Source: Methylomonas methanica
Lineage (GTDB): Bacteria > Pseudomonadota > Gammaproteobacteria > Methylococcales > Methylomonadaceae
DNA length: 64,000 bases
Direction: 5' to 3'
Assembly: GCA_001644045.1 (NCBI GenBank)
Contig: LUUF01000056.1
Location: 62,001-126,000 of the forward strand
Part shown: piece after piece, positions 1 to 64,000 of the stretch
Numbering within the stretch: position 1 is the stretch's first letter
How the letters are laid out: each line of letters opens with the position of its first letter
The notes under the pieces: generated by a model
What the model was told of the DNA's origin: nothing
Databases searched by the model: none
What the model saw: only the letters and a program-made list of their open reading frames with translations
Made by a program: the position numbers and the translations under genes

Positions 1-3000
1 ATTATCTTTCGACCAATTCGTTCGGCGAATATGCTTATAAAGATGGTCATCCACATTGCCCTTAAATCGCTGACAGGCTAAGGCTATTTCGGCGACTGTA
101 CGGTAGCGTTTTAATCGTTTGCACTCAATAATTAATACTTGGCCATCCGATCGCCACGCCAATACGTCAATATCTCCTAAATTTGGTGACTTGGGTGCAT
201 TAAGCTGAGTTAATTTCAATTCTGTCTTGGTTGACCAGCCTTCAGAACAAAGTAAAGATGCCACTTGGTTGGTAAATTCTCGGCCAAGTCCATCTATTGT
301 TTTGCCAAGCAAAGCCCTCATTTCTCTGGAACTAAACACGTCTTTATCAAAGGATGCTTCTTGAATGCTATCAAGAACATATCCAATCGATTCTCGTAAA
401 GAGCCAAGCCCATAAATCAACTTTTTGGCCGAATCTAGGTCGCAGACAACAATTGGCTTAAGACTCAACGAAAGTCGGCGCTCAAAACGCCACGGATTGA
501 TGTCTTTAGCTTTGTAAGGCGGCTCGGCAATTAACCAAGCAGGTCTCGTGTGTAATCCAAATGAGTTTAAGAACGCGTTAACGTCACCAATTGTGACACC
601 TTCAGCAGCTCGGTTATCGGCTATTTCTTCAATGGTGGTTTCTACCAATACGGTCTTATGCTTAAAACCAAGATCTTGTAATTCACCTATGATTTCTTTA
701 AAAGCATGGAGCGTAAGTCCATATTCCTTATGCCAAGCGGTGAGAAACTCTGTGGAGTTAAAAATTGAATCCTCGGTTTTCGTTGACTTAGTTTCATTAA
801 ATCCTACCCATTTTTCATAGTTGGCGGCCGCATACGAATATGCTTCGCCAAAAATGTCTTTATGATATGGCTTTGTGACTTGTTCAAGCTCATGAGCTAC
901 GAGTGAATGTCCACCATTTGGGTAAATCGTAATCCCGTTGCCACAGAGCTTGTAATATAAAATATCAGATTCACGGCCTAAGTTAATAAGGATCACCATT
1001 AATCCAATCAATTCGTCAATCGAATATTCATCAGGCAACACGCCATTAATTAAAGGGCATTCGCATATGGCTGCCTCGATTAACGCGCGAATCGCTATTT
1101 TTAACTGAATATGTTCTTGTTCGATTTTTGCTGCAGCATCGGTTCCTTCATTAGGACCATAAAGACCCACAACGGCTCTAGCAGTATATTTCCAGCGCTT
1201 TCTTTCTCTTAATAGGCTCTCGTGCATTTGAAATAACGTGGAAATCATTTCAACACGATCAAATTTTTTAAGAATTGATACTAATTTGTCGGCGATATTT
1301 TTAACGGATTGATTAAGTGCATGGATACTTTGTTCATGATTTAAAAAAACTGCTTTTTCTGACGACGGCAACCACGTAAAAACATCTACTGAAATCGACT
1401 TGATGTGTTCGGTAGGTTCTTGATAGGTGCGTTTTGAATTTGCAGATATCAAGTAATCTACGTAATCGTCTATTTTAAAGGCATGGAGAATTCTGGCATC
1501 TTGTCCACCAAGTATGCCAATTGCTTCTTCGTCACAATTGAAAAATTCTGCATCGTTGTTATTGGATAATAAGCAAAGGGCATATATAACCCTCGATAGG
1601 AGGAGGCGTTCCCCAAAATTGTCAACGCCTTTGAAATTTTGAATAAACCCAGTTTCAGCGATGAGCTTTACAACAGGAATTCTTACATGGCGCCGCACAT
1701 GTATGTCTTTGGCGTTATCTAATTCAGAATCATTAATCTCCGGACCAACGATTTTCGTCAGGTCGATTATTATTTCTAATACTGGGAATTGGAAAATGAA
1801 TGCCGAGGAAAGGTGATTTAATGTCCTATGAAGTAATAGTTGCAAGGCTTCCCATAATTTGAATGCTAGATCACGGACTTCGGTATCATTAGGCGCAAGT
1901 ACTGTTAGCCATATCGTTGTTCCCTGATGGTTTAAGCAAAAACTTAATAATCCCATGTCAACGTGCTCCATGCTTACGTAGGATGGAACCTCCCGCAAGG
2001 ATCGATAAACAGCTTGTTCGTTGCCGTGTTGAACGACCACATTGCCTTTGAATAAATTAGGCTCACAGTGTTCGTCTACCGCCATTCGACGTTCACGGCG
2101 ATAATCTGCAACAAAATCAGAGCCAATTTGAATAACACTACCTTGATCATGTGGCACTTCTGCCGCGCGGAGATGAAAACCTTGTTTTAACCAAAACGCA
2201 TACAAGTTAAGTAAACCGTTTTGAAACGGGAACTGAAGTCCTGTCTTTTCTAATTCTTGCTTCTGATTCATTAACAAAATCAGCCTGTCCATCGGGCCAT
2301 CCGAATCCCTGAATAACATCTCAAGATCATCAAGATGAGCGGTTTCGAATGTCCATTTGGTACGCTCCTGTGGCGGAGTAACCATGCAACCTTGACCTAA
2401 AAATCCCATCAGCCAGAAGGTATGGCCAGAATCCAAGTCAAAGTTTTCATCAAGAAAATCTCGTACGGTATTTAAGTGGTTTTCCACCAGCTTTTCATTA
2501 GTTGTGGATAATTGGCTGACTTCCCTTATACCGTATTGATTCATTACGCTAAGATCATCGGCGACCATCAGAAAGTGTAAAAATCGCCGAGTACCTACCT
2601 GGACAACGGAGCTACAACATATACCGTTGAGCCAAGTAATTTCTTCAGGCAGTTTGATTTTATTTAATCGGTGGCGACTTCCGAACCGAGTTGCATTAAA
2701 AAGCCTGCGCTGTGCGCATCCCATAAGATTGGACTGTAGATTTTCTAATTGCCCAGCATTGGACGCACCTTTCAGAATATAACGACGTATGGCGTAGGTG
2801 ATTGCATTGGGTAATGCGACCACATAATCATTGCCGATTTTGACTACCGGCTTTTGGTGAAGAGTTGATTCTTCATTATGCTGACCCAGTAATTTTTGGC
2901 ATTCGGATAAATCGAATAAAAATGGCTCTAGCTGGTTATGATCAATTCCAAGTTGTTTCAGATCGTCAGGGTTGAATACAACGCGGTTCGACCATTCTTT

Positions 3001-3570
3001 CAATGGGTTGGCGGGCACCAGTTTAATGATTGCTCTGGGTGCTGAATACTCCATATGCCAACGTGGTAGACCTGCTCGTTCAAGCACTGCATCAGAAAGT
3101 CGTAATAGTGCTATGGCAGGTTCAAGCCAGGATTTTTGGCTAGCATCACCAGTGAGCGTCAACGTTTCGATAAGTAATGTCGTTGCGCTGTCAGCAGATT
3201 CCCACAGTCCGCCCAAAACACGGAAATCGCCCTCTGGTGTAATAACATTGACGACAAATGTGTCTTCAGGAGGATCTTCCATTTTTGCAATATCGAAGTC
3301 CCCCGCATGTCGATTCAACCAATGATTCATGTGCTGCCAAGTTGGTATTTTTCTTCCGCAACAGCACGCAACAATCAGGTGTGTGAGTAGTTCGATTCGA
3401 TAGCTATTAGCCTGGAAACTCGGCACTGTTGCAATCCCTGCAACCATCGACAGACTGGCTTTCAATTCGTATTTTTCGAGGATTTTGGCTAACAGTCTGG
3501 ACTTTGGGTGCTCCAGATGATTGGTGGCGCCTCCGATCAAAGAATTGAAGAGCGGATCAGCTAATTGCAT
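1..3570 (-). CDS. Large unrecognised protein with C-terminal PD-(D/E)XK motif (partial)
   Basis: An open frame starts at ATG 3570, overlaps the end of hsdS by 10 bases and stays open to the left edge, giving at least 1190 residues; the stop lies outside the window. I do not recognise the N-terminal 1100 residues and saw no Walker motif or membrane segment in the parts I translated (start to about residue 215 and about 530 to 570 plus the C-terminal end). Near the end, residues 1131-1151 read LGDIDVLAW...LIIECK, with D1133/D1135, E1149 and K1151, a typical PD-(D/E)XK nuclease active site on a beta hairpin. It is the last gene of a type I restriction operon and is translationally coupled to hsdS, so a defence or DNA-cleavage role is inferred. 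The nuclease motif is visible; the function is not known. Confidence 0.8.
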   Translation of the reverse strand, partial: MQLADPLFNSLIGGATNHLEHPKSRLLAKILEKYELKASLSMVAGIATVPSFQANSYRIELLTHLIVACCCGRKIPTWQHMNHWLNRHAGDFDIAKMEDPPEDTFVVNVITPEGDFRVLGGLWESADSATTLLIETLTLTGDASQKSWLEPAIALLRLSDAVLERAGLPRWHMEYSAPRAIIKLVPANPLKEWSNRVVFNPDDLKQLGIDHNQLEPFLFDLSECQKLLGQHNEESTLHQKPVVKIGNDYVVALPNAITYAIRRYILKGASNAGQLENLQSNLMGCAQRRLFNATRFGSRHRLNKIKLPEEITWLNGICCSSVVQVGTRRFLHFLMVADDLSVMNQYGIREVSQLSTTNEKLVENHLNTVRDFLDENFDLDSGHTFWLMGFLGQGCMVTPPQERTKWTFETAHLDDLEMLFRDSDGPMDRLILLMNQKQELEKTGLQFPFQNGLLNLYAFWLKQGFHLRAAEVPHDQGSVIQIGSDFVADYRRERRMAVDEHCEPNLFKGNVVVQHGNEQAVYRSLREVPSYVSMEHVDMGLLSFCLNHQGTTIWLTVLAPNDTEVRDLAFKLWEALQLLLHRTLNHLSSAFIFQFPVLEIIIDLTKIVGPEINDSELDNAKDIHVRRHVRIPVVKLIAETGFIQNFKGVDNFGERLLLSRVIYALCLLSNNNDAEFFNCDEEAIGILGGQDARILHAFKIDDYVDYLISANSKRTYQEPTEHIKSISVDVFTWLPSSEKAVFLNHEQSIHALNQSVKNIADKLVSILKKFDRVEMISTLFQMHESLLRERKRWKYTARAVVGLYGPNEGTDAAAKIEQEHIQLKIAIRALIEAAICECPLINGVLPDEYSIDELIGLMVILINLGRESDILYYKLCGNGITIYPNGGHSLVAHELEQVTKPYHKDIFGEAYSYAAANYEKWVGFNETKSTKTEDSIFNSTEFLTAWHKEYGLTLHAFKEIIGELQDLGFKHKTVLVETTIEEIADNRAAEGVTIGDVNAFLNSFGLHTRPAWLIAEPPYKAKDINPWRFERRLSLSLKPIVVCDLDSAKKLIYGLGSLRESIGYVLDSIQEASFDKDVFSSREMRALLGKTIDGLGREFTNQVASLLCSEGWSTKTELKLTQLNAPKSPNLGDIDVLAWRSDGQVLIIECKRLKRYRTVAEIALACQRFKGNVDDHLYKHIRRTNWSKDN

Positions 3571-4730
3571 TTAGTTTTGTGTTCGCCCGTTGCATTTGAA
3601 AAAAGTCGTTCCAGCGTGGCCGGGATTAGCGCTTGATTGGCTTCGCGGATTGCCTTGTGCGATGTTTTTAATTGTTGAACACGCTGATGCATTTCGCGGA
3701 TTTTGAGTTGTGTTGACATGGGGGGAACCGGCATTTCGTAGTTCAAAAATACCGATGGTTGAAGCCTTCGACGACGGACATTAGTGCCTCCGCTTATTCC
3801 TGCCAGTTCTGGCCATACTGATGGCGTACGAAAGTAAATGTCGATTATCTCCGGCAAGACGGCATCGGTATCAATAGTGAACACCGGAAATTCGGGGGAT
3901 ACCACCATTCCATCGCAAGCTTCGGGAACGACACCTAGTGCGCCTTCCCATGCCATGAGTTTGGGGTAAATAAAGTCGCCAGTCTTTACGGTGGATAGTC
4001 GCGGATAGGCAAACTCGCTTCCGGCTTTGTTGACACTGGCAAACACGCCGCGCCCGAACGAATATACCCCGGCGAATTGATAATTTTCTAGTTGATCGAC
4101 TGCGACATCAGGTTGTCGTAACGATACCAGTTCCGACATTTTGCGCTTGGTAATGCCTTTTCCGGAAGGCGAAAAAATATAGTTGCGAATCAAAGCTTCG
4201 GCATCGGTTTCCGTCGCATCCAGATGTTCGTTGACTTGCCGCACTTTGTCCGCCAATTGATCCAGGCGGGCAACGATGGTTTGCTGCTTTTCTAACGAGG
4301 GTAATTGGATTTGCTGAGTTAAAAATCGATCTTCTTTAATTCGAACCCGGTTGGTTGTACCTTCGCTAGCAGCTTTGCATAGCTCAACAAAGGGTGTTGA
4401 CCGAACTAGCCAACCCATGAATGAAGAGTCGAGCTTTTCGGCAAATTCGAATGATGGAAAATCGTTACTAACGATTGCGCCATCCAATTCCGGGGGAACA
4501 ATGCCGATCGCACCATTTCGGGCATCAATCTTCGAGAGAATAAGTTGATTGGCTCGAACCACTTGGCGAGATGTTCCTACATCGTTACCTTTTACTTTGC
4601 CCCTGCTGATAACGCCTTTACCCCAAAGCCGAATCGTGACTTCATGATATTCAGTATCGAAATCAAGTATTGCAGTCTCATTGCTTCGCCTAAGCAACTC
4701 ACCTAAAGAAACCATGGGCCACCGACTCAT
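3561..4730 (-). CDS. hsdS: Type I restriction-modification specificity subunit HsdS
   Basis: The 389-residue protein has the two-half layout of HsdS: an N-terminal target recognition domain, a helical spacer around residues 140-190 (EKQQTIVARLDQLADKVRQ), a second recognition domain, and a second spacer near the C-terminus (STQLKIREMHQRVQQLKTSH). HsdS reads the two halves of a bipartite DNA site and docks HsdM and HsdR. Its length is normal for the family. The start overlaps the upstream DUF1016 gene by 4 bases and the stop overlaps the next gene by 10, so the genes are probably translated in series. The recognition sequence cannot be read from the protein. Confidence 0.93.
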   Translation of the reverse strand: MSRWPMVSLGELLRRSNETAILDFDTEYHEVTIRLWGKGVISRGKVKGNDVGTSRQVVRANQLILSKIDARNGAIGIVPPELDGAIVSNDFPSFEFAEKLDSSFMGWLVRSTPFVELCKAASEGTTNRVRIKEDRFLTQQIQLPSLEKQQTIVARLDQLADKVRQVNEHLDATETDAEALIRNYIFSPSGKGITKRKMSELVSLRQPDVAVDQLENYQFAGVYSFGRGVFASVNKAGSEFAYPRLSTVKTGDFIYPKLMAWEGALGVVPEACDGMVVSPEFPVFTIDTDAVLPEIIDIYFRTPSVWPELAGISGGTNVRRRRLQPSVFLNYEMPVPPMSTQLKIREMHQRVQQLKTSHKAIREANQALIPATLERLFSNATGEHKTKCN

Positions 4731-5938
4731 GCCTCATCCTCATTTTTCGAACCCGTAAACCGCCGCGCTTCCAACTCAAACCGCGACCGCTCCAATTCTT
4801 CCGCCAACAGCTTTTCATCCGGCAATACGGTTTGATATTCGGCGGCAAGAACTTTATTCGGCAGGTTGTCCAAGGCGTAATGCGCTTCCGCTGCACCTTT
4901 GGCGGCGCAGAGTATCAGGCCCACCGGCGGGTTTTCGCCGGGTTTCATCCAGTGCTCGCGGGCATAATTCAGGTATAGGTGCATCTGGCCGGCGTCGGCA
5001 TAGCTGAACTTGCCGACCTTGAGATCGATCACCACCAGGCATTTCAGGCTGCGATGGAAAAACAGCAAGTCGATGCGAAACCAAGTATCGTCGAGCCGCA
5101 AGCGGCGCTGGCGACCGACAAAGGCAAAGTCGTCGCCCAATTCCAGCAGAAAATCGGCCAAATGCTGGATCAGCGCATCTTCGAGATCGGATTCCGAGTA
5201 TTGGTCTTTCAGGTTGAGAAATTCCAGCACGAACGGATCCTTGATGGCTTGTTCCGGCGTAATGGCGTCATCCGGTTCTGTGTGTTCCGCTTGCGCCAAC
5301 ATCGCCACTTTGTTTTTGGATAATGCCGTTCGCTCGTAAAACTGGCTGTTGATCTGCCGATCCAGTTGCCGCACCGTCCAGCCGCAACGCAGGGCTTCGG
5401 TTTCGTAGAAGCCGCGCGCTTCCGGCTTTTTGACCGACAACAAACGTACATAGGCCGACCAGGGTAGCGGGAAGGCTTCGGCCAAGGTTGCGAGGGTTGG
5501 TGATTGTCCAGACGCTGTCTGGATAATTGGCGTTGAAGAAGATTCTGCAGACAATGTCTGCTGAATGGGTGACATGAAAGATGGCGCAGACAGTGTCTGC
5601 GTATTTCGGGAAGAAATGCCAGACACTGTCTGGCAAATTTGCTCCAATGGCCAGGCTAGATAAAACGCCCGCATTTGCTGGAGATTACGAACGCTAAAGC
5701 CCCGGCCAAAACGATTGGTCAAATCGAGAGCAAGACGTTCAGTTATGGCATCACCATACGCAGCGCGGTCTTCACCGCCTTGTTCGAATTCGACGATGCG
5801 GCGGCCAATTTCCCAGTAACTGGCCGTCATTAAGGCATTGACGCTACGGGCGGCAGCGCGGCGAGCGTTTTCCAGTAACGCGACAATATCGGTATGAATG
5901 TTGCCGTAAGCAATAGGCAAATCGTTGGTTTCGCTCAT
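4727..5938 (-). CDS. DUF1016 / YhcG-type PDDEXK nuclease-domain protein
   Basis: The 403-residue protein has the DUF1016 N-terminal domain (residues 1-110, with ASYWEIGRRIVEFEQ and GFSVRNLQQMRAFY) and a C-terminal PD-(D/E)XK fold (FRIDLLFFH...CLVVIDLK, about residues 285-310), where Asp replaces the usual Glu before Lys. Between them, about residues 100-145, lies a degenerate QT(V/L/A)SG/A repeat encoded by four DNA palindromes. DUF1016 proteins often sit inside type I restriction operons, and their biochemical role is not settled. This one lies between hsdM and hsdS. Its start codon overlaps the TGA of a vestigial hsdM 3' end, so the two genes were probably once coupled by an ATGA overlap. 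Confidence 0.88.
   Translation of the reverse strand: MSETNDLPIAYGNIHTDIVALLENARRAAARSVNALMTASYWEIGRRIVEFEQGGEDRAAYGDAITERLALDLTNRFGRGFSVRNLQQMRAFYLAWPLEQICQTVSGISSRNTQTLSAPSFMSPIQQTLSAESSSTPIIQTASGQSPTLATLAEAFPLPWSAYVRLLSVKKPEARGFYETEALRCGWTVRQLDRQINSQFYERTALSKNKVAMLAQAEHTEPDDAITPEQAIKDPFVLEFLNLKDQYSESDLEDALIQHLADFLLELGDDFAFVGRQRRLRLDDTWFRIDLLFFHRSLKCLVVIDLKVGKFSYADAGQMHLYLNYAREHWMKPGENPPVGLILCAAKGAAEAHYALDNLPNKVLAAEYQTVLPDEKLLAEELERSRFELEARRFTGSKNEDEA
5508..5633. repeat. Array of four 15-bp palindromes inside the DUF1016 gene
   Basis: Four palindromes follow one another at 5508-5522 (CCAGACGCTGTCTGG), 5547-5561 (GCAGACAATGTCTGC), 5586-5600 (GCAGACAGTGTCTGC) and 5619-5633 (CCAGACACTGTCTGG). 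Start-to-start spacing is 39, 39 and 33 bases, all multiples of three, so the frame is kept and each unit encodes a QT-x-S peptide on the minus strand. The spacers are not conserved. The regular spacing and alternating CC/GC ends suggest duplication of a small palindromic unit rather than chance. The same motif occurs once more at 28432. Confidence 0.85.
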
Positions 5939-6056
5939 AGCTCCACCTCATGTTTTAAAGTCTCGACTCGGGACGCTGGAACGTCTGTGACTGGGTTACC
6001 ACGCGGAGCGTGGGAACCATGGCATTGAGATTTCCGAGACAGTGCCTCGGAAATGT
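5939..6056. repeat. Palindromic repeat element between hsdM and DUF1016, with duplicated hsdM tail
   Basis: This gap holds two strong hairpins: 5994-6018 (arms GGTTacCACGC / GCGTGggAACC) and 6030-6054 (perfect 9-base arms ATTTCCGAG / CTCGGAAAT). The GGTTCCCACGC-type hairpin resembles a short palindromic repeat seen scattered in many proteobacterial genomes. Bases 5937-5970 read on the minus strand encode RVETLKHEVEL-stop, a diverged copy of the true hsdM C-terminus EIETLVHEVEQ-stop at 6057-6092. The simplest reading is that the element inserted at the hsdM end and left a duplicated tail next to the DUF1016 start. Confidence 0.75.
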
Positions 6057-7838
6057 TCATTGTTCCACCTCATGTACCAAGGTTTCGATCTCGCCCAATA
6101 AACGCATCACTTCGGTTTCGTGACTGCGCATACTGGCGATCAGGTCTTTGGGGTCGGCGTGTTCCAGGCCGGCCTTGGCGTGGGGATTCTTTTGGTCGAG
6201 ATTATAAATCGGCCAGTACAGCGCATCACCTTCGCTCTGCGCGGCTTTGGCGGCGGCTTCGTGGACTTGTTGCTTGGCTTTCAGGTCGCGTAGTTTAGTT
6301 TGCAATGCGGCTTTGTCACCGTTGCCGACGGCGGACACGGCTTGTTCCAGTTCGCGAATCTGTTTGCCCAAGGCCAGCGCGGCGGCGCGTTCGCTTTCGG
6401 CGCGTTGCCAGTGCGGTTCGGCGGCGGCCAAGGCTGCCGCGCGTTTGCCGGCAAAATCGACTTTCCAGGCTTGCGGGGTTTCCTCGCGGTTGTGCCACCA
6501 GTTTAAGGCCGGTTCCAGTTCCTCGAATTGCAACGGTGCGGTTTTGCTGTATTTCTTGCGGCCTTCCGGTAACGGTTGTTCGTAATACCAGATGGTTTCG
6601 GTGGGGCCGCCGCGCTTGAAAAACAGCAGGTTGGCCGGGATGTCGGTATACGGCGCAAACACGCCTTGCGGCAGGCGGACGATGGTATGCAGGTTGAATT
6701 CTTTCAGCAGTTCTTCCTTGATGGTGGCGCACACGCCATCGCCAAACAGAGTGCCGTTGGGCACGACCACGGCAGCGCGACCTCCACGTTCCGCGCCGAA
6801 GCCCGCGTAGCGCAATTTACGCATGATAAATTGCAGGAAGAGCAGGGCGGTCTCGGCGGTCTGCATGTTGGCCGGGAAATTGGCTTTAATGCCGGCTTCT
6901 TCCTCGCCGCCGAACGGCGGGTTGGTCAGGATGACATCGACGCGTTCGCTATGGCCGATTTCAGTGACGCGGCGTTCCAGAGTATTGCCGTAACCGATCT
7001 GCGGGGCCTCCAGACCGTGTAACAGCAAGTTCATCTGCACCAGCATATACGGTAGCGGTTTGGCTTCCTGGCCTAACAGCGTTTCGCGCTGAAGTATCCG
7101 GCGGTCATCGGGCGTAGAAACTTGTTGAAGCAAGTGATCATAGGCTTCGACTAGAAAACCGCCGGTACCGCAAGCCGGATCGAGCACGGTTTCGCCGAGC
7201 TTGGGGTCGGTGACTTGCACCATGAAGCGTACCACCGGGCGCGGAGTATAAAACTCGCCGGAATCACCCGCCGCATCGCGCATTTCCCGCAGCATGGATT
7301 CGTACAGATGCGACAGGGTGTGAATCTCTTCGCTGCTGTTGAAATGAATGCCGTTGATCTTGTTGATGATGTCACGCAATAAAAAGCCGCTGACCATGCG
7401 GTTTTGCACGCCTTTAAACACGTTGGCGATGACTTCACGCTGACTGCCTTTCTCACCTTCGCCGGCCAAACCACGCAGATAAGCGAACAAGCCTTTACCG
7501 CGTTGACCGTCGGGTCGGATGGTTTCGTCCTGGTTGATGAAAGACAATAATTCCTCGCCGGTGACGCCGTCTTCCCGTGCTGCCCAATCCCGCCAGCGAT
7601 AAGGCGATTCGACGATGCCTTGATAGCGTTTGCCGTCCAGCTCGGCTTCCTGTTCGTGGAGTAGTTCCAAATCGTCGAGGAATTTCAGAAACATCACCCA
7701 GGTGAGCAGCGGCAAGCGGTCGACGTCGCCGTTCAAGCCTTTGTCTTTACGCAGGATGTCGCGCGCCGATTTGATCAATGCGGACAGTTGTTGTGCGGTG
7801 GTTAGCTGAGTAGTTAAGGTTTTTTTAGGTTTGGCCAT
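6057..7838 (-). CDS. hsdM: Type I restriction-modification DNA methyltransferase subunit HsdM
   Basis: The 593-residue protein is an N6-adenine DNA methyltransferase. An HsdM N-terminal helical domain (residues 15-160) is followed by the SAM-binding motif DPACGTGG (220-227) and the catalytic NPPF (306-309). The region around residues 440-560 is rich in Ala, Glu and Lys and likely helical. With HsdS it methylates the recognition site, and with HsdR it cleaves unmodified DNA. It begins 15 bases after hsdR ends. Its own stop is followed by a palindromic element and by a second, degenerate copy of its last 11 codons. Confidence 0.95.
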   Translation of the reverse strand: MAKPKKTLTTQLTTAQQLSALIKSARDILRKDKGLNGDVDRLPLLTWVMFLKFLDDLELLHEQEAELDGKRYQGIVESPYRWRDWAAREDGVTGEELLSFINQDETIRPDGQRGKGLFAYLRGLAGEGEKGSQREVIANVFKGVQNRMVSGFLLRDIINKINGIHFNSSEEIHTLSHLYESMLREMRDAAGDSGEFYTPRPVVRFMVQVTDPKLGETVLDPACGTGGFLVEAYDHLLQQVSTPDDRRILQRETLLGQEAKPLPYMLVQMNLLLHGLEAPQIGYGNTLERRVTEIGHSERVDVILTNPPFGGEEEAGIKANFPANMQTAETALLFLQFIMRKLRYAGFGAERGGRAAVVVPNGTLFGDGVCATIKEELLKEFNLHTIVRLPQGVFAPYTDIPANLLFFKRGGPTETIWYYEQPLPEGRKKYSKTAPLQFEELEPALNWWHNREETPQAWKVDFAGKRAAALAAAEPHWQRAESERAAALALGKQIRELEQAVSAVGNGDKAALQTKLRDLKAKQQVHEAAAKAAQSEGDALYWPIYNLDQKNPHAKAGLEHADPKDLIASMRSHETEVMRLLGEIETLVHEVEQ

Positions 7839-7853
7839 GCAAAGAATGAATAA

Positions 7854-10268
7854 TTATTGGTAGATGGCGGACTGTAATTGCGATACAGCTGCTTTCAGGC
7901 CCTGAATGCCGCCGAAATGGCGGTTGGCGATTTCCGTGGGGGTGCCGTATTGTTCGAACGGCTGGATTTTCATCAATTCGGATAAGGCATTGAATTGGCT
8001 AATGCCGCGCTCGATGTATTTATCCAGCATCAGCGCGAGGATTTCGCGGGCCGTTTCGCTGTGCTGGCTGAATAGATTTTGTGCCGATTTACGGGCATAC
8101 TCGGCACGTTGCCGACGGGTCAATAGCGGCGCATTCCAGGCCAAGTGGCAAAGCAGATCGAAGGGATCGGCGTCCGGTAAGTCAGACGACGCTGCGAGTT
8201 CTTCGAAGCTGATGCCGCGTTCGGTCAGTTCGCGTAGCAAGTCGCTACGGGTATCCGGGTTGGCCCAGTCGCGCTGGAATTCCTGACTGCCGGGATACAT
8301 CGAACGCACAGCGCGACCGGAATATTCGGTGTAGCGCACGACTTGCAGTTTCTTGCCGTCGGTATCCAGATCGTAGACCAGGTGGCCGATGACTTCGACC
8401 ATGCCGCCATCGACATAAAATTTACGCGGTTCCTGCGGCGGATCGGTGATGATTTCACCTTCGCCGTCGGGAGGATTGTCATCGTCCGGCTGGTATTCGC
8501 CGGGAATTTCCTGGACTTCGTTATCAATGATCTCGACCGTGGTATCGACAATTTCGCCTTCTTCATCGATGGTGACTTCTTCGATACGCGCGGGATCGCC
8601 GTCAAAGTCCGGATCAGCGAAATGTCGTGTCGCCGTTCCGGTGAAATCGATGATGTTGAAATATTCCTTGCCGTAATCGACCTTCAGACGCGTGCCACGG
8701 CCGACGATTTGCTTGAATTCCGAGCGCGAACCGACGACACGAGCTAAAACCACGTTTTTCACCATTTCGGCATCGACTCCGGTGGTGAGGAGTTGCGAGG
8801 TGGTCAGGATGGCGGGGGTGGGTTTGTCGACATCTTGAAAATGGGCCAAATGGGTCAAGCCGATGGCGCCTTCGTCGGCGGTAACTCGGCAGACGTAATC
8901 GGGATATTGCTTGACCAGGTCGCTATTCAGATTGAGCAGTTCCTGGCGCATTTCCGAGGCGTGTTCCTGATCAACGCAAAACACCAAGGTTTTGGCGAAG
9001 CGATCAGTACCTTTCAAAAAATCGCTGAGATGCTTGGCCATGGCGCGAGTTCTTGCGCGTAAGGCAATCACGCGTTCGAAATCCTTGGTCTGATATTCAT
9101 CATCCGGTACCGGGCGGCCGTAACGATCCAGTTCGTCTTTCGAGGGGCGCCAGCCAGCGGCGTCGACGGTGGTAATCACGCGATGCACACGATATGGCGC
9201 CAGAAAGCCGTCTTCAATGCCTTGACGCAGACTGTAGGTGTAGACCGGATTGCCAAAATATTCGTAGCTATCGCGCGAGTCTTCTCTCAATGGGGTAGCA
9301 GTCATGCCGACTTGTACCGCCGGTTGGAAATAATCTAGCACCGCCCGCCAACTGCTGTCGTTGCGACTGGAGCCGCGATGGCACTCGTCGATGATGATCA
9401 AATCGAAAAAGTCCGGACGGTACTGACGAAACACATCGCTGGCGGGATTGGTCAATGCCTGGTAGATGCCGAAATACATTTCCCGGCCTTGACTGACATC
9501 GTTACCGGAAATTTTGAAGCGGGCATCGCCGAACGGGGCAAACATCTTGGCCATAGGATCGTCGACCAGAATGTTGCGGTCGGCGAGAAACAGAATTTTG
9601 GGGCGGCGGTATTCGCCTGTGCGGTTCCAGCGGCTATTCCACAACTTCCAACACAATTGAAATGCCACGCAGGTTTTGCCCGTGCCGGTGGCCATGGTGG
9701 TCAAGATGCGTTTTTGTCCGAGTAAAATCGTTTCGATGATGCGGTTGATGGCAATAACCTGGTAGTAACGGGGAATTTTTCCCGACACCAAGTTAAACGG
9801 TTCCAGCAATTGTTTACTGGCTGTTTCAGACAGTGAGGTGGAGGCGGTTAGACGGTGCCAGAGGTCATGGGGACTTGGGTAATGATCAATGATACGTTCA
9901 GTGCCCATTGTGTAATCGATTTCGATGATGTGCCGGCCATTAGTCGCGTAAGCGAATTTCAGGCCTAGGATTTCGGCATATTCACGGGCTTGCTGGACGC
10001 CGGTTTCAGCGGGGAAGCTGATGCTTTTAACTTCGACGACGGCCAGAGGGAAATCACGCCGGTAGTACAACAGATAATCAGCGCGTTTTTGTTGACCGCG
10101 ACGGACTTTGCCGCCGGTAACAAAAATCCGACCGTTGGTAAAAGTGCGTTGTTCGCCGATTGAATGGGGCGAGACTGACCAGCCCGCTTGAACCAATTTT
10201 GGGGTGACAAATTCGCGACTGGTATCCGCCTCGGTCATGATCGTATCGTGTTTGTTGTCCCTGTCCAT
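7854..10268 (-). CDS. hsdR: Type I restriction endonuclease subunit HsdR (EcoEI-like)
   Basis: This 804-residue motor and nuclease subunit has an N-terminal PD-(D/E)XK domain (RADYLL with D64, then VVEVK with E79 and K81). A superfamily 2 helicase core follows, with Walker A MATGTGKT near residue 190, the DECH box IIIDECHRG near 290, and motif VI (QIVGRGTRL) near 535. The C-terminal 200 residues match the EcoEI-type R C-terminal domain that docks the methyltransferase. It is much shorter than EcoKI HsdR but normal for the EcoEI class. It is the first gene of the operon, and all nuclease and ATPase residues I can see are intact. Confidence 0.95.
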   Translation of the reverse strand: MDRDNKHDTIMTEADTSREFVTPKLVQAGWSVSPHSIGEQRTFTNGRIFVTGGKVRRGQQKRADYLLYYRRDFPLAVVEVKSISFPAETGVQQAREYAEILGLKFAYATNGRHIIEIDYTMGTERIIDHYPSPHDLWHRLTASTSLSETASKQLLEPFNLVSGKIPRYYQVIAINRIIETILLGQKRILTTMATGTGKTCVAFQLCWKLWNSRWNRTGEYRRPKILFLADRNILVDDPMAKMFAPFGDARFKISGNDVSQGREMYFGIYQALTNPASDVFRQYRPDFFDLIIIDECHRGSSRNDSSWRAVLDYFQPAVQVGMTATPLREDSRDSYEYFGNPVYTYSLRQGIEDGFLAPYRVHRVITTVDAAGWRPSKDELDRYGRPVPDDEYQTKDFERVIALRARTRAMAKHLSDFLKGTDRFAKTLVFCVDQEHASEMRQELLNLNSDLVKQYPDYVCRVTADEGAIGLTHLAHFQDVDKPTPAILTTSQLLTTGVDAEMVKNVVLARVVGSRSEFKQIVGRGTRLKVDYGKEYFNIIDFTGTATRHFADPDFDGDPARIEEVTIDEEGEIVDTTVEIIDNEVQEIPGEYQPDDDNPPDGEGEIITDPPQEPRKFYVDGGMVEVIGHLVYDLDTDGKKLQVVRYTEYSGRAVRSMYPGSQEFQRDWANPDTRSDLLRELTERGISFEELAASSDLPDADPFDLLCHLAWNAPLLTRRQRAEYARKSAQNLFSQHSETAREILALMLDKYIERGISQFNALSELMKIQPFEQYGTPTEIANRHFGGIQGLKAAVSQLQSAIYQ

Positions 10269-10478
10269 CCAGTACTTTCCCGATCGAATGCCTAACGGTT
10301 ATTATGCAGAATCACTAAATACTGGAATGTTAGCAGCTAAGGGGCTTAACAAGTAAGTATTAACTATTTTGGTACATAGTTATTCAGCAATATTTTGGCC
10401 ACAATTAATTTAAGTAATATCATTCGATCTCGAAGATCATATTTCTATACAACCAACTTTTATCGAGACACGCATGAT
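10269..10478. other. Intergenic region upstream of hsdR
   Basis: This AT-rich gap lies between the hsdR start and the end of the PepSY gene and must hold the hsdR promoter, but I could not assign convincing -35 and -10 boxes. It contains the odd-centred palindrome GATCT-CGA-AGATC at 10426-10438. No coding potential was recognised. Confidence 0.5.
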
Positions 10479-11545
10479 TTATAAATCACTGCGGATATTA
10501 TTTTGCTGCTGAGCCCCCCTATGGTAACGCGGTTTAATAATGGGCAGGCTATGACGCAAGCCACTGCCGACCAACAAAATCAAGGCTAAGCCAAAAAAGA
10601 CTGACAGCCAATGGCCAGACATGCCCAGCAATTTGCCACTATGCAGGGGATATAGCAGATTGGCCCAATGAGAGGATGGTGTTTTGAGTTTAAGCAGGTT
10701 CCATTTTGCCCGTCTACGAACCCCCAGCTTCCGTCCAAGAAGCGAAAACGCCACGGCTGATTCGCGGTGGCCGGAAAATAGATGCGCTCCAACGGAGAGT
10801 TGCGGTAACCATTAACCGCTGCATCGACCAATCTGGGCAATGGCAGCGTCGTTAGCTGCTGCGTGGAAGTTGGCATCACAATCGCTGGCGGCGGGTCCAG
10901 CCATTGCATCAAAGGCCCGGCAAAGTTGAGCAGCGCCCCCAGTAAGGCTAGAACGGCAATGGGGCCACCCAGCAGCATCCCCGTTTGCCGGTGAATCGTT
11001 ACTAATCCGGGGAAACACTTTACCCTGCGCCGCTGCCGTTTTGCCGTCGCACTGCGCCTATACCATAGCCACAACCCCATCGCCCAAAGAAACAGTGTTC
11101 CTAAGCCGGCCAAGCTGGCGGCGATCTTTCCTGGCAGACCCAATACGCTGCCGCGGTGTAGTTCCCGCAGCCAATCCAATCCGTCCAAGTCGGTGGCATC
11201 CTTTGCCTCCAGGATGGCGGTTGTACCGGGATCGACAAATACCATCAGAGGTTCCGGCCCGGCAAGCTTGACCCTTGCGCTATGCTCCGGAGCTGTCGGC
11301 AGGAACAGCATCTCCAGGCGGTGCCGGGGATAGTGGTGCCGGACGGATTTGGCCAAGGTATCGGCATCAAGCGATCGATACACCGGGCTTGCCAGGCGAT
11401 AGGGCGGTGCGGTGTAGCGCAGATCGTCATGGAAACTCAGTACGATGCCGCTGGCGGCAATGATTAGCAGGGGTAAGGCAATCGCTATCCCCAGGTAAAA
11501 ATGGCCGAACCACAGTTTTTTGGAAATAGCCGCGCACAGAGTCAT
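10479..11545 (-). pseudogene. PepSY-associated transmembrane protein, frameshifted
   Basis: The first frame (11545 down to about 10700) encodes a PepSY-TM protein: TM1 at residues 10-35 (FGHFYLGIAIALPLLIIAASGIVL begins it), a periplasmic PepSY region with WLRELHRGSVLG, TM2-3, and a second PepSY stretch ending DGSWGFVDGQNG. The expected C-terminus (LYPLHSGKLLGMSGHW, then a membrane helix) continues in another frame to 10479. One missing or extra base between about 10705 and 10745 explains this; a run of five G at 10721-10725 is a likely spot. Such proteins often accompany siderophore receptors and may act in ferric-siderophore reduction. The start overlaps the HpcH gene by ATGA. Sequencing error cannot be excluded. 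Confidence 0.8.
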
Positions 11546-12312
11546 GCCGGGTTTTTCCCGTTCTGCAGATGCGCTTTGAATGCCCGGAAGGCAACGCCCC
11601 GGTCATCGCCCAGCAGGAAAGCGCGAACGCCGCGCTGAAGCCAGTATTCCTTTTGTTCAGGCAAACGCGGCAAGGCACAGAACGGCACATCGTATTTGTG
11701 GCAGGCATCGGCGATAGCCATGATCGCGGCCTGCACATCCGGATGCTGGGCCTGGCCGGGCACGCCGTAAGATTGGGACAGGTCGATTGCCCCCTCCAGT
11801 ACCAGGTCGATACCCGGCACGGAGACGATCGCGTCGATGTTTTCCACGCCGGTCCGGTCTTCGATCATGACCGCGACCAGCAGCTCGGCGTTGGCCCGTT
11901 CGAAATAGCTCGGCAAGTTCAGGCGGCCGAAACCCGTGGTACGGCCGCCGCTGATGCCGCGTTGGCCCTGCGGATGGTAGCGGCTGGCACTGACGGCCGC
12001 TACCGCTTCGGCACGGTTTTGCACATGAGGGACGACAATGCCTTGCGCGCCGCTGTCCAAAGCGCGCAAAATCGTAGCGGCATCCATGCCGGGCACGCGG
12101 ACCAAGGTGGTAAGCCCCGCGCATTCCGCGGCCCGGATCATATTTTCCAGGGTTTCCGGATTGGTGTTCACATGTTCCAGGTCCAGGATGACGAAATCGT
12201 ATCCGGCATAACCCAGCATTTCCACCAGCAACGGCGACGGCACCGAATTCAGCAGACCGTATACCGTCTCGCCGTTACGCAGGGCCTGTTTCAGTTTATT
12301 GGTTTGCAGCAT
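11542..12312 (-). CDS. HpcH/HpaI aldolase-family protein, SbnG-like (possible citrate synthase)
   Basis: The 256-residue protein has the HpcH/HpaI barrel signature: FVILDLEH, GIVVPHVQ, RGISGGR, VAVMIEDRTG with the metal-ligand Glu, and DLVLEGAIDLS with the metal-ligand Asp. The ATG at 12312 is chosen because CAGGAG lies about 8 bases upstream and the family begins here; it overlaps the decarboxylase gene by 17 bases. In staphyloferrin B clusters the related SbnG makes citrate from oxaloacetate and acetyl-CoA for siderophore assembly. By analogy this enzyme may supply citrate to the NIS synthetases encoded upstream. That role is inferred from context; a true aldolase is the alternative. Confidence 0.8.
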   Translation of the reverse strand: MLQTNKLKQALRNGETVYGLLNSVPSPLLVEMLGYAGYDFVILDLEHVNTNPETLENMIRAAECAGLTTLVRVPGMDAATILRALDSGAQGIVVPHVQNRAEAVAAVSASRYHPQGQRGISGGRTTGFGRLNLPSYFERANAELLVAVMIEDRTGVENIDAIVSVPGIDLVLEGAIDLSQSYGVPGQAQHPDVQAAIMAIADACHKYDVPFCALPRLPEQKEYWLQRGVRAFLLGDDRGVAFRAFKAHLQNGKNPA

Positions 12313-13531
12313 GAACCGGCTCCTGCGCTGATAGATAGATATGCCGCGGGTGCAGGTGGCGCAGAAAGTCGTGGTGGGATATATGCCAGGCATAAGCGCC
12401 GGCATAAGGAAACACCAGCAGGTCGCCGACCCGCAACCGTCCCACCGGTGCGTCGGTGGCTAAAACATCTTTCGGAGTGCAGAGCTGGCCGACCACGGTG
12501 ATTTCGGTCTGTTCGACGCCGGGCCGGGGAAACGGATAGGGCCAGTGTTCGCGCGGCAATACCAAAAACGGATGGCTGTGGCCTTGGGCGTAGGGTGTGC
12601 GGAAATGGTGGGTGCCGCCGCGTCCGACCGCGAAATGGCGGCCGAAGCATTGCTTGATGTCCAGCACCTGCATCGCGTAATAGCCGCAGGCCGCGGTCAG
12701 GTAACGGCCCGGTTCGAAGCGGATGCGCCAGTCCTGCATGTTTTCGCTCTCGACCAATGCCGTCAAACCGGCACTGAACGCCGGCCAGTCGAATTGCCGC
12801 TCGGGTTCGCGGTAATTGATGCCGATGCCGCCGCCCACGTTGAGGTGGTTAATAGTGAGCCCGAATTGCTCCCGCCATTGCCGCGCCTGACGGAAGTAAC
12901 GCGAAAGCAAGGCCAGATGGGCATCGGCGTCCAATTGGTGGGACATCAGGTGGAAGTGGAAGCCATGTAAACGGATTTCCGGGTGTCGTGCCAGCCATGT
13001 CAGGCATTGGGGCAGTTGGCCTGAATCGATACCAAACGGGGTGGCCCGGCCGCCCATGGTCAAGGTGGTGGCCGGTACACCGCCCAACGCAAGATTGATA
13101 CGCAGCAGCACATCGGCCTGCCTGTCCGTACTTCGGGCCAGCCAGGCCAGCCGCCGCAATTCACCCAGGCTTTCAACGTGCAGCAATTCCACGTCTTGCT
13201 CCAACGCGGCGGCTAGCTCGGTATCCAGCTTGCCGGGACCGCCGAAAATCACCGGCGTATCGGGGAAATGGCGGCGGACCCAGTCCAGTTCGCCGCCGGA
13301 TGCGACCTCGAAACCGCGCACATACGGCGCCAGCGTTTGCAAGATCGGCAGGTCGGAATTCGCTTTGACCGCATAAAAGAGTTCGCAATTGCTCGGCAGT
13401 GTTGCGGCCAACTCGGCGGCATGGCTATCCAGCGCCGCCAAGTCGTAGATATAGGCGCACAGCGGCTCATCGGTGCAGGCGAGATGAACGGCTTCCGTCA
13501 CTCGCGCTAACGATCGGTTCATGTCACGCAT
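12296..13531 (-). CDS. pvsE: PLP-dependent decarboxylase of siderophore synthesis (PvsE-like)
   Basis: The 411-residue protein belongs to the diaminopimelate/ornithine decarboxylase fold-III family. The PLP lysine lies in FYAVKANSD (K56), the glycine-rich phosphate loop in NVGGGIGINY, and a FEPGRYLTA motif follows. In vibrioferrin synthesis PvsE decarboxylates the serine-derived part to give an ethanolamine unit. SbnH has a similar role in staphyloferrin B. It overlaps the pvsD-like gene by 8 bases and sits in the same place as pvsE in the vibrioferrin operon. The substrate here is inferred. An alternative ATG at 13522 is possible. Confidence 0.82.
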   Translation of the reverse strand: MRDMNRSLARVTEAVHLACTDEPLCAYIYDLAALDSHAAELAATLPSNCELFYAVKANSDLPILQTLAPYVRGFEVASGGELDWVRRHFPDTPVIFGGPGKLDTELAAALEQDVELLHVESLGELRRLAWLARSTDRQADVLLRINLALGGVPATTLTMGGRATPFGIDSGQLPQCLTWLARHPEIRLHGFHFHLMSHQLDADAHLALLSRYFRQARQWREQFGLTINHLNVGGGIGINYREPERQFDWPAFSAGLTALVESENMQDWRIRFEPGRYLTAACGYYAMQVLDIKQCFGRHFAVGRGGTHHFRTPYAQGHSHPFLVLPREHWPYPFPRPGVEQTEITVVGQLCTPKDVLATDAPVGRLRVGDLLVFPYAGAYAWHISHHDFLRHLHPRHIYLSAQEPVHAANQ

Positions 13532-15353
13532 CCCCCAGATCCAGATGGGCTAACGGGCTGGGCAATGGGATGTAGGTGGACTCGCGATCCGGACGTTTGT
13601 AAAAGCGGTTGATCAAGTTGGCCTTGGCGGGGAAGGGCGCGCCTGCCAGCAGGGCATTGACACGCCGCGCCGCATTCGGATTGCCGTGCTGAGCCAGATA
13701 GCAACGTAACTGGTGACCGACGATGCGCCACAGGCGAGGTTCCAGCGACGGGTGCAAGGCGCTCAATTGCGCTACAGCCTCGCAGAAATTGTTGACCAGC
13801 AGGCAATAGGCGATACGGTTCCAGCCCTGGTCTTCGCTATAAAACAGCGCTTGTCGCACCCTTGCGTCGACGGCGTCGAGCGGAACGGCGTTGAACCGTC
13901 CCGCAACCAGCTTGACGCCCTCGAAATCGCGCAGCCAGACGTGGCTGGGCCAGTCATGGGTCAAGCCGACCAGCACGTTCTGCAAGTGCGGTTCGAACAC
14001 GATGCCGTAATCGAAAAAGCAATGCAGCACCGGCGGCAGCAGCTGTTCGACATAGGCCGAGAACCAGTCTTCCGCTATCGCATCCCACGGCGCGGCTTGT
14101 CTTCGCGCCAAACTGCCGATAATGTCCGCCAGCCGTGCCTGGCCCCGGGTATGGTTGCCGAACAGGGAGCCGGCCAGTAGCGGCGTCGCCCCGGCGGTGT
14201 CCGCCGGGTCCAGTCCCTGGCGCAGGATCAGGCCGAAACCTTCCGCCGCCTCCCGCTCGGCTGGAGTTTCATCGTTACCCAGCCGCACTGACGCGTAGGC
14301 CGGTTCCTCCAGTATCCGTAGGCCAGGGAATTGTGTGGCCAAGCGCGGCCCGATGGTCCGCATGATGTGGGTGACTTGCAGCGCGCCGTCCAGCTCGTAA
14401 ATGGCATTCTTGCGCACGCAATTGGTGATGCGGACATGCAGGGAACATTTGTAAAAATAGGGATTGTCCGGGTGGAACAAGGTGCGTATCGACGAGGTGG
14501 CGAAATAAGTCGGTCCCTGTGGACCCAGGTCACGTAGCCGGTCCTGTTCGAGAGCCGCCTGTACGGCCGGCCGGGACAGTAAATAACGCGCTTGCCAGGG
14601 ATGCGTCGGCAGCAGGGCGAAATCGTCGTCCGCTTTCAGGCCGGTGGGCGCTTGGGCGGCCAGCAAGGCATCGGCTGATTCCGGCAGCAGCGATTGCTGG
14701 AGCCAGTGTTCGCGGCGCACCGCGAAATAATGCAGCGGGAAGCGGGCGCGCAACTCCGGGGCGTAGCTTTGCAGATCCGCAGCCGAAAAGCCTTGGCGGC
14801 TCTTCGGTGCCGGGTGGAACGGGTGGCCATAGGCCAAGGATTGCTCGGAATCCAGATAAGCGGCCAAGGTTTTTGGGGGGACTGCCGGTTGCGGCGCCGC
14901 GAGAATAGCGCCGGTCACCGCGACGCTGTCGCGGATTTGCTCCAGCAGTTCTTCATTGAACGGGACATCGTTTTGGTTGGCCAAGTCGCGTAGCAGCAAC
15001 GTGGCTAATATGCGCCAGTCCAACGGAGCCCAGGGACGTCCCGGCGATTTGTGATAGAAAGGCGAACGATAGCGGTAATTGCCGGTAGCCGAAGCTTGGT
15101 CGACCGCCACTAACAGCCGTTCCCCGCTGTGCGGCAACAGGATATGCATGGCTTTTCCTCCGCCTTGCCCCAGCGCCGCGCGCAACGCCATAGGCCAATC
15201 GCCTTGGCCGAACAGTGGACCGATGCCGATTTGCCCGGCCGCGCCGGCGACTTCGCGGCAATAGCAATTGAGCAAGGTCTCCAGGCTGCGCTGGCCGGCT
15301 TGATCCTCTGCCGAGCATGATTGGTAAAAAGTTTGCAGTGCTTGATGTCTCAT
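13524..15353 (-). CDS. pvsD: NIS siderophore synthetase, IucA/IucC family (PvsD-like)
   Basis: The 609-residue protein carries the NIS synthetase signatures YGHPFHPAPKSRQGF, LLPTHPWQARYLL, SSIRTLFHP and EPHLQNVLVG, which bind ATP and the carboxylate. NIS synthetases adenylate citrate or a related carboxylate and join it to an amine or alcohol. I chose ATG 15353 because GGAG lies 7 bases upstream. An upstream extension to 15524 would add 57 Arg-rich residues inside pvsC and is unlikely to be real. The start lies 17 bases past the end of the exporter gene. By position it corresponds to PvsD, which starts vibrioferrin assembly from citrate. Confidence 0.88.
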   Translation of the reverse strand: MRHQALQTFYQSCSAEDQAGQRSLETLLNCYCREVAGAAGQIGIGPLFGQGDWPMALRAALGQGGGKAMHILLPHSGERLLVAVDQASATGNYRYRSPFYHKSPGRPWAPLDWRILATLLLRDLANQNDVPFNEELLEQIRDSVAVTGAILAAPQPAVPPKTLAAYLDSEQSLAYGHPFHPAPKSRQGFSAADLQSYAPELRARFPLHYFAVRREHWLQQSLLPESADALLAAQAPTGLKADDDFALLPTHPWQARYLLSRPAVQAALEQDRLRDLGPQGPTYFATSSIRTLFHPDNPYFYKCSLHVRITNCVRKNAIYELDGALQVTHIMRTIGPRLATQFPGLRILEEPAYASVRLGNDETPAEREAAEGFGLILRQGLDPADTAGATPLLAGSLFGNHTRGQARLADIIGSLARRQAAPWDAIAEDWFSAYVEQLLPPVLHCFFDYGIVFEPHLQNVLVGLTHDWPSHVWLRDFEGVKLVAGRFNAVPLDAVDARVRQALFYSEDQGWNRIAYCLLVNNFCEAVAQLSALHPSLEPRLWRIVGHQLRCYLAQHGNPNAARRVNALLAGAPFPAKANLINRFYKRPDRESTYIPLPSPLAHLDLGDA

Positions 15354-15370
15354 GATGGGTCTCCAAAGGG

Positions 15371-16543
15371 TCAAATATTTTCGGTGCAGGGGCGGCAACA
15401 GTTTGAAATTGCCAGCCAAGCGGCGGCTGCGGTCATAATCACGGCGCCGAGTAGAAAAGGTGCGTGCGGGCCGAAACCGTCGACCATGGCTCCGGCGGCC
15501 AGACCGGCGGCTACCGCGCCCCATTTAGAGCCGCTTTCCAGCCAGCCGAAGGTGCGTCCGGCATTGTTTTCATGGACCAGCGCCGCCACCAGGGCATGCA
15601 GCACGATAAAGGCGCCGGTCATGGCCAATCCCATCAACGTTCGCCACAGGATCAAACCTGCCAGGCTTTGCGTCTGGGCCTGCCCGAACAGGGCCAAGGC
15701 CATTAACAGGAACATCCCTGCCAGCCCCGCCGGCGACATCCGTTGCCCGAAATGGCCGGTCAGGACGCCGGCCGTGCCCAAGTAAAGCAGATGGGGAAGA
15801 CCGAACAGCAGTCCGGCCAGTTCGACGGAGACCGATTCCAAACCTTGGGCGTAAGGGATGAAGTAAGGAAACGTCGCGACGGTCGCGAAAACGAAAGCAA
15901 ATTGCAGCGCGTAAACAGTGTTCGCCGGCAGCAGCGGCCGGCCTATGGTGGTGTATTTCGGCCGATAGTCGTCGTCTGCGGCTTTCGCCGGTTCCGGCAA
16001 TAACCACAGCAGCAAGGCCGCAGCCAGCGGTAATAAGGCCAGATAGCGGTAAAGTTCTATCGGCGAAACCGAAGCGGCGAACAGCCCCAGCACGGCGGGA
16101 GCGACCACCAGCGCCGCGCGCGCGGAACCTTGCATCAGGGTCAGGCTGCGGGCCAGGGCGGGACCGCTGGACATTGTCGCCAGGTAAGCATTGGAAGCGG
16201 CGAACGTGCCACCCAGCATTCCCTGCAAAGCCAAAGCCAGAAAGAACAGCGTGGCGTTATTGCTATAGCCGGCAAGCAGGAAACTCGCCGACAGTCCCAG
16301 TTGCGCGCGCAACAATGAGATTTTTTTGCCGATCCGGTCGGCAAACAAGCCCCACCAGGGGCTGGATAGCGCCGTGAAAAACGTCGGAACAACGTAAAAC
16401 CAGCCGACCAGGTAAGCGTTGCTGTTGTGCAGCGACTGGGTGAGTATCAGCGCAAAGAGTGGCGGCATGCCGAGGGCGGCGAACGCCGCGATAAAATGGC
16501 AAAACATGACCACCATCACCATACGGCGTTCAGCGGCCGTCAT
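15371..16543 (-). CDS. pvsC: MFS exporter of the siderophore operon (PvsC-like)
   Basis: The 390-residue protein has about 12 membrane helices and the MFS loop 2-3 motif (GLFADRIGKKISLL, near residue 65). It is embedded between the two NIS synthetase genes, with an ATGA overlap with the upstream one, as in vibrioferrin clusters where PvsC exports the finished siderophore across the inner membrane. MFS sequence alone does not tell the substrate, so the role rests on gene order. Confidence 0.83.
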   Translation of the reverse strand: MTAAERRMVMVVMFCHFIAAFAALGMPPLFALILTQSLHNSNAYLVGWFYVVPTFFTALSSPWWGLFADRIGKKISLLRAQLGLSASFLLAGYSNNATLFFLALALQGMLGGTFAASNAYLATMSSGPALARSLTLMQGSARAALVVAPAVLGLFAASVSPIELYRYLALLPLAAALLLWLLPEPAKAADDDYRPKYTTIGRPLLPANTVYALQFAFVFATVATFPYFIPYAQGLESVSVELAGLLFGLPHLLYLGTAGVLTGHFGQRMSPAGLAGMFLLMALALFGQAQTQSLAGLILWRTLMGLAMTGAFIVLHALVAALVHENNAGRTFGWLESGSKWGAVAAGLAAGAMVDGFGPHAPFLLGAVIMTAAAAWLAISNCCRPCTENI

Positions 16544-18348
16544 AAGCTCTCCTTCAGGAAGTTAGGCCCGCTTTTGCCGTAGAACTTATTGACATCGGCG
16601 GCGCCGGTTGCGGATTTGGGTTTCAGGCTGGCCGCGGTCAGTAGGTATTTGACGTATTGCCGGTCGTCTTCCAGCAGGATACGGTGCGCCAATGCGGTGT
16701 CTTCACCTTGTCCGGCCAGTTCCTTAAGCAGCTCGGCTATTTTGTCACGCACACAGCCGTAGAGTTGACTGCGGGTCAAGTGGCCAAGCCCTGCCAAGCC
16801 TTCGATCAGGACAGCGATATTGAGTTGCAAGGTGATGGTGGTGAACATTTGCGCCAGCGGCAATTCGTCGTCCACGACGATGCGGCGGTCATGCAAGCCG
16901 TCGACAAAGCCGGCCAGTGACGGCCAACGGGCGGCGAGGTGGGCGCCATGGATGCGCGGCGCGTCGTTATCCTTCAGCAACAGGCGCAAAGCCGGCATCT
17001 TGGTGTTGAGCACCAGCATAGTATTTTGCTGGTTGGATTCCAGCGCGATGCCGTAGCGCAACCATAAAACCAGGTGAATGCGTAGAGTTGCCTCCAGATA
17101 GGCGTCGAGAAAATCCTCCAGCCGGCCGGCAAAAAAAACTTGCGCCAATTCTTCGGCCACCAACAAGCCTTGCGGCGTGGCCGCGAGCAGGCCTGCGACC
17201 GGCACCACGGTAGCTTGCTCCAGTCCCGCCGGATAGCGGCGCAAAATGTAACCCAGCTCGGGCAGGTGGTTGACATGAGCGCCGATGCTTTCATCGGTTA
17301 GCAGCAAGCGTCCCGCAATGTCCGCGTCCTGCGCCGCTATCCGGCCCAATAGGCTTTGCACGGCATGGCCGTCGGCGATGGTGCTGGGCTTGATGGTGCG
17401 TATGTTCTTGCCGCCCAAGGTGCGGATGGCCATCGGCAGTTTGATGTGCAACCCCGGCTTGCCTTGCACGGCCAAGGTCCGTACCGACAAGGTCGGCAGG
17501 ACTTCCAGATGGGGTTTGGGCGCCAGCAGGAGTTTGTGTTGCAATCCGTTCACCTCTGCCAGCGCATCCATTATCTGCTGTGTAAACAACGGATGAACCG
17601 GCAACAGCACGTAGTTGTCGCTCAACCGGGCGTCGAGCCCGACGTCTGCGAAGCCGGGATAGAGATCTTTCAGGCTTGCCTCAGCCTCCGGCCCGAAATG
17701 AATAGCCTTGGCTGCCGCGACCCAACGCAACTGAAAAGGACGTTGGAATTCCGGAGCGTATAAAGCCAGATCGTCCGGTGAAAGACCCAGTTTTGCGCGC
17801 GCCGTGGGATATAAAGGATGATCGAGAAATGCGGCCAGCCGCTCGTAGTGCAATTGCCGTTCCTGCCAGTGCGGGCTGAACTGCGCACCTTGGTTGCCCT
17901 GGTGCACTTCGGCAAAATAGCGCTGCCGCTCTTGTGCACATAAGACGCCGTGCTCGACGGCGGTGAGGCATTCCCGTGCATAATCCGTAAAGTCCGCCGC
18001 CGAGGCTTGGTCCAGTCCTTGCCGGAACAGCGCGAGGATGGCGGAAATTTCGTCCAGCCGGTCATAGCTGTTGCTGCTTTGCCAAACTAGCGGAAGATCG
18101 TATAACGCCCATTCCTGCATGAAGGTACACGGCCGAACTGGAATCCACAGGCAGCCGTCGCCGAGATGTTCGATGGCGAGCCAGTAGCTGGGGCGCACCG
18201 GGGGATCGGACCATGGCGCATCGGCCGCAGAGACAATTTTCCCGCGGCTTACCGTTTCCCGCACATCTTCCCGCAACAGCGCGTCGACGACGCGCCGACA
18301 GATATAGTCCTGTTGATTTTTATCCATGAGTTCTGGCAGTCCGCTCAT
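16540..18348 (-). CDS. pvsB: NIS siderophore synthetase, IucA/IucC family (PvsB-like)
   Basis: The 602-residue second NIS synthetase has diverged motifs: DHPLYPTARAKLGLS in place of GHPxHPxxKxxxG, then LLPVHPLFTQQI, TLSVRTLAV and ESNQQNTMLVLN. It probably makes the second amide or ester bond, as PvsB joins the two halves of vibrioferrin. ATG 18348 is preferred because the stop of the preceding gene and this start share a TGATG and GGGAGAT lies just upstream; a GTG five codons earlier is possible. It overlaps the exporter gene by 4 bases. Confidence 0.86.
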   Translation of the reverse strand: MSGLPELMDKNQQDYICRRVVDALLREDVRETVSRGKIVSAADAPWSDPPVRPSYWLAIEHLGDGCLWIPVRPCTFMQEWALYDLPLVWQSSNSYDRLDEISAILALFRQGLDQASAADFTDYARECLTAVEHGVLCAQERQRYFAEVHQGNQGAQFSPHWQERQLHYERLAAFLDHPLYPTARAKLGLSPDDLALYAPEFQRPFQLRWVAAAKAIHFGPEAEASLKDLYPGFADVGLDARLSDNYVLLPVHPLFTQQIMDALAEVNGLQHKLLLAPKPHLEVLPTLSVRTLAVQGKPGLHIKLPMAIRTLGGKNIRTIKPSTIADGHAVQSLLGRIAAQDADIAGRLLLTDESIGAHVNHLPELGYILRRYPAGLEQATVVPVAGLLAATPQGLLVAEELAQVFFAGRLEDFLDAYLEATLRIHLVLWLRYGIALESNQQNTMLVLNTKMPALRLLLKDNDAPRIHGAHLAARWPSLAGFVDGLHDRRIVVDDELPLAQMFTTITLQLNIAVLIEGLAGLGHLTRSQLYGCVRDKIAELLKELAGQGEDTALAHRILLEDDRQYVKYLLTAASLKPKSATGAADVNKFYGKSGPNFLKESL

Positions 18349-19553
18349 CAACGGATCTCCCACGCCAAGCCGGCGCTGGCTTGCGCCAAGGCTTGATGCA
18401 CGGCATCCGCATCCGTGCCGACGCTGGTCAAAACACCCAGGTAATCCTTATTGGAATGCGTGATCGCTATGGTGTCGCCAGCCTGGCGAAAGAGGCGAAA
18501 CCCGATGTCTACGGCTCCGCTGCTACGGCTAAACGGCGCGGGGGAGGTGACGATTTGACCCTCCGTAGCGGGCGTCAGATAGCGTATCGCGGCCGCGCGC
18601 GGCACCAACGGCAAGGCCGACAGCGGTTCGCCCAAGTGCAACCGCAGCACGGTTTCGAACAGCGGGATGCCCAGCGTCTGCTCAAGCAGGAAATCGCGCC
18701 GGTCGCCGATACAGCGATAATTGATTTCGATCAGGCGTGGCCCTTGGGCAGTCAATACAAATTCGGTATGGCAGGCGCCGAAGCCGACGCCGAAACGGAC
18801 TATCTGGTTTAATACCTCCTGCTGCTTTGCCAATTCGCTGCTCCAATCGGCTTCCAGTTCGACGAAGTGCGGCGGCGGAGACAGGCGAACGTGAAAGCCG
18901 CCCAAGACTTGCAATCCTTTGCCGTCTCCCAGTGTTTCCAATGTGCACAAAGGACCTTCGAGGTATTCTTCCAATAACATGACTTGGCCGGGCCGTGTTT
19001 GCCAAGCCGACTGGCAATGGGCGGCGAGTTCGGCGTAATCCCTCGCCAAGCCGACTTCCTGGCTGGCAACTCCTTCGCGCGGTTTGACTACGCAGGGGAA
19101 GCCTACGTCGGATGCGGCTTGCGCCAAGCTTTTCAACTCCGATGCTACCGCGTACCGTACTACTTCGATACCTTGCCCACTGAGGTAGCTGCGCATTTCC
19201 GCTTTGTTCTTGGCGCGGTAAGTCACATGCCAGTTTTTGCCGGGTAACCTGAAATAATCGGCGACAACCGCAGTGCTGGTTTGCAGGTGATCGCTGTTGG
19301 AAAAAATCGCCACCGGTTTTTGCCCGTGCCGGCTGATTGCTTCAATTATGGCTAGCGGATTAAATACGTCGCAAGCGATGATGGCCTCCGGATAGGCAGG
19401 CAGCTCACTTTGGCTAAAGTGCTGACGGTGCGCTTCGGCTTGGTCGGTCAATAGTACTGGCGACAAGCCGAGGTTCCGTGCCGCCGGCAGAAAGCCGTCA
19501 TTGACTGATTCGGTCGGGACATGAGTTAGTAGAATCAATTCTTGGTTATGCAT
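18348..19553 (-). CDS. pvsA: ATP-grasp ligase of siderophore synthesis (PvsA-like)
   Basis: The 401-residue protein is an ATP-grasp carboxylate-amine ligase. A Rossmann-like N-terminal domain is followed by the ATP-binding lysine region CVVKPREGVASQEVGL (about residues 155-170), EEYLEGPLC, and the metal-binding LIEINYRCIGDRRDF near residue 275. PvsA, the ATP-grasp enzyme at the head of vibrioferrin operons, is thought to join alanine and 2-oxoglutarate. The same position, directly after the receptor gene and before the first NIS synthetase, supports that assignment. The substrates are inferred. Confidence 0.83.
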   Translation of the reverse strand: MHNQELILLTHVPTESVNDGFLPAARNLGLSPVLLTDQAEAHRQHFSQSELPAYPEAIIACDVFNPLAIIEAISRHGQKPVAIFSNSDHLQTSTAVVADYFRLPGKNWHVTYRAKNKAEMRSYLSGQGIEVVRYAVASELKSLAQAASDVGFPCVVKPREGVASQEVGLARDYAELAAHCQSAWQTRPGQVMLLEEYLEGPLCTLETLGDGKGLQVLGGFHVRLSPPPHFVELEADWSSELAKQQEVLNQIVRFGVGFGACHTEFVLTAQGPRLIEINYRCIGDRRDFLLEQTLGIPLFETVLRLHLGEPLSALPLVPRAAAIRYLTPATEGQIVTSPAPFSRSSGAVDIGFRLFRQAGDTIAITHSNKDYLGVLTSVGTDADAVHQALAQASAGLAWEIR

Positions 19554-19562
19554 GTTTTTTCC

Positions 19563-21701
19563 TTATAGATCCATTTGCAGGCTGAGCATCACCGAACGTC
19601 CCGGGCCCGCCATTCGGCCCAGGCTGGTATCCACGCCGCGGAAGTAGTAGTCCTGATTGAACAGGTTGTTGCCGGCAAGTCCGACCCGCATGTTGGCCTT
19701 GTCGACACGGAAATCCTTGGTGATTTGGGCGTTCCACAGCCAATAACCCGGTATCTTGCCTTTGTCGCCGACGGCGTTTTCCGGCACGGTGTTGGCCGCA
19801 TCGGTGAATGCGGAACTCAGGTACGAACCGTTGACGTTGAAATTGACGGTGTTGATGCGGTAATTGCCTTGCAGACTGATTTGATGGTGCGAGCTGAACG
19901 GCACTTCATTGTTTTTAAACGCGACTTGCGTCGTGCCGCTGAACAGGTTGTTCAACTGCTGCGTGTCCACATAGGTATAGCCCGCCTTGAGATCGAGGCC
20001 GGCCAGGAAGGATGGACGCCAATCTAGTTCGGTTTCGTAGCCTTGATGCTGGGCTTGGCCGAGGTTGCGGAATTTGGTGGTGCCGTTTTTCACGACGCCG
20101 ACGATTTGATTGTCAAAATCGAAACGGAAATAACTGAAGGTGGCGTCGAGCTCTGATAGCGGTGATACACGCAGACCGGCTTCGTAATTCCAGGCCTTTT
20201 CCACGCCGGTATCGCCTCCCAGGGTAATTTGGGTGAATTGCACCGGTTGCAAGGATTTGTGCACATTACCAAACAAGAATAGTTTATCCGGCCACAGCTT
20301 GATGCCTACGTCGACGCCGGGCAGTAATTCGTTACTGCGACTGTCGACAGCCGTGCCTGCCAGCCGGTTATAGCTGGACTGGTCGATCCATTCTGCACGT
20401 AAGCCCGGCGTGACGTTAAGCCGATCATTCCACACGCTCAAGGTGTCGCTGCCATAGAGTGCAAAGGCGTCGGTGCCAAAGTGAAAGTCCTGGGCATTGG
20501 TGATCTTGCCGGTGCTCAGGCGGTTCCGGTCGACTCCCTGTTCGACATCTTCGCTGACGTAACGCCCGCCCAGCGTGAATTTATGGTCCAGCCAGCCGGT
20601 TTTGGTGGCTACGGTAAGACGCGGTTCGGTACCGTAAACGGTGAATGTGCGCGGGCTGGTTTGCACGCCGTCGGATACCTTGGATGGATCGAGGTTACAT
20701 GAGGTTGCGGCAGCATTGAGCTGGCAGCCGACGGTGAACTCCCTGTCGCTGGTGTGGGCAAAATTGGTCCAGTTGAATTCCGCAGGGCTGCCGAAAAGGT
20801 TGAAATTTTGGTTGTAGACCAAATGTCCACGCACGGTATCGCCCTGGAATTTATCGTACGGCCGTTGCGACTGAAAGCGGTCCTGCTCGTAGGCTTTTGG
20901 AGACAGGCTGCCCGGCAGTTGGGTATCGGTATTGTAGTACTGCAATCCGGCCTTGAGAGAAGCGTTGTCGGTGACGAACCAGTGAGCATCCAAGGCCAGG
21001 TTTTCTACTTCCGTGTCCGAATGGGCGCGGGACGAATCGCCCATCAGCGTGTTGGCCTGGAATTGCAGGCCCAGCCTGTCGTTGACGAAGCCGCCAGCGC
21101 GCAGGTAGCTGTCGGTCAGCACGTTGCCTGTTTCGGTGGAAATGGTTAGCGCCTCTCTTAGGGTGGCGCTGAATTTATCCTGGATCGGTTTGCTGATGAA
21201 ATTGATCACGCCGCCGACATTGTTAGGCCCATAGCGCACGGCGGCTCCGCCGCGTGCGACATCGACTCTATCTACGGTTTGCATGGTTAGCGGGAACATC
21301 GACAAGCCTGTTTGTCCATACGGTGCCAGGGCGATAGGAATGCCATCGACCAGCACCAAAGTGCGCGTACTGCGCCTGGGGTCCAATCCGCGCACGCCGA
21401 TATTCGGCAGAATGCCGGTACCGGTTTCATCCTGGGCGCGGACGCCAGGTACCAAGCGCAAAGCGTCTTCTAGCGTGCGAGCACCGGCCTGTTGCAATTC
21501 AGTGTCGGTGATCGCGGAGCGCCCCCCTGGATAGGTGCGAATGTTGTCCTTGGTCGGAGGCTCCAGCCAGTCTCCTTTGACCGTGATTTCTTCCAATGTA
21601 GCCGTGTTGTCTTGGTCAGGCTCTACAGCTGCTAGCGGCAATGAAGCTAAATAAGCGCTACCGGCTAGAGTGATAGCCAAGCGAGAGGTCGCACGTTTCA
21701 T
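19563..21701 (-). CDS. pvuA: TonB-dependent siderophore receptor (PvuA/PsuA-like)
   Basis: The 712-residue outer-membrane receptor has a signal peptide (to about residue 25, ASLPLAAVE), a TonB box (LEEITVKGD), a plug domain (RTLEDALRLVPGVRAQDE, GVRGLDPRRSTRTLVLVDGIP, RGGAAVRYGPNNVGGVIN) and a 22-strand-type barrel to the C-terminus. It imports a ferric chelate into the periplasm using TonB energy. It is the first gene of the siderophore operon, with 9 bases to the ligase gene, and is preceded by a Fur-like site, so iron starvation probably induces the whole operon. The last residue is Leu instead of the usual Phe. No periplasmic-binding or inner-membrane ABC genes follow. Confidence 0.92.
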   Translation of the reverse strand: MKRATSRLAITLAGSAYLASLPLAAVEPDQDNTATLEEITVKGDWLEPPTKDNIRTYPGGRSAITDTELQQAGARTLEDALRLVPGVRAQDETGTGILPNIGVRGLDPRRSTRTLVLVDGIPIALAPYGQTGLSMFPLTMQTVDRVDVARGGAAVRYGPNNVGGVINFISKPIQDKFSATLREALTISTETGNVLTDSYLRAGGFVNDRLGLQFQANTLMGDSSRAHSDTEVENLALDAHWFVTDNASLKAGLQYYNTDTQLPGSLSPKAYEQDRFQSQRPYDKFQGDTVRGHLVYNQNFNLFGSPAEFNWTNFAHTSDREFTVGCQLNAAATSCNLDPSKVSDGVQTSPRTFTVYGTEPRLTVATKTGWLDHKFTLGGRYVSEDVEQGVDRNRLSTGKITNAQDFHFGTDAFALYGSDTLSVWNDRLNVTPGLRAEWIDQSSYNRLAGTAVDSRSNELLPGVDVGIKLWPDKLFLFGNVHKSLQPVQFTQITLGGDTGVEKAWNYEAGLRVSPLSELDATFSYFRFDFDNQIVGVVKNGTTKFRNLGQAQHQGYETELDWRPSFLAGLDLKAGYTYVDTQQLNNLFSGTTQVAFKNNEVPFSSHHQISLQGNYRINTVNFNVNGSYLSSAFTDAANTVPENAVGDKGKIPGYWLWNAQITKDFRVDKANMRVGLAGNNLFNQDYYFRGVDTSLGRMAGPGRSVMLSLQMDL

Positions 21702-21753
21702 GATAAGGCTCCTTGATTACTCTATTGTATTTATTAATTTCAATAGAAATAGC

Positions 21754-21772
21754 AATGTCGATAATCATTACT
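21754..21772 (-). promoter_or_regulatory. Fur-box-like operator upstream of the siderophore operon
   Basis: The 19 bases match 13 of 19 positions of GATAATGATAATCATTATC, with the half GATAATCATTA perfect. It lies about 55 bases upstream of the receptor start, where Fur would block the promoter. Confidence 0.65.
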
Positions 21773-21921
21773 ATGAAATATTGATCGATGGTTATTCCCT
21801 ATTCCCTCGCAAGGTAGTGCAAGCGGATTGCTTTTTTATGCGGCAGATGTGGCGTTAGGGAAATTTGCTGGGCTTCTTGAGTATTTAGCAGGCATCATTA
21901 TCCTGCGCAAACAGCCCCGAT

Positions 21922-22167
21922 TTAATTCAGCCGATAGTTTTGTTTCACAACTGTAAAACCCCGACGTTTAGTTTTATCTTTTTCAACCGCTCGTGCCTTG
22001 TTCGAAGCTTCTGTCAAGGTGTCCGCCAGACCTAGGAAATCCGCCACCCCCAAACGCAACGATAAGTTTTGAATGTGCAGGTGTACTACGCCGCATTCCC
22101 TGCAAAACAAGGCTTTGCCGAATTCGGTAGCCGCCAAATATTCATGGGTACAGGGTTTCTCGTTCAT
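21922..22167 (-). CDS. Small cysteine-containing protein of unknown function
   Basis: The 81-residue protein is unrecognised. It has Cys6, then Cys22-x2-Cys25 in LFCRECGVVHLHIQ, which could bind a metal, followed by an amphipathic region and a basic tail (KDKTKRRGFTVVKQNYRLN). The ATG at 22167 has a weak GAG about 8 bases upstream. It sits alone between the siderophore operon and a decayed IS element. The compact, non-repetitive composition looks coding, but no function can be given. Confidence 0.55.
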   Translation of the reverse strand: MNEKPCTHEYLAATEFGKALFCRECGVVHLHIQNLSLRLGVADFLGLADTLTEASNKARAVEKDKTKRRGFTVVKQNYRLN

Positions 22168-22330
22168 GACGTTACTCGCTAAAAAATGGGAAAGGTGTGT
22201 GGCGATTTATGGCTGTCGTAACGGGTTTGTTCGGTTATCGATTTTTACAATCACCAACTTCACGTCTAAAGGTTTACGGTTTACGGAAAAATTGAATAAA
22301 TTTTTCATGGAAGAGAGACTGTGTTTAGAG

Positions 22331-22560
22331 TCAAGCATTTTGAGGGCATGACCAATGTTTATTTTGTTTCATCATGGCATTAAGAATGGTGAGTAGTTTG
22401 CGCATAGCAGCGGTTAAATCGACCTTAGCGGGCTTCCTTTTTTCAACCAAGTGGTTATGGAACGTGGCGATTGAATTGTTGCCACGTACACTTACCACCG
22501 CTAAAGTCGCCATATACAAAACCCGAGCGCACTTCCGCTCGACCGCCCCAGATCTGCAGT
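22331..22560 (-). pseudogene. IS110-family transposase remnant (C-terminal, frameshifted)
   Basis: Two frames together give the C-terminal signature of IS110 transposases: IWGGRAEVRS (about 22525-22555), then after a one-base shift LYMATLAVVSV...NSIATFHNHLVEKRKPAKV...MRKLLTILNAMM (22331-22519). The DEDD catalytic N-terminal half is absent. The fragment cuts off the 3' end of the gene starting at 22755. It is inactive and looks old. Confidence 0.75.
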
Positions 22561-22755
22561 ATCTTGCTGTTCGGTCCCGTCCCGAATTTTCAAGTTAGGG
22601 AAGGTGACTTCCTTGTCAGCCGACTGGTCCTTGTCGGTATCCATTACGGCGGTCGGCATCACGCTGTTCAGCGCGACAGCCGCGAGCATTATTGCGATTA
22701 TTGGCCCTGTACTCTGCGGGTTTTTCGGCCAATTCGTATGGCGTGGGGTGGACAT
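22501..22755 (-). pseudogene. Truncated membrane-anchored protein of unknown function
   Basis: An ATG at 22755 with GGAG 5 bases upstream opens a frame with one hydrophobic helix (GPIIAIMLAAVALNSVM, residues 17-33) and a short acidic/basic region. The frame then enters IS110-derived sequence (about codon 65) and ends out of the transposase frame. The good ribosome binding site suggests the 5' end of a once-real gene whose 3' part was lost to the IS remnant. I do not recognise the family; its place after an exbD remnant leaves a TonB-system component possible but unproven. Confidence 0.4.
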
Positions 22756-22976
22756 GCTTTCTCCATTGGGTAGTTGCGTATCGATTCAATCGATGGCTAC
22801 CTGGCGAAATGAGCTGGGTGGCTGTTGCTTATAAATTTAAATATCTATGTCGGGCCGGTTTCGGGGGGGGGCTGATCGTTAGGCTTCCTGATTTGATCGC
22901 CATTACAAATTTGCATCCTTGCCATGCCCACGTCAGACACCCCGAAACTGGTCTGCTTTGCTTGGTTTTTGTCGGC

Positions 22977-23246
22977 TTAGGAAATGAAACCGATTTTATT
23001 TACACTGGCCTTAGTCAGAACCATTAACGTGTCGACACCAAAATGGTGGGGTACGTTCTGATTGGCACGAATAGCCAACTCCATTTGTTTGGGTGCCTTA
23101 TAGATTTTCTGCAAGTTTGATAAATCTCAGCCGCTGCTGAATTCATCCTGGTGCCAGAATCTTCGCACCTCGACAGAGATTGACAGTGCAACGGAATCCT
23201 TGCCGGATTCTTGAATTTGGCGGTTTGCGTTGTAGGTGTCGATTTG
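22977..23246 (-). pseudogene. exbD: exbD remnant with premature stop
   Basis: The minus frame from 23246 reads QIDTYNANRQIQESGKDSVA, then LSISVE...FWHQDEFSSG, a TGA at 23127-23129, and then LQKIYKAPKQMELAIRANQ, VPHHFGVDTLMVLTKA and NKIGFIS-stop. This is the periplasmic domain of ExbD, the proton-channel partner that energises TonB. The N-terminal membrane anchor is missing and the internal stop breaks the frame. It lies just downstream of hemP and was probably part of a heme/iron uptake operon. Confidence 0.72.
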
Positions 23247-23399
23247 CTTGTTCCTTCGTTGGATACGAAGCGGAATAAGGTTAGGCATAAAAGCTGGTTG
23301 AAACGGGCGGTCGGTAACATAAAAGCCTCTCGGTTGATGGAACTGAAAACGATTGGCTGGCTACCGTTAGGTCGGCTGGCGGTGGTGCTTGGATCTGGT

Positions 23400-23591
23400 T
23401 TATTTAGTCAAAATTAATTTGTCGTTACTGGTAATACGCAGCCGATATTCATCGCCTTGGTGTTCGATGACTATTTCGTTTTGCGCACCGAACAGCAATT
23501 GGCTGTTGAGTCGGGGGCGACCTTGCTGCAACTCTGGCGATGCATCGGCTGCCGGGGAACAAACTATTGGTTGGTTTGACGGATTTTTCAT
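23400..23591 (-). CDS. hemP: Hemin uptake protein HemP family
   Basis: The 63-residue protein has the HemP/HmuP signature at its C-terminus: SQLLFGAQNEIVIEHQGDEY, then RLRITSNDKLILTK. HemP proteins are small, usually Fur-controlled, and linked to heme and siderophore uptake; some act as regulators of the receptor gene. It starts 27 bases after the conserved small gene upstream, and both lie behind a near-consensus Fur box at 24015. The N-terminal 25 residues are low-complexity linker. No heme receptor remains nearby, only an exbD remnant. Confidence 0.88.
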   Translation of the reverse strand: MKNPSNQPIVCSPAADASPELQQGRPRLNSQLLFGAQNEIVIEHQGDEYRLRITSNDKLILTK

Positions 23592-23618
23592 AGGATTAAA
23601 AATGTTGACGAATAAACG

Positions 23619-23903
23619 CTAAACCCGATCAATGTGTGGCTGCTGGCTTGTGACTTTCCGTTCCAGCAACAGGTTGGTGACTGCTTGCCAGTGTTCCAGT
23701 AATTGCAAATACATATCCCGGCTGGATGCACTGTGCTCCAACTCCGGATGGCTGAGCAGATGTCCCAATTGCTGTACGATCAAATGGGATAGCTTTGGGT
23801 TGTGGTGGCCGTTGATGAATTGGGTCATTAACAAACATGTCGCGGTATGAATTTGTGCCACATCGCGGCTGCTCGACAGGCTGATAGAGTTGTCTTCAAA
23901 CAT
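23619..23903 (-). CDS. Small protein of unknown function in the hemP operon
   Basis: The 94-residue protein is all-helical in appearance (QIHTATCLLMTQFINGHH, HLIVQQLGHLLSHPELE, MYLQLLEHWQAVTNLLLERK), without signal peptide or membrane segment. I do not recognise the family. It is the first gene after the strong Fur-box match and is followed at once by hemP, so it is probably iron-regulated and may serve heme or iron uptake. Its composition and spacing suggest a real gene. Confidence 0.7.
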   Translation of the reverse strand: MFEDNSISLSSSRDVAQIHTATCLLMTQFINGHHNPKLSHLIVQQLGHLLSHPELEHSASSRDMYLQLLEHWQAVTNLLLERKVTSQQPHIDRV

Positions 23904-24014
23904 GGCGACCTCGGGTTGCTAAGGTTATAAAATAAAATTGCCGCACACTGAATAACTTAGGAGGCTGTAAAGGTGCGGCAAGGACAGCACGAGAGATGAC
24001 TGTCAGATACAAAT

Positions 24015-24033
24015 GATAATGATTATCATAAAC
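24015..24033 (-). promoter_or_regulatory. Fur box upstream of the hemP operon
   Basis: GATAATGATTATCATAAAC matches 16 of 19 bases of the Fur consensus. It lies about 110 bases upstream of the first gene, so the transcription start must lie between. This is the best Fur site in the window. Confidence 0.82.
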
Positions 24034-24781
24034 AAGTCAAGGAAAAAATTCTTGATAGGTTATGGTTGCTTTTTTTGGCTGATGAGGAGTTTTTTGGGAA
24101 AAAGCGAAGTTGTAAAATCTCTGATTAATATTGGCGATGAAATTCTCGAATAGAGTCCAAGGGTTTAGCCGGAGGAGCAAAGAAGGGCAACCCGCCAAGA
24201 TTGTCCTGGATGAGGCAAAACTCGGATGGTCAAATTCGGTCTAACTCGTCGTTTTGGGGCCGCGTTCGGAAGTTGGAGCCGCTGAGCGAATTGTCTTTTT
24301 AATTATGCTCGTTGCTGGCTTGTTGTTGCGCGTTGTTGCCGTAATAATTTGTTTGTTCTGGTGAGGCCGAGTGGTCGCCAAACGAAGACTGTCCGCAGGC
24401 GGAGAGGTGCTGGGGTTGGGCTATCTATTTACCGATAAACCCAAGGCCCATGGTTAGCCAGGGGACGAGGATTATGCCATCTAAAACATCAGATTTGAAT
24501 TTATCGTTGCCTGAAGTCGCGTAAATTTAACGTGATAGCTCGGTGGAGAGAATCCGTATGGAAGAGGCTGTAACCAAGCCACTGCAAAATTCAATGAATT
24601 GCTGGCTGGCGAACTACTACCATTGATTAGTATTTTTCTCTTTCCAAGATAATCAGCGACAGCCAGTCAAGGCCACGTTCATAAGAAAGGGCAGAAAAAC
24701 TCTACTATTTGGACCTAATACAAATCAATCTGGTGACAGGTACTACCTATCTCCGGAATACCAATCGCTCTGCCTCATCCT
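24034..24781. other. Non-coding region, no recognisable gene
   Basis: I found no convincing gene here. On the plus strand near 24417-24452 a short frame reads LGYLFTDKPKAHG-stop, which resembles the C-terminal tail of encapsulated ferritins and may be an inverted fragment of the pseudogene at 24782-25018. The rest has stops in all frames and no recognised repeat. Confidence 0.5.
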
Positions 24782-25018
24782 TTCGTGATCTAACTTCGGG
24801 TCCTAGCGACGTATCCATTCCAATATCATTGCCGCATGTTCTTTTTCCTCATCGAGATTGTGCGCCAAGATTGCTCTTAGTTCGAGGTTTTTGCAGGCAT
24901 CGACGCGTTGGTTGTAAAAGTCAACTGCTCCCGGTTCCTCTCGTAACGAAACGATAGCGCGATGCATATCGCGGGTGGAGTCGGTTAATTCGTTGCTGGG
25001 TACTTGATAATTGTCATT
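24782..25018 (-). pseudogene. Encapsulated-ferritin (EncFtn) pseudogene
   Basis: The minus frame from 25018 reads NDNYQVPSNELTDSTRDMHR, AIVSLREEPGAVDFYNQRVD, ACKNLELRAILAHNLDEEKE and HAAMILEWIRR, then TAG (24803-24805), then DPKLDHE. This is the encapsulin-associated ferritin-like family, with the conserved metal-site residues Glu (SLREE), Glu-x2-His (EEKEH) and the YNQRVDA helix. The start codon is lost and the stop falls where homologs continue RR-x-DPKLD, so it is decayed. No encapsulin shell gene is visible. Together with exbD and IS110 remnants it marks the 22-25 kb stretch as a degraded iron locus. Confidence 0.8.
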
Positions 25019-25418
25019 CGCTGAAAATCTTACAAGGCATCGCGACAGGGCGTCATATATGGTCTACCCCGTATTGCAAGAAAAATTCGTTTGTGACAAA
25101 AAGAATATTACTGCCATATATTCGGCCTTCATATTGAGGCGACATGAACCTCTGGCCCTGATGGATAACTTATCAAGTCATCGGCTTCTTAAGAGTCCTA
25201 GACGCCGTCAGGGTCAGAGGCATGTAGGCGTTACCTTTTTGCCATCACTTGAATTTTATCCACGCAATTCTGAGTTTTATTGATTATTGACTCTACAATT
25301 GCCGAATTGGAAACAGGTCAAGGCTAAGCTGGATGGGATGGCAGAGATGTTACTTAAATTTTAGTTGTTTAAATGGAAAATCCAGATAACCTTTAGTTTT
25401 TTCAAAAAGGACATAAAC
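25019..25418. other. Intergenic region with an inverted repeat, upstream of the HU gene
   Basis: Bases 25150-25162 (CCTCTGGCCCTGA) and 25208-25220 (TCAGGGTCAGAGG) form an inverted repeat with one mismatch around a 45-base loop. The last 100 bases are AT-rich and should contain the HU promoter. No gene was recognised. Confidence 0.5.
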
Positions 25419-25691
25419 ATGAATAAATCCGCACTCATCGACGCCATCGCCAGCCACGCCAACCTGACCAAAGCCGATGGCGGCCGAGCGCTGGATGCTA
25501 TAACCCATTCCATTCAAGCAGCATTGAAAGCAGGTGGTTCGGTAGCTTTAGTGGGCTTCGGTACCTTCGAAGTGAAAGAGCGTGCCGAGCGTTCTGGCCG
25601 CAATCCTCAAACCGGCGAAGCGATCACCATTGCTGCCGCTAAATTGCCATCGTTCAAAGCTGGCAAGGGCTTGAAAGACGCGGTTCAGTAA
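25419..25691 (+). CDS. DNA-binding protein HU
   Basis: The 90-residue protein is a complete HU/IHF-fold protein: N-terminal helices ([20 protein letters not shown]), the beta-arm region [20 protein letters not shown] and the C-terminal helix [22 protein letters not shown] is the HU arm-tip motif. ATG 25419 follows AAGGA at a good distance; an upstream TTG would add 18 AT-rich codons and is unlikely. It is convergent with the conjugation operon and may be a cargo gene of that element, since conjugative elements often carry their own nucleoid protein. The chromosomal housekeeping copy cannot be excluded. Confidence 0.92.
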
Positions 25692-25697
25692 GGTTTA

Positions 25698-25714
25698 GGC
25701 CGCTCATTGCGGCC
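25698..25714. terminator. GC-rich stem-loop between convergent HU and traN
   Basis: GGCCGC-TCATT-GCGGCC forms a perfect 6-base stem. It starts just after the HU stop and overlaps the traN stop. The position suits a bidirectional terminator, but no T-run follows. Confidence 0.45.
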
Positions 25715-28487
25715 CCATACCCCAGCCTTCCAGTTCCGACTGCCGTTTGACCGTAGGTACATCCAGGTCGGTCATCCGGCCTTGGGTGCGGGTTAAGGTG
25801 TCTTGTCGACCGCTGGAGACTGCACCGTATTTCTGCGGATTCAGACGGCTACCCGTCCCAGTAAGTTGATCCAGATTCAGCATGGACGCGGCATTGGCGG
25901 CGGTCGGCAAATGCCCGGTCTGAACCAGAATCGCCAACCATTCGTCCAGATTGACCTGAGTCCAGTCCACGCGGTCCAGGTCAGCGACCTTGATGCCGGT
26001 ACAGCTAGGACTTTCCGGCGTACCGAAATACATGCCCAGTTGTGGTTTGATCTGTTCGTTGAGAATACGTGCTAGCGGCGAGTTGTAGCAGCAGTAACTT
26101 TCTTTGCGCACCCAACACACGCCAGCCACTTTGCTCTCGCAATAGGTGCCAAGGTCCGTACAGACTTTCAGTTGTTTCTTGGCGGCCAGTTCGTATTCCG
26201 GTTCCTCGCAGGAATAGACGATCTGGATAATCATGATGATGATCATCACTACCGTATAAGCTGTCATCAAGGTGCTGAGCAGTTGCCCTGCCACTGCCGC
26301 GCCGCCGCCTAATTGCACACCACCGGATTGCGCGGCGGGCGTCAGATTGCCCGCAGCATCAAAGGCTGCCTGGCCGCCAGCACTAAACAAGGCATTACCG
26401 GCGGCTTCGCCAAAGGTCTGGCCTATCCATTCCGCTACCGACTTCATTAATTCGCCCTTCAGTGAATCCAGTAAACCTTGCGAAGCAATATCGCTGGTAC
26501 TCAGCATGTCGGTACCGACCAAGTCATTCACCGTCGAGGCAAAATCCGCCTGAAAACTGTTCCAGGCATCACCGGCCAGCGTAAACGGGGTGCGCATGGT
26601 TTCCCAGGCGCCTCGAATAGCCGAAGTGCTATCCATGGCCATCACCGCGCTGTCCATTTGACTGGTGGCGATCAATAAATCAATGTAACGTCCCAGCCCC
26701 ATCGCGCCCGCAGGCGTTTCGCAACAGTCCACCAGACTGAGTGCGCCACCGACCATTTTGCAACTGGCCGGTTTGCCCTGAAATACCTGGCAGGTGGTCG
26801 GATCCTTTTGCTGGAGATCGGCATTGGAGTAGTCACAATGCAAGTCCATCGCCATTTGCTGGGCGCTGTTAAGTAAGGCGACCGCCTTGCTGAAATCCTG
26901 GCTCTGGGTGCGATTCACCGTAATACAGTCTTCGCCCATGCAGCGAATCGGTCCGGCACATTGTTGTTGGGTATTGCTTTGAATGCCGGGAATACCGACC
27001 GTTTGCCCGCAGTCGTAGGTATCGACGCTGTCCCAGCAAGTGCCGGAGGCCAATACACTGGTACATTGGCTTTTGATGAACGAGCAGCCTTGGGTTTCCA
27101 ACGAATCACAGGTTTTGTTGGGTATCCCGTTCGCCGGCGGCTCCAAGCAATGGGTGCCGGCAGTATCGGTCCAACATTGACCGTACTGATTCAGATCACA
27201 GTTCCCGGCGGCCTGGATACTCATACAGGTATTACGGATCCCCGTTGAACTGGCCACCGGGGCTTGTGCCAAGTCGGAACCGCAGACCATGACTTGAGAA
27301 GTCGGATCGACGTAACAACCCGAACCGTTGGCGGGATCGTTCGTGCAACTTAATTGGCTGCCAGCCTGGCAAATGCCATCGGTAATCGCATTGGCCAAGT
27401 TCTGGCAATTGGGACCGCTCCAGCTCCATTCGTCCTGGTTGATCAGTTTTGATAAATCGTAACGAAGCCGAATTCTCGAGTAGCCCTCGCCATTACCGCC
27501 GACCATCGTGTCTTGTTTGAAGACCTTATGGCCGCTACTGTTGAAGGCGTAGGTGACGTCGCGATTGGGATGGTCAACCCAGCTATTGCTGAGCTCGCAA
27601 GCGCCACCCCAGCCGGTGGAGCCGGTATAAATTAGATTACCGCCGTAATACACCCGCGCATGGTCATCAAACTCCACCATTTCCAAGGTGGCACTGGTAA
27701 TCGCTTCCGGGTGGATGACGTTGTAGGTCACTTGCCAGGTAAACACGCCACAACCGGCTGACCAGTAATTGTCGCCCACCACACCCACATACAAATCCAT
27801 ACATCCCGGACCGCAGCTTGAGATGCCACCGTTACCGGAGACATAGGTCAGTAGCGGTTCGACCTGCACTTGATGCGTCGCCGTGCAACTGGACGGTATG
27901 GTCGGTTGGCGCAGACACAGTTGATAATCCGGCACCTGTACCGCATGACTGGTCGCCGTTTGGGTCGTCACCGTAGTGCAATCCGAAAACGACTGCGCCC
28001 AAGGCGTGAAATTGGCAAATACTTGATCGCCAGCATTCCAGACCGCATCGTTTTGTAAATCCGGATGCGACTGGTGCGCATTGTTGACCAAGGTGCGATA
28101 GGCATTGCCGGTGGCACTGGTTTCGGCGTTCAACGTGGTTTGAGCGTCCAAGCCAGCGGCAATCGTGCCGGGATTGTTGCCATACAGACTGGTGATATTG
28201 GCGGTCATACTGTTAGTGGTAGTGGCATCCGGAAACAAGGTGCCAATGTTAATCGTGCTTTCCTGCGTCGAACCGGGATTCAGCGTCATCATGCCACTGC
28301 CGTTATCCAGCGGAAATTTAAACCCACCCAAAAGTTGTTGCCCGGTCTGCTGTCCCTGTTGGCCAGCGGCTTGAATCGCATCCGCCCAAGACACCCCAAA
28401 CGGCGTCCAGGCCAGAGTCACACACAATATTCCAGACAGTGTCTGGACAAACCAACGCTGCGGATCGAATAGCTCTCTGAAGCCCAT
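25704..28487 (-). CDS. traN: Conjugative transfer protein TraN (mating-pair stabilisation)
   Basis: The 927-residue, very cysteine-rich protein has a signal-like N-terminus (SGILCVTLAWTPFGVSWADA), long Cys-containing repeats in the middle and a C-terminal region with a hydrophobic helix (LMTAYTVVMIIIMIIQIVYS). This is the TraN layout of F/SXT-type systems, where TraN sits in the outer membrane and stabilises mating pairs by contacting the recipient. ATG 28487 is preferred because it shares TGATG with the end of traU; an earlier in-frame start lies within traU. It is the last gene of this operon in the window. A CCAGACAGTGTCTGG palindrome lies in its 5' end. Confidence 0.87.
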   Translation of the reverse strand: MGFRELFDPQRWFVQTLSGILCVTLAWTPFGVSWADAIQAAGQQGQQTGQQLLGGFKFPLDNGSGMMTLNPGSTQESTINIGTLFPDATTTNSMTANITSLYGNNPGTIAAGLDAQTTLNAETSATGNAYRTLVNNAHQSHPDLQNDAVWNAGDQVFANFTPWAQSFSDCTTVTTQTATSHAVQVPDYQLCLRQPTIPSSCTATHQVQVEPLLTYVSGNGGISSCGPGCMDLYVGVVGDNYWSAGCGVFTWQVTYNVIHPEAITSATLEMVEFDDHARVYYGGNLIYTGSTGWGGACELSNSWVDHPNRDVTYAFNSSGHKVFKQDTMVGGNGEGYSRIRLRYDLSKLINQDEWSWSGPNCQNLANAITDGICQAGSQLSCTNDPANGSGCYVDPTSQVMVCGSDLAQAPVASSTGIRNTCMSIQAAGNCDLNQYGQCWTDTAGTHCLEPPANGIPNKTCDSLETQGCSFIKSQCTSVLASGTCWDSVDTYDCGQTVGIPGIQSNTQQQCAGPIRCMGEDCITVNRTQSQDFSKAVALLNSAQQMAMDLHCDYSNADLQQKDPTTCQVFQGKPASCKMVGGALSLVDCCETPAGAMGLGRYIDLLIATSQMDSAVMAMDSTSAIRGAWETMRTPFTLAGDAWNSFQADFASTVNDLVGTDMLSTSDIASQGLLDSLKGELMKSVAEWIGQTFGEAAGNALFSAGGQAAFDAAGNLTPAAQSGGVQLGGGAAVAGQLLSTLMTAYTVVMIIIMIIQIVYSCEEPEYELAAKKQLKVCTDLGTYCESKVAGVCWVRKESYCCYNSPLARILNEQIKPQLGMYFGTPESPSCTGIKVADLDRVDWTQVNLDEWLAILVQTGHLPTAANAASMLNLDQLTGTGSRLNPQKYGAVSSGRQDTLTRTQGRMTDLDVPTVKRQSELEGWGMGPQ
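28432..28446. repeat. CCAGACAGTGTCTGG palindrome in traN
   Basis: A perfect 15-base palindrome identical in pattern to the four units in the DUF1016 gene at 5508-5633. Here it encodes VQTLSGI in the TraN signal region. Confidence 0.7.
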
Positions 28488-29518
28488 CACAACCCCACAC
28501 AGCAATCCTGCCAACGCCACAGCAGGTACAAATGATCCTCACCCGGCCCCGGAAAGGTATGTCCCGCGCCCCATTTGAACGTCGTCTCGCCAATGGCGTG
28601 ATTGGACTCGGTTTCAGCGACTGGATAGAACATCGACAGCCGGTATTGGGATTTGGGGATAAATGGGTAAATTGAGCCACCACACAGAGACTCGTTACCG
28701 GAGGTCTTCCAGGCCAAGCCACGGCGATGCAGAGCGGCGGTGGATCGTGTGGCCAACAAGCTGGTAACTCTGGGATCAGTGCCGTAACTGGTCGGCGATA
28801 TCCCGGAAAGTGGATACATATGGCCCCAAGCCCCGGCACACCAAAACAAGGCATCCAAAGGATTGCCGGTAGCTGCCGCCGCGGCATCAGCGACACAGGC
28901 GGAGATAGCCACCGGATTGGCAAACAGCGCTGTTTCCGGGCTGGTAAAGAACGCCAGTAAATCGTTATTCCAGGTGGGATCGAGTTCCGAGACATACAAC
29001 AAATCAAAATCCCGGTAGCCGTCACTGTTGCAACGGCCATCCCAGAACAGATCCAGCATGATCGTGAGCGGAAAGGCAAAGTAGTGGTAATTGAAAAACG
29101 ACATCTCACTGGCATCGAAGTCAGCCTTGCCGGTGGTCGCAATCAAGCGCACATTCGAGGCACTGAACTTGTGTCCGCCCAATGCCGGCGAGCACCAGGG
29201 ATTGCGGACGATTTCTATCAAACGGGCTGGATTCCATAAGCCCATGGTCATCCCTAATTCCGGTATACCCATCGGATCGGTGCAAAAGCAAAACTTCTGG
29301 TCGGTCGCGATACTCGGCACATTGCCACCACCCAATGACGCACCGGCAGCGCGAATCGGAAACAAACAGCTCCAGCAAATATCGGTGATGAGTTTGCCCG
29401 ACCACAGCTGGGCATCGGCGCATAATGGATCAGTGGCGGTAGTCGTGGTATCGGCATAAAGTGGGCCTGTCAGCGTCAGCAGCACCCCAAAAACCCAGTG
29501 GAAAACGCATCGCATCAT
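28487..29518 (-). CDS. traU: Conjugative transfer protein TraU
   Basis: The 343-residue protein has a signal peptide (to about residue 23, GPLYADT) and the TraU cysteine motifs: ICWSCLFPIRAAG, KFCFCTDPMGIPELGMTMG, RLIEIVRNPWCSPALGG. TraU is a periplasmic mating-pair formation protein needed for DNA transfer in F-type systems, and its cysteines are thought to form disulfides. DsbC encoded in the same operon may help it fold. It overlaps the TrbC-TraW gene by 4 bases and traN by TGATG. Confidence 0.93.
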   Translation of the reverse strand: MMRCVFHWVFGVLLTLTGPLYADTTTTATDPLCADAQLWSGKLITDICWSCLFPIRAAGASLGGGNVPSIATDQKFCFCTDPMGIPELGMTMGLWNPARLIEIVRNPWCSPALGGHKFSASNVRLIATTGKADFDASEMSFFNYHYFAFPLTIMLDLFWDGRCNSDGYRDFDLLYVSELDPTWNNDLLAFFTSPETALFANPVAISACVADAAAAATGNPLDALFWCAGAWGHMYPLSGISPTSYGTDPRVTSLLATRSTAALHRRGLAWKTSGNESLCGGSIYPFIPKSQYRLSMFYPVAETESNHAIGETTFKWGAGHTFPGPGEDHLYLLWRWQDCCVGL

Positions 29519-30717
29519 GACGGCGCTCCCTGTGAAGCCCGTACTTTGCGTTCATGAACCACCAAGTGTTTCCCCACTTGTTCGACAATCGCCGGCACAT
29601 GTTGCAGTTGAAAACGAATGCGAACGTCCGGCGTCAGTAAATACACCGGTGCCTGCAACGTGGTTTCCAGACGCTTTAAACTGTCCCACCCGTCTTGTCG
29701 TGGCATGGACGAGGCCAGATAGAGTACTCGGGCTTTTTTGTCCTGGCAGGAGTGATGCTGAATCAGTTCAACTTGGGCCGGTACCGTGGCATCGAACACC
29801 ATCAGGCATAAACCAAACGGCATTTTGTCCAACGGATTGACGGTTTGTCCGGCACGGATAATCCGTTGGCCATTGGGCGCTGACAGATCGCGCGGTGCGG
29901 TAATGGTCAGATCCACGCTTCGATCTCGATCCGCCTGAGCCGTTGGTAAGTCTTCAAATTTCTGTTGTGCCCAGAACCGAGCGATGGCCTGTTGCTGCTT
30001 TTGTTTCCAGTCAATGGCGGCCATCCGGCGTTTGATTTCTTCGAGCAAGTCGATTTCAGCAATCTCGCCGACATCGCCCAAGGTGCCTAAATCACCCTGC
30101 TTGCCGGCTTTGATCTGCTCGTCCAGCCAAGACAAGCTGCTGACGCCGCGAACGTGTAGCCGGGATTTTCTGTCCTGCTCGACGACGATGTCCGGCACCG
30201 ACGCCACGGACCAACGTTGAAAACGGGTGGGATCAATGACAATGTTCGGGACGGGATCAATGCCTTTCAGCAAGCGCTTGAGGTCCCCCATTAACGCCGG
30301 TAGTTTTTGACTCGGTTTCGGGCCACGAAACACCAGTAACACATCATCCCGCCCTGAAGCTTCTTCGAAGATGCCTTTAAGCGTTGTTTCACCCAGTGAA
30401 AACGAAATGAACAGCATTTTGAGCGGTTGACCGTTTTTACCCATTGGTGATTGTTCCGTGCCAAATTTCAAATCGGTCAGGGGCTTGGAAGTATTGAACA
30501 ATTCCAGTACCTGCTGTCTGGCTTCCAGTTGATGCGGATTGTTTTCCAGCCAAGCAGGTTTGGCTTGGCCCTGCAACGTGTTGAGAAGTTGCTGCGACCG
30601 TGTCAGCCAGGCTTCTTCAGCCGTGACCAAGTCAGTGACCATAAAACTAATCAAGCACGCGATTGGACTAATGAACCGTAGAAGCCGCTTTTGGGATGGG
30701 TGTTCAAAACAACGCAT
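29515..30717 (-). CDS. traW: Fused TrbC-TraW pilus assembly protein
   Basis: In this 400-residue protein a signal-like helix (residues 15-32) is followed by a TrbC-type thioredoxin-like domain (LKMLFISFSLGETTLKGIFE, VPNIVIDPTRFQRW, residues 95-200) and a TraW domain (DLTITAPRDLSAPNGQRIIR, NPLDKMPFGLCLMVFDA, residues 265-395). TrbC and TraW are separate in F but act together in pilus assembly; SXT-type elements carry a similar fusion. ATG 30717 is chosen over an upstream TTG. It overlaps the signal-peptidase gene by 14 bases. Confidence 0.87.
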   Translation of the reverse strand: MRCFEHPSQKRLLRFISPIACLISFMVTDLVTAEEAWLTRSQQLLNTLQGQAKPAWLENNPHQLEARQQVLELFNTSKPLTDLKFGTEQSPMGKNGQPLKMLFISFSLGETTLKGIFEEASGRDDVLLVFRGPKPSQKLPALMGDLKRLLKGIDPVPNIVIDPTRFQRWSVASVPDIVVEQDRKSRLHVRGVSSLSWLDEQIKAGKQGDLGTLGDVGEIAEIDLLEEIKRRMAAIDWKQKQQQAIARFWAQQKFEDLPTAQADRDRSVDLTITAPRDLSAPNGQRIIRAGQTVNPLDKMPFGLCLMVFDATVPAQVELIQHHSCQDKKARVLYLASSMPRQDGWDSLKRLETTLQAPVYLLTPDVRIRFQLQHVPAIVEQVGKHLVVHERKVRASQGAPS

Positions 30718-31267
30718 AAGCCCGCCCAATCACTTGGTGGTCATACACATAACCCCAATACCGCGAGTCAAAACTCTTCGGCGTTTGACCTGTCATCCAG
30801 TAGGCTGCCGGCGGAATGGTTTCATTTCGTTTAAAACTGGCGGCAGGTTTTTTGAGCTTTTCCGCTAACGGCAAGCCTTCGATGATCAATAAACCGTTGA
30901 CCGTAGTTTGATGGCTGTCGACTTGAATCCGATCGCCAGTAACGCCAGCTGCAATCTTGACGATGATTTGCCCGTCCTTGAAATACGGGGTCATACGTTC
31001 GGCACGAAACGCCATCAGATCGCCCCGCCAGATGTCTTTGTTGTAGGTATCGATCAGGTAAATCCACTTGTCCGGCAAACAGCGATCCACTTGATCGTCA
31101 CCGCCAATCAGAAAGCGTTGACCGACGTAGCGTTCAACCGCCAATATCAATACCAGGATGGGTAGCGCCTTCAGTAAAAACATCCCGAATGTCGCTTTGG
31201 TTTGGTAAGGCCTTAATCGGGCGGGTTTTGATTGCGTAGAGGATGCGGATTGATGATGGACATTCAT
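30704..31267 (-). CDS. Conjugative signal peptidase, TrhF/TraF-like (S26 family)
   Basis: The 187-residue protein has one N-terminal membrane helix (residues 28-45) and S26 peptidase boxes: RGDLMAF, VKIAAGVTGD with the general-base Lys104, and FDSRYWGYV near the C-terminus. At the nucleophile box it reads VDRCLPD, so Cys63 stands where Ser is usual, giving a possible Cys-Lys dyad. Such enzymes process pilin or other precursors in conjugation systems. It lies 3 bases from trbI and overlaps the TrbC-TraW gene. Whether the Cys enzyme is active cannot be told from sequence. Confidence 0.85.
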   Translation of the reverse strand: MNVHHQSASSTQSKPARLRPYQTKATFGMFLLKALPILVLILAVERYVGQRFLIGGDDQVDRCLPDKWIYLIDTYNKDIWRGDLMAFRAERMTPYFKDGQIIVKIAAGVTGDRIQVDSHQTTVNGLLIIEGLPLAEKLKKPAASFKRNETIPPAAYWMTGQTPKSFDSRYWGYVYDHQVIGRAYALF

Positions 31268-31270
31268 AAC

Positions 31271-31588
31271 TCAACGTCCTTGCGTTTGAATGTATAAATC
31301 ACTGGGCGCAGCCACCACGGCAGTCGAATCGATCACCAGATAACCCGCATCACTAAGTTTTTTGGCTTGGCCTTGCCAGTCGTCAACTATCTTGGCCATT
31401 TGCTCTTGCGTAGCATTGGGCGGTATCGCTTGAATCAGCTTGGCGCGGTCGAGGACAAACACCGGTGTCACCAGATTGAGTCGGGCAATCGGCTGCTGCA
31501 GTTGCTGATGCGCGGCAAACCAACCGCCCACGGTGCCTAAACTGGCGGCGATCAACACCCCACTCAGCCATTGTGATTTAACGTCCAT
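31271..31588 (-). CDS. trbI: F-type TrbI-like inner-membrane protein
   Basis: The 105-residue protein has one membrane helix (LSGVLIAASLGTVGGWFAAH, residues 7-26) and a periplasmic domain with VTPVFVLDRAKLIQAI, typical of F-type TrbI, which influences pilus retraction. ATG 31588 is chosen because it overlaps the traC end by 11 bases and starts directly before the membrane helix; the upstream extension lies inside traC. Order traC-trbI-signal peptidase-traW-traU matches F-like operons. Confidence 0.8.
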   Translation of the reverse strand: MDVKSQWLSGVLIAASLGTVGGWFAAHQQLQQPIARLNLVTPVFVLDRAKLIQAIPPNATQEQMAKIVDDWQGQAKKLSDAGYLVIDSTAVVAAPSDLYIQTQGR

Positions 31589-33992
31589 GGCTGACCTCCC
31601 GTGATTTGGTTGTGCGGCTGTCGAGCAGCTGTTGAATGGCATCGCCCAGACTCAAGCCTTGCCGGCGCAATTGCTTGAGTGCCTGCACATCTTCCGGTTT
31701 GGTGGAAAACAGAATGCGTTTGAAGGGATCGACGATCAGACGACCAATGCCAGAGCCCATCTCGGTGATGAAGAAGATTTCCGAATAGGCACCGGGTAGT
31801 GTGTGGACGGTTTTTAAGAGTTCGTAGCCACCATCGGAGAGTGGCAAGCGCCTATCCTGTTTCATGCCTTCAATGACTTCGGCCTTCTGGCCCAATAGGT
31901 ACATATTGGCCGAGTTCTCGACAATGGCCCGGCCGGCGGCATTGCGGTACAAGTCGTTGACCGACTGGGTGATGGTGACGGCCGCACCGCCGTATTTACG
32001 AAACCGCCGGTAGCCGTGTTCCATAAACTTGGCCACATCGCCTTCAGTCAGCAAATCCCAAGCTTCGTCAATGATGACGATCTTCGGGCGGTTGCGTTCG
32101 CCTAGATACATCTCTTGCTGGATTTGGTAGATCAGCTGCAGCAAAACCACTTGTTGCAAGTGTTTGCGGCCCTTGAGTTCTTCGAGTTCCAGCACGGTAA
32201 AGTCGCTGGCGAATTTGGCGTTGTTCTGCCCATTGAAGTAACGGCCGTATTCACCTCTTGTAGTAAAGGGAAACAACTGCTCGCCGACATCTTTTAAGCG
32301 TTGATCGGTTTCGGCGCAGAGCTGCCAGGCAATGTCGTCAACAGACATTGCCTGCGATTTTTCAGTCCAGAGTTGTTTCAATATCCGTTTGAGGCCAGCG
32401 GTCTGAAAATCGCTGAGCTTCTCGGTCGGTGCTGCCATTTGGCTGACCAATCCCGCTAACATGTCGGCTTCTTCCTCAAAGTTTTGCACGATCTCGAAGG
32501 GGTTCATGCAAATCCCTGAGCCGTGGGTGAATTTCACGAAATCGCCTTCCAATACCTCGCAGAGGTTTTCATAGGAGCGGCCGACATCGATCGCCCAGAT
32601 TTGTGCGCCTTCGGTCAGGTAGCTGACGATGATCTCGTTGGTCAGGAAGGACTTGCCTTTGCCGGATTCGGCGGCGATACACAGGTTGTAATTGCCAGTG
32701 GTATCAAACAGCGATACGGCCATGTGTTCGCCGTTACGTGAAACAAAGTTCAAGGTCGGTGTGCCGGTGCCCGCCCAATCGCCGAACAGCGGCAATAACG
32801 GGATGGCATGCCGCGTGGCCAGGGTGCGGTAGCGTTTCAGGTCAGCAATCGCCGAGCGTTCGGGACCAAATGGCAAACAGTTCAGGAAAAACGGCAAGCA
32901 GAAATACTTGTCTTCTAAGAGCTGAAAACCCAGCTCCCGGAAATACACGCGGGCATTCGAGACGGCTGCGGACTCATCCTGTTCATCGCAAAACAGCAGT
33001 ACGCCAAAATAACTGCGAATCGGCCGGTCGCCGTCGCCATAGGCTTCGAATAGCACATCGAAGTTATGTTTGCGCTGCACCAGCACTGGCAAAAACCGGG
33101 CAATCGGGGTGTTGACCTGGTTGGTGATGAATTGCCGCACGCCCTCCTGGCGGGTACGCGTCGATTCGGCGTCCGGGTAATGCAAGGTCAGACTGAGCAA
33201 GGCATTTTGGCGAATGCCGCGGGTACCGGACAAAATGTCGCCCAGATAACTTTTGGCGCTGCCAAAGTAAAAATGATCCGGTGTGCGTTTGGCGGATAAG
33301 GTCTTCACGCGCTTATTGCCGAGCCAGACGCCTTTTTCATCGGTCTCGACGGCATTGTCGTAATCCAATAGCTGATCACGAATCAGTTGAGTCGGATCGG
33401 ATTCAGGTACTACTCGATCTCTCCAACCGGCATCGGGGTTCCAATTAAGGAGGGTATTCAACACCCTCACATACTGATCGGCATCTAAAATCGAGGGATA
33501 CAAACCAATCGTCGATAAAGACTGCTGAGTGGCGAGTTGCAATTCCGTGGCCCGACGGATTTCGGCTTCGTTAGGTCTGGGGTTGGCAATGGGTAATTTC
33601 ACCGTGACGATCACATGACTGCGTCGTAATCTGGCACCTGAAATCGCTTCTGGCGGTTTGGTCGTGCCTTGGCGCAAAAACTCAATGCTGGCAGCGGTCA
33701 TGGTTTTATAGGTGTTTTTTTGCTGTTTAATCCGCCGGGTTTGCATCACCGCCAGCGATTCCTCGATGTCTGGCGAGGTCCATAAGCTCACTTGCAGTAA
33801 GGTCTCGGTCGGCCAGTCCTGGTTCAGCAGCACGTTGACGCGGGCCGCGACGCTTTGATCGGCGCCAGTCAGAGGACGGCAGATAAAGCCAAAGCCGATG
33901 CTGGCATCGGCCAGTAAAAATAAATGATGGTCGTTGTCATAGGCTAAGGCTGAAAACAGGCTGTCCGCCGTATGCATTCGGGAGGCTGTCAT
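31578..33992 (-). CDS. traC: Conjugation ATPase TraC (VirB4-like)
   Basis: The 804-residue protein is the VirB4/TraC ATPase that powers pilus assembly at the inner membrane. Walker A is AAESGKGKSF near residue 443, Walker B is IVIIDEAWDLL near residue 640, and motifs TQSVNDLYR and the C-terminal DPFKRILFSTKPED follow. The N-terminal 400 residues are the TraC-type platform domain. Size is normal. The start overlaps the RRXRR gene by 4 bases and the end overlaps trbI by 11. Confidence 0.94.
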   Translation of the reverse strand: MTASRMHTADSLFSALAYDNDHHLFLLADASIGFGFICRPLTGADQSVAARVNVLLNQDWPTETLLQVSLWTSPDIEESLAVMQTRRIKQQKNTYKTMTAASIEFLRQGTTKPPEAISGARLRRSHVIVTVKLPIANPRPNEAEIRRATELQLATQQSLSTIGLYPSILDADQYVRVLNTLLNWNPDAGWRDRVVPESDPTQLIRDQLLDYDNAVETDEKGVWLGNKRVKTLSAKRTPDHFYFGSAKSYLGDILSGTRGIRQNALLSLTLHYPDAESTRTRQEGVRQFITNQVNTPIARFLPVLVQRKHNFDVLFEAYGDGDRPIRSYFGVLLFCDEQDESAAVSNARVYFRELGFQLLEDKYFCLPFFLNCLPFGPERSAIADLKRYRTLATRHAIPLLPLFGDWAGTGTPTLNFVSRNGEHMAVSLFDTTGNYNLCIAAESGKGKSFLTNEIIVSYLTEGAQIWAIDVGRSYENLCEVLEGDFVKFTHGSGICMNPFEIVQNFEEEADMLAGLVSQMAAPTEKLSDFQTAGLKRILKQLWTEKSQAMSVDDIAWQLCAETDQRLKDVGEQLFPFTTRGEYGRYFNGQNNAKFASDFTVLELEELKGRKHLQQVVLLQLIYQIQQEMYLGERNRPKIVIIDEAWDLLTEGDVAKFMEHGYRRFRKYGGAAVTITQSVNDLYRNAAGRAIVENSANMYLLGQKAEVIEGMKQDRRLPLSDGGYELLKTVHTLPGAYSEIFFITEMGSGIGRLIVDPFKRILFSTKPEDVQALKQLRRQGLSLGDAIQQLLDSRTTKSREVSHGR

Positions 33993-34252
33993 TGTGATAC
34001 CTCCTCGCTGTATAGCACATTCATGGCGGCTGCTTGATGCGCTTGCAACAACCGAATCGTGTAAGGATGACGGCTGACCCGAATCGCCCGTTTTTGGCGG
34101 AGCAATTCCCGTGCGCGTGCCGGGTGACAGGGATTGAGCAGCCGACCATCGGCATCCTGAACGCGAACCGTGCGATCGGTCGTGTGTTCTGGGTTACGGC
34201 GGTCACCCGCCGCCAGCTCGGAAGGGGTGTGTGGTCCGGTGTTTGTACTCAT
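33989..34252 (-). CDS. Stand-alone RRXRR (IscB PLMP-like) domain protein
   Basis: The 87-residue protein consists of a polar N-terminus and one RRXRR-type domain at residues 28-68: VRVQDADGRLLNPCHPARAR, ELLRQKRAIRVSRHPYTIRL. This matches the N-terminal PLMP/RRXRR segment of IscB and related HNH nucleases (D-x-DG-x-PLMPCHPARARxLL...RR-P-TI-L). No RuvC or HNH part follows. ATG 34252 lies 7 bases after traA, and the stop overlaps traC by 4 bases, so it is a true operon member. A nucleic-acid-binding role in transfer or regulation is possible; nothing more can be said. Confidence 0.78.
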   Translation of the reverse strand: MSTNTGPHTPSELAAGDRRNPEHTTDRTVRVQDADGRLLNPCHPARARELLRQKRAIRVSRHPYTIRLLQAHQAAAMNVLYSEEVSQ

Positions 34253-34259
34253 AACGCCT

Positions 34260-34559
34260 TTACAGGGTTGCTGTGACAATATTGGTGATGATGGTCGGCG
34301 CTGCGAACAAACCCACGCCACTGGCGACTCCCAGGACAAAGCCCATGATGCTGCCACGTACCACACCGGCCACCAGACCGACGATCACGAATACGATGGC
34401 AATGATCCGACCGAGTAAGCCTTCAACCCAGCCGGTCAGCAAGGTCCAGACGTTGTTGAACTCGGTACCGCCGGTACCAGCCATGGCGTCGGATGCCATC
34501 AATAGGAAAAAAAGCGATGCCAGGGCCACTAACACCTGGCTTCGAGTAGACGACTTCAT
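34260..34559 (-). CDS. traA: Conjugative pilin TraA-like
   Basis: The 99-residue protein has a signal peptide (VLVALASLFFLLMASDAMAG, cleavage near residue 26), a short polar stretch with TGWVEG, and two hydrophobic helices (IIAIVFVIVGLVAGVVRGS and MGFVLGVASGVGLFAAPTII), the TraA/VirB2 pilin layout. The subunit would be cleaved and assembled into the conjugative pilus. It lies between traV and traC. ATG 34559 is chosen at the signal peptide; the upstream extension is not hydrophobic. Confidence 0.85.
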   Translation of the reverse strand: MKSSTRSQVLVALASLFFLLMASDAMAGTGGTEFNNVWTLLTGWVEGLLGRIIAIVFVIVGLVAGVVRGSIMGFVLGVASGVGLFAAPTIITNIVTATL

Positions 34560-34687
34560 TGAAACGACCTCTTGTTTAAGTAAAGACGGTTGCCCGTCTG
34601 GTCTCGGAAGTAAATTCCGGCTCAACAAAATGCGGTCGCCCGCTAAGGCTCGTCATACCCGAAGGCACGGCGGTGAAAGTGTGTGGT

Positions 34688-35215
34688 TTAGTTTTTGGCG
34701 GCTGGGTTGTTCAGCGTGGACGGCATGGTTCGCTGCTCGCCATCATCCACATCCGCTAAGGGGCGCTTATCAGGCGCGCGTTGCTCCACCTGTAATGGAA
34801 TCAGTGAAGGACTTAAAGAAGGCTCCGACTTGCCAATCATCCAGCGCCGGGGTTCCAATTCGGTGTAGACGTAGTTCGACACCATCAAATCGCCTTCGGC
34901 ATCTTCCCAAGGTGCAATCCAGATCCGCATCACCTGCGATGGCGTACGAATCGGCGTCGGGTCATCGATCTTGGGCACCGGTTGCTGGACTGCTGGACTA
35001 AGGTCATTGGCAGGTGCAGTTTCGGCTGGATGATCGGGATTAACTGTGACATCCGCTAGTGCGCGGTTGGTTTCTTGATAGGCCTGGGTGGTCGACAAAC
35101 ACTGCGGTTCATCGGGCATGCCCTTACAGCCGTATTCGGTGGTGGCGCAGCCGGATAGTAAACTCCAGCCAATCAGGCTGAAGACATAAAATAAAAAATG
35201 GTAGATACGGCTCAT
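34688..35215 (-). CDS. traV: Conjugative transfer lipoprotein TraV
   Basis: The 175-residue lipoprotein has the lipobox LLSGC (Cys23) after a hydrophobic leader, then TEYGCKGMPDEPQCLSTTQAY with the two extra cysteines of TraV, a Pro-rich middle and the conserved RIWIAPWEDAEGDL. TraV anchors the TraB-TraK outer-membrane core complex. It overlaps dsbC by 4 bases and is followed by a 128-base gap before traA. Confidence 0.92.
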   Translation of the reverse strand: MSRIYHFLFYVFSLIGWSLLSGCATTEYGCKGMPDEPQCLSTTQAYQETNRALADVTVNPDHPAETAPANDLSPAVQQPVPKIDDPTPIRTPSQVMRIWIAPWEDAEGDLMVSNYVYTELEPRRWMIGKSEPSLSPSLIPLQVEQRAPDKRPLADVDDGEQRTMPSTLNNPAAKN

Positions 35216-36021
35216 GGCTTTTTCTCAGGTTTTGGGGTTACAGGCGCGGTCGTTTGTGCAACCTCATGCGGTTTATTGGCTAACCAATCTGCCAAGACTT
35301 CAGGTGCACCGCTGTGGGTACGGCCGTCCGGGGCAATCAGAAACGGTACGCCCTGCAAGCCAAACAGCTTGGCGGTGACCACGGCTTTTTGCAGCGGCTC
35401 TTTATTGCACTGACCAGGTGGTTCGGTTGGTAATCCGGCGTAATCCTGTTTCAACAGTCGGTCGCGGACGGCGTCTTTGAGTTTGGCGTCGTTGGCCCCC
35501 AACTGACAGGCCAATTGCACGACGATGTTTTGTGATTCGGGACCCAGGATCGGAACCATCACCAATTTGAAAGTGTATTGGTCCTGCAAAGCTTGCAGGT
35601 CTTTCATCACATTGCCGCAGTACGGGCAACGCGGGTCGATGAACACCAAAACCGAAGTCTTGCCGTGACCAATGGTGACCGGGCCTAAATCGTCGACATT
35701 GAGTTTCATGCGTGACAGATCGATACGATTGGCAATCTTGTCGATGTCCGGTAGTTCCTTGATTTCCTGTTTAGTCCAAATATCCATCAATTTGCCGCCA
35801 TACAACGCAAAACGCCCGTTACTGGAAATAAACACGGTTTGCTCGCCGGTCTTGACCATCTTCAGGCCTGAGATCGGTAAATCCTGCATGCCGTCTATTT
35901 TGATCGATAAAAGGCCAGCGGCAATCTCGGAAATCGCCGGTTTTTGTGGGTTGGCAGCAAAACTGGCTGAATTCACTAACAATGGTGCCAGCAGCAGTAA
36001 ATGGAATTTGCGTAGGGTCAT
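35212..36021 (-). CDS. dsbC: DsbC-type thiol:disulfide isomerase of the transfer operon
   Basis: The 269-residue exported protein has a signal peptide (LLLLAPLLVNSASFAA), a DsbC-like dimerisation segment, and a thioredoxin fold with the active site FIDPRCPYCGNVM near residue 133. The cis-Pro loop is LQGVPFLIAPDGR. It would isomerise disulfides in the periplasm, likely for cysteine-rich TraN, TraU and TraV of the same operon. SXT-type elements carry dsbC at this site. It lies 28 bases after traB and overlaps traV by 4. Confidence 0.92.
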   Translation of the reverse strand: MTLRKFHLLLLAPLLVNSASFAANPQKPAISEIAAGLLSIKIDGMQDLPISGLKMVKTGEQTVFISSNGRFALYGGKLMDIWTKQEIKELPDIDKIANRIDLSRMKLNVDDLGPVTIGHGKTSVLVFIDPRCPYCGNVMKDLQALQDQYTFKLVMVPILGPESQNIVVQLACQLGANDAKLKDAVRDRLLKQDYAGLPTEPPGQCNKEPLQKAVVTAKLFGLQGVPFLIAPDGRTHSGAPEVLADWLANKPHEVAQTTAPVTPKPEKKP

Positions 36022-36049
36022 AAATCGGTTCCTGGGGCGAGATAGAAAA

Positions 36050-37408
36050 TCAGCTTGGGGTTTTCAGCTTCAGTGCCGTGCCTTTTTGCACGATGAAATT
36101 GACCTGGCGTGTTGCATCGACTTCGATGACCGGGTAAATCTCTTCGGCCATATCCATGTAAAAATGCGACAGTCGTTCCATGGCATAACCGGCACCTTTC
36201 AATGCACCGCCTTCCATGGACTGTGAAGAAAAGGCACTTTGGAACGGCGTGCTGCCGGCCAGACTGCCCAAACCGCCGGTCATCAACACCGGAATTTGAT
36301 TGCGGCCAAAGGCATCGGAAAAGCCGCGTAAAAAGCCGGCCATCATCGATTGCGCCAATAACGCACCTTGTTTGGACACTACGCGACCGCGCACACCGTT
36401 TTTGCCGTCTTCGCCGGTGGCATAGGCATTCATCGGCACTTCAATCACGCCACCGTCCTGGCGGACACAGGAAAAGGTCTCGCCGCGAAAGTAAGCGCGC
36501 TCGGCGCTCAAGTCGCCAAAGCCTGCGGCCAACAGAAAGCACTCGCGCACATCGGCATGGAAGCGGTTGGGCAAGATGGCTTCTTTTTTGATGCGAAATA
36601 GCACCGGCATGGGTTCTTTTTTCGCTTTCTTACCGGTCGGTGCATCGAGACCGTTCAGTAGGACACCCGTCAAAATGCTCCCCGCTGGGATAAAGACTTC
36701 GCTATGTTTGGCGGTTTGGTCGCCTGCGGCTTTACCGTCGGTATTTGGTGTGGATGACTTCTCATCTTTAATGACCCGAATCTGTAAAGCGGTTGTCGGC
36801 TGTCCGTTGGCAGATCGGCCGCCCGAGACACCGGCACTGCCGTGGCTGGGTGCGGGTATGGCCGCTTGTTCAAAGGCGCTGTTCAGGTCGTTGCTATCCA
36901 ATGATGATCGCGATGGATTAAAGCGTCGATCGTTTGGATAATTAGGCGCAGACAAACCAGCGCTTGGTGATGGTGTCGTATCACCAGGGAGTTGAGTCGA
37001 TGCTGTCGGCTTGCTTTTAAGCGACTCGACTTCACCGGACACGGCCTTTAATTTCTGGTCATAGGCTTCCCGCTCGGCTTCGGTCCATTGTTTGAAGCGT
37101 TGTTCATCGGATTGCTGCTCACGTTTTTGCTGCTCTTCAATCGCAGCTAGCCGACGGCTTTGCTCTTCGTTTTTTTGCAGTAAATCCCGTAGCTGGGCCG
37201 AGATGCCATCAATCCCGAGTGAACGCGGATCACTATCGGTGAGGATGTGTTGAATGGTGGCTTGTTTACTGAGGGGTTTGGTGACTTCCGGGGTGATGGT
37301 GGCCAAACCAATGATGCTGGCCAGCAAGACGCCGCCAATTCCACCCACCGCCAAATTACGTTTGGCCGTGGGGCTTAAACGCGACCACCATGAATCGACA
37401 CCGGCCAT
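36050..37408 (-). CDS. traB: Conjugative transfer protein TraB
   Basis: The 452-residue protein has one N-terminal membrane helix (NLAVGGIGGVLLASIIGLAT, residues 19-38), a coiled coil (residues 75-135, EEQSRRLAAIEEQQKREQQS...), a Pro/Ser-rich linker and a C-terminal beta domain (EVFIPAGSILTGVLLNGLDA, ERAYFRGETFSCVRQDG). This is the VirB10-like TraB that spans the periplasm and joins the outer-membrane core to the inner membrane. It shares one base with the traK stop. Confidence 0.93.
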   Translation of the reverse strand: MAGVDSWWSRLSPTAKRNLAVGGIGGVLLASIIGLATITPEVTKPLSKQATIQHILTDSDPRSLGIDGISAQLRDLLQKNEEQSRRLAAIEEQQKREQQSDEQRFKQWTEAEREAYDQKLKAVSGEVESLKSKPTASTQLPGDTTPSPSAGLSAPNYPNDRRFNPSRSSLDSNDLNSAFEQAAIPAPSHGSAGVSGGRSANGQPTTALQIRVIKDEKSSTPNTDGKAAGDQTAKHSEVFIPAGSILTGVLLNGLDAPTGKKAKKEPMPVLFRIKKEAILPNRFHADVRECFLLAAGFGDLSAERAYFRGETFSCVRQDGGVIEVPMNAYATGEDGKNGVRGRVVSKQGALLAQSMMAGFLRGFSDAFGRNQIPVLMTGGLGSLAGSTPFQSAFSSQSMEGGALKGAGYAMERLSHFYMDMAEEIYPVIEVDATRQVNFIVQKGTALKLKTPS

Positions 37409-38361
37409 TAGCGTTGGTCTCCGGTGAGTAATGAGGGTCTGAGTGAGGTGGCGGTTTCAAGTGACCGTCGAACCGTGACATACAGTTCAGTGGACTCATT
37501 CTGTCCCAGAACGACTTTGGGCCAGGCGGCGACCGCCAATACATCGTCCTTAGTGGTTGCACATGAGCGCTCATCGAATTCCAGTGGATCGCTGCCGGTA
37601 TTGCGGGCCAGACCGACCAGAATCAGCATGTCTTGACCTTCCAGGACTTGGCCGGTCCGAATCTGCACGCGATCCTGCAGGCAATGGATATGTTCGGTTT
37701 TACTGGGCTCGCGCAGAGAAAAACCCACTGGGGTCTTTTGCAATCCCAGATCGCGGAACAACTTTTTTAGCTGAGTGATGTAGGCCTGTTCCTGATCGCT
37801 AGCCTTGCTGCCAGATGCGGCAGCCCGTTGTTGCAGTTTGGTCAGCACCTTGAAACTATCTTTATCCAGGCTCAGATGAATCTCCCGGGCCGGGATACGT
37901 TTGGGAATCAGTGTCAGCGACAAGGCAATGTCCTGGTTATCGCCTGGCGTAATGTACAAGGTCACCGGCGTCTCATCAGCGGTGGCGACATAAACGATTT
38001 TGCCTTTGGTGCTGGTCGTTGCCTGACTGGTGGTGGTGACCACCGGATTATCGAACGGCGTGACCAAGCGATTGAGATGGTCCACCGCAATCGGTATCAG
38101 TTCGTTGATGCCGGGTTTGACTTGAACGGTCTGTGGCGCCACCGACGAAGAGACCTGTTGATTGGCCACTTTTAAGACACTGGCGTCAACGGGGGGTAGT
38201 TCGATACCCAGCGATTGTGAATCGCTCGATGGCTCAGTCGATTCTGGTATGAGGTCGCCCACTGTAGTCACCGGCGGTAACACGGTGATCGGTAATTCCT
38301 CAGCGGACGTAGCGCTACTGATGATCAACAACAATACCCAATGGCGGCAGGTTTTATTCAT
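37408..38361 (-). CDS. traK: Conjugative transfer protein TraK
   Basis: The 317-residue exported protein (signal peptide to about residue 19) has the VirB9-like TraK beta domain: KGKIVYVATADETPVTLYIT, LSLTLIPKRIPAREIHLSLD, and a C-terminal domain with LVGLARNTGSDPLEFDERSC. TraK forms the outer-membrane core with TraV and TraB. It overlaps traE by 4 bases. A Pro-rich stretch at residues 20-80 precedes the conserved part. Confidence 0.88.
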   Translation of the reverse strand: MNKTCRHWVLLLIISSATSAEELPITVLPPVTTVGDLIPESTEPSSDSQSLGIELPPVDASVLKVANQQVSSSVAPQTVQVKPGINELIPIAVDHLNRLVTPFDNPVVTTTSQATTSTKGKIVYVATADETPVTLYITPGDNQDIALSLTLIPKRIPAREIHLSLDKDSFKVLTKLQQRAAASGSKASDQEQAYITQLKKLFRDLGLQKTPVGFSLREPSKTEHIHCLQDRVQIRTGQVLEGQDMLILVGLARNTGSDPLEFDERSCATTKDDVLAVAAWPKVVLGQNESTELYVTVRRSLETATSLRPSLLTGDQR

Positions 38362-38969
38362 GATTTGGATTCTCCTGGCTGAAGTGGCAGGGCTTTTAAG
38401 CGTTCCACTGTTCTAGGGGCATCGGGATAGACATCGATAAACTCCAGACGCGGCCGGTAGTTTTTGATGGCGATGATGAATTCGTAGGTACGCGGTTTAA
38501 TGTCCGGTTTGGAGCTGGGGCCTTGGCTTTTCAGTTCGCCGCTCACAAACACTTTGTTGGTCTCGGCTTCGTAATCGACATGACGCGGGGTAAAGCTAAT
38601 CGCCACTCGATCCATCTTGATGGCTTTGATTTGATCGGTCATGGCATCCAGGACGCTTCGATAAATGTCCGGAGCCAATAACGGCTCGATGGCGGTTTTC
38701 AGGAAATCGGCATTGGCAGGCGTGGTATTGCCTAACAGTTCCGCTAGGAATAAGCCCCAGGACTCCTTGAATTCACTGGAAGCTGAGGTGCGGGTGACTT
38801 CGACCTCTTGGTTCAAGGTAGGCGGCACCAGGATAATGCTGCGCTCGGTCCGCCAAGCGGCTAGCGAGGTAATCACGCACACCACCAGCAAGCCGATGAT
38901 GGTCACGCGGCTAAAGCGGTTCTCGGTCTCATGGCCGTCCCAGGTTTGCAGAAAATCCGACAATTTCAT
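38358..38969 (-). CDS. traE: Conjugative transfer protein TraE
   Basis: The 203-residue inner-membrane protein has one membrane helix (VTIIGLLVVCVITSLAAW, residues 23-40) and the VirB8-like periplasmic domain seen in TraE (SWGLFLAELLGNTTPANADF, ISFTPRHVDYEAETNKVFVS). It is a pilus assembly factor. It overlaps traL by 4 bases and traK by 4. Confidence 0.92.
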   Translation of the reverse strand: MKLSDFLQTWDGHETENRFSRVTIIGLLVVCVITSLAAWRTERSIILVPPTLNQEVEVTRTSASSEFKESWGLFLAELLGNTTPANADFLKTAIEPLLAPDIYRSVLDAMTDQIKAIKMDRVAISFTPRHVDYEAETNKVFVSGELKSQGPSSKPDIKPRTYEFIIAIKNYRPRLEFIDVYPDAPRTVERLKALPLQPGESKS

Positions 38970-39247
38970 GGCAGAAAACGACGGATATAGGGGTTAGGAA
39001 TGGTCATTGCCTGACTGGGCAGCAACCCTAACCAATACAAGGCATGCAAGGTATAACCGTCGGGCCGGTTGTCACGGAAACGGCGGTAGAATTTAACCGC
39101 AATCAGACCAATGGCTAACGCAGGTAGAAAGTGGTCAATCAACATGCCGGTCAGCATGCAGACCATGAACGGTACAATCTCATCGGCACTCCATAACAGA
39201 ATGTGGATCGGATCGTCGATGGCTTGGGGGATGGCTACAGGTTCCAT
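38966..39247 (-). CDS. traL: Conjugative transfer protein TraL
   Basis: The 93-residue protein has one or two membrane helices (EIVPFMVCMLTGMLIDHFLP, ALAIGLIAVKFYRRFRDNRP) and the TraL ending HALYWLGLLPSQ...PNPYIRRFLP. TraL is the VirB3-like pilus assembly protein and normally heads the traLEKB order, as here. It is the first gene of the operon; the 419-base gap upstream holds a 34-base palindrome. Confidence 0.92.
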   Translation of the reverse strand: MEPVAIPQAIDDPIHILLWSADEIVPFMVCMLTGMLIDHFLPALAIGLIAVKFYRRFRDNRPDGYTLHALYWLGLLPSQAMTIPNPYIRRFLP

Positions 39248-39301
39248 AATGACCTCGGGTTAGGATGGTCATCATTGTGAATGGATATGCAGCGAGGTAT
39301 C

Positions 39302-39335
39302 TTGCAGCTAATGTCGAATTCGCAATTAGCTGCAA
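39302..39335. promoter_or_regulatory. 34-base palindrome upstream of traL (putative operator)
   Basis: Outer arms TTGCAGCTAAT (39302-39312) and ATTAGCTGCAA (39325-39335) and the inner CGAATTCG share one centre, so 30 of 34 bases are symmetric. It lies 55 bases upstream of the traL start and is not followed by a T-run for the leftward operon. A dimeric or tetrameric repressor could bind here. The rest of 39248-39666 holds no gene and should include promoters for both the tra and the czc operons. Confidence 0.55.
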
Positions 39336-39666
39336 GGTGTCGCAATTTTTTAGTGGTAACACGATAGGGAAGAACGATCGGTTTTCCTTGGACATGCTCG
39401 GATATTCAGTTTTCTCTAATTTTCCGGAAAACTAAATGCTGTAATGCTATCCAAAACTTAAAACGGTGCACCAAAGACAAATTGTCGAGTGGCGCAAAAA
39501 GTGAAAAGCTCGCCAAATTAGTGAAAAAACTAATGTCATTAATAATTAAAAATCCCGGCAACATGGCCAAACTAAAGCAATCAGACGGACACTGACAGGC
39601 TAGCTCGCGCTAGTGTTTGTTCCTAAATGCTTGAATTATTTTGGATGGCGAGTATTCTTTTGAGGA

Positions 39667-40122
39667 ATGGTTACTCTACTCCGCTTTAAAACTTGGCTTT
39701 CTATTGTGCTGATACTCGCGGTGCTCGGTCATTTTGGCTTGGGCCATCGAGATGTATCGTCCTTTGTGCTGTGTTTTGGGGCTGATGGCCATGTCGCGGT
39801 AGAGAAGACAGGAAGCGACCAATTCGCTCGTGTCAATGCTGCCACTCGTTTCAATGATGAGACCAATGCTCTTACGAGCGATGACGGTGATCCCTGCCCA
39901 TCGCCTTGCACTGACATCCCTATCGATGGCGATGACCACATTCCCTTGCAACTGACGGAGTTATTAAAATTAGCGATTGATACCGGGCTTTTGCCGGTAT
40001 TTTTCCTGATTTCGCTCTTGACTCTTTATGCCAAAGTCATCATTCGGCAGCCGGCATTTTTCGACCCGCCCTTCACTGATTCCAGACTGCTCGCCCTGCG
40101 CAGCACCGTTTTACTGATTTAG
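39667..40122 (+). CDS. Unrecognised membrane/exported protein upstream of czcC
   Basis: The 151-residue protein has an N-terminal hydrophobic leader (WLSIVLILAVLGHFGLGH, residues 10-27), then SSFVLCFGADGHVAVE and a Cys pair in DDGDPCPSPCTDIPIDGDD, and a second hydrophobic helix (LLPVFFLISLLTLYAKVII). The Cys/His/Asp-rich middle could bind metal. It heads the czc cluster, 90 bases before czcC, the place where small periplasmic accessory proteins often occur. I cannot name the family. Confidence 0.65.
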   Translation: MVTLLRFKTWLSIVLILAVLGHFGLGHRDVSSFVLCFGADGHVAVEKTGSDQFARVNAATRFNDETNALTSDDGDPCPSPCTDIPIDGDDHIPLQLTELLKLAIDTGLLPVFFLISLLTLYAKVIIRQPAFFDPPFTDSRLLALRSTVLLI

Positions 40123-40212
40123 CCGACTCTCCTAGCCGTAACTCACCAGCTGAAGACGCAGGTTCACCTGTGTCGGTGCTGACGTTCCCTCTATGCTACG
40201 GAGAAATTTTCC

Positions 40213-41574
40213 ATGTTCTCAAATTATGTGCGGCCACTTGGCGTTGCACTGTGTCTATTGATCACTACCGGCTCCATTGATGCGAGTCCGGCAGACAACA
40301 CGCCATTGCCGGCACAATCAGGCAATCCGGGTGTAAACAGTTCCAGTCGGCAAACTATTGAGGAACCGACCGGCTCCCTGGTTTTGTCTCAAGTCTTGGC
40401 TTTAGCACTAACCCAAAACCCCGAACTGTCCGCCTTTTCCTGGGAGAGCCGAGCCCAGGAAGCCGCTACCCTCCAAGCCGGGTTGTTTCCCAATCCCACC
40501 TTCAATGCCAATGCAGCGAACTTTGGTAATAAGGTAATCACGGGTTTCGATGGCGATGTCGTCACCTTGGAACTCAGCCAATTGATCGAATTGGGCGGTA
40601 AGCGCACCGCTCGCATGGAAGCGGCATCGCTGACCAAACAATTAGCCGATTGGGATTACGAAACCAAGCGGGCCGATGTACTCACCCAAGTCACGCAGGC
40701 CTTTGTTGATGTGCTGGCAGCTCAACAGCGCTTGGCGCTAACACAGCAAATTCATGAATTGGCCAATCAGACAACTGTAACGACCTCTGCGCGTGTGCAG
40801 GCAGGCAAGGTATCGCCCGTTGAGGAAACCAAAGCCAAACTTGCTCGCGCTTCGGTGCAAATTGAGCTGATGCGAGCCCAGAAGGAACTGGAAGCCGCCC
40901 GCAAACGTTTAGCCGCTGGTTGGGGCAGTACGACACCGCGTTTTGAGGCGGTGAGCGGTAATTTGGAAAACATCCAGGTACCAGCTTCTCTGGACTCATT
41001 GGTGCAACGCCTCTCCAAAAATCCCGATTTAGCCCGTTGGGCCACCGAAATCACCCAACGTCAGGCACTCATCACGATGGAAAAATCCAAAGCCATTCCA
41101 GATGTCACCGCGACCGTCGGTGCCAGTAAATATCTGATGCCGGGTGATTACGCTTTAGTCGTTGGTTTTTCGATGCCATTGCCGGTATTTGATCGCAATC
41201 AAGGCCGTATTCAAGAAGCCGAGCATCGTTTGACCAAAGCGGAAGAAGAATATCGGGGTGCCGAGATACGCATAGCCACGGCATTGAACACCGCCTATCA
41301 AACTTTAGATGCCGCCCATTCCGAAGTCATGACCTTGCAGCAAGACATTTTGCCCGGTGCCCAAAGCGCTTATGACGCCGCTTATGAAGGTTATCGTTTG
41401 GGTAAGTTCGGTTTTCTGGACGTGCTCGATGCGCAACGCACGCTGTTTGGCGCTAAAAATCAGTATTTACTGGCCTTGGCCGAATATCACAAGTCCGTGA
41501 CCAACGTGGAACGCCTGGTCGGCAGCGGCATGAACGAGACGTTGGCAAATAGCCAGCCAGAGGTATCCCCATGA
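40213..41574 (+). CDS. czcC: Outer-membrane efflux protein CzcC-like
   Basis: The 453-residue TolC-family protein has a signal peptide (residues 1-25) and the two repeats of long helices with beta-strand ends: LVLSQVLALALTQNPELSAF, VTLELSQLIELGGKRTARME, LVVGFSMPLPVFDRNQGRIQ, YEGYRLGKFGFLDVLDAQRT. It forms the outer-membrane channel of a CzcCBA Co/Zn/Cd efflux pump. It overlaps czcB by ATGA. Confidence 0.93.
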   Translation: MFSNYVRPLGVALCLLITTGSIDASPADNTPLPAQSGNPGVNSSSRQTIEEPTGSLVLSQVLALALTQNPELSAFSWESRAQEAATLQAGLFPNPTFNANAANFGNKVITGFDGDVVTLELSQLIELGGKRTARMEAASLTKQLADWDYETKRADVLTQVTQAFVDVLAAQQRLALTQQIHELANQTTVTTSARVQAGKVSPVEETKAKLARASVQIELMRAQKELEAARKRLAAGWGSTTPRFEAVSGNLENIQVPASLDSLVQRLSKNPDLARWATEITQRQALITMEKSKAIPDVTATVGASKYLMPGDYALVVGFSMPLPVFDRNQGRIQEAEHRLTKAEEEYRGAEIRIATALNTAYQTLDAAHSEVMTLQQDILPGAQSAYDAAYEGYRLGKFGFLDVLDAQRTLFGAKNQYLLALAEYHKSVTNVERLVGSGMNETLANSQPEVSP

Positions 41575-42842
41575 ATAACATCACCAAGAAACAACTTATC
41601 GCTATTGCTTCCATCATTCTCATCGGAGTGCTGCTCAGCATCCTCATTCTGGGCATTGATAAGACGAAATCGGAAGCTGACGAACAGGTCGAAGAAAGCC
41701 ACGCGGACGCTAAAGCGCAGATTGCCCAAGGCGATGATCATCGTGAGCTTTCCGATGAAACAAAGCAGACTCAAGATTCGGGTGGTGGGGCAGCGTTGCA
41801 CGAGGGCGAATTTGTAGCACTGACCGATCAGCAAATCGCCGAAACAGGTATTTCAATTCAGACCGCAGGCGCGGCCCATATCAAAACCCTGACAACCCTT
41901 CCAGGTGAAATTCGCTTCAATGAAGACAAGACATCGCATGTCGTACCGCGCCTTGCCGGGGTGGTCGAGCATGTTTCCGCCAACTTGGGACAACAAGTCA
42001 AAAAGGGGCAGGTTATCGCGGTGATTGCCAGTACCGCACTGTCCGAACAGCGCAGTGAGTTATTGTCGGCACAAAAGCGGCTGGAATTAGCCCGTAACAC
42101 CTTTGCTCGTGAAAAGCACTTGTGGGAGGCGAAAATCTCTGCGGAGCAGGATTACCTGCAAGCCCAGCAGGCGATGCGGGAAATGGAAATCGCCGTTCAA
42201 AATGCCCAGCAGAAATTGATAGCACTTGGCGCAAGTCCGACGGTATCAGCTAACACAGGTGCACTCAACCGCTACGAAATTCGTGCGCCGTTCGACGGCA
42301 TGGTCGTTGAGAAGCATATCGCCTTGGGCGAAGCCGTCAAGGAAGATACCAGCATCTTTACCATTTCTGACTTATCGACCGTTTGGGCCGACATCATCGT
42401 ATCCGCAAACGATCTCAATCTGGTTCGGGTCGGAGCCAAGGTCTCGATCAAAGCAACTGCGCTCGAATCTACCGCCTCCGGTACCGTGTCCTACGTCGGA
42501 TCACTGATGGGCGAACAAACTCGAACCGCCACGGCACGCGTAACACTCGACAACCCTGACATGGTCTGGCGACCGGGCTTGTTCATCACGGTTGACTTGA
42601 TAGCCAAAGAAACCGAAGTGTCAGTCGCTGTATCGGCCGATACCATCCAGACCATTAACGACAAGCCGGCGATTTTTATTCGCGTGCCGGGGGGCTTTAT
42701 TGCTCAACCGGTCACGACCGGACTATCTGATGGCAAAGTTACGGAGATCATGGCCGGACTCAAACCCGGCACCGAATACGCCGTCAATGGCAGCTTCTTA
42801 CTCAAATCCGAACAGGGTAAAGGAGCCTCAGATGAGGATTAA
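41571..42842 (+). CDS. czcB: Membrane fusion protein CzcB-like
   Basis: The 423-residue protein has an N-terminal membrane anchor (IAIASIILIGVLLSILILGI), a charged His/Asp/Glu-rich stretch (residues 30-75), and a barrel-sandwich hybrid with the helical hairpin typical of heavy-metal RND adaptors (VPRLAGVVEHVSANLGQQVK, AQKRLELARNTFAREKHLWE, IRAPFDGMVVEKHIALGEAV). It links the pump to the outer-membrane channel and may ferry metal. Its end is 86 bases before the ynfA-like gene. Confidence 0.92.
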   Translation: MNNITKKQLIAIASIILIGVLLSILILGIDKTKSEADEQVEESHADAKAQIAQGDDHRELSDETKQTQDSGGGAALHEGEFVALTDQQIAETGISIQTAGAAHIKTLTTLPGEIRFNEDKTSHVVPRLAGVVEHVSANLGQQVKKGQVIAVIASTALSEQRSELLSAQKRLELARNTFAREKHLWEAKISAEQDYLQAQQAMREMEIAVQNAQQKLIALGASPTVSANTGALNRYEIRAPFDGMVVEKHIALGEAVKEDTSIFTISDLSTVWADIIVSANDLNLVRVGAKVSIKATALESTASGTVSYVGSLMGEQTRTATARVTLDNPDMVWRPGLFITVDLIAKETEVSVAVSADTIQTINDKPAIFIRVPGGFIAQPVTTGLSDGKVTEIMAGLKPGTEYAVNGSFLLKSEQGKGASDED

Positions 42843-42928
42843 TGCAATAGCCGGTTCTACTCGCTTGGACCTGCCACTACTCGGGATAGTCGATGCCGGG
42901 CAATTATTCAGACGCAATGGAGAGAATT

Positions 42929-43264
42929 ATGTTGATACTGAAAACCACCGCTCTTTTCCTCGTTACCGCCCTTGCCGAAATCATCGGTTGTTTTCTGCCC
43001 TATCTGTGGCTCCGCAAGAGCGGCTCCCCATGGTTGCTGCTACCGGCAGTGCTCAGCCTGTCGCTGTTCGTATGGCTGCTCACATTACATCCGGCCGCCA
43101 GCGGCCGTATTTACGCTGCTTATGGCGGTGTTTATGTGGCTACCGCTCTGGTTTGGCTGAGAGTAGTGGATGGAGAAAAGTTATCCATATTGGATTGGGT
43201 GGGTGCGGGAATCGCTTTGTTCGGAATGGCAATCATTGTGCTGGGCTGGCGCAGCGGAGTTTAG
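42929..43264 (+). CDS. ynfA: YnfA-family small membrane protein
   Basis: The 111-residue protein with four membrane helices has the YnfA signatures [40 protein letters not shown] and [17 protein letters not shown]. Length matches the 108-residue family, which is related to small multidrug transporters. ATG 42929 follows GGAGAG. It is inserted between czcB and czcA in the same direction, so it is probably co-transcribed with the metal pump. A direct role in metal export is only suggested by position. Confidence 0.88.
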
Positions 43265-43318
43265 CGCATGATTTTATTGATTTCGTAAGGAAAACCACAG
43301 TGCAGGAGGCCGCCCATC

Positions 43319-46300
43319 ATGTTTGAACGTATCATTCGTATCGCCATAGACCATCGCTGGTTGATCATGCTGTGCATATTCGGCATGGCCGCGCTGGGTG
43401 TCTACAACTTTCAAAAACTCCCCATTGATGCTGTGCCAGACATTACCAATGTTCAGGTGCAGATCAATACGACGGCGCCCGGTTATTCACCATTGGAAAC
43501 CGAGCAACGCATAACCTATCCCATGGAGACGGTCATGGCGGGCCTGCCTAATTTGGAGCTGACGCGATCTTTATCGCGCTATGGTCTGTCTCAGATCACG
43601 GTGATTTTCAAAGACGGTACCGACATCTATTTCGCAAGGCAACTGGTCAATCAGCGCATCCAGCAAGCCAAGGATAGACTGCCTCCCGGCGTTATACCGG
43701 CGATGGGTCCCATTGCCACAGGGTTAGGGGAGATTTATCTCTGGACTGTCGAAGCTAAAGACGATGCCAGAAAGCCAGACGGCACCACTTATACCGCAAC
43801 TGATTTGCGTGAAATCCAGGATTGGATCATCAAGCCACAATTGCGCAATGTACCGGGTGTCACCGAAATCAATTCCATTGGCGGTTACGCCAAGCAATAT
43901 CAGGTCGCGCCGATTCCGGAAAAACTCGCGTCCTACGGTCTGGCTTTACAGGACATCGTGACCGCCTTGGATCGCAACAACAACAATGTCGGCGCTGGTT
44001 ACATTGAGAAGCACGGCGAACAATATTTGATCCGTGCGCCGGGCCAAGTTAGCTCGATGGAAGATATTGGTAACATCATTCTCGGCAATGTGCAGGGCGT
44101 GCCTATCCGTATCCGCGATGTGGGCGAAGTTGAGATTGGCCGAGAATTGCGCACTGGAGCTGCTACCGAAAATGGCCGTGAGGTCGTGCTGGGTACAGTC
44201 TTTATGTTGATCGGTCAGAATAGTCGAGCCGTCTCGCAAGCGGTCGACAAAAAGATGGCGGAAATCAACCGCACGCTGCCCGAAGGAGTTCAGGCCGTAA
44301 CGGTCTATGACCGGACAGTATTGGTCGATAAAGCCATCAACACGGTCAAAAAGAACTTAATCGAAGGCGCTATTCTGGTCATCACGATTCTGTTCATGTT
44401 CCTTGGCAACATCCGTGCGGCCGTCATCACAGCAATGGTCATTCCGTTGTCCATGCTATTCACATTTACCGGCATGGTGACCTATCAGGTGAGCGCCAAC
44501 TTGATGAGTCTGGGGGCGCTCGACTTTGGGATCATCATTGATGGTGCTGTCGTCATTGTCGAGAACTGTGCGCGACGGCTTGCCCATGCCCAGGCAGAAC
44601 GTGGTCGGGCATTGACCCGGCAAGAACGCTTTCATGAGGTATTTGTAGCCTCCAAAGAATCCCGTCGAGCGTTATTGTTCGGCCAATTGATCATCATTGT
44701 GGTGTATTTGCCGATTTTTGCGCTGACAGGCGTGGAAGGCAAGATGTTCCATCCGATGGCTTTCACGGTGGTGATTGCGTTGGTCGGCGCCATGATACTG
44801 TCGATAACGTTTATTCCGGCCGCAGTGGCGCTTTTCATCGGCGATAAAGTCACCGAACAAGAAAATGTACTCATGCAAACAGCCAAACGCTGTTATGCAC
44901 CCGCACTGGATCAGGTGATGGCCAACAAACCCGTGGTTTTAACTTTTGCGACTGTTGCGGTGATTTTGTCTGGCCTTTTAGGTACACGGATGGGTAGTGA
45001 ATTTGTGCCTAGCTTGAATGAAGGCGATTTCTCGATCGGCGTGGCACGCACGCCCGGCACCAGTTTGTCGCAATCCGTCGCCATGCAGCAGCATATCGAA
45101 GAAACCCTGATACAACAGTTCCCGGAAATCGAGCGCGTGTTTTCACGAACCGGCACAGCCGAGATCGCTTCCGACCCGATGCCGCCGAATATCTCGGATG
45201 GGTATATCATGCTCAAGCCTGAAGAGCAGTGGCCTGAACCCAGAAAACCAAGGGATGAACTGCTAGCGGCAATACAGGCGGAAGTCAAAAAACACCCTGG
45301 TAACCTGTACGAATTTTCTCAGCCCATTCAACTTCGCGTAAACGAGCTGATTTCAGGCGTACGTAGCGATGTTGCGGTCAAGGTGTTTGGGGATGATATG
45401 AATGTGTTGAATGACACGGCCACAAAAATTGCGTCGGTCATGACCAACATTCCCGGCGCCTCCGAGGTGAAAGTCGAGCAAACGACGGGCTTGCCTGTGT
45501 TGACGGTCAATATTGACCGGGAAAAAACTGCACGCTACGGCTTGAATGTGGGGGATGTGCAGGATGTCGTGGCTATTGCGATTGGCGGAAAAGAGGCCGG
45601 TATGGTGTTTCAAGGCGACCGCCGTTTCGACATCATCGTTCGCCTACCAGAGCATTTACGTAGTGATATTGAAGCTATTAAGCGTTTGCCGATTGCTTTG
45701 CCACTCGGTCAAGGCATGGACGGACGAACGACTTATATCCCGTTGGCCGAAGTTGCCAAACTGGAGTTGGCGCCAGGACCCAATCAGATCAGCCGTGAAA
45801 ACGGCAAGCGTCGGATCGTGGTCAGCGCCAACGTGCGTGGCCGTGACATCGGCTCGTTCGTAGCCGATGCACAAGGACACCTTAATCAACAAATCAAGAT
45901 ACCGCCAGGTTACTGGACGACTTGGGGGGGACAGTTCGAGCAACTGCAATCGGCCACACAGCGCCTGGAACTTGTGGTGCCAATATCCCTTATATTGGTT
46001 TTTACCCTGTTGTTCATGATGTTTGGAAATGCCAAGGATGGGCTGTTGGTTTTCAGCGGCATTCCGTTTGCATTGACCGGTGGTTTGGTGGCCCTCTGGT
46101 TGCGCGATATTCCAATGTCGATTTCGGCGGCGGTGGGATTTATTGCCTTGTCTGGGGTCGCTGTGCTGAATGGTCTGGTGATGATTGCCTTTATCCGCAG
46201 CCTGCGCGATGAAGGTATGTCGCTGGATAAGGCAATTGTACAAGGTGCTCTGACACGATTGCGTCCTGTATTGATGACGGCATTGGTGGCGTCGTTTGGC

Positions 46301-46462
46301 TTTATACCGATGGCCATTGCCACCGGCACCGGCGCCGAGGTTCAGCGCCCGCTAGCCACCGTAGTCATTGGGGGCATCCTGTCATCAACGATGCTGACGT
46401 TGCTGGTATTACCGATTCTTTATTGTCTTGCGCATCGCAAAGACGAACATATCGATCAATAA
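43319..46462 (+). CDS. czcA: Heavy-metal RND efflux pump CzcA-like
   Basis: The 1047-residue protein is a full-length heavy-metal (HME) RND transporter with 12 membrane helices and two large periplasmic loops. The family signature LDFGIIIDGAVVIVEN in TM4 (Asp near residues 402 and 408) carries the proton-relay residues, and the usual opening FERIIRIAIDHRWLIML and INTTAPGYSPLETEQRITYP are present. It would export divalent cations such as Co, Zn or Cd with CzcB and CzcC. The metal specificity is inferred from the DFGxxxDGA pattern. It is preceded by AGGAGG-type sequence. Confidence 0.94.
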   Translation: MFERIIRIAIDHRWLIMLCIFGMAALGVYNFQKLPIDAVPDITNVQVQINTTAPGYSPLETEQRITYPMETVMAGLPNLELTRSLSRYGLSQITVIFKDGTDIYFARQLVNQRIQQAKDRLPPGVIPAMGPIATGLGEIYLWTVEAKDDARKPDGTTYTATDLREIQDWIIKPQLRNVPGVTEINSIGGYAKQYQVAPIPEKLASYGLALQDIVTALDRNNNNVGAGYIEKHGEQYLIRAPGQVSSMEDIGNIILGNVQGVPIRIRDVGEVEIGRELRTGAATENGREVVLGTVFMLIGQNSRAVSQAVDKKMAEINRTLPEGVQAVTVYDRTVLVDKAINTVKKNLIEGAILVITILFMFLGNIRAAVITAMVIPLSMLFTFTGMVTYQVSANLMSLGALDFGIIIDGAVVIVENCARRLAHAQAERGRALTRQERFHEVFVASKESRRALLFGQLIIIVVYLPIFALTGVEGKMFHPMAFTVVIALVGAMILSITFIPAAVALFIGDKVTEQENVLMQTAKRCYAPALDQVMANKPVVLTFATVAVILSGLLGTRMGSEFVPSLNEGDFSIGVARTPGTSLSQSVAMQQHIEETLIQQFPEIERVFSRTGTAEIASDPMPPNISDGYIMLKPEEQWPEPRKPRDELLAAIQAEVKKHPGNLYEFSQPIQLRVNELISGVRSDVAVKVFGDDMNVLNDTATKIASVMTNIPGASEVKVEQTTGLPVLTVNIDREKTARYGLNVGDVQDVVAIAIGGKEAGMVFQGDRRFDIIVRLPEHLRSDIEAIKRLPIALPLGQGMDGRTTYIPLAEVAKLELAPGPNQISRENGKRRIVVSANVRGRDIGSFVADAQGHLNQQIKIPPGYWTTWGGQFEQLQSATQRLELVVPISLILVFTLLFMMFGNAKDGLLVFSGIPFALTGGLVALWLRDIPMSISAAVGFIALSGVAVLNGLVMIAFIRSLRDEGMSLDKAIVQGALTRLRPVLMTALVASFGFIPMAIATGTGAEVQRPLATVVIGGILSSTMLTLLVLPILYCLAHRKDEHIDQ

Positions 46463-46484
46463 CCGACTTATTGGGGTGAATCTC

Positions 46485-46514
46485 ATGAAAACGAAATTAC
46501 CGAAAAATGGCTAA
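46485..46514 (+). pseudogene. Truncated start of a gene after czcA
   Basis: A good ribosome binding site (GGGGTGA) is followed by ATG and only nine codons, MKTKLPKNG, before TAA. Base composition changes sharply to GC-rich here, and the next genes point the other way. It may mark the 5' stub of a lost czc-operon gene at an insertion junction. Confidence 0.4.
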
Positions 46515-46572
46515 TCCGCCAGGTGCCCGCGCCGAGTCGCCGATCATTACATTTGGTCTTTCTATTCCGACC

Positions 46573-47235
46573 TCAGGCAATCCACAACAGATAAAAGCCG
46601 AGCGCCAGCAGCCCTCCGCCGGCCACCCGATCCACCCAGACCTTCCATCCAGCGCCATCCAGCCGCTGGACAAGGCTGCCGGCCGTGGTGCCGACCAGCA
46701 GCACGGGCGTGCCGGCGCCCAGGCCGTAGAGGAAAAGCAACAGCGCCCCATAAAACATCTGCCCCTGATAGGCTGCGTAAGAGAGCACCGAGGCCAGAAC
46801 CGGCGTACCGCACGGCCCGATCACCAGCGAGAGAAGAAAACCCGTGCCGAACGCGCTGCCGGCACGCAACGGGGCACGCATCAGCCGCTCCAGCGGCAAG
46901 TGCAACCAGCCCAGTAGGTACAGCCCCATCAGCAGCGGCACCAGCGCCACCAGGTGGCGCCCCACGCTACCCAGCCCCGTGATGCGCCCCGCCAGCGAGA
47001 CGGCAATGCCCAGCACTGCCATGGCGACCGCGATGCCAAGCACGAAGGCGACGGCGTTAGTGGTGCTGCGCCGCGAGCCGCAGTTCCTTCCCACGCAACA
47101 GGTCGCCGCTGCGGCCGGGTAGAGCGCCAGGCAGCACGGATTGAGTCCTGCGATCACGCCGGCCACGAGCGATAGCGGCAGGGTAATCAGGCTCCCGCTG
47201 GCCAGTGCGCTGCCGATCTGCGAGACAACGTCCAT
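46573..47235 (-). CDS. CcdA/DsbD-type transmembrane thiol-redox protein
   Basis: The 220-residue membrane protein has six predicted helices and the CcdA/DsbD beta-domain fold: GLNPCCLALYPA with Cys34-Cys35, extra cysteines 46, 47 and 52, and GPCGTPVLASVLSYAAYQG near residue 140. CcdA proteins pass electrons from cytoplasmic thioredoxin to periplasmic thiol proteins; related short forms occur in mercury and arsenic clusters. It is the last gene of the operon that starts with the CadC-like repressor and follows the thioredoxin-fold gene directly, its likely partner. The GC content is well above the czc operon. Confidence 0.83.
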   Translation of the reverse strand: MDVVSQIGSALASGSLITLPLSLVAGVIAGLNPCCLALYPAAAATCCVGRNCGSRRSTTNAVAFVLGIAVAMAVLGIAVSLAGRITGLGSVGRHLVALVPLLMGLYLLGWLHLPLERLMRAPLRAGSAFGTGFLLSLVIGPCGTPVLASVLSYAAYQGQMFYGALLLFLYGLGAGTPVLLVGTTAGSLVQRLDGAGWKVWVDRVAGGGLLALGFYLLWIA

Positions 47236-47631
47236 CTAATCCCCGCTCAGCGTTGCCAGGCGGGCCTCGATCGCTTGCACGGTTTTTTCCTCCTCGCCCT
47301 CGTAGCGCGCGGCTTCGCGGCCGTCCTTGTCGAGGATGACCACGGTCGGGGCGCTCACCACGCGATACCGCGCCAACAGCTCAGAAGCGCTGTTGGGCAT
47401 GAGTTCCTCCACCTTGACGCCGCGCTTCCCGGCAGCACGCACGGTACGGATGATTTCGCCGCAGCGGTCTTCGGCCTCCTCCGCTTCGTTGAGATCGGCA
47501 ATCAAAAGCACCGATGGCGTGCCGGCGTCAACTGCCAGAGGGGCCGTGCCGAGCGCCTGCTGCTTATAGACAACGATGGTGACTGCGGCGAGCAGCACGC
47601 AGACCAGTCCGATCCATCTAGCTTTTTTCAT
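47236..47631 (-). CDS. Membrane-anchored thioredoxin-fold protein lacking CxxC
   Basis: The 131-residue protein has an N-terminal membrane helix (WIGLVCVLLAAVTIVVYK) and a thioredoxin-like domain (PSVLLIADLN, RYRVVSAPTVVILDKDGREA with the cis-Pro loop). At the active-site position only DRCGEI, a single Cys, is found, so it is not a standard disulfide reductase. ATG 47631 is chosen at the membrane anchor; the long upstream extension lies in the MtrA-like gene. It sits between that gene and the CcdA-like gene with 0-14 base gaps or overlaps, which suggests a shared redox job. Confidence 0.78.
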   Translation of the reverse strand: MKKARWIGLVCVLLAAVTIVVYKQQALGTAPLAVDAGTPSVLLIADLNEAEEAEDRCGEIIRTVRAAGKRGVKVEELMPNSASELLARYRVVSAPTVVILDKDGREAARYEGEEEKTVQAIEARLATLSGD

Positions 47632-48808
47632 TGCATACCTCTTGCGGCCCGCAGCCGCATGAACGTTTGATAGGCGGCACCGTGGTGGGCGCCAGAGTGA
47701 TTTCGCCTGCCGCCCGATCCTGCACGTAAGGCAGGTCGGTGCGCAGGCTCTCTTCGGCGCGGGCCAGCTCCCGTCCGAGATAGGCCGCATGGTCCAGACG
47801 GCTGATGAGTCCCGCCTCAATCGCCGTCGCGTACAATGCCGCAGGCGTTTGGGCTTCGAAGACCCGATCCAGCACCCCCTGGTTGGTATAGTGTTCCAGA
47901 ATCAGACGATTGTGAGCCTGATCGGGATAGACCACGAAATAGCCTTGCGGGTCAAGTATCAGGCGCTGAGGTTCGTGAGCCGACTCTATCGGTATCGTCG
48001 CCGTGTCGGGTATGGGGCCGCCGAAGGGGCCTGGGTTTCGGTGGGCGGCCTGCAATGCCAAATCGAGTATCGCTTCTTTATTGGATTCGCCGATCACGTC
48101 AATCAGTTCCACCTGGCGGCGGAAGGCGTCGATATGCTCGACGGACAAGTTCTTCAGCAAAGGGCGCTTACCCTGGGCGCCGACGATGCGCATTTTCTCG
48201 TTGACACCGTGTTGCATCAGGCTGACCAGCGACTGACCGGGCAAATGACCGATGGCTTGACGGGTATCCTCACCGCAGACAATGAGGAAGCGAATGTGCG
48301 GATTCGATAGAACGTTACGAATCAAATGCTCGATGCCCAAGTTCTCGGTGTGCAGGCTACCCACGATGGACAGCTCGGCCGCCTTGGTGCCCGCCAGTTC
48401 CTCGACGAGCGGATCGGAGTTCAGGGCGCATACGGCGACGGGCGCCTGGAAGCGCAGCACGCGGTAGTTGCCCGGAAGCGGCGGCCAACCAATGCGTTCC
48501 TCGGACTCTTCCGTCGGGCACAGATCGAGACTCGCGCCGGCTTCCGGGTAGGCTTCCGCAAAAGCATTCGCGGCAATCGCCGGATAGCACACCGGGCAGC
48601 CTAGGCAATCGTATTTTTTCGGCAGAAACACCGTACGGGCCTGGGCGAGAATCGGAGCCAGCTTGCTCCTTCCTGCTTCGGTTTCCGCGAAGGCCTCCAC
48701 AGTCTGCTGAAAGCAGCCGCATTTGTGGCATTTGGGCGCCGCAATCGCCTCTTCGATTTGCTCGGTGATGACGCGCAAGGCGGACGCATCCTGTTCAACA
48801 GTGGTCAT
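47618..48808 (-). CDS. MtrA-like / DUF4346 protein with Cys-rich N-terminus
   Basis: In this 396-residue protein residues 115-245 match the cytoplasmic domain of archaeal MtrA (tetrahydromethanopterin S-methyltransferase subunit A): VGSLHTENLGIEHLIRNVLS, NPHIRFLIVCGE, GHLPGQSLVSL, RIVGAQGKRPLLKN. His188 in GHLPGQ aligns with the MtrA histidine that is the lower ligand of cobalt in the corrinoid. Residues 280-350 fit DUF4346. The N-terminus has CHKCGC (27-32) and CLGCPVC (68-74), which could hold an iron-sulfur cluster or metal, and the C-terminus has SCGCGPQEVC. ATG 48808 follows GGAGG. A corrinoid or methyl-transfer role in metal(loid) response is inferred. Confidence 0.8.
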   Translation of the reverse strand: MTTVEQDASALRVITEQIEEAIAAPKCHKCGCFQQTVEAFAETEAGRSKLAPILAQARTVFLPKKYDCLGCPVCYPAIAANAFAEAYPEAGASLDLCPTEESEERIGWPPLPGNYRVLRFQAPVAVCALNSDPLVEELAGTKAAELSIVGSLHTENLGIEHLIRNVLSNPHIRFLIVCGEDTRQAIGHLPGQSLVSLMQHGVNEKMRIVGAQGKRPLLKNLSVEHIDAFRRQVELIDVIGESNKEAILDLALQAAHRNPGPFGGPIPDTATIPIESAHEPQRLILDPQGYFVVYPDQAHNRLILEHYTNQGVLDRVFEAQTPAALYATAIEAGLISRLDHAAYLGRELARAEESLRTDLPYVQDRAAGEITLAPTTVPPIKRSCGCGPQEVCNEKS

Positions 48809-49358
48809 GCGGTCCTCCTTCCCACTCGCCCGGCGCCGGCTGACGATGAATCTTAAATTCGCAATAGGCGTGCCCAAGCCCCAGGCAGGCGGTTTCTTCC
48901 ACGCTCAAGGCCTTTTCGTCGGTCACACCGCGCAGGAAGCCCTCAAAAAGCCCGGCATCAAAGCCGCAGACGGTTCTTTCCACGTTGGGAATCGGCCAGC
49001 CTAGAACCGCCGAGCAGCCGGAGATTTGAAGCAGCGCCCCTTCCGCGTTACGGTGAAGAATACGCGACTCGATCACCCCCTCCAGGCCACAGGCCAAAAT
49101 CAGCGCGGAAAGAGCCACATCCAGACAAACAGGTTTTTCGTTTTGCTCCACGGCAATACGCGCGCCGATGACGCGTCCCATTTCCCGCAAGGGCGCAGCA
49201 AAATCGCTGTCCAGACCAATAAGTTTCACCGCGAGCCGGTCCAACGCGGCGAAATCGCTTGCCGCGATTCCGCCCAGCCACGACGCGTTAGTGCAAGACG
49301 AAACAGAGCTGAGTTCGGAATCGATGCGCTCTATCGAAGGTATTGCTGCCTTGGTCAT
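48795..49358 (-). CDS. V4R-domain protein
   Basis: The 187-residue protein ends in a V4R (4-vinyl reductase) type domain: the segment around residues 85-170 includes GLEGVIESRILHRN, LQISGCSAVLGWPI and the closing ETACLGLGHAYCEFKIH (Cys158, Cys166), the usual C-x-GxG-x2-CEF metal or ligand-binding end. V4R domains bind small hydrophobic or metal ligands. ATG 49358 is chosen; a GTG one codon earlier is possible. It overlaps the MtrA-like start by 14 bases, so the two are coupled. Confidence 0.75.
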   Translation of the reverse strand: MTKAAIPSIERIDSELSSVSSCTNASWLGGIAASDFAALDRLAVKLIGLDSDFAAPLREMGRVIGARIAVEQNEKPVCLDVALSALILACGLEGVIESRILHRNAEGALLQISGCSAVLGWPIPNVERTVCGFDAGLFEGFLRGVTDEKALSVEETACLGLGHAYCEFKIHRQPAPGEWEGGPHDHC

Positions 49359-49440
49359 CACATCACCCGGAAAGGATAGACAAAAACGCCATTGTTCGTT
49401 ACTATCGAAATCATCGAAATGACTGCGCCAAAAAGAAGGT

Positions 49441-49827
49441 TCATCCCGCTTTCGCCTCTAACAAGGTCAGATCGCCCTTGATGGCCTTCACGAGATATTC
49501 ACTGTGAAGTCGGTAATAAACCATCCTGCCGTCGTTGCGCATGCGCAGCCAACCTTGGTCGCGCAGCAGTTTCAGCTGATGAGAGGTGGCCGCTAGACTG
49601 AGACCCAGTACATGGGCTATGTCGCAGACACACAGTTCTCTCTGGTCAAGCGCCAGCAGGATTCTCAGCCGGGTGGTATTGCCAAGCAGCTTGTAGAATT
49701 CCGCCAGCTCATGGAGGCGGCTTTCCTCCTTAGCCAGACTCGCCTGGACCGCAGCCACTTTGTCGTGTTCAAAGCAAGGGATATTGCAGATGTCTGCTTG
49801 TCTGGGTACAGTGATAACCGTTTTCAT
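49441..49827 (-). CDS. cadC: CadC-like ArsR-family metal-responsive repressor
   Basis: The 128-residue winged-helix repressor has the four metal-sensing cysteines of CadC in matching spacing: Cys14 and Cys18 (ICNIPCF) in the N-terminal arm and Cys66 and Cys68 (ELCVCD) in the sensing helix. The DNA-recognition helix is LSLAATSHQLKLLRDQG. CadC binds Cd, Pb or Zn and releases its operator. It is divergent from the CadA-like ATPase across 80 bases and heads the V4R/MtrA-like operon on its own strand, so it may control both. An alternative ATG lies at 49842. Confidence 0.87.
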   Translation of the reverse strand: MKTVITVPRQADICNIPCFEHDKVAAVQASLAKEESRLHELAEFYKLLGNTTRLRILLALDQRELCVCDIAHVLGLSLAATSHQLKLLRDQGWLRMRNDGRMVYYRLHSEYLVKAIKGDLTLLEAKAG

Positions 49828-49838
49828 AGGGTTATTTC

Positions 49839-49862
49839 TCATTTCGATGATTGCGAAAATGA
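49839..49862. promoter_or_regulatory. Inverted repeat between cadC and cadA (putative operator)
   Basis: TCATTTCG (49839-49846) and CGAAAATGA (49854-49862) form an imperfect inverted repeat in the divergent promoter region, the expected place for an ArsR-family operator serving both genes. Confidence 0.4.
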
Positions 49863-49907
49863 TAGCGCAGGCATTGGCAAATTTCAAGAACTAACGGTAC
49901 CAGCATT

Positions 49908-52229
49908 ATGAACATAAACAATCAATCGGAAAAACCTTGCTGTTGTGCAGAGGAGAAATCGGACAGCAGCCAGACGGCCGCATCAGTGCCTGCAAGCGCC
50001 ATAACTTTCAAGATCGAAGGTCTGGACTGCGCCGAAGAAGTTGCCACATTAAAGAGCGCGATAGGCCCGCTAGTGGGTGGCAGTGACAAGTTGGCCTTTG
50101 ATGTATTGAACGGGCGCATGACGCTGTTGTCTGATGCCGAGCCTGTGACTGAAAAAACCATCATTAAGGCCGTTGCGGCAACCGGCATGAAGGCGACCCG
50201 CTGGCAAGCCGGTCAGACCGATGCCAATGTCAAGCAACTGCACCGTTCAAAGACCGTGTATACCACACTCAGCGGTTTGCTTATCGTGATCGGCATGTTG
50301 ATTCATATCACAATCGCCGGTGGCTTTAGTGATGCGCAAACTTTTCTCAGCCATCCTGAGAATTGGTCTCTAAATTGGGAGGTTATCACTGACTATCTCA
50401 CTAGCTTATTGAACGCACATACTCAGCAGGCCATGCCTTTGCCTGAAAAAATCGCCTTTGGCCTGGCGGTGATTTTCGGCGGTCGGCATGTGGTTGTTAA
50501 AGCTTTTTATGCGCTAAAACGATTGCGTGCCGATATGAATTTATTGATGACGGTGGCCGTTATCGGCGCCATGTTCATTAATGAATGGTTTGAAGCGGCC
50601 ACCGTGAGTTTTCTGTTTGCCCTGTCCCTGGCGATTGAAAGCTGGAGTATTGGCCGTGCCCGTCACGCGGTAGAAGCGTTGTTGGATTTAGCGCCATCGA
50701 CGGTGACGGTCAAGGATGAATCCGGAAAAGAACGCGTGGTATCTGCCGGCGACGTCAGTATAGGCACCCGTTTCATTTTAGCGCCTGGCGATAAAATCCC
50801 CTTGGATGGCGAGGTGATTACCGGCTTCAGTTCAGTCAACCAAGCGCCAATTACCGGTGAAAGCATGCCGGTTGCCAAGCAAGTGGGCGATGAAGTGTTT
50901 GCCGGCAGTATCAATGGTGAAGGGACACTGGAAATCCGATCAAGCAAACTTGTCACGGATACCACCCTGGCACAGATCACGCGTCTGGTTGGAGAAGCGC
51001 ATGGCAAACGGGCGGAAGCCGAACAATGGGTGGATAAGTTTGCCCGCATTTATACTCCAGTAGTAATGATCTTAGCCCTGGCCGTCTGTGTCGTTCCGCC
51101 GCTGTTCTTAGGAGGCATTTGGAACGAGTGGATCTATCGTGCCTTAGTATTATTGGTGATTGCCTGCCCCTGTGCCTTGGTCATTTCAACACCGGTCAGT
51201 ATTGTCGCGGCATTGGCTAGTGCAGCCCGTCAAGGCATTCTGATCAAAGGCGGCATTTATATCGAAACACCGGCCCATCTGAATGCGATTGCTTTTGATA
51301 AAACCGGTACGCTGACTTGTGGCGAGCCGATCGTCACCGGTGTTTACCCATTTAATAGTCATACCGAAGAAGAACTTTTAAGCCGTGCTGCCGCACTGGA
51401 AGCACGAAGCAATCATCCGTTGGCCAAAGCCATTTTACGCTATACGGAACAACGTGGTATCAACGTAGCCAGCGCTGACAACGTGACGGTTTTGCCTGGT
51501 AAGGGGGTAACCGGACTATTTAATGGCACTAATTACTGGCTGGGATCGCGTCGCTATTTATTGGAACGTAGCCGGGAAATTCCGGAAATTAGTCAAAAAG
51601 CGATTACCCTTGAACAAACAGGGCAAACCGTGATTGCCATTGGTAATGATCGGCATATTTGCGGCCTCATTGCCGTTGCCGATCAACCTCGCGCCGACAT
51701 CAGATCGATTTTGCAAGCGCTGAGACAGACAGGCATCAAACATTTAGCCATGTTAACCGGCGATAATCGGGTGACGGCCAATAACATCGCGTCCCAAATT
51801 GGCATCGATGAGGTACACGCCGAATTGTTGCCCGCCGATAAAGTGGAGATCGTCAGTCAAATGGTCGAAAAATACGGACAGGTGGCGATGGTCGGCGATG
51901 GTGTCAACGATGCGCCGGCGCTGGGCCGGGCCAACCTGGGGATTGCCATGGGGGTATTAGGGTCGGATGCGGCCATCGAAATAGCCGATATTGCGCTGAT
52001 GGGTGATGATCTTTCCAAACTGCCTTGGCTGATTGGGCATTCCAAAAGAACCTTGGCGATTATTCGACAGAATATTGCTTTTGCGCTGACGATCAAGGCC
52101 GCTTTTGCAATCTTAGCTTTTGCCGGTGTGGCGACCTTATGGGAAGCCATAGCAGCTGATATGGGCGCTTCCCTATTGGTTGTAGCCAACGGATTGAGAT
52201 TACTTCATCCCAAAAATACGGTCTTTTAA
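49908..52229 (+). CDS. cadA: Cd/Zn/Pb-exporting P1B-type ATPase (CadA/ZntA)
   Basis: The 773-residue protein has a Cys-rich start (PCCCAEE, residues 10-16), a heavy-metal domain with GLDCAEE (about 39-45), eight membrane helices, the actuator motif ITGES near 314, the transmembrane metal site CPCAL near 419, the phosphorylation site DKTGTLT near 464, SNHPLAKA and the hinge GDGVNDAPALG. CPC with GLDCAEE-type HMA marks the Zn/Cd/Pb group. It exports cations from the cytoplasm with ATP and is divergent from the matching CadC-like repressor. Confidence 0.95.
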   Translation: MNINNQSEKPCCCAEEKSDSSQTAASVPASAITFKIEGLDCAEEVATLKSAIGPLVGGSDKLAFDVLNGRMTLLSDAEPVTEKTIIKAVAATGMKATRWQAGQTDANVKQLHRSKTVYTTLSGLLIVIGMLIHITIAGGFSDAQTFLSHPENWSLNWEVITDYLTSLLNAHTQQAMPLPEKIAFGLAVIFGGRHVVVKAFYALKRLRADMNLLMTVAVIGAMFINEWFEAATVSFLFALSLAIESWSIGRARHAVEALLDLAPSTVTVKDESGKERVVSAGDVSIGTRFILAPGDKIPLDGEVITGFSSVNQAPITGESMPVAKQVGDEVFAGSINGEGTLEIRSSKLVTDTTLAQITRLVGEAHGKRAEAEQWVDKFARIYTPVVMILALAVCVVPPLFLGGIWNEWIYRALVLLVIACPCALVISTPVSIVAALASAARQGILIKGGIYIETPAHLNAIAFDKTGTLTCGEPIVTGVYPFNSHTEEELLSRAAALEARSNHPLAKAILRYTEQRGINVASADNVTVLPGKGVTGLFNGTNYWLGSRRYLLERSREIPEISQKAITLEQTGQTVIAIGNDRHICGLIAVADQPRADIRSILQALRQTGIKHLAMLTGDNRVTANNIASQIGIDEVHAELLPADKVEIVSQMVEKYGQVAMVGDGVNDAPALGRANLGIAMGVLGSDAAIEIADIALMGDDLSKLPWLIGHSKRTLAIIRQNIAFALTIKAAFAILAFAGVATLWEAIAADMGASLLVVANGLRLLHPKNTVF

Positions 52230-52313
52230 GTGGCCCTGAATTTAATAAAGGTCGCTTTAACATCGTCAAAGCACCTACACATTACCTTTTCGAGATAACC
52301 TTTAGAGATAACC

Positions 52314-52637
52314 ATGAAATTAAAATCACTGATTTTTTTAGTGTTAGCTGAATCCTTATTATCTGCTTGTAGCTTCATGGAGCCTCATGCCATGGATACT
52401 GATCTAAACATTCAGCATGAAGCATTAGCCAAACACTTCCAAGACGAGGCCAACGAATTACAGACCAAGATTGTGGAACATAAAAAATTTCTCAGCCAAT
52501 TCGAGTCACAACGCTATGTTTACGGTAGACATGCGAACGATCTTAAAGCGCACAGCCAAGAAGTGATTGATCTTTACCAGCAGGCCGTCACTGCAAATCA
52601 AGACATGGCGGAGATGTTGCGGCAAGCAGATCATTAG
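52314..52637 (+). CDS. Small lipoprotein of unknown function
   Basis: The 107-residue protein has a lipoprotein signal (MKLKSLIFLVLAESLLSAC, Cys19) and a His-rich, helical mature part (LNIQHEALAKHFQDEANELQ, QRYVYGRHANDLKAHSQEVI) likely to form a coiled coil. It follows cadA by 85 bases on the same strand and may be co-transcribed. The histidines suggest metal contact at the envelope, but the family is not recognised. Confidence 0.72.
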   Translation: MKLKSLIFLVLAESLLSACSFMEPHAMDTDLNIQHEALAKHFQDEANELQTKIVEHKKFLSQFESQRYVYGRHANDLKAHSQEVIDLYQQAVTANQDMAEMLRQADH

Positions 52638-52703
52638 TTGTATTCGTAACGCCACCACTCTCTCCGTGGTACTAAGCTCAGCGTCGCAGCACCGATACTC
52701 ACC

Positions 52704-53117
52704 TTATCGCAGTGGCGCTTCCGGTGTGAGGTCCAACAACTGAGAGGAAGCGACCAAAGCAGCTTTGAGAAAGAGTTTCTCGGGGATAGTCTCGAATGTA
52801 GTTCCCTCTACCTCTACCGTTCGACACTCTGATTCGCCACAAACAGAACAGCAACGACTGCTCCCGACTCTCGCACCGAGCCATTCCTCCATGGGTCTGC
52901 CCGCGATCCAAATGCGGTTGGACTCTGAGGGGTTGGCCTTGAATGATTTTTCGTTTATCTCTCTGATCTCAAGAGTTGGCTCAATGCCCAAGGGGAGGAG
53001 CGCTTCCTTGAGTTTACTGATGGCGCTCTGCATTTCCTGATACGTGGCATGGCAGCGATCACACGTCTTCCCGCCTGAGCTCACAAGCCTCTGCCAAATT
53101 ATCGGTAGCGATTTCAT
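52704..53117 (-). CDS. DUF2703-family protein
   Basis: The 137-residue protein matches DUF2703: IIWQRLVSSGGKTCDRCHAT at the start, a thioredoxin-like middle (IEPTLEIREINEKSF, WIAGRPMEEWLG), and the cysteine cluster RCCSVCGESECRTVEVEGTTFETIP. DUF2703 genes occur in arsenic and mercury neighbourhoods; the function is not established. Conserved cysteines suggest metal or thiol chemistry. It is on the minus strand, alone, within the metal island. Confidence 0.8.
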   Translation of the reverse strand: MKSLPIIWQRLVSSGGKTCDRCHATYQEMQSAISKLKEALLPLGIEPTLEIREINEKSFKANPSESNRIWIAGRPMEEWLGARVGSSRCCSVCGESECRTVEVEGTTFETIPEKLFLKAALVASSQLLDLTPEAPLR

Positions 53118-53260
53118 AGCAATGATCCCTTTCTGAGGCGTCTAACAAGTTCTACGCTTAATCAGATAACTCCGGAAGCGAAAATAAAATTAAGAAGTCG
53201 CAACACTCGATTTGAAGAGCAAATGGGACGAAGCAAATCTCAATCCGCAGTACGCTGTAT

Positions 53261-53464
53261 CTATTGCTTTGGCTCATGATCCATCATCTCCTTGCGCTTT
53301 TCGGGGTTCTTAGTCTTGCGCATTTCGGCTATTTCCTTTTCCAACTTCTTCAGTTGGTCCTGCATTTCCTTTTCGGACATTGGTTTCTGTTGCTCTTCAG
53401 CAGCAAATGCAATAGGACTGCTCAATACTATCAAAGCAATTATGAATAGAGCGGATGTTTTCAT
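53261..53464 (-). CDS. Small secreted charged protein
   Basis: The 67-residue protein has a clear signal peptide (MKTSALFIIALIVLSSPIAFAA) and a mature part of about 45 residues that is a single charged helix (MSEKEMQDQLKKLEKEIAEM). ATG 53464 follows AGGAGA. No family recognised. It is likely periplasmic and could be a metal-stress peptide given its neighbours. Confidence 0.65.
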   Translation of the reverse strand: MKTSALFIIALIVLSSPIAFAAEEQQKPMSEKEMQDQLKKLEKEIAEMRKTKNPEKRKEMMDHEPKQ

Positions 53465-54029
53465 GATATTTCTCCTAACGAACGATTGTGTTGAAATACG
53501 AAGCCGACAATCAGCATCGCTTCTCTTCTCTTAACTTTTTATTAAATAACTAATGTTACGCAGGTGTTCAGAATAATCAATGGCAGCAGCGGATTCAGAA
53601 AATCGTAACGCATTGATTTTAAAAAATGGGTGCGCAACATCAGTTACAAAATACTCAATCAAGAATTTCGATATGAGTTAAAGCTATATTTACAACTCTT
53701 CGTTCAACGAATCTTCTCACTCAGCGACGGTAAACAAAAAAAGCGGGGGGAGTCGCTATTTTTGCGAAAGCTTGTTTAGGGGCATCCCAGCCCCAACAAG
53801 CGGCAAAAATTACGCGACCGCTATTGCCTGCGGCGGCCCCGATTCGTCCTCGTCGCTTCGTTTCGACCCAGCAAGGGGTCGAAACATAGGCTCCAAATGA
53901 CTTGACGGCGTTTCGCGATGCCTTGCAGGTTTTCTTCGCTTCGCTGCGAAAACCCGCCCGGCGCTACGCCTATCGGGGGCTAAAAATCTTCACTTCGCTA
54001 TTGCTCCGTTTCCAAGATTTTCAGCGTAA
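53465..54029. other. Structured non-coding region left of the IS element
   Basis: No gene was recognised. The stretch contains several hairpins: the long one at 53752-53818 (separate entry), TTTCGACCC-AGCAAG-GGGTCGAAA at 53861-53884 (perfect 9-base stem), and GGTTTTC...GAAAACC at 53928-53954. GC-rich text such as CGCCCGGCGCTACGCC lies between them. It looks like the end of another mobile or repeated unit into which the IS inserted. Confidence 0.55.
53752..53818. repeat. Long imperfect hairpin
   Basis: Arms pair in three steps: GTCGC/GCGAC outside, ATTTTTGC/GCAAAAAT (53758-53765 and 53803-53810), and GCTTGTT/AACAAGC with GGGGC/GCCCC around the loop ATCCCA. About 25 base pairs in 67 bases could act as a terminator or be the tip of a miniature element. 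Confidence 0.65.
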
Positions 54030-54893
54030 GAAGCCGTTTAAAAACCTATCCAATCCTCCGCAAAAGACGGTGAATCTCGGAAATCTTGATGAAGACCTCT
54101 GCGGTATCAGTGAGCCGCTCATAATCTTTGGATAACCTCCTCGAATTGCCGAGCCAAGCAAATGTCCGCTCTACTACCCAGCGAGGCGGCAATATGACGA
54201 ATTTGCCTTGCATGGCGTCGGTGCGTTTTACAATCGTCAGTCGCCATTTAAACATCTGTTTTGTCCATTCGACTAATGCGCCGCTATAGCCACCGTCAGC
54301 CCAGATGACTGAGAGCGTCGCGAATAGCGCGTAGAGCCGAATCATGAGCAATCGCGCACCCCGACGATCTTGGATGCCGGCAGAATGAACACAGGCCGCC
54401 AATAGGTTACCCATCGTATCCACCACAATATGGCGTTTGCGTCCCGTGGTCTTTTTGCCCGCATCGTAACCGCGTTGTCTACCTGAACCGCATGTTTTTA
54501 TCGATTGCGCATCGATAATGGTCGCTGTTGGTTCCGCCGCTCTGCCGGACTGAGTCCGGAAGGTCATGCGAAACAGCGTCAAAGCCCGATCCCAGGGACC
54601 TTGCTTTTTCCATGTCCGAAAGTAACCGTAAACCGATTGCCAAGGCGCAAAATCCGACGGTAACAGCCGCCATTGGCATTCGGTTTTGACGATGTACAAA
54701 ATTCCGTTAACAATTCCTCGAAGAGGATAAGTTCGTGGCCGGCCTCCTCTTTGAGCGTTTCCTGGCGTTTCTAAAAATGGGTGTAATAACCGCCATTGTT
54801 CATCCGTTAAATCCGTTGTGTACAACTGCTTTGGCTCTCCGCAGCCCAAAACGCGCTACGTTCAACCGGACTGCGGGGTTTTTAAACAGCTTC
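54030..54893 (-). mobile_element. IS5-family insertion sequence, apparently complete
   Basis: Terminal inverted repeats GAAGCCGTTTAAAAACC (54030-54046) and GGTTTTTAAACAGCTTC (54877-54893) differ at one position. The 864-base element is flanked on both sides by TAA (54027-54029 and 54894-54896), a 3-base target duplication as in IS427/ISL2-type IS5 members. It carries one full transposase gene, so it may still be active. Confidence 0.9.
54046..54849 (-). CDS. IS5-family transposase
   Basis: The 267-residue DDE transposase has an N-terminal DUF4096-like domain (LYTTDLTDEQWRLLHPFLET, GRPRTYPLRGIVNGILYIVK, TECQWRLLPSDFAPWQSVYG) and the catalytic triad D113 (IIDAQSIK), D185 (VIWADGGYSG) and E227 (RWVVERTFAWL). 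It is uninterrupted, unlike many IS427-group genes that need a frameshift. Its stop lies at the inner edge of the left inverted repeat. Confidence 0.95.
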   Translation of the reverse strand: MGCGEPKQLYTTDLTDEQWRLLHPFLETPGNAQRGGRPRTYPLRGIVNGILYIVKTECQWRLLPSDFAPWQSVYGYFRTWKKQGPWDRALTLFRMTFRTQSGRAAEPTATIIDAQSIKTCGSGRQRGYDAGKKTTGRKRHIVVDTMGNLLAACVHSAGIQDRRGARLLMIRLYALFATLSVIWADGGYSGALVEWTKQMFKWRLTIVKRTDAMQGKFVILPPRWVVERTFAWLGNSRRLSKDYERLTDTAEVFIKISEIHRLLRRIG

Positions 54894-54975
54894 TAAGAAC
54901 GTTAAGAGCCGAGCCTAATGTTTTAGTTAGGCCGATAGTATTGGGATTTCGGTGCTTGGCATGGTCTCCACCGTA

Positions 54976-56100
54976 TCACGCCATTGAGCCGATGGTCTTG
55001 CGGAAACGGCTCAGCGCCAGCACAAAAAAGACGCTGCCGATAGCAATTAGCGCGAGAAATTGCGGCCAGACGATGTTGAACCCCGCGCCCCGGTAGAGAA
55101 TGGCCTGTGCCAATGAGACGAAATGGGTGCTCGGAGCGGCCAGCATGATGTTTTGCACCAGTTCGGGCATGCTCTCGCGCGGGGTGTATCCGCCGGATAA
55201 CATTTGCAAGGGCAGCAGCGTGATGATCATCAATAAACCTATCTGCGGCATCGAGCGCGCGACCGTACCGAGAAAGATGCCCATCGACGTGGTGGCGAAC
55301 AGATGCAGCGCCATGCCCAGGATGAACAAACCGATCGAACCTTCGATGGGCACTCCGAGCACCACCTGCACTACAAAGACGAGCGACGCCGTCGCCACCA
55401 CCACCACCACCAGGCCCATGGCCCACACCTTAGCCATCATGATTTCGAACGGGGTCAGCGGCATGACCAGGAGGTGTTCGATGGTGCCGTGCTCGCGCTC
55501 GCGGATCAGCGCCGCGCTGGTTAGGATGATCGACAGCATGGTGATGCTGTTGATGAGCTCCATCACCGAGCCGAACCAGACCGAGCTCAGATTCGGATTG
55601 AAGAGTGCGCGCACTTCGAGCTCGGCGGGTAAGGTGATGACCGCTCGATGTCCCTGCACGAAGGCTGACACCTCGCCGTTGACGATGGTCTGGATGTAGC
55701 TGTTGCCGATGAAGGCCTGCGACATGCGCGTGGCGTCGACGTTGAGCTGGATCGACGGCTGGCGTCCGGCCAGCACGTCGCGCTGAAAATCGGGCGGGAT
55801 ATCGAGGACGAAGGTGTAGAGGCCCACATCCATGCTGGGGTCCATGGCGTATTGATCGATGATCGCCGGCACCAGGAAATGGGGCGGATAGAAGGCGTTG
55901 ACGATGCGCGACGATAATGGCGAGCGGTCTTCGTCGACGATGGCGATCGGCGCCTTGTGCAGCGATCCCGGCATGCTGGTCGCGGTCAGGTAGACCTGAA
56001 CGGTGAAGGTGAACAGGATCAGCACCATCATCAAGGTGTCGCGCCCGAGGCTGCGCAATTCCTTGATTCCAAGATGGAAGATGTTGAGCAGTGTATGCAT
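54976..56100 (-). CDS. yhhJ: ABC-2 type permease, YhhJ-like
   Basis: The 374-residue permease has an N-terminal helix (TLMMVLILFTFTVQVYLTAT), a large periplasmic domain, and a five-helix ABC-2 domain with IREREHGTIEHLLVMPLTPF and MLSGGYTPRESMPELVQNIM. Length equals E. coli YhhJ. It forms an export unit with the RbbA-like and HlyD-like proteins encoded directly upstream, with only 2 bases between rbbA stop and this start. An IS5 element lies 80 bases past its end. Confidence 0.9.
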   Translation of the reverse strand: MHTLLNIFHLGIKELRSLGRDTLMMVLILFTFTVQVYLTATSMPGSLHKAPIAIVDEDRSPLSSRIVNAFYPPHFLVPAIIDQYAMDPSMDVGLYTFVLDIPPDFQRDVLAGRQPSIQLNVDATRMSQAFIGNSYIQTIVNGEVSAFVQGHRAVITLPAELEVRALFNPNLSSVWFGSVMELINSITMLSIILTSAALIREREHGTIEHLLVMPLTPFEIMMAKVWAMGLVVVVVATASLVFVVQVVLGVPIEGSIGLFILGMALHLFATTSMGIFLGTVARSMPQIGLLMIITLLPLQMLSGGYTPRESMPELVQNIMLAAPSTHFVSLAQAILYRGAGFNIVWPQFLALIAIGSVFFVLALSRFRKTIGSMA

Positions 56101-56102
56101 GG

Positions 56103-58856
56103 CTAATGCTCCTGTTTCTTCAACAGCAAAACGCTCAGGGCGAGGATCACCGGAATGGCGATGGCGAGCGATAACAGTGACGAACTGAGGTCGGCGAAAC
56201 CCAGTGCCTTGGAAAAGGTGCCGCGGCAGATGGTCACGAAATGCGTGGCCGGAAAAATCTCGCCGACCAAGCGCGCCCCGCCCTCCAGCGACGACACGGG
56301 GTCGATCATGCCGGAAAATTGCTTGGCAGGAATGATGGTGGCGATCGATGTGGCGAAAATGGCGGCGGTCTGGCTGCGGGTGAAGGCCGAGATCAACAGG
56401 CCGAGGCCGGTCGCGGCAGTCACATAAAGCAGCGCGGCCAAGGTCAGCAGCAGGAAGCTACCCTTGAGCGGCACGTCGAATGCGAACACTGCGAGCGCGC
56501 AGACCAGGAAGAAGTTGACCATGCCCAGGGCAATATAGGGCAGTTGCTTGCCGAGGAGAAACTCCAATCTGGTGACCGGTGTGACGTACAGATTGATGAT
56601 GGACCCCAGCTCCTTTTCGCGCACCACGCTGAGCGCACTGAGCATGGCTGAAATCAGCATCAGTAGCATCGGGATTACCGCGGGCACGATGGCCGGCAGA
56701 CTCTTGACGTCGGGGTTGTAGCGAAAGCGCGTCTCGATGGTCATCAATCCGGCTGGCAGGCGGCCCGTATAATGGCGACGCGCCTGCTCGAGCAGCCAGC
56801 CCTGGTGCATTGCCTGCACGTAGCCGAGCACATTCTCGGCGCGGGTGGGCATCGCGCCGTCGATCCAGGCGCCTGTTTTTACGTTGTCGCCGCGCTCCAG
56901 ATCACGCGCGAAGTTCGGCGGAATCTCCAGTGCCAGGCTCAGTTCTCCGCTGCGCATGCGCCGATCGAGTTCGTCGTAGTCGGTGATGGGCGACTGGGCG
57001 ATGAAGTAGCGCGAGCCGCCGAGGTCGAGCGCGTAGTTGCTGCTGAGTAGGGTCTGGTCGCGGTCGAGCACGGCGAAACGCAGGTTTTCGACATCCATGC
57101 TGATGCCGTAGCCGAACGTGACCATCAGAAACAGCGTGCCGAACAGCGCTATCGAAGCGCGGAGGGGGTCGCGGCGCAGTTCCAGTCCTTCGCGAAGGGT
57201 GTAGCTGAACAAGCGCAACAGGCTGAAGCGGGCTCCGAGCTGGACGGGGTGGCTATGCGCCGGAGCCGAGGTCTGGGCGACTGTGCTGACGGGAGGGGCT
57301 TTTGTCGCCGGTTCGTCATCGAGCCCACTTGCTTCCTTCAGATAGCCGATGAAGGCTTCTTCCAGCGTGGGGTGGCCACTGTTCTTGATGAGCGCGGCGG
57401 GGCTATCGCTGGCCAGCACCTTGCCGGCGTGCATCAGCGAGATGCGGTCGCAGCGCTCGGCCTCGTTCATGAAGTGGGTGGAAATGAAGATCGTGACCTG
57501 GTCCCGCCGGGCGAGTTCGACCATCAACTCCCAGAAACCGTCCCTCGCCACCGGGTCTACGCCGGAGGTTGGCTCGTCAAGAATCAGCAAGTCCGGCCTG
57601 TGGATCACCGCCACCGCCAGCGACAAACGCTGGCGGATGCCCAAAGGTAGGCCGTCGGGAAGGCTGTCCATGACCACATCGAGCCCGAAACGCTGCGCCA
57701 TGTCGGTGACGCGGGTGGGAATCTCGGCATCTGGCAAGTGGAACAGGCGGGCGTGCGATTCCAGGTTCTGGCGCACGGTCAGCTCGGAGTACAGCGAGAA
57801 CGCCTGCGACATGTAGCCCACGCGCTTGCGCGTGGTCAGATTGCCGGCATCGACAGACTGGCCGAACAGCAGCGAATCGCCTTCACTCGGTTTCAGCAGG
57901 CCGGTGAGCATTTTCATCGTGGTGGACTTGCCGCAGCCGTTGGAGCCGAGAAAGCCGAAAATTTCGCCGCGCTCAATGTGCAGGCTGACGTTGTCGACGG
58001 CGGTAAATCCGTTGAAACGCATGGTTAAGCCGCGTGCCTCTATGGCGATTTCCTGGACGCTGCCGGTATCTCGCGGCGGAATGACCACGGCCTTGTGGCC
58101 TTGGCGCTTTGCTTCCGGCAGCAGACGGATAAAGGCATCTTCCAGCGTATAGGCTCCGGTGCGCGTGCGCAGTTCGGATGCCGTGCCGGTAGCGAGAATT
58201 TTGCCCGCATCCATTGCGACCAGCCAGTCAAAGCGCTCCGCCTCGTCCATGTAGGCGGTGGAAACCAGCACGCTCATGCCGGCGTGGCGCTTGCGCAGCC
58301 TGTCAATCAGTTCCCAGAATAGGACGCGCGACAGCGGATCGACGCCGGTGGTCGGCTCGTCCAGAACCAGCAGGTCGGGGTCGTGGATCAAGGCGCAGCA
58401 CAGACCGAGCTTCTGTTTCATGCCTCCCGACAGTTTGTCCGCCGGACGGTCACGGAACGGTTCCAAACCGGTGCTTTCGAGCAGTTCGGCGATACGCTGA
58501 TGGCGCTCGGCCTGCTCGTGACCGAACAGGCGGCCGAAAAAATCGACGTTCTCGAACACAGACAGCGTGAGATAAAGGTTCTTGCCCAGGCCCTGCGGCA
58601 TATAAGCAACGCGGGGACAGACGGCGCGGCGATGCCCAGCATCGTCGATGTTTCCGCCCAGCACCTCGATATGTCCCGCCTGCATTTTCCTAGCGCCGGT
58701 CAACAGCGACATCAGGCTGGATTTGCCGACGCCGTCGGGACCGATCAGGCCGATCATACGGTCGGCGGGAATGTCCAGACTGAGGTCGTCGAGGGCGAGG
58801 TTGTCGCGATAGCGCAGGCTGACGCCCTTTATGCGGACTACCGGAGTGGTGTTCAT
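56103..58856 (-). CDS. rbbA: Double-ATPase ABC fusion protein, RbbA-like
   Basis: This 917-residue protein carries two ABC ATPase domains in tandem (Walker [10 protein letters not shown] near residue 35 and GSNGCGKST near 315; signatures LSGGMKQ and a weaker GIRQRLSLA; Walker [11 protein letters not shown] and [10 protein letters not shown]). A C-terminal ABC-2 permease domain with about six helices follows ([20 protein letters not shown]). E. coli RbbA has the same layout and 911 residues. The role is export, with a debated ribosome link in E. coli. ATG 58856 overlaps the HlyD gene end by ATGA. Confidence 0.9.
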
Positions 58857-59923
58857 TTCAATAATTTGATTTGTAGCCCGGCGGGCCATTCGGTGGCCGG
58901 GTCGAGCTTGACGTAGGCCATGCCAGGCACGCCTGTCTTGACGTATTCGAGATGTTGCTTCAATAGTTCGGGATCGATTCTTGCGCGCACACGGAACATC
59001 AGTTTCAGGCGTTCACTCTCGGTCTCCACCGTTTTCGGCGTGAACTGGGCGACGCTGGCGACGAAACTGGCCTTGGCCGGAATCACAAGATTTGGTGCGG
59101 CGTCGAACACGAGCCGGATGTCGCTGCCGAGCGCGACTTTGCCTGCGGCTTCGGTGGGTAGGAAGAAGGTTATATAGACGTCGGATAAATCCACCAAGTT
59201 GAGCACACGGCCCCCGGACTCCAGTACTTCGCCGGGTTCGGCAACGCGGTACTGCACACGCCCATCGCGCGGCGCTTTCAGTACTCTATCGTCAATGTCC
59301 GCCTGAAGACGCGCGACTGTCGCCTTGGCGGCCTCAATCAGCGATTGCGATTCCACCACCTGCGATTTCGCCGCCTCGATGCCCGCACGCGCCGCTGCAA
59401 CCTGGGCCTGCGCCGCGCTTACCGCAGCCTTTATGCCCAGCACCCGGGCCTGATTGTCGTCGACTTCCTGCTGAGGAGTGGCGCCCTCGCCGACAAGCCG
59501 CTGCGAGCGCTTCAGGCGTTTGCCGGCGGCATCGAGTTCAGCTAGGCGTTGGGCGACGACCGCCTGCGTGGCGTTATATTCGCTCTCGCGCTGAGCGACG
59601 ATGGACTTTGCCGTCTGATAGGTGTTCTCTGCGTAACGGACCTGAGCCTGGGTTTCGGCTTGTTGAGCGAGCAGCACATCGGCGTCCATGCGTGCAAGCA
59701 CTGCACCGGCTTGCACGAAGTCGCCTTCTTGAGCCAGGATTTCAATAACACGGCCGGGCGTCTTTGTGGCGATGTTGATTTCGGTCGCTTCGAGGCGGCC
59801 GTTACCTGCGACGATGCCTGCGGGCAGGCCAGACGGACGCAAGGCCCACCACGCTATGATCGCCGCAGCGACCGCTATGGCAGCGAGAACGAGGGGCAGC
59901 GTCGATTTGGTATATCTGCTCAT
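58853..59923 (-). CDS. yhiI: HlyD-family membrane fusion protein, YhiI-like
   Basis: The 356-residue protein has an N-terminal anchor ([20 protein letters not shown]), a biotinyl-lipoyl-like domain ([20 protein letters not shown]), a long coiled coil and a beta domain ([35 protein letters not shown]). It would bridge the inner-membrane ABC pump and the outer-membrane factor encoded just upstream. The second of two adjacent ATGs (59923) has the better GGGAG spacing. E. coli YhiI is of equal size and context. Confidence 0.88.
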
Positions 59924-59939
59924 CATGTCTCCCGGGAAT

Positions 59940-61355
59940 TTACGGCTGGGGCGGTATGGCGTTCGCACCGCCGCCCAGCGCCTTATACACGGCAATCAGA
60001 CTCGTGGATGTCTCTGCTTCGGAACGGGCCAGATTGATTTCGTCAAGATAAAGGGCGCGCTGGGACTCAAGCACGTCCAGAAATGATATCACACCTTCGT
60101 GATAGCGTAGCTGGGACAGCCGCATGGATTCGCGCAAGTCAGCCACCGCGCGGGCCAGCGTCTGCCGCCGTGATTCCTCCTTGAGGTAGCGGGTCAGAGC
60201 GGTTTCCGTTTCCTGAAGCGCTTCAAGCACCGTCTTTTCGAAGGCCAGGTAGGCTTCCTTTTGCTGCGCATCGGCCAGGTCAATGCCTGCGCGGATTCGG
60301 CCGAAGTTGAGCACCGGTTGTAACAGGTTGGCGGCGGTGCCGTAAGAGAAAGCGGCCGATTTGAACAGGGATTCGATGTCGGTGTTGCGTAGGCCCACAA
60401 AAGCCGATAAAGATATTTTAGGATACAGTTCCGCGACCGCCGCGCCTTGCATGGCCGTTGCCGCAGCGAGATTGCGTTCGGCAGCGCGAATATCAGGGCG
60501 GCGGCGTATCGTTTCCGCAGGGGAGGTTAGAATCTTGATGCCCGGCGCTGCAGGCACTGCTGCTGTAGCATTCATTTCGGCATCCAGCGTACCGGGTTGG
60601 CCGCCCGCCAGAACTTCCAGTTGACGCAATGTGGCGACCAGCCGTCCTTCCAGCGCAGGAATCTGGGCTTCCGTGGTCTCGGTCTGGGCCCTCGCCCGAA
60701 TCACATCGTGCCGGGTTCCCACGCCTTCAGCGTTGAGCCGTTCGGTCAGTTCCAGCGTATGCTGTTGCGACTCCAGGTTCGAGCGCGTTATTCGAAGTTG
60801 ATCCTGGAGACTGCGGTATTCAACATAACTTCTTGCCAGTTCGGATGTCAATATCACCAGAGACTGGCGATACTGTTCGCCAGCCGCATCGAGATCGGCA
60901 GAGGCCGCTTCCAGCCGCCGTTGTTGACGGCCAAACAGATCGATTTCCCACAGCGCGTCGAAACCCAGTTCGAACATATTGTATTTGATGCCGGGCGCTA
61001 GACCTGGGAACGGATTTTCGTTGCGTTGCGCGCCGGTTGTGGCATTGACAGTCGGATACAGTTCGGCGCGGGTGGCGCGCCGCTCGGCGCGAGCCTGATC
61101 TATCCTGGCCAGGGCGATCTTGACATCCAGGTTGCCCGCCAACGCCTTATCCATCAGGCGGTCCAACTGGGCATCGCCAAAATTTTTCCACCAGATTTTC
61201 AACTCCTTGGGACTAACCTGCTGCAAATTTGCCGCCGGCGTCGCCTGCCAATAGCTTGGAATTGCCGGTGCAACTTTGCGGTAATCCGGCCCCATCGTAC
61301 ATCCAGCCAAGCCGCCAAGAGCCAGTAAGCAGACAATTTTATACTTCATAACCAT
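59940..61355 (-). CDS. NodT-family outer-membrane efflux lipoprotein
   Basis: The 471-residue lipoprotein of the OprM/NodT type has lipobox LAGC (Cys19), the N-terminal [30 protein letters not shown], repeats of TolC-type helices ([40 protein letters not shown]) and the ending [20 protein letters not shown]. It forms the outer-membrane channel for the RbbA-type export system encoded after it. ATG 61349 (third codon) is an alternative start. Confidence 0.92.
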
Positions 61356-61470
61356 GCCCCTTGAGAAATAAAGACACTGCGGCGTCGATCAACTGGCGCT
61401 TTTCCGCCTCGCTCAGGCCTGAATGTAAACCGAGCAGGCAGCGGAAATGTTTATCATCCTTTAACTTGGT
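61339..61470 (-). pseudogene. TetR-family regulator remnant (C-terminal end)
   Basis: A minus frame open only after a stop at 61471 reads [40 protein letters not shown] and ends in TAA within the start region of the outer-membrane gene. This is the tail of a TetR-type repressor (LSEAEKRQLIDAAVSLFLKG). The DNA-binding part is missing, so the export operon has probably lost its local regulator. Confidence 0.65.
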
Positions 61471-61870
61471 TTACAACATGCGGCGATTTTGCACTCTCCA
61501 CAGGCTAGCTGCGCCTTGATGACGCTAATCGAGGCTGATAAGGCTCCGAATTAAGATAATGGCTCCGGAGAATCGATTTTTGAGGACGCGTTACGCTTCG
61601 AATTACCTGGGCACTAAGTTTTTAGAAGCTCCCTTTATTTAATTTAAATAAGGGGAAGTTGTGTTGTGGTTAATCTCGCCTTCGAAAAAAAACACTTGTT
61701 CATCGTGCCGGGACTCTGTGAACATGCCACACCATCTCCTCCGGCTTTCGTACATCGGCCTAAACAGCCTTATAAAACTCAATTTCCGGCTGTCATATTT
61801 CTGATTATGACCTTAGCCATTTGAGGAACGTTGCAGTTTTACATTGATAAGAAAACTTCAAAGCTCAAAA
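61471..61870. other. Intergenic region between the export operon and merR
   Basis: It contains no recognised gene. A hairpin at 61630-61656 has arms TCCCTTTATTTAA and TTAAATAAGGGGA around a single T, nearly perfect, and could terminate transcription or form a transposon end. The last 60 bases, AT-rich, should carry the merR promoter. Confidence 0.55.
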
Positions 61871-62278
61871 ATGCCAAATTTAACGATCGGCAAACTAGCC
61901 AAACGAACCAAAGTCACCATCGAAACCATCCGCCACTATCAACGCATTGGTTTACTGACAGAGCCAGCGAAACCCGATGGCGGTTATCGCGTTTATTCAA
62001 CAGATGCGATTGCCAGAATACGTTTTATCAAACGCGCTCAACAGGCCGGATTTACCTTGAAGGAAATTGCCACTTTATTATCTCTCGATGGAGCACATTG
62101 CGCGGATATACGACAACTCGCCGAGCAGAAATGCCAGCAGATCGATGAGCAAATCATGGATTTAGCGGCTCTCCGTCAGGTATTGGGAACTCTGGTCAAC
62201 GACTGTCAGCAGACAGCTTCATCCGCGCGTTGCGCTATCCTCGATGCGTTTAGCGATGATGCATCAACCAAACCCTGA
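61871..62278 (+). CDS. merR: Mercury-responsive regulator MerR
   Basis: This 135-residue MerR-family activator has a winged helix (LTIGKLAKRTKVTIETIRHY, GYRVYSTDAIARIRFIKRAQ), a dimerisation helix and three cysteines at 77 (GAHC), 112 (NDC) and 121 (RC). Their spacing (35 and 9) equals that of Cys82, 117 and 126 in classical MerR, the Hg(II) site. ATG 61871 starts at the conserved N-terminus. Unlike the divergent layout of many mer operons, it lies upstream of and in the same direction as merT. Confidence 0.9.
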   Translation: MPNLTIGKLAKRTKVTIETIRHYQRIGLLTEPAKPDGGYRVYSTDAIARIRFIKRAQQAGFTLKEIATLLSLDGAHCADIRQLAEQKCQQIDEQIMDLAALRQVLGTLVNDCQQTASSARCAILDAFSDDASTKP

Positions 62279-62303
62279 TTTTAAGTAAGACACCACAGAC
62301 CAC

Positions 62304-62334
62304 TTGACTCTGTTCTAAACAACAGGATTTAGAC
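62304..62334 (+). promoter_or_regulatory. MerR-type promoter in front of merT
   Basis: The -35 TTGACT (62304-62309) and -10-like TTAGAC (62329-62334) are separated by 19 bases, the over-long spacer typical of MerR-activated promoters. The spacer holds the dyad CTGTT-CTAAAC-AACAG (62310-62325), the probable MerR site. Confidence 0.75.
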
Positions 62335-62375
62335 TCCTTGCCAAAATTGAGCATGGTTTGGCTTAGGAGATTCGT

Positions 62376-62744
62376 ATGAATACAGACCCTGAAACTCCCG
62401 TTAACACCCCGTCATGGTTGGGTATCGGCGCCCTCTTAGCTGCTTTAGGGGCTTCGGCCTGTTGTGTTGGGCCTTTTTTGCTGTTGTCGTTGGGTATTGG
62501 CGGCGCATGGATCAGCACGTTGACGGCTATGGAACCGGCCCGGCCATTTTTCATTATCCTGACCCTGATTTTTATAGGACTCGGCTATCGAAAACTCTAT
62601 CTAACACCTGATCGCTGTGCGGTGGGTGAAATCTGTGCCACATCCGACAACCAACAACGGCAGCGCTTACTGTTTTGGTTGGGTTCCGCATTCATTTTGA
62701 GTCTGCTGGCCTTTCCCTGGTTAGCGCCTTTTTTCATGGCTTGA
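62376..62744 (+). CDS. merT: Mercuric ion transporter MerT
   Basis: The 122-residue protein has three membrane helices. Cys29-Cys30 in the first helix (ALGASACCVGPFLLLSLG) and Cys81/Cys87 in the cytoplasmic loop (RCAVGEIC) are the Hg(II) relay residues of MerT. It would take Hg(II) from MerP and pass it inward. Its ATG follows GGAG and it lies 11 bases from merP. Confidence 0.93.
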   Translation: MNTDPETPVNTPSWLGIGALLAALGASACCVGPFLLLSLGIGGAWISTLTAMEPARPFFIILTLIFIGLGYRKLYLTPDRCAVGEICATSDNQQRQRLLFWLGSAFILSLLAFPWLAPFFMA

Positions 62745-62755
62745 GAGAAATCGAT

Positions 62756-63082
62756 ATGACAATTAAAACCGGTTTGTTAATTTTGGGCTTGTCATCAACC
62801 GCTCTATGGATGCCAGCGGCCGATGCTGAAACCACAGCGGCACAGCCAAACCAACAACAAACGGTGACGCTGAAGATAGAGAATATGACCTGTAGCCTAT
62901 GTACAGTCACTATCAAGAAAGCCCTACAGAAAGTCGACGGCGTGCAAAAAGTGGCTGTCGATTACGATGCCAAAACGGCCGTGGTTACTTTCGACAGCCA
63001 CAAAACCAATAACGCCACCTTGATCAAAGCCACGACGGATGCCGGTTATCCGGGTTCCCTAGCTACACCTATTACCCGATAA
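62756..63082 (+). CDS. merP: Periplasmic mercury-binding protein MerP
   Basis: The 108-residue protein has a signal peptide (LLILGLSSTALWMPAADAE) and one heavy-metal-associated domain with MTCSLC (Cys46, Cys49) and GYPGSL near the end. It binds Hg(II) in the periplasm and hands it to MerT. ATG 62756 is chosen at the signal peptide. Confidence 0.92.
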   Translation: MTIKTGLLILGLSSTALWMPAADAETTAAQPNQQQTVTLKIENMTCSLCTVTIKKALQKVDGVQKVAVDYDAKTAVVTFDSHKTNNATLIKATTDAGYPGSLATPITR

Positions 63083-63099
63083 GGCCGAGGATAGCGTCT

Positions 63100-63516
63100 A
63101 TGTCTAATTGCTGCGGCCCCACCAAAACCAAACAGATTTGTCCTGAATGTGGTTCCTCGTGCAAAAGCGTCGGCATGCTTACGTTGTACCATCAGGTACG
63201 GTTTCCCGAGAATCAGTCAATCGTTACCGATAGCTATTATTTTTGCCCGGCAAAAACATGCCCGATTGCCTACTTCTCCAATGCCGGCAACACCATCCCC
63301 AAACAGCACTTGCGAAGCTATCAATCGATTCAGAACGATGCGCTTTGTTATTGCTTTGACATAGATACCGCGCAATATTTATCGGCATCAAACGATCATA
63401 AGGCAGAGCAGATCAAGGCTTTCATCGTGCAACGCACCAAAGCAGGCGAATGCGCCTGTGAAATCAGGAACCCATCAGGCCAATGCTGTTTAGCAAATTT
63501 CAAACGTTTTGAATGA
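63100..63516 (+). CDS. CopZ-type cysteine-rich metallochaperone
   Basis: The 138-residue protein starts MSNCCG and has CPECG...C (residues 14-21), a YYFCPAKTCPIAYFS motif, an ALCYCFDID segment and a closing EIRNPSGQCCLANFKR. This is the zinc/[2Fe-2S]-binding N-terminal region of the CopZ family, here without the HMA domain. Such genes sometimes follow merTP and may bind Hg or Cu in the cytoplasm. It begins 17 bases after merP, so it belongs to the mer operon. Confidence 0.82.
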   Translation: MSNCCGPTKTKQICPECGSSCKSVGMLTLYHQVRFPENQSIVTDSYYFCPAKTCPIAYFSNAGNTIPKQHLRSYQSIQNDALCYCFDIDTAQYLSASNDHKAEQIKAFIVQRTKAGECACEIRNPSGQCCLANFKRFE

Positions 63517-63716
63517 GTGACGTATCGTTGTCGAATTATTGCCGGAAACCAGCCAAGCGAACTCCGGGCATTTTTTCCGGCTTTCAAAGCCGCGAAATAT
63601 TGCACTATTAGTGGCAAAAAATCCTGTAACTATCAATCAGCCTCTATTTACAAACGGCTGTTCTATAGCAGAAAGAGAGACTTGTTTATGTGTACCAATA
63701 TTGATACGCTACGCGA

Positions 63717-64000
63717 ATGAATCCAATCCTTTCTGTTAGATTTTTTGCAACTTAAGCAGGTAGCGAACCTGTTAGAGAATGGTTGAAAGCGTTATCTGCT
63801 CAGGATAAAAAAACGATTGGCGAAGATATTAAAACGGCGCAGTTCGGTTGGCCTCTCGGCATGCCTTTAATCGATCACCTTGAAGGCGATATTTGGGAAG
63901 TCAGAATTAAGCTGGATAATCGGATAGCGCGAGTTCTGTTTGTCATCGTCAACCAAACGATGATTTTGCTGCATGGTTTTATCAAGAAAAATCAAAAGAC
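63717..64000 (+). pseudogene. HigB/Gp49-type toxin gene with nonsense codon (partial)
   Basis: From ATG 63717 the frame reads MNPILSVRFFAT, TAA (63753-63755), and then on without break: AGSEPVREWLKALSAQDKKT, IGEDIKTAQFGWPLGMPLID, HLEGDIWEVRIKLDNRIARV, LFVIVNQTMILLHGFIKKNQ to the right edge. This is the RelE/HigB (phage Gp49-like) mRNA-interferase family, with KxIGEDIK, GxWEVR and LLHGFIKK. Homologs run through the position of the TAA, so the toxin is probably inactivated, unless a downstream start is used. The antitoxin would lie outside the window. Confidence 0.8.

What the first reader, a model, noticed from the sequence alone, without database searches (positions are those of the whole stretch)
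46573..49827. CadC-controlled operon with an MtrA-like corrinoid-type protein: a candidate undescribed metal(loid) system
A four-cysteine metal sensor heads a coupled set: V4R protein, MtrA-like/DUF4346 protein with three Cys clusters and the corrinoid-ligand His (GHLPGQ) kept, a single-Cys thioredoxin-fold protein and a CcdA-like membrane protein. MtrA belongs to methanogen methyl transfer; in a metal-induced bacterial operon it could carry a corrinoid for methylation or demethylation of a metal or metalloid, with electrons supplied through CcdA. The nearby DUF2703 gene fits the same theme.
Basis: partly seen in the sequence, partly recalled or inferred. Interest (0 to 1): 0.78.

Follow-up and report, generated by a model that had tools for sequence, protein, structure and literature searches.

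The report
Metal-controlled corrinoid-protein operon in bacteria
A mobile group of bacterial genes, with a heavy-metal sensor gene in front, carries a vitamin-B12-type protein best known from methane-making microbes; it recurs beside mercury, cadmium and zinc resistance genes in many bacteria, which suggests a dedicated B12-based way of handling toxic metals that has yet to be tested.

Summary
At 46573-49827 (minus strand) lie a CadC-like ArsR repressor, a V4R protein, an MtrA/DUF4346 protein, a membrane-anchored thioredoxin-fold protein and a CcdA-like protein. The block is a portable cassette: three Methylomonas plasmids have czcA directly followed by zntA at this place. The MtrA domain keeps the cobalamin residues and its model lies 1.5 A from MtrA-cobalamin. 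Seven N-terminal cysteines are invariant in 51 sequences, down to a Planococcus plasmid copy. In 66 bacterial loci, up to 52 have an ArsR gene upstream on the same strand, of at least three classes; one further locus has a CadR/PbrR-like MerR instead. An inverted repeat TTTCG-N7-CGAAA sits before arsR and again behind it, in the window and in most of 16 related loci. MerC, MerT or MerA genes share the operon in several loci, and MerA co-occurs in 6 of 7 against 67 of 362 gammaproteobacterial genomes. So: a metal-regulated corrinoid system, described in no paper that my searches of an open-access library listed. The chemistry (methylation, demethylation or other) is inferred. CcdA feeding electrons to MtrA is topologically unlikely, and DUF2703 goes with the zntA module, not the cassette.

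The parts
49441..49827 (-). arsR: CadC-like ArsR/SmtB repressor, 128 aa, four Cys (CxxxC near the N-terminus and ELCVCD)
   Evidence: Pfam HTH_5 E 1.3e-12; NCBIfam HTH_metalloreg over cut-off; PDB: Lmo1102 6e-22, CadC 1u2w 7.4e-15
49840..49860 (-). operator-like inverted repeat ATTTTCG-N7-CGAAATG just upstream of arsR, in the arsR/zntA divergent gap
   Evidence: 0 mismatches to TTTCG-N7-CGAAA; read on the minus strand; the longer 20-nt motif occurs twice only in 64 kb
49401..49421 (-). second operator-like repeat between arsR and v4r, in front of the v4r-mtrA-trx-ccdA unit
   Evidence: 1 mismatch; 18-nt, 94% match to the first site; a repeat just behind arsR in 13 of 16 related loci
48795..49358 (-). 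v4r: V4R-domain protein, 187 aa
   Evidence: PF02830 E 3.3e-12; resembles the C-terminal V4R part of MsvR, 1.8e-7, far below cut-off
47618..48808 (-). mtrA-like gene, 396 aa: N-terminal seven-Cys domain, MtrA corrinoid domain, PterinBD-DUF4346 domain, Cys-containing C-terminal tail
48488..48808 (-). N-terminal seven-Cys domain (residues 1-107; Cys27, 30, 32, 68, 71, 74, 97)
   Evidence: all seven invariant in 51 sequences including a Planococcus plasmid copy 21% identical; model pLDDT 83, no convincing PDB match
48023..48493 (-). MtrA corrinoid-binding domain (residues 106-262), Glu155, Asn156 and His188 kept
48245..48247 (-). codon of His188, counterpart of the cobalt ligand His84 of MtrA
   Evidence: aligned; conserved in 186 of 187 bacterial rows, the other a gap; role of His84 from a passage of PMC4915002
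47717..47956 (-). PterinBD-DUF4346 domain (residues 285-364)
   Evidence: PF14251 E 8.5e-21
47633..47659 (-). Cys-containing C-terminal tail (Cys384, 386, 392), predicted disordered
   Evidence: Cys384 in 169, Cys386 in 163 and Cys392 in 101 of 187 rows; pLDDT under 50 at 368-396
47236..47631 (-). trx: membrane-anchored thioredoxin-fold protein with one conserved Cys; start codon overlaps the mtrA stop
   Evidence: Cys57 in 25 of 25 rows; a relative hits Thioredoxin at 1.3e-7
46573..47235 (-). ccdA-like DsbD_TM membrane protein with vicinal Cys pairs 34/35 and 46/47
   Evidence: PF02683 E 2.4e-20; pairs conserved in 23-24 of 25 rows
49908..52229 (+). zntA-type P1B ATPase, divergent; part of the recipient czc-zntA module, possibly under the same upstream operator
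   Evidence: TIGR01525 602.6 bits; contiguous with czcA in three Methylomonas plasmids

Best explanation
A portable, metal-inducible operon built round a cobalamin-binding MtrA-type protein. SHOWN BY SEQUENCE: a CadC-like repressor gene with an operator-like repeat before it and another before the v4r-mtrA-trx-ccdA unit; an MtrA domain with an intact set of cobalamin residues; an invariant seven-Cys N-terminal domain; repeated pairing with unrelated metal sensors and metal carriers. INFERRED: a soft metal ion (Cd, Pb, Hg or similar) lifts the repressor. The MtrA protein then works as a dedicated corrinoid methyl carrier whose methyl group goes onto the soft metal or metalloid. The Cys-rich N-terminal domain serves as a redox or metal centre that re-reduces cobalt or holds the metal, the flexible Cys tail captures metal, and the DUF4346 domain docks a methyl-pterin donor. 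Small membrane proteins (CcdA-like with Cys pairs, MerC, SMR pair, ABC or P1B pumps, by locus) move metal or product across the membrane. Thus chemistry that in methanogens is a side reaction would here be a regulated detoxification step. The metal-regulated corrinoid-protein part is likely (about 0.8); methyl transfer onto the metal is the less certain half.
Against: No cobalamin binding, induction or metal speciation has been measured. No methyl-pterin methyltransferase was noticed in the mtrA operons, but the neighbours were sorted by clusters and by eye, not by a full domain scan. MerA co-occurrence rests on 7 positive genomes; the arsenite-permease control leans the same way (5 of 7 against 128 of 362, p 0.061), and among 49 other-sample genomes (48 reached through mtrA loci and the window's own) only 14 have MerA over the cut-off. 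The MetH marker for B12 use is not clearly more common in mtrA-positive genomes than in others. The seven-Cys domain matched no solved fold convincingly and the best profile hit, PsaC, is at E 0.1, so an iron-sulfur cluster is unproven. The core repeat is absent beside arsR in the other 10 of 26 class-I loci, and the window has three further one-mismatch core hits elsewhere. Methylating Hg would not obviously help a cell.
Confidence: 0.45

Rival explanations
1. Same operon, opposite direction: the corrinoid takes a methyl group off an organometal (such as methylmercury or methyl-lead) and passes it to a pterin through DUF4346, leaving an inorganic ion for MerA, P1B or RND pumps.
For: Co-occurrence with MerA, which acts after demethylation; MerC, MerT or MerA genes in the same operon in some loci; DUF4346-like segment at the end of a dihydropteroate-synthase-like protein of the host genome; the host is Methylomonas-like, and some methanotrophs degrade methylmercury without merB (passages of PMC12997803 and PMC8262016).
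Against: CadC-type sensors are known for inorganic ions (recalled); methyl transfer from methylcobalamin to Hg(II) is the favoured direction (recalled); PMC12997803 attributes methanotroph demethylation to methanobactin uptake and, it is thought, methanol dehydrogenase.
Confidence: 0.2
2. A metal trap or delivery protein: the Cys clusters bind the metal and hand it to membrane pumps; the corrinoid site is vestigial or only senses redox state.
For: Seven N-terminal and two or three C-terminal Cys; the Planococcus copy has several added CGC motifs and lies next to a P1B ATPase and an HMA protein; the thioredoxin with one conserved Cys and the Cys-pair CcdA-like protein suit thiol or metal relay.
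Against: His188, Glu155 and Asn156 are kept in 186, 186 and 187 of 187 bacterial rows, which a vestigial site would not be.
Confidence: 0.17
3. Back-up of one-carbon metabolism: the protein carries methyl groups to methionine synthesis when soft metals poison thiol or zinc methyltransferases.
For: PMC7857596 predicts that MtrA feeds a core methionine synthase in methanogens (passages); DUF4346 links to pterin enzymes.
Against: No methionine synthase noticed in 66 mtrA neighbourhoods, though they were not fully domain-scanned; does not explain MerC, MerT, SMR, CcdA or P1B partners.
Confidence: 0.08
4. Plain hitchhiking in metal islands: mtrA has an unrelated function and sits there by chance of transfer.
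For: Such islands accumulate mixed cargo; RND genes, CDF genes and Tn3-type transposases are near several copies.
Against: Same-strand metal sensor in up to 52 of 66 loci, within 60 bp or overlapping in 34; several sensor classes; and a repeat in front of the unit in most of 16 related loci.
Confidence: 0.05

Closest known systems
MtrA, corrinoid subunit of methyl-H4MPT:coenzyme M methyltransferase (PF04208)
   Different: Extra seven-Cys N-terminal domain, DUF4346 and Cys tail; no C-terminal membrane segment apparent; the Ile of the MtrA GAIP segment aligns with Arg in 187 of 187 bacterial rows, Ile in 13 of 13 archaeal ones; under a metal sensor and in bacteria
NCBIfam NF002128 (PRK00964.1-6), long 'MtrA' of 390 positions
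   Same: Matches almost end to end: 520 bits, residues 30-410 of the 419-aa reading
   Different: Below the curated cut-off of 568 bits; the family name implies methanogenesis, which does not fit the hosts
HgcA/HgcB mercury methylation (features recalled)
   Same: Corrinoid protein plus Cys or Fe-S centre acting on a soft metal; a Cys-bearing tail
   Different: HgcA has another corrinoid domain with a Cys ligand and is known from anaerobes (recalled); here the fold is MtrA-type, the ligand His, and a metal-sensor gene precedes it
CadC of cadmium-resistance operons
   Same: ArsR fold; both Cys motifs align with Lmo1102 (6e-22) and CadC 1u2w matches residues 10-113 (7.4e-15)
   Different: Precedes a corrinoid-protein operon, with a second operator-like repeat behind its own gene
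mer operon (MerR, MerT, MerP, MerC, MerA)
   Same: Mer genes share the operon or neighbourhood of mtrA in several loci
   Different: The central protein is a corrinoid protein; no mer gene in the window cassette itself; merB was not searched for

Membership tests
MtrA family (PF04208) | Sequence match over the gathering score | tested here: met
   128.7 bits, cut-off 25
MtrA family (PF04208) | Cobalamin-binding Rossmann-type fold with His ligand, Glu and Asn kept | tested here: met
MtrA family (PF04208) | Actual cobalamin binding | not testable with these tools
   needs protein
Methanogen Mtr complex (energy-conserving) | C-terminal membrane helix and MtrB-H partners | tested here: not met
   C-terminus is DUF4346 plus a tail with no helix or strand after residue 357; the operon holds arsR, v4r, trx and ccdA; one PF04208 match in the genome. 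Genes for MtrB-H elsewhere in the genome were not searched
CadC-type ArsR sensors | Two N-terminal Cys plus the ELCVCD pair | tested here: met
   aligned to Lmo1102; that these are the CadC metal ligands is recalled
CadC-type ArsR sensors | Binds an operator and responds to Cd or Pb | not testable with these tools
   a conserved inverted repeat at two sites is suggestive; binding and response need protein
mer operon | merR with merT/merP and merA in the cassette | tested here: not met
   none in the five-gene cassette; the merA of this genome is on contig C31
HgcAB | CFeSP-type corrinoid domain with the Cys-ligand motif and a membrane domain (recalled) | tested here: inconclusive
   the protein is assigned to the MtrA fold with a His ligand; HgcA itself was not compared
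CcdA/DsbD transmembrane family | DsbD_TM match and one Cys each in the first and fourth helices (recalled) | tested here: met
   PF02683 2.4e-20; Cys34/35 and Cys142 conserved in 24 of 25 rows; helices not mapped here

The most novel reading that the evidence does not exclude
Bacteria, aerobes included, carry a mobile, metal-inducible resistance system that uses a dedicated MtrA-type corrinoid protein to methylate (or demethylate) soft metals or metalloids: methanogen-type methyl-transfer machinery turned from energy metabolism into metal detoxification, and an unrecognised biological source or sink of methylated metals outside hgcAB, merB and arsM.
Probability: 0.35. Interest if true: 0.9.

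Novelty: new variant of a known kind. Interest (0 to 1): 0.72.

Why it matters
If the protein carries a working corrinoid, this would be a metal-resistance operon whose central enzyme is a B12 methyl carrier, found on plasmids and near transposases and, by the titles of the records (many of them metagenome bins), in several phyla. Methylated metals are usually traced by hgcAB, merB and arsM (recalled); a further route would change such budgets. It also makes an old remark testable: metal(loid) methylation in methanogens is described as a side reaction of methanogenic cofactors (passage of PMC3182067), and this family may be the case in which that reaction was put under metal control. One source now names many of the bacterial relatives as a methanogenesis subunit, which misleads annotation; 2652 proteins scored E 0.001 or better in that search (best 120 listed; archaeal MtrA may be among the rest).

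Tried and rejected

DUF2703 as part of the system: rejected. It lies downstream of zntA in Methylomonas sp. DH-1 without the cassette, and the DUF2703 query found no ORF in loci L002-L080 at E 1e-3.

B12 use as a discriminating marker: uninformative. PF02965 is in the window's own genome (4.5e-133), in 31 of 48 genomes reached through mtrA loci and in 5 of 6 further sampled mtrA genomes (3 of these 6 appear to be the same genomes as three of the 48), against 17 of 25 sampled genomes without mtrA, which I picked from the front of the list.

Arsenic as the sole theme: the ACR3 control leans the same way as MerA but more weakly; one ArsM-like protein was seen in a mixed methyltransferase cluster.

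Operator in all class-I loci: the repeat was not found beside arsR in the other 10 of 26 class-I loci; in those 10 arsR lies within 20 bp of mtrA or overlaps it.

Literature: searches returned nothing. Searches (25 of 18,019 listed; 15 of 34; 15 of 670; 3 of 3) listed no title or abstract start about such an operon; two searches were on related themes. One listed paper (PMC13189705) holds the name tetrahydromethanopterin S-methyltransferase once beside metal terms; I did not open it. Only open-licence PubMed Central papers are held, so this is not proof that it is unpublished.

Gene calling: a first greedy caller took antisense ORFs (cluster c10); it was replaced by an amino-acid-composition caller. 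In one search the window's thioredoxin query was read from a wrong coordinate and contained stops; it was corrected, and no thioredoxin count is used. In one search the ArsR hits of L013, L029 and L034 are distant, weak or fragmentary (116 bits at 1538 bp, 97 bits at 882 bp, 39 bits), so 52 is an upper count; the stricter chain gives 45 of 66. Rows left out of the alignment: 12 of 66 loci in the script, and L043, L050, L052 and L065 by hand; 21 of the 120 listed homologues were used. For the N-terminal alignment L014 was left out because the trimming mark fell early. In one search eleven genomes with weak matches only (under 40 bits) were not counted as mtrA-positive; the 250-bit line was set after seeing the scores (lowest counted 279, next 38). 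In one search, 49 of the 66 loci were given as handles, and one (L048) was not held. The 187 rows include the window, an identical entry (P0001) and near-duplicates, so they are not independent.
Full report
What is there. On the minus strand from 49827 down to 46573 lie five tightly packed genes: a CadC-like ArsR repressor, a V4R-domain protein, an MtrA/DUF4346 protein, a membrane-anchored thioredoxin-fold protein and a CcdA-like membrane protein. The v4r and mtrA frames overlap by 14 bases, mtrA and trx likewise, and trx abuts ccdA. The arsR gene faces a zntA-type P1B ATPase (49908-52229); a czc-type efflux set ends at 46462 on the other side. The best DNA matches of the region among plasmids are Methylomonas plasmids, so the host is a Methylomonas-like methanotroph (inference).

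A portable cassette. In plasmids of Methylomonas sp. DH-1, Methylomonas sp. LL1 and M. koyamae the czcA gene is followed directly by zntA. Alignment of the window with the DH-1 plasmid runs up to 46448 and resumes at 49919, where the plasmid has 67 bases. The whole block with its repressor is therefore present or absent as a unit. GC is 0.59-0.68 for v4r to ccdA and 0.54 for arsR, against 0.51-0.53 for czcB, czcA and zntA. Elsewhere mtrA genes lie on 12-17 kb Planococcus plasmids and near Tn3-type transposase genes in L022, L024 and L027 (the L027 gene confirmed by Pfam, the others by similarity to it). Few plasmid records hold the family: 6 of 72,556 match, two of them only over the DUF4346 part.

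Metal control. Of 79 fetched loci, 66 are bacterial and 13 archaeal. In the 66, up to 52 have an ArsR-type gene upstream on the same strand within 2.5 kb, 34 of them overlapping or within 60 bp (a stricter chain gives 45). The sensors fall in at least three classes by their Cys motifs (sorted by eye): CadC-like with CxxPCF or CxxTCF and ELCVCD; a class with C-terminal DPCV and GLCL; and an ELCVCEL class. Planococcus has yet another ArsR, and Paraburkholderia a divergent MerR-type gene nearest to CadR-PbrR (148.5 bits, just under the cut-off of 151.45). Both Cys motifs of the window repressor align with Lmo1102, and CadC itself matches at 7.4e-15. An inverted repeat ATTTTCG-N7-CGAAATG lies just before arsR and a one-mismatch form again between arsR and v4r. 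The longer 20-base motif occurs twice in the window and nowhere else in it (0 of 100 shuffles reach 2); the short core with up to one mismatch has six hits in the window, three of them away from arsR. In the 16 related proteobacterial class-I loci the core with at most one mismatch is found upstream of arsR in 14 and downstream in 13; 28 hits fall in about 7.7 kb of these flanks and 6 in the remaining ~150 kb. These loci are related, so the counts are not independent. The other 10 class-I loci lack it. A second operator in front of mtrA's unit is what one expects if the metal controls mtrA and not only the repressor.

Partners. Three layouts recur: (A) arsR, then V4R or MerC or an SMR pair, then mtrA, trx and ccdA, as in the window (trx in 23 and ccdA in 22 of 66 loci by the chain rule, V4R in 4, MerC in 9, SMR in 5); (B) arsR, mtrA, a small secreted-looking protein with a CxxxxC pair (12 of 66), in some loci followed by a MacB-type ABC transporter or a small CCG membrane protein; (C) arsR, HMA protein, P1B ATPase and mtrA on a Planococcus plasmid. 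Several loci are cut by contig ends, so these are lower counts. One MerC of layout A was tested (PF03203 8e-11), the rest are its cluster mates. In L037 a MerA over its cut-off lies two genes upstream; in L051 a MerT match (Pfam over, NCBIfam under the cut-off) lies two genes downstream; in L024 a merR over its cut-off lies just upstream of arsR, with merT, merC and merA beyond it. The conserved thioredoxin Cys57 (25 of 25) and the Cys pairs of the CcdA-like protein suit handling of thiols or soft metal at the membrane. Electrons from CcdA to MtrA are unlikely, because that family moves electrons out of the cytoplasm (recalled) and MtrA shows no export signal.

Co-occurrence. Of 369 gammaproteobacterial genomes, 18 match the family profile, but only 7 hold mtrA genes by score (279 to 548 bits; the next best is 38), 5 of these with the N-terminal domain. 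MerA over its cut-off is in 73 of 369: 6 of the 7 against 67 of 362, one-sided Fisher p 3.0e-4; for the five with the N-terminal domain 4 of 5, p 0.006. The arsenite permease control gives 5 of 7 against 128 of 362, p 0.061; MerC 5 of 7 against 66 of 362, p 0.0036, but some of these MerC genes belong to the mtrA operon itself. In a second set of 49 genomes (48 reached through mtrA loci, and the window's own), MerA is over its cut-off in 14. The numbers favour mercury but are small, and the genomes are not independent.

How it probably works, and what is not known. The steps from metal sensing to expression are well supported by sequence, though not measured. The steps after that are inference: corrinoid loading, methyl transfer onto (or off) a soft metal, and a redox or metal role for the seven-Cys domain. 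I favour methylation because the sensors are of a type known for inorganic ions (recalled) and methylcobalamin gives its methyl readily to Hg(II) and related ions (recalled); in one study of human faecal communities arsenic methylation was seen only with added methylcobalamin (passages of PMC2920899). Methylation in Methanosarcina was described as a side reaction (passage of PMC3182067). The MerA partnership fits demethylation at least as well, so that stays the main rival.

Compared with what is known. By sequence and predicted fold the protein is a member of the MtrA family; the operon is not an energy-conserving Mtr complex. It may work like HgcA/HgcB, but its corrinoid domain is of the MtrA kind with a His ligand, and HgcA itself was not compared. 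The searches of an open-access library (long lists were capped) showed no paper that describes such an operon; DUF4346 occurs in none of its papers. I rate it a new variant of a known kind (metal-resistance operon, corrinoid methyl carrier) until the chemistry is measured.

Noticed in passing
window 25704-38361: F-type conjugation genes on the minus strand (TraN, TraU, TrbC, TraC, TraV, TrbI, TraK), so the metal island sits beside or on a conjugative element.
   Followed up: partly
window 52704-53117: The DUF2703 gene goes with the zntA module: also downstream of zntA in the DH-1 plasmid; no match in loci L002-L080.
   Followed up: yes
L085:5254-7191, L033, L048, L051, L053, L037, L002: P1B ATPases near mtrA have unusual motifs in the metal-site helix: CSC, APC, YPC or CPD; the window's own zntA reads CPC.
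   Followed up: no
L113:5748-7151 (G000 contig C31): The window's genome has a merA over the family cut-off with a MerC match about 0.4 kb away on another contig.
   Followed up: partly
L111:7818-8702 and L112:8006-8869: A shorter MtrA/DUF4346 subfamily without the seven-Cys domain, in another setting, with MENFGFFL near the start of both.
   Followed up: no
L106:286-1680 (G000 contig C1): Dihydropteroate-synthase-like protein of the methanotroph ending in a DUF4346-like segment.
   Followed up: partly
L016, L019, L020, L027, L107: A pair of SMR transporter genes lies between arsR and mtrA, where other loci have MerC; export of a lipophilic organometal cation is one possible reason.
   Followed up: no
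L048, L051, L053: In three loci from Nitrospirae or Nitrospirales records a DJ-1/PfpI-family gene follows mtrA directly.
   Followed up: no
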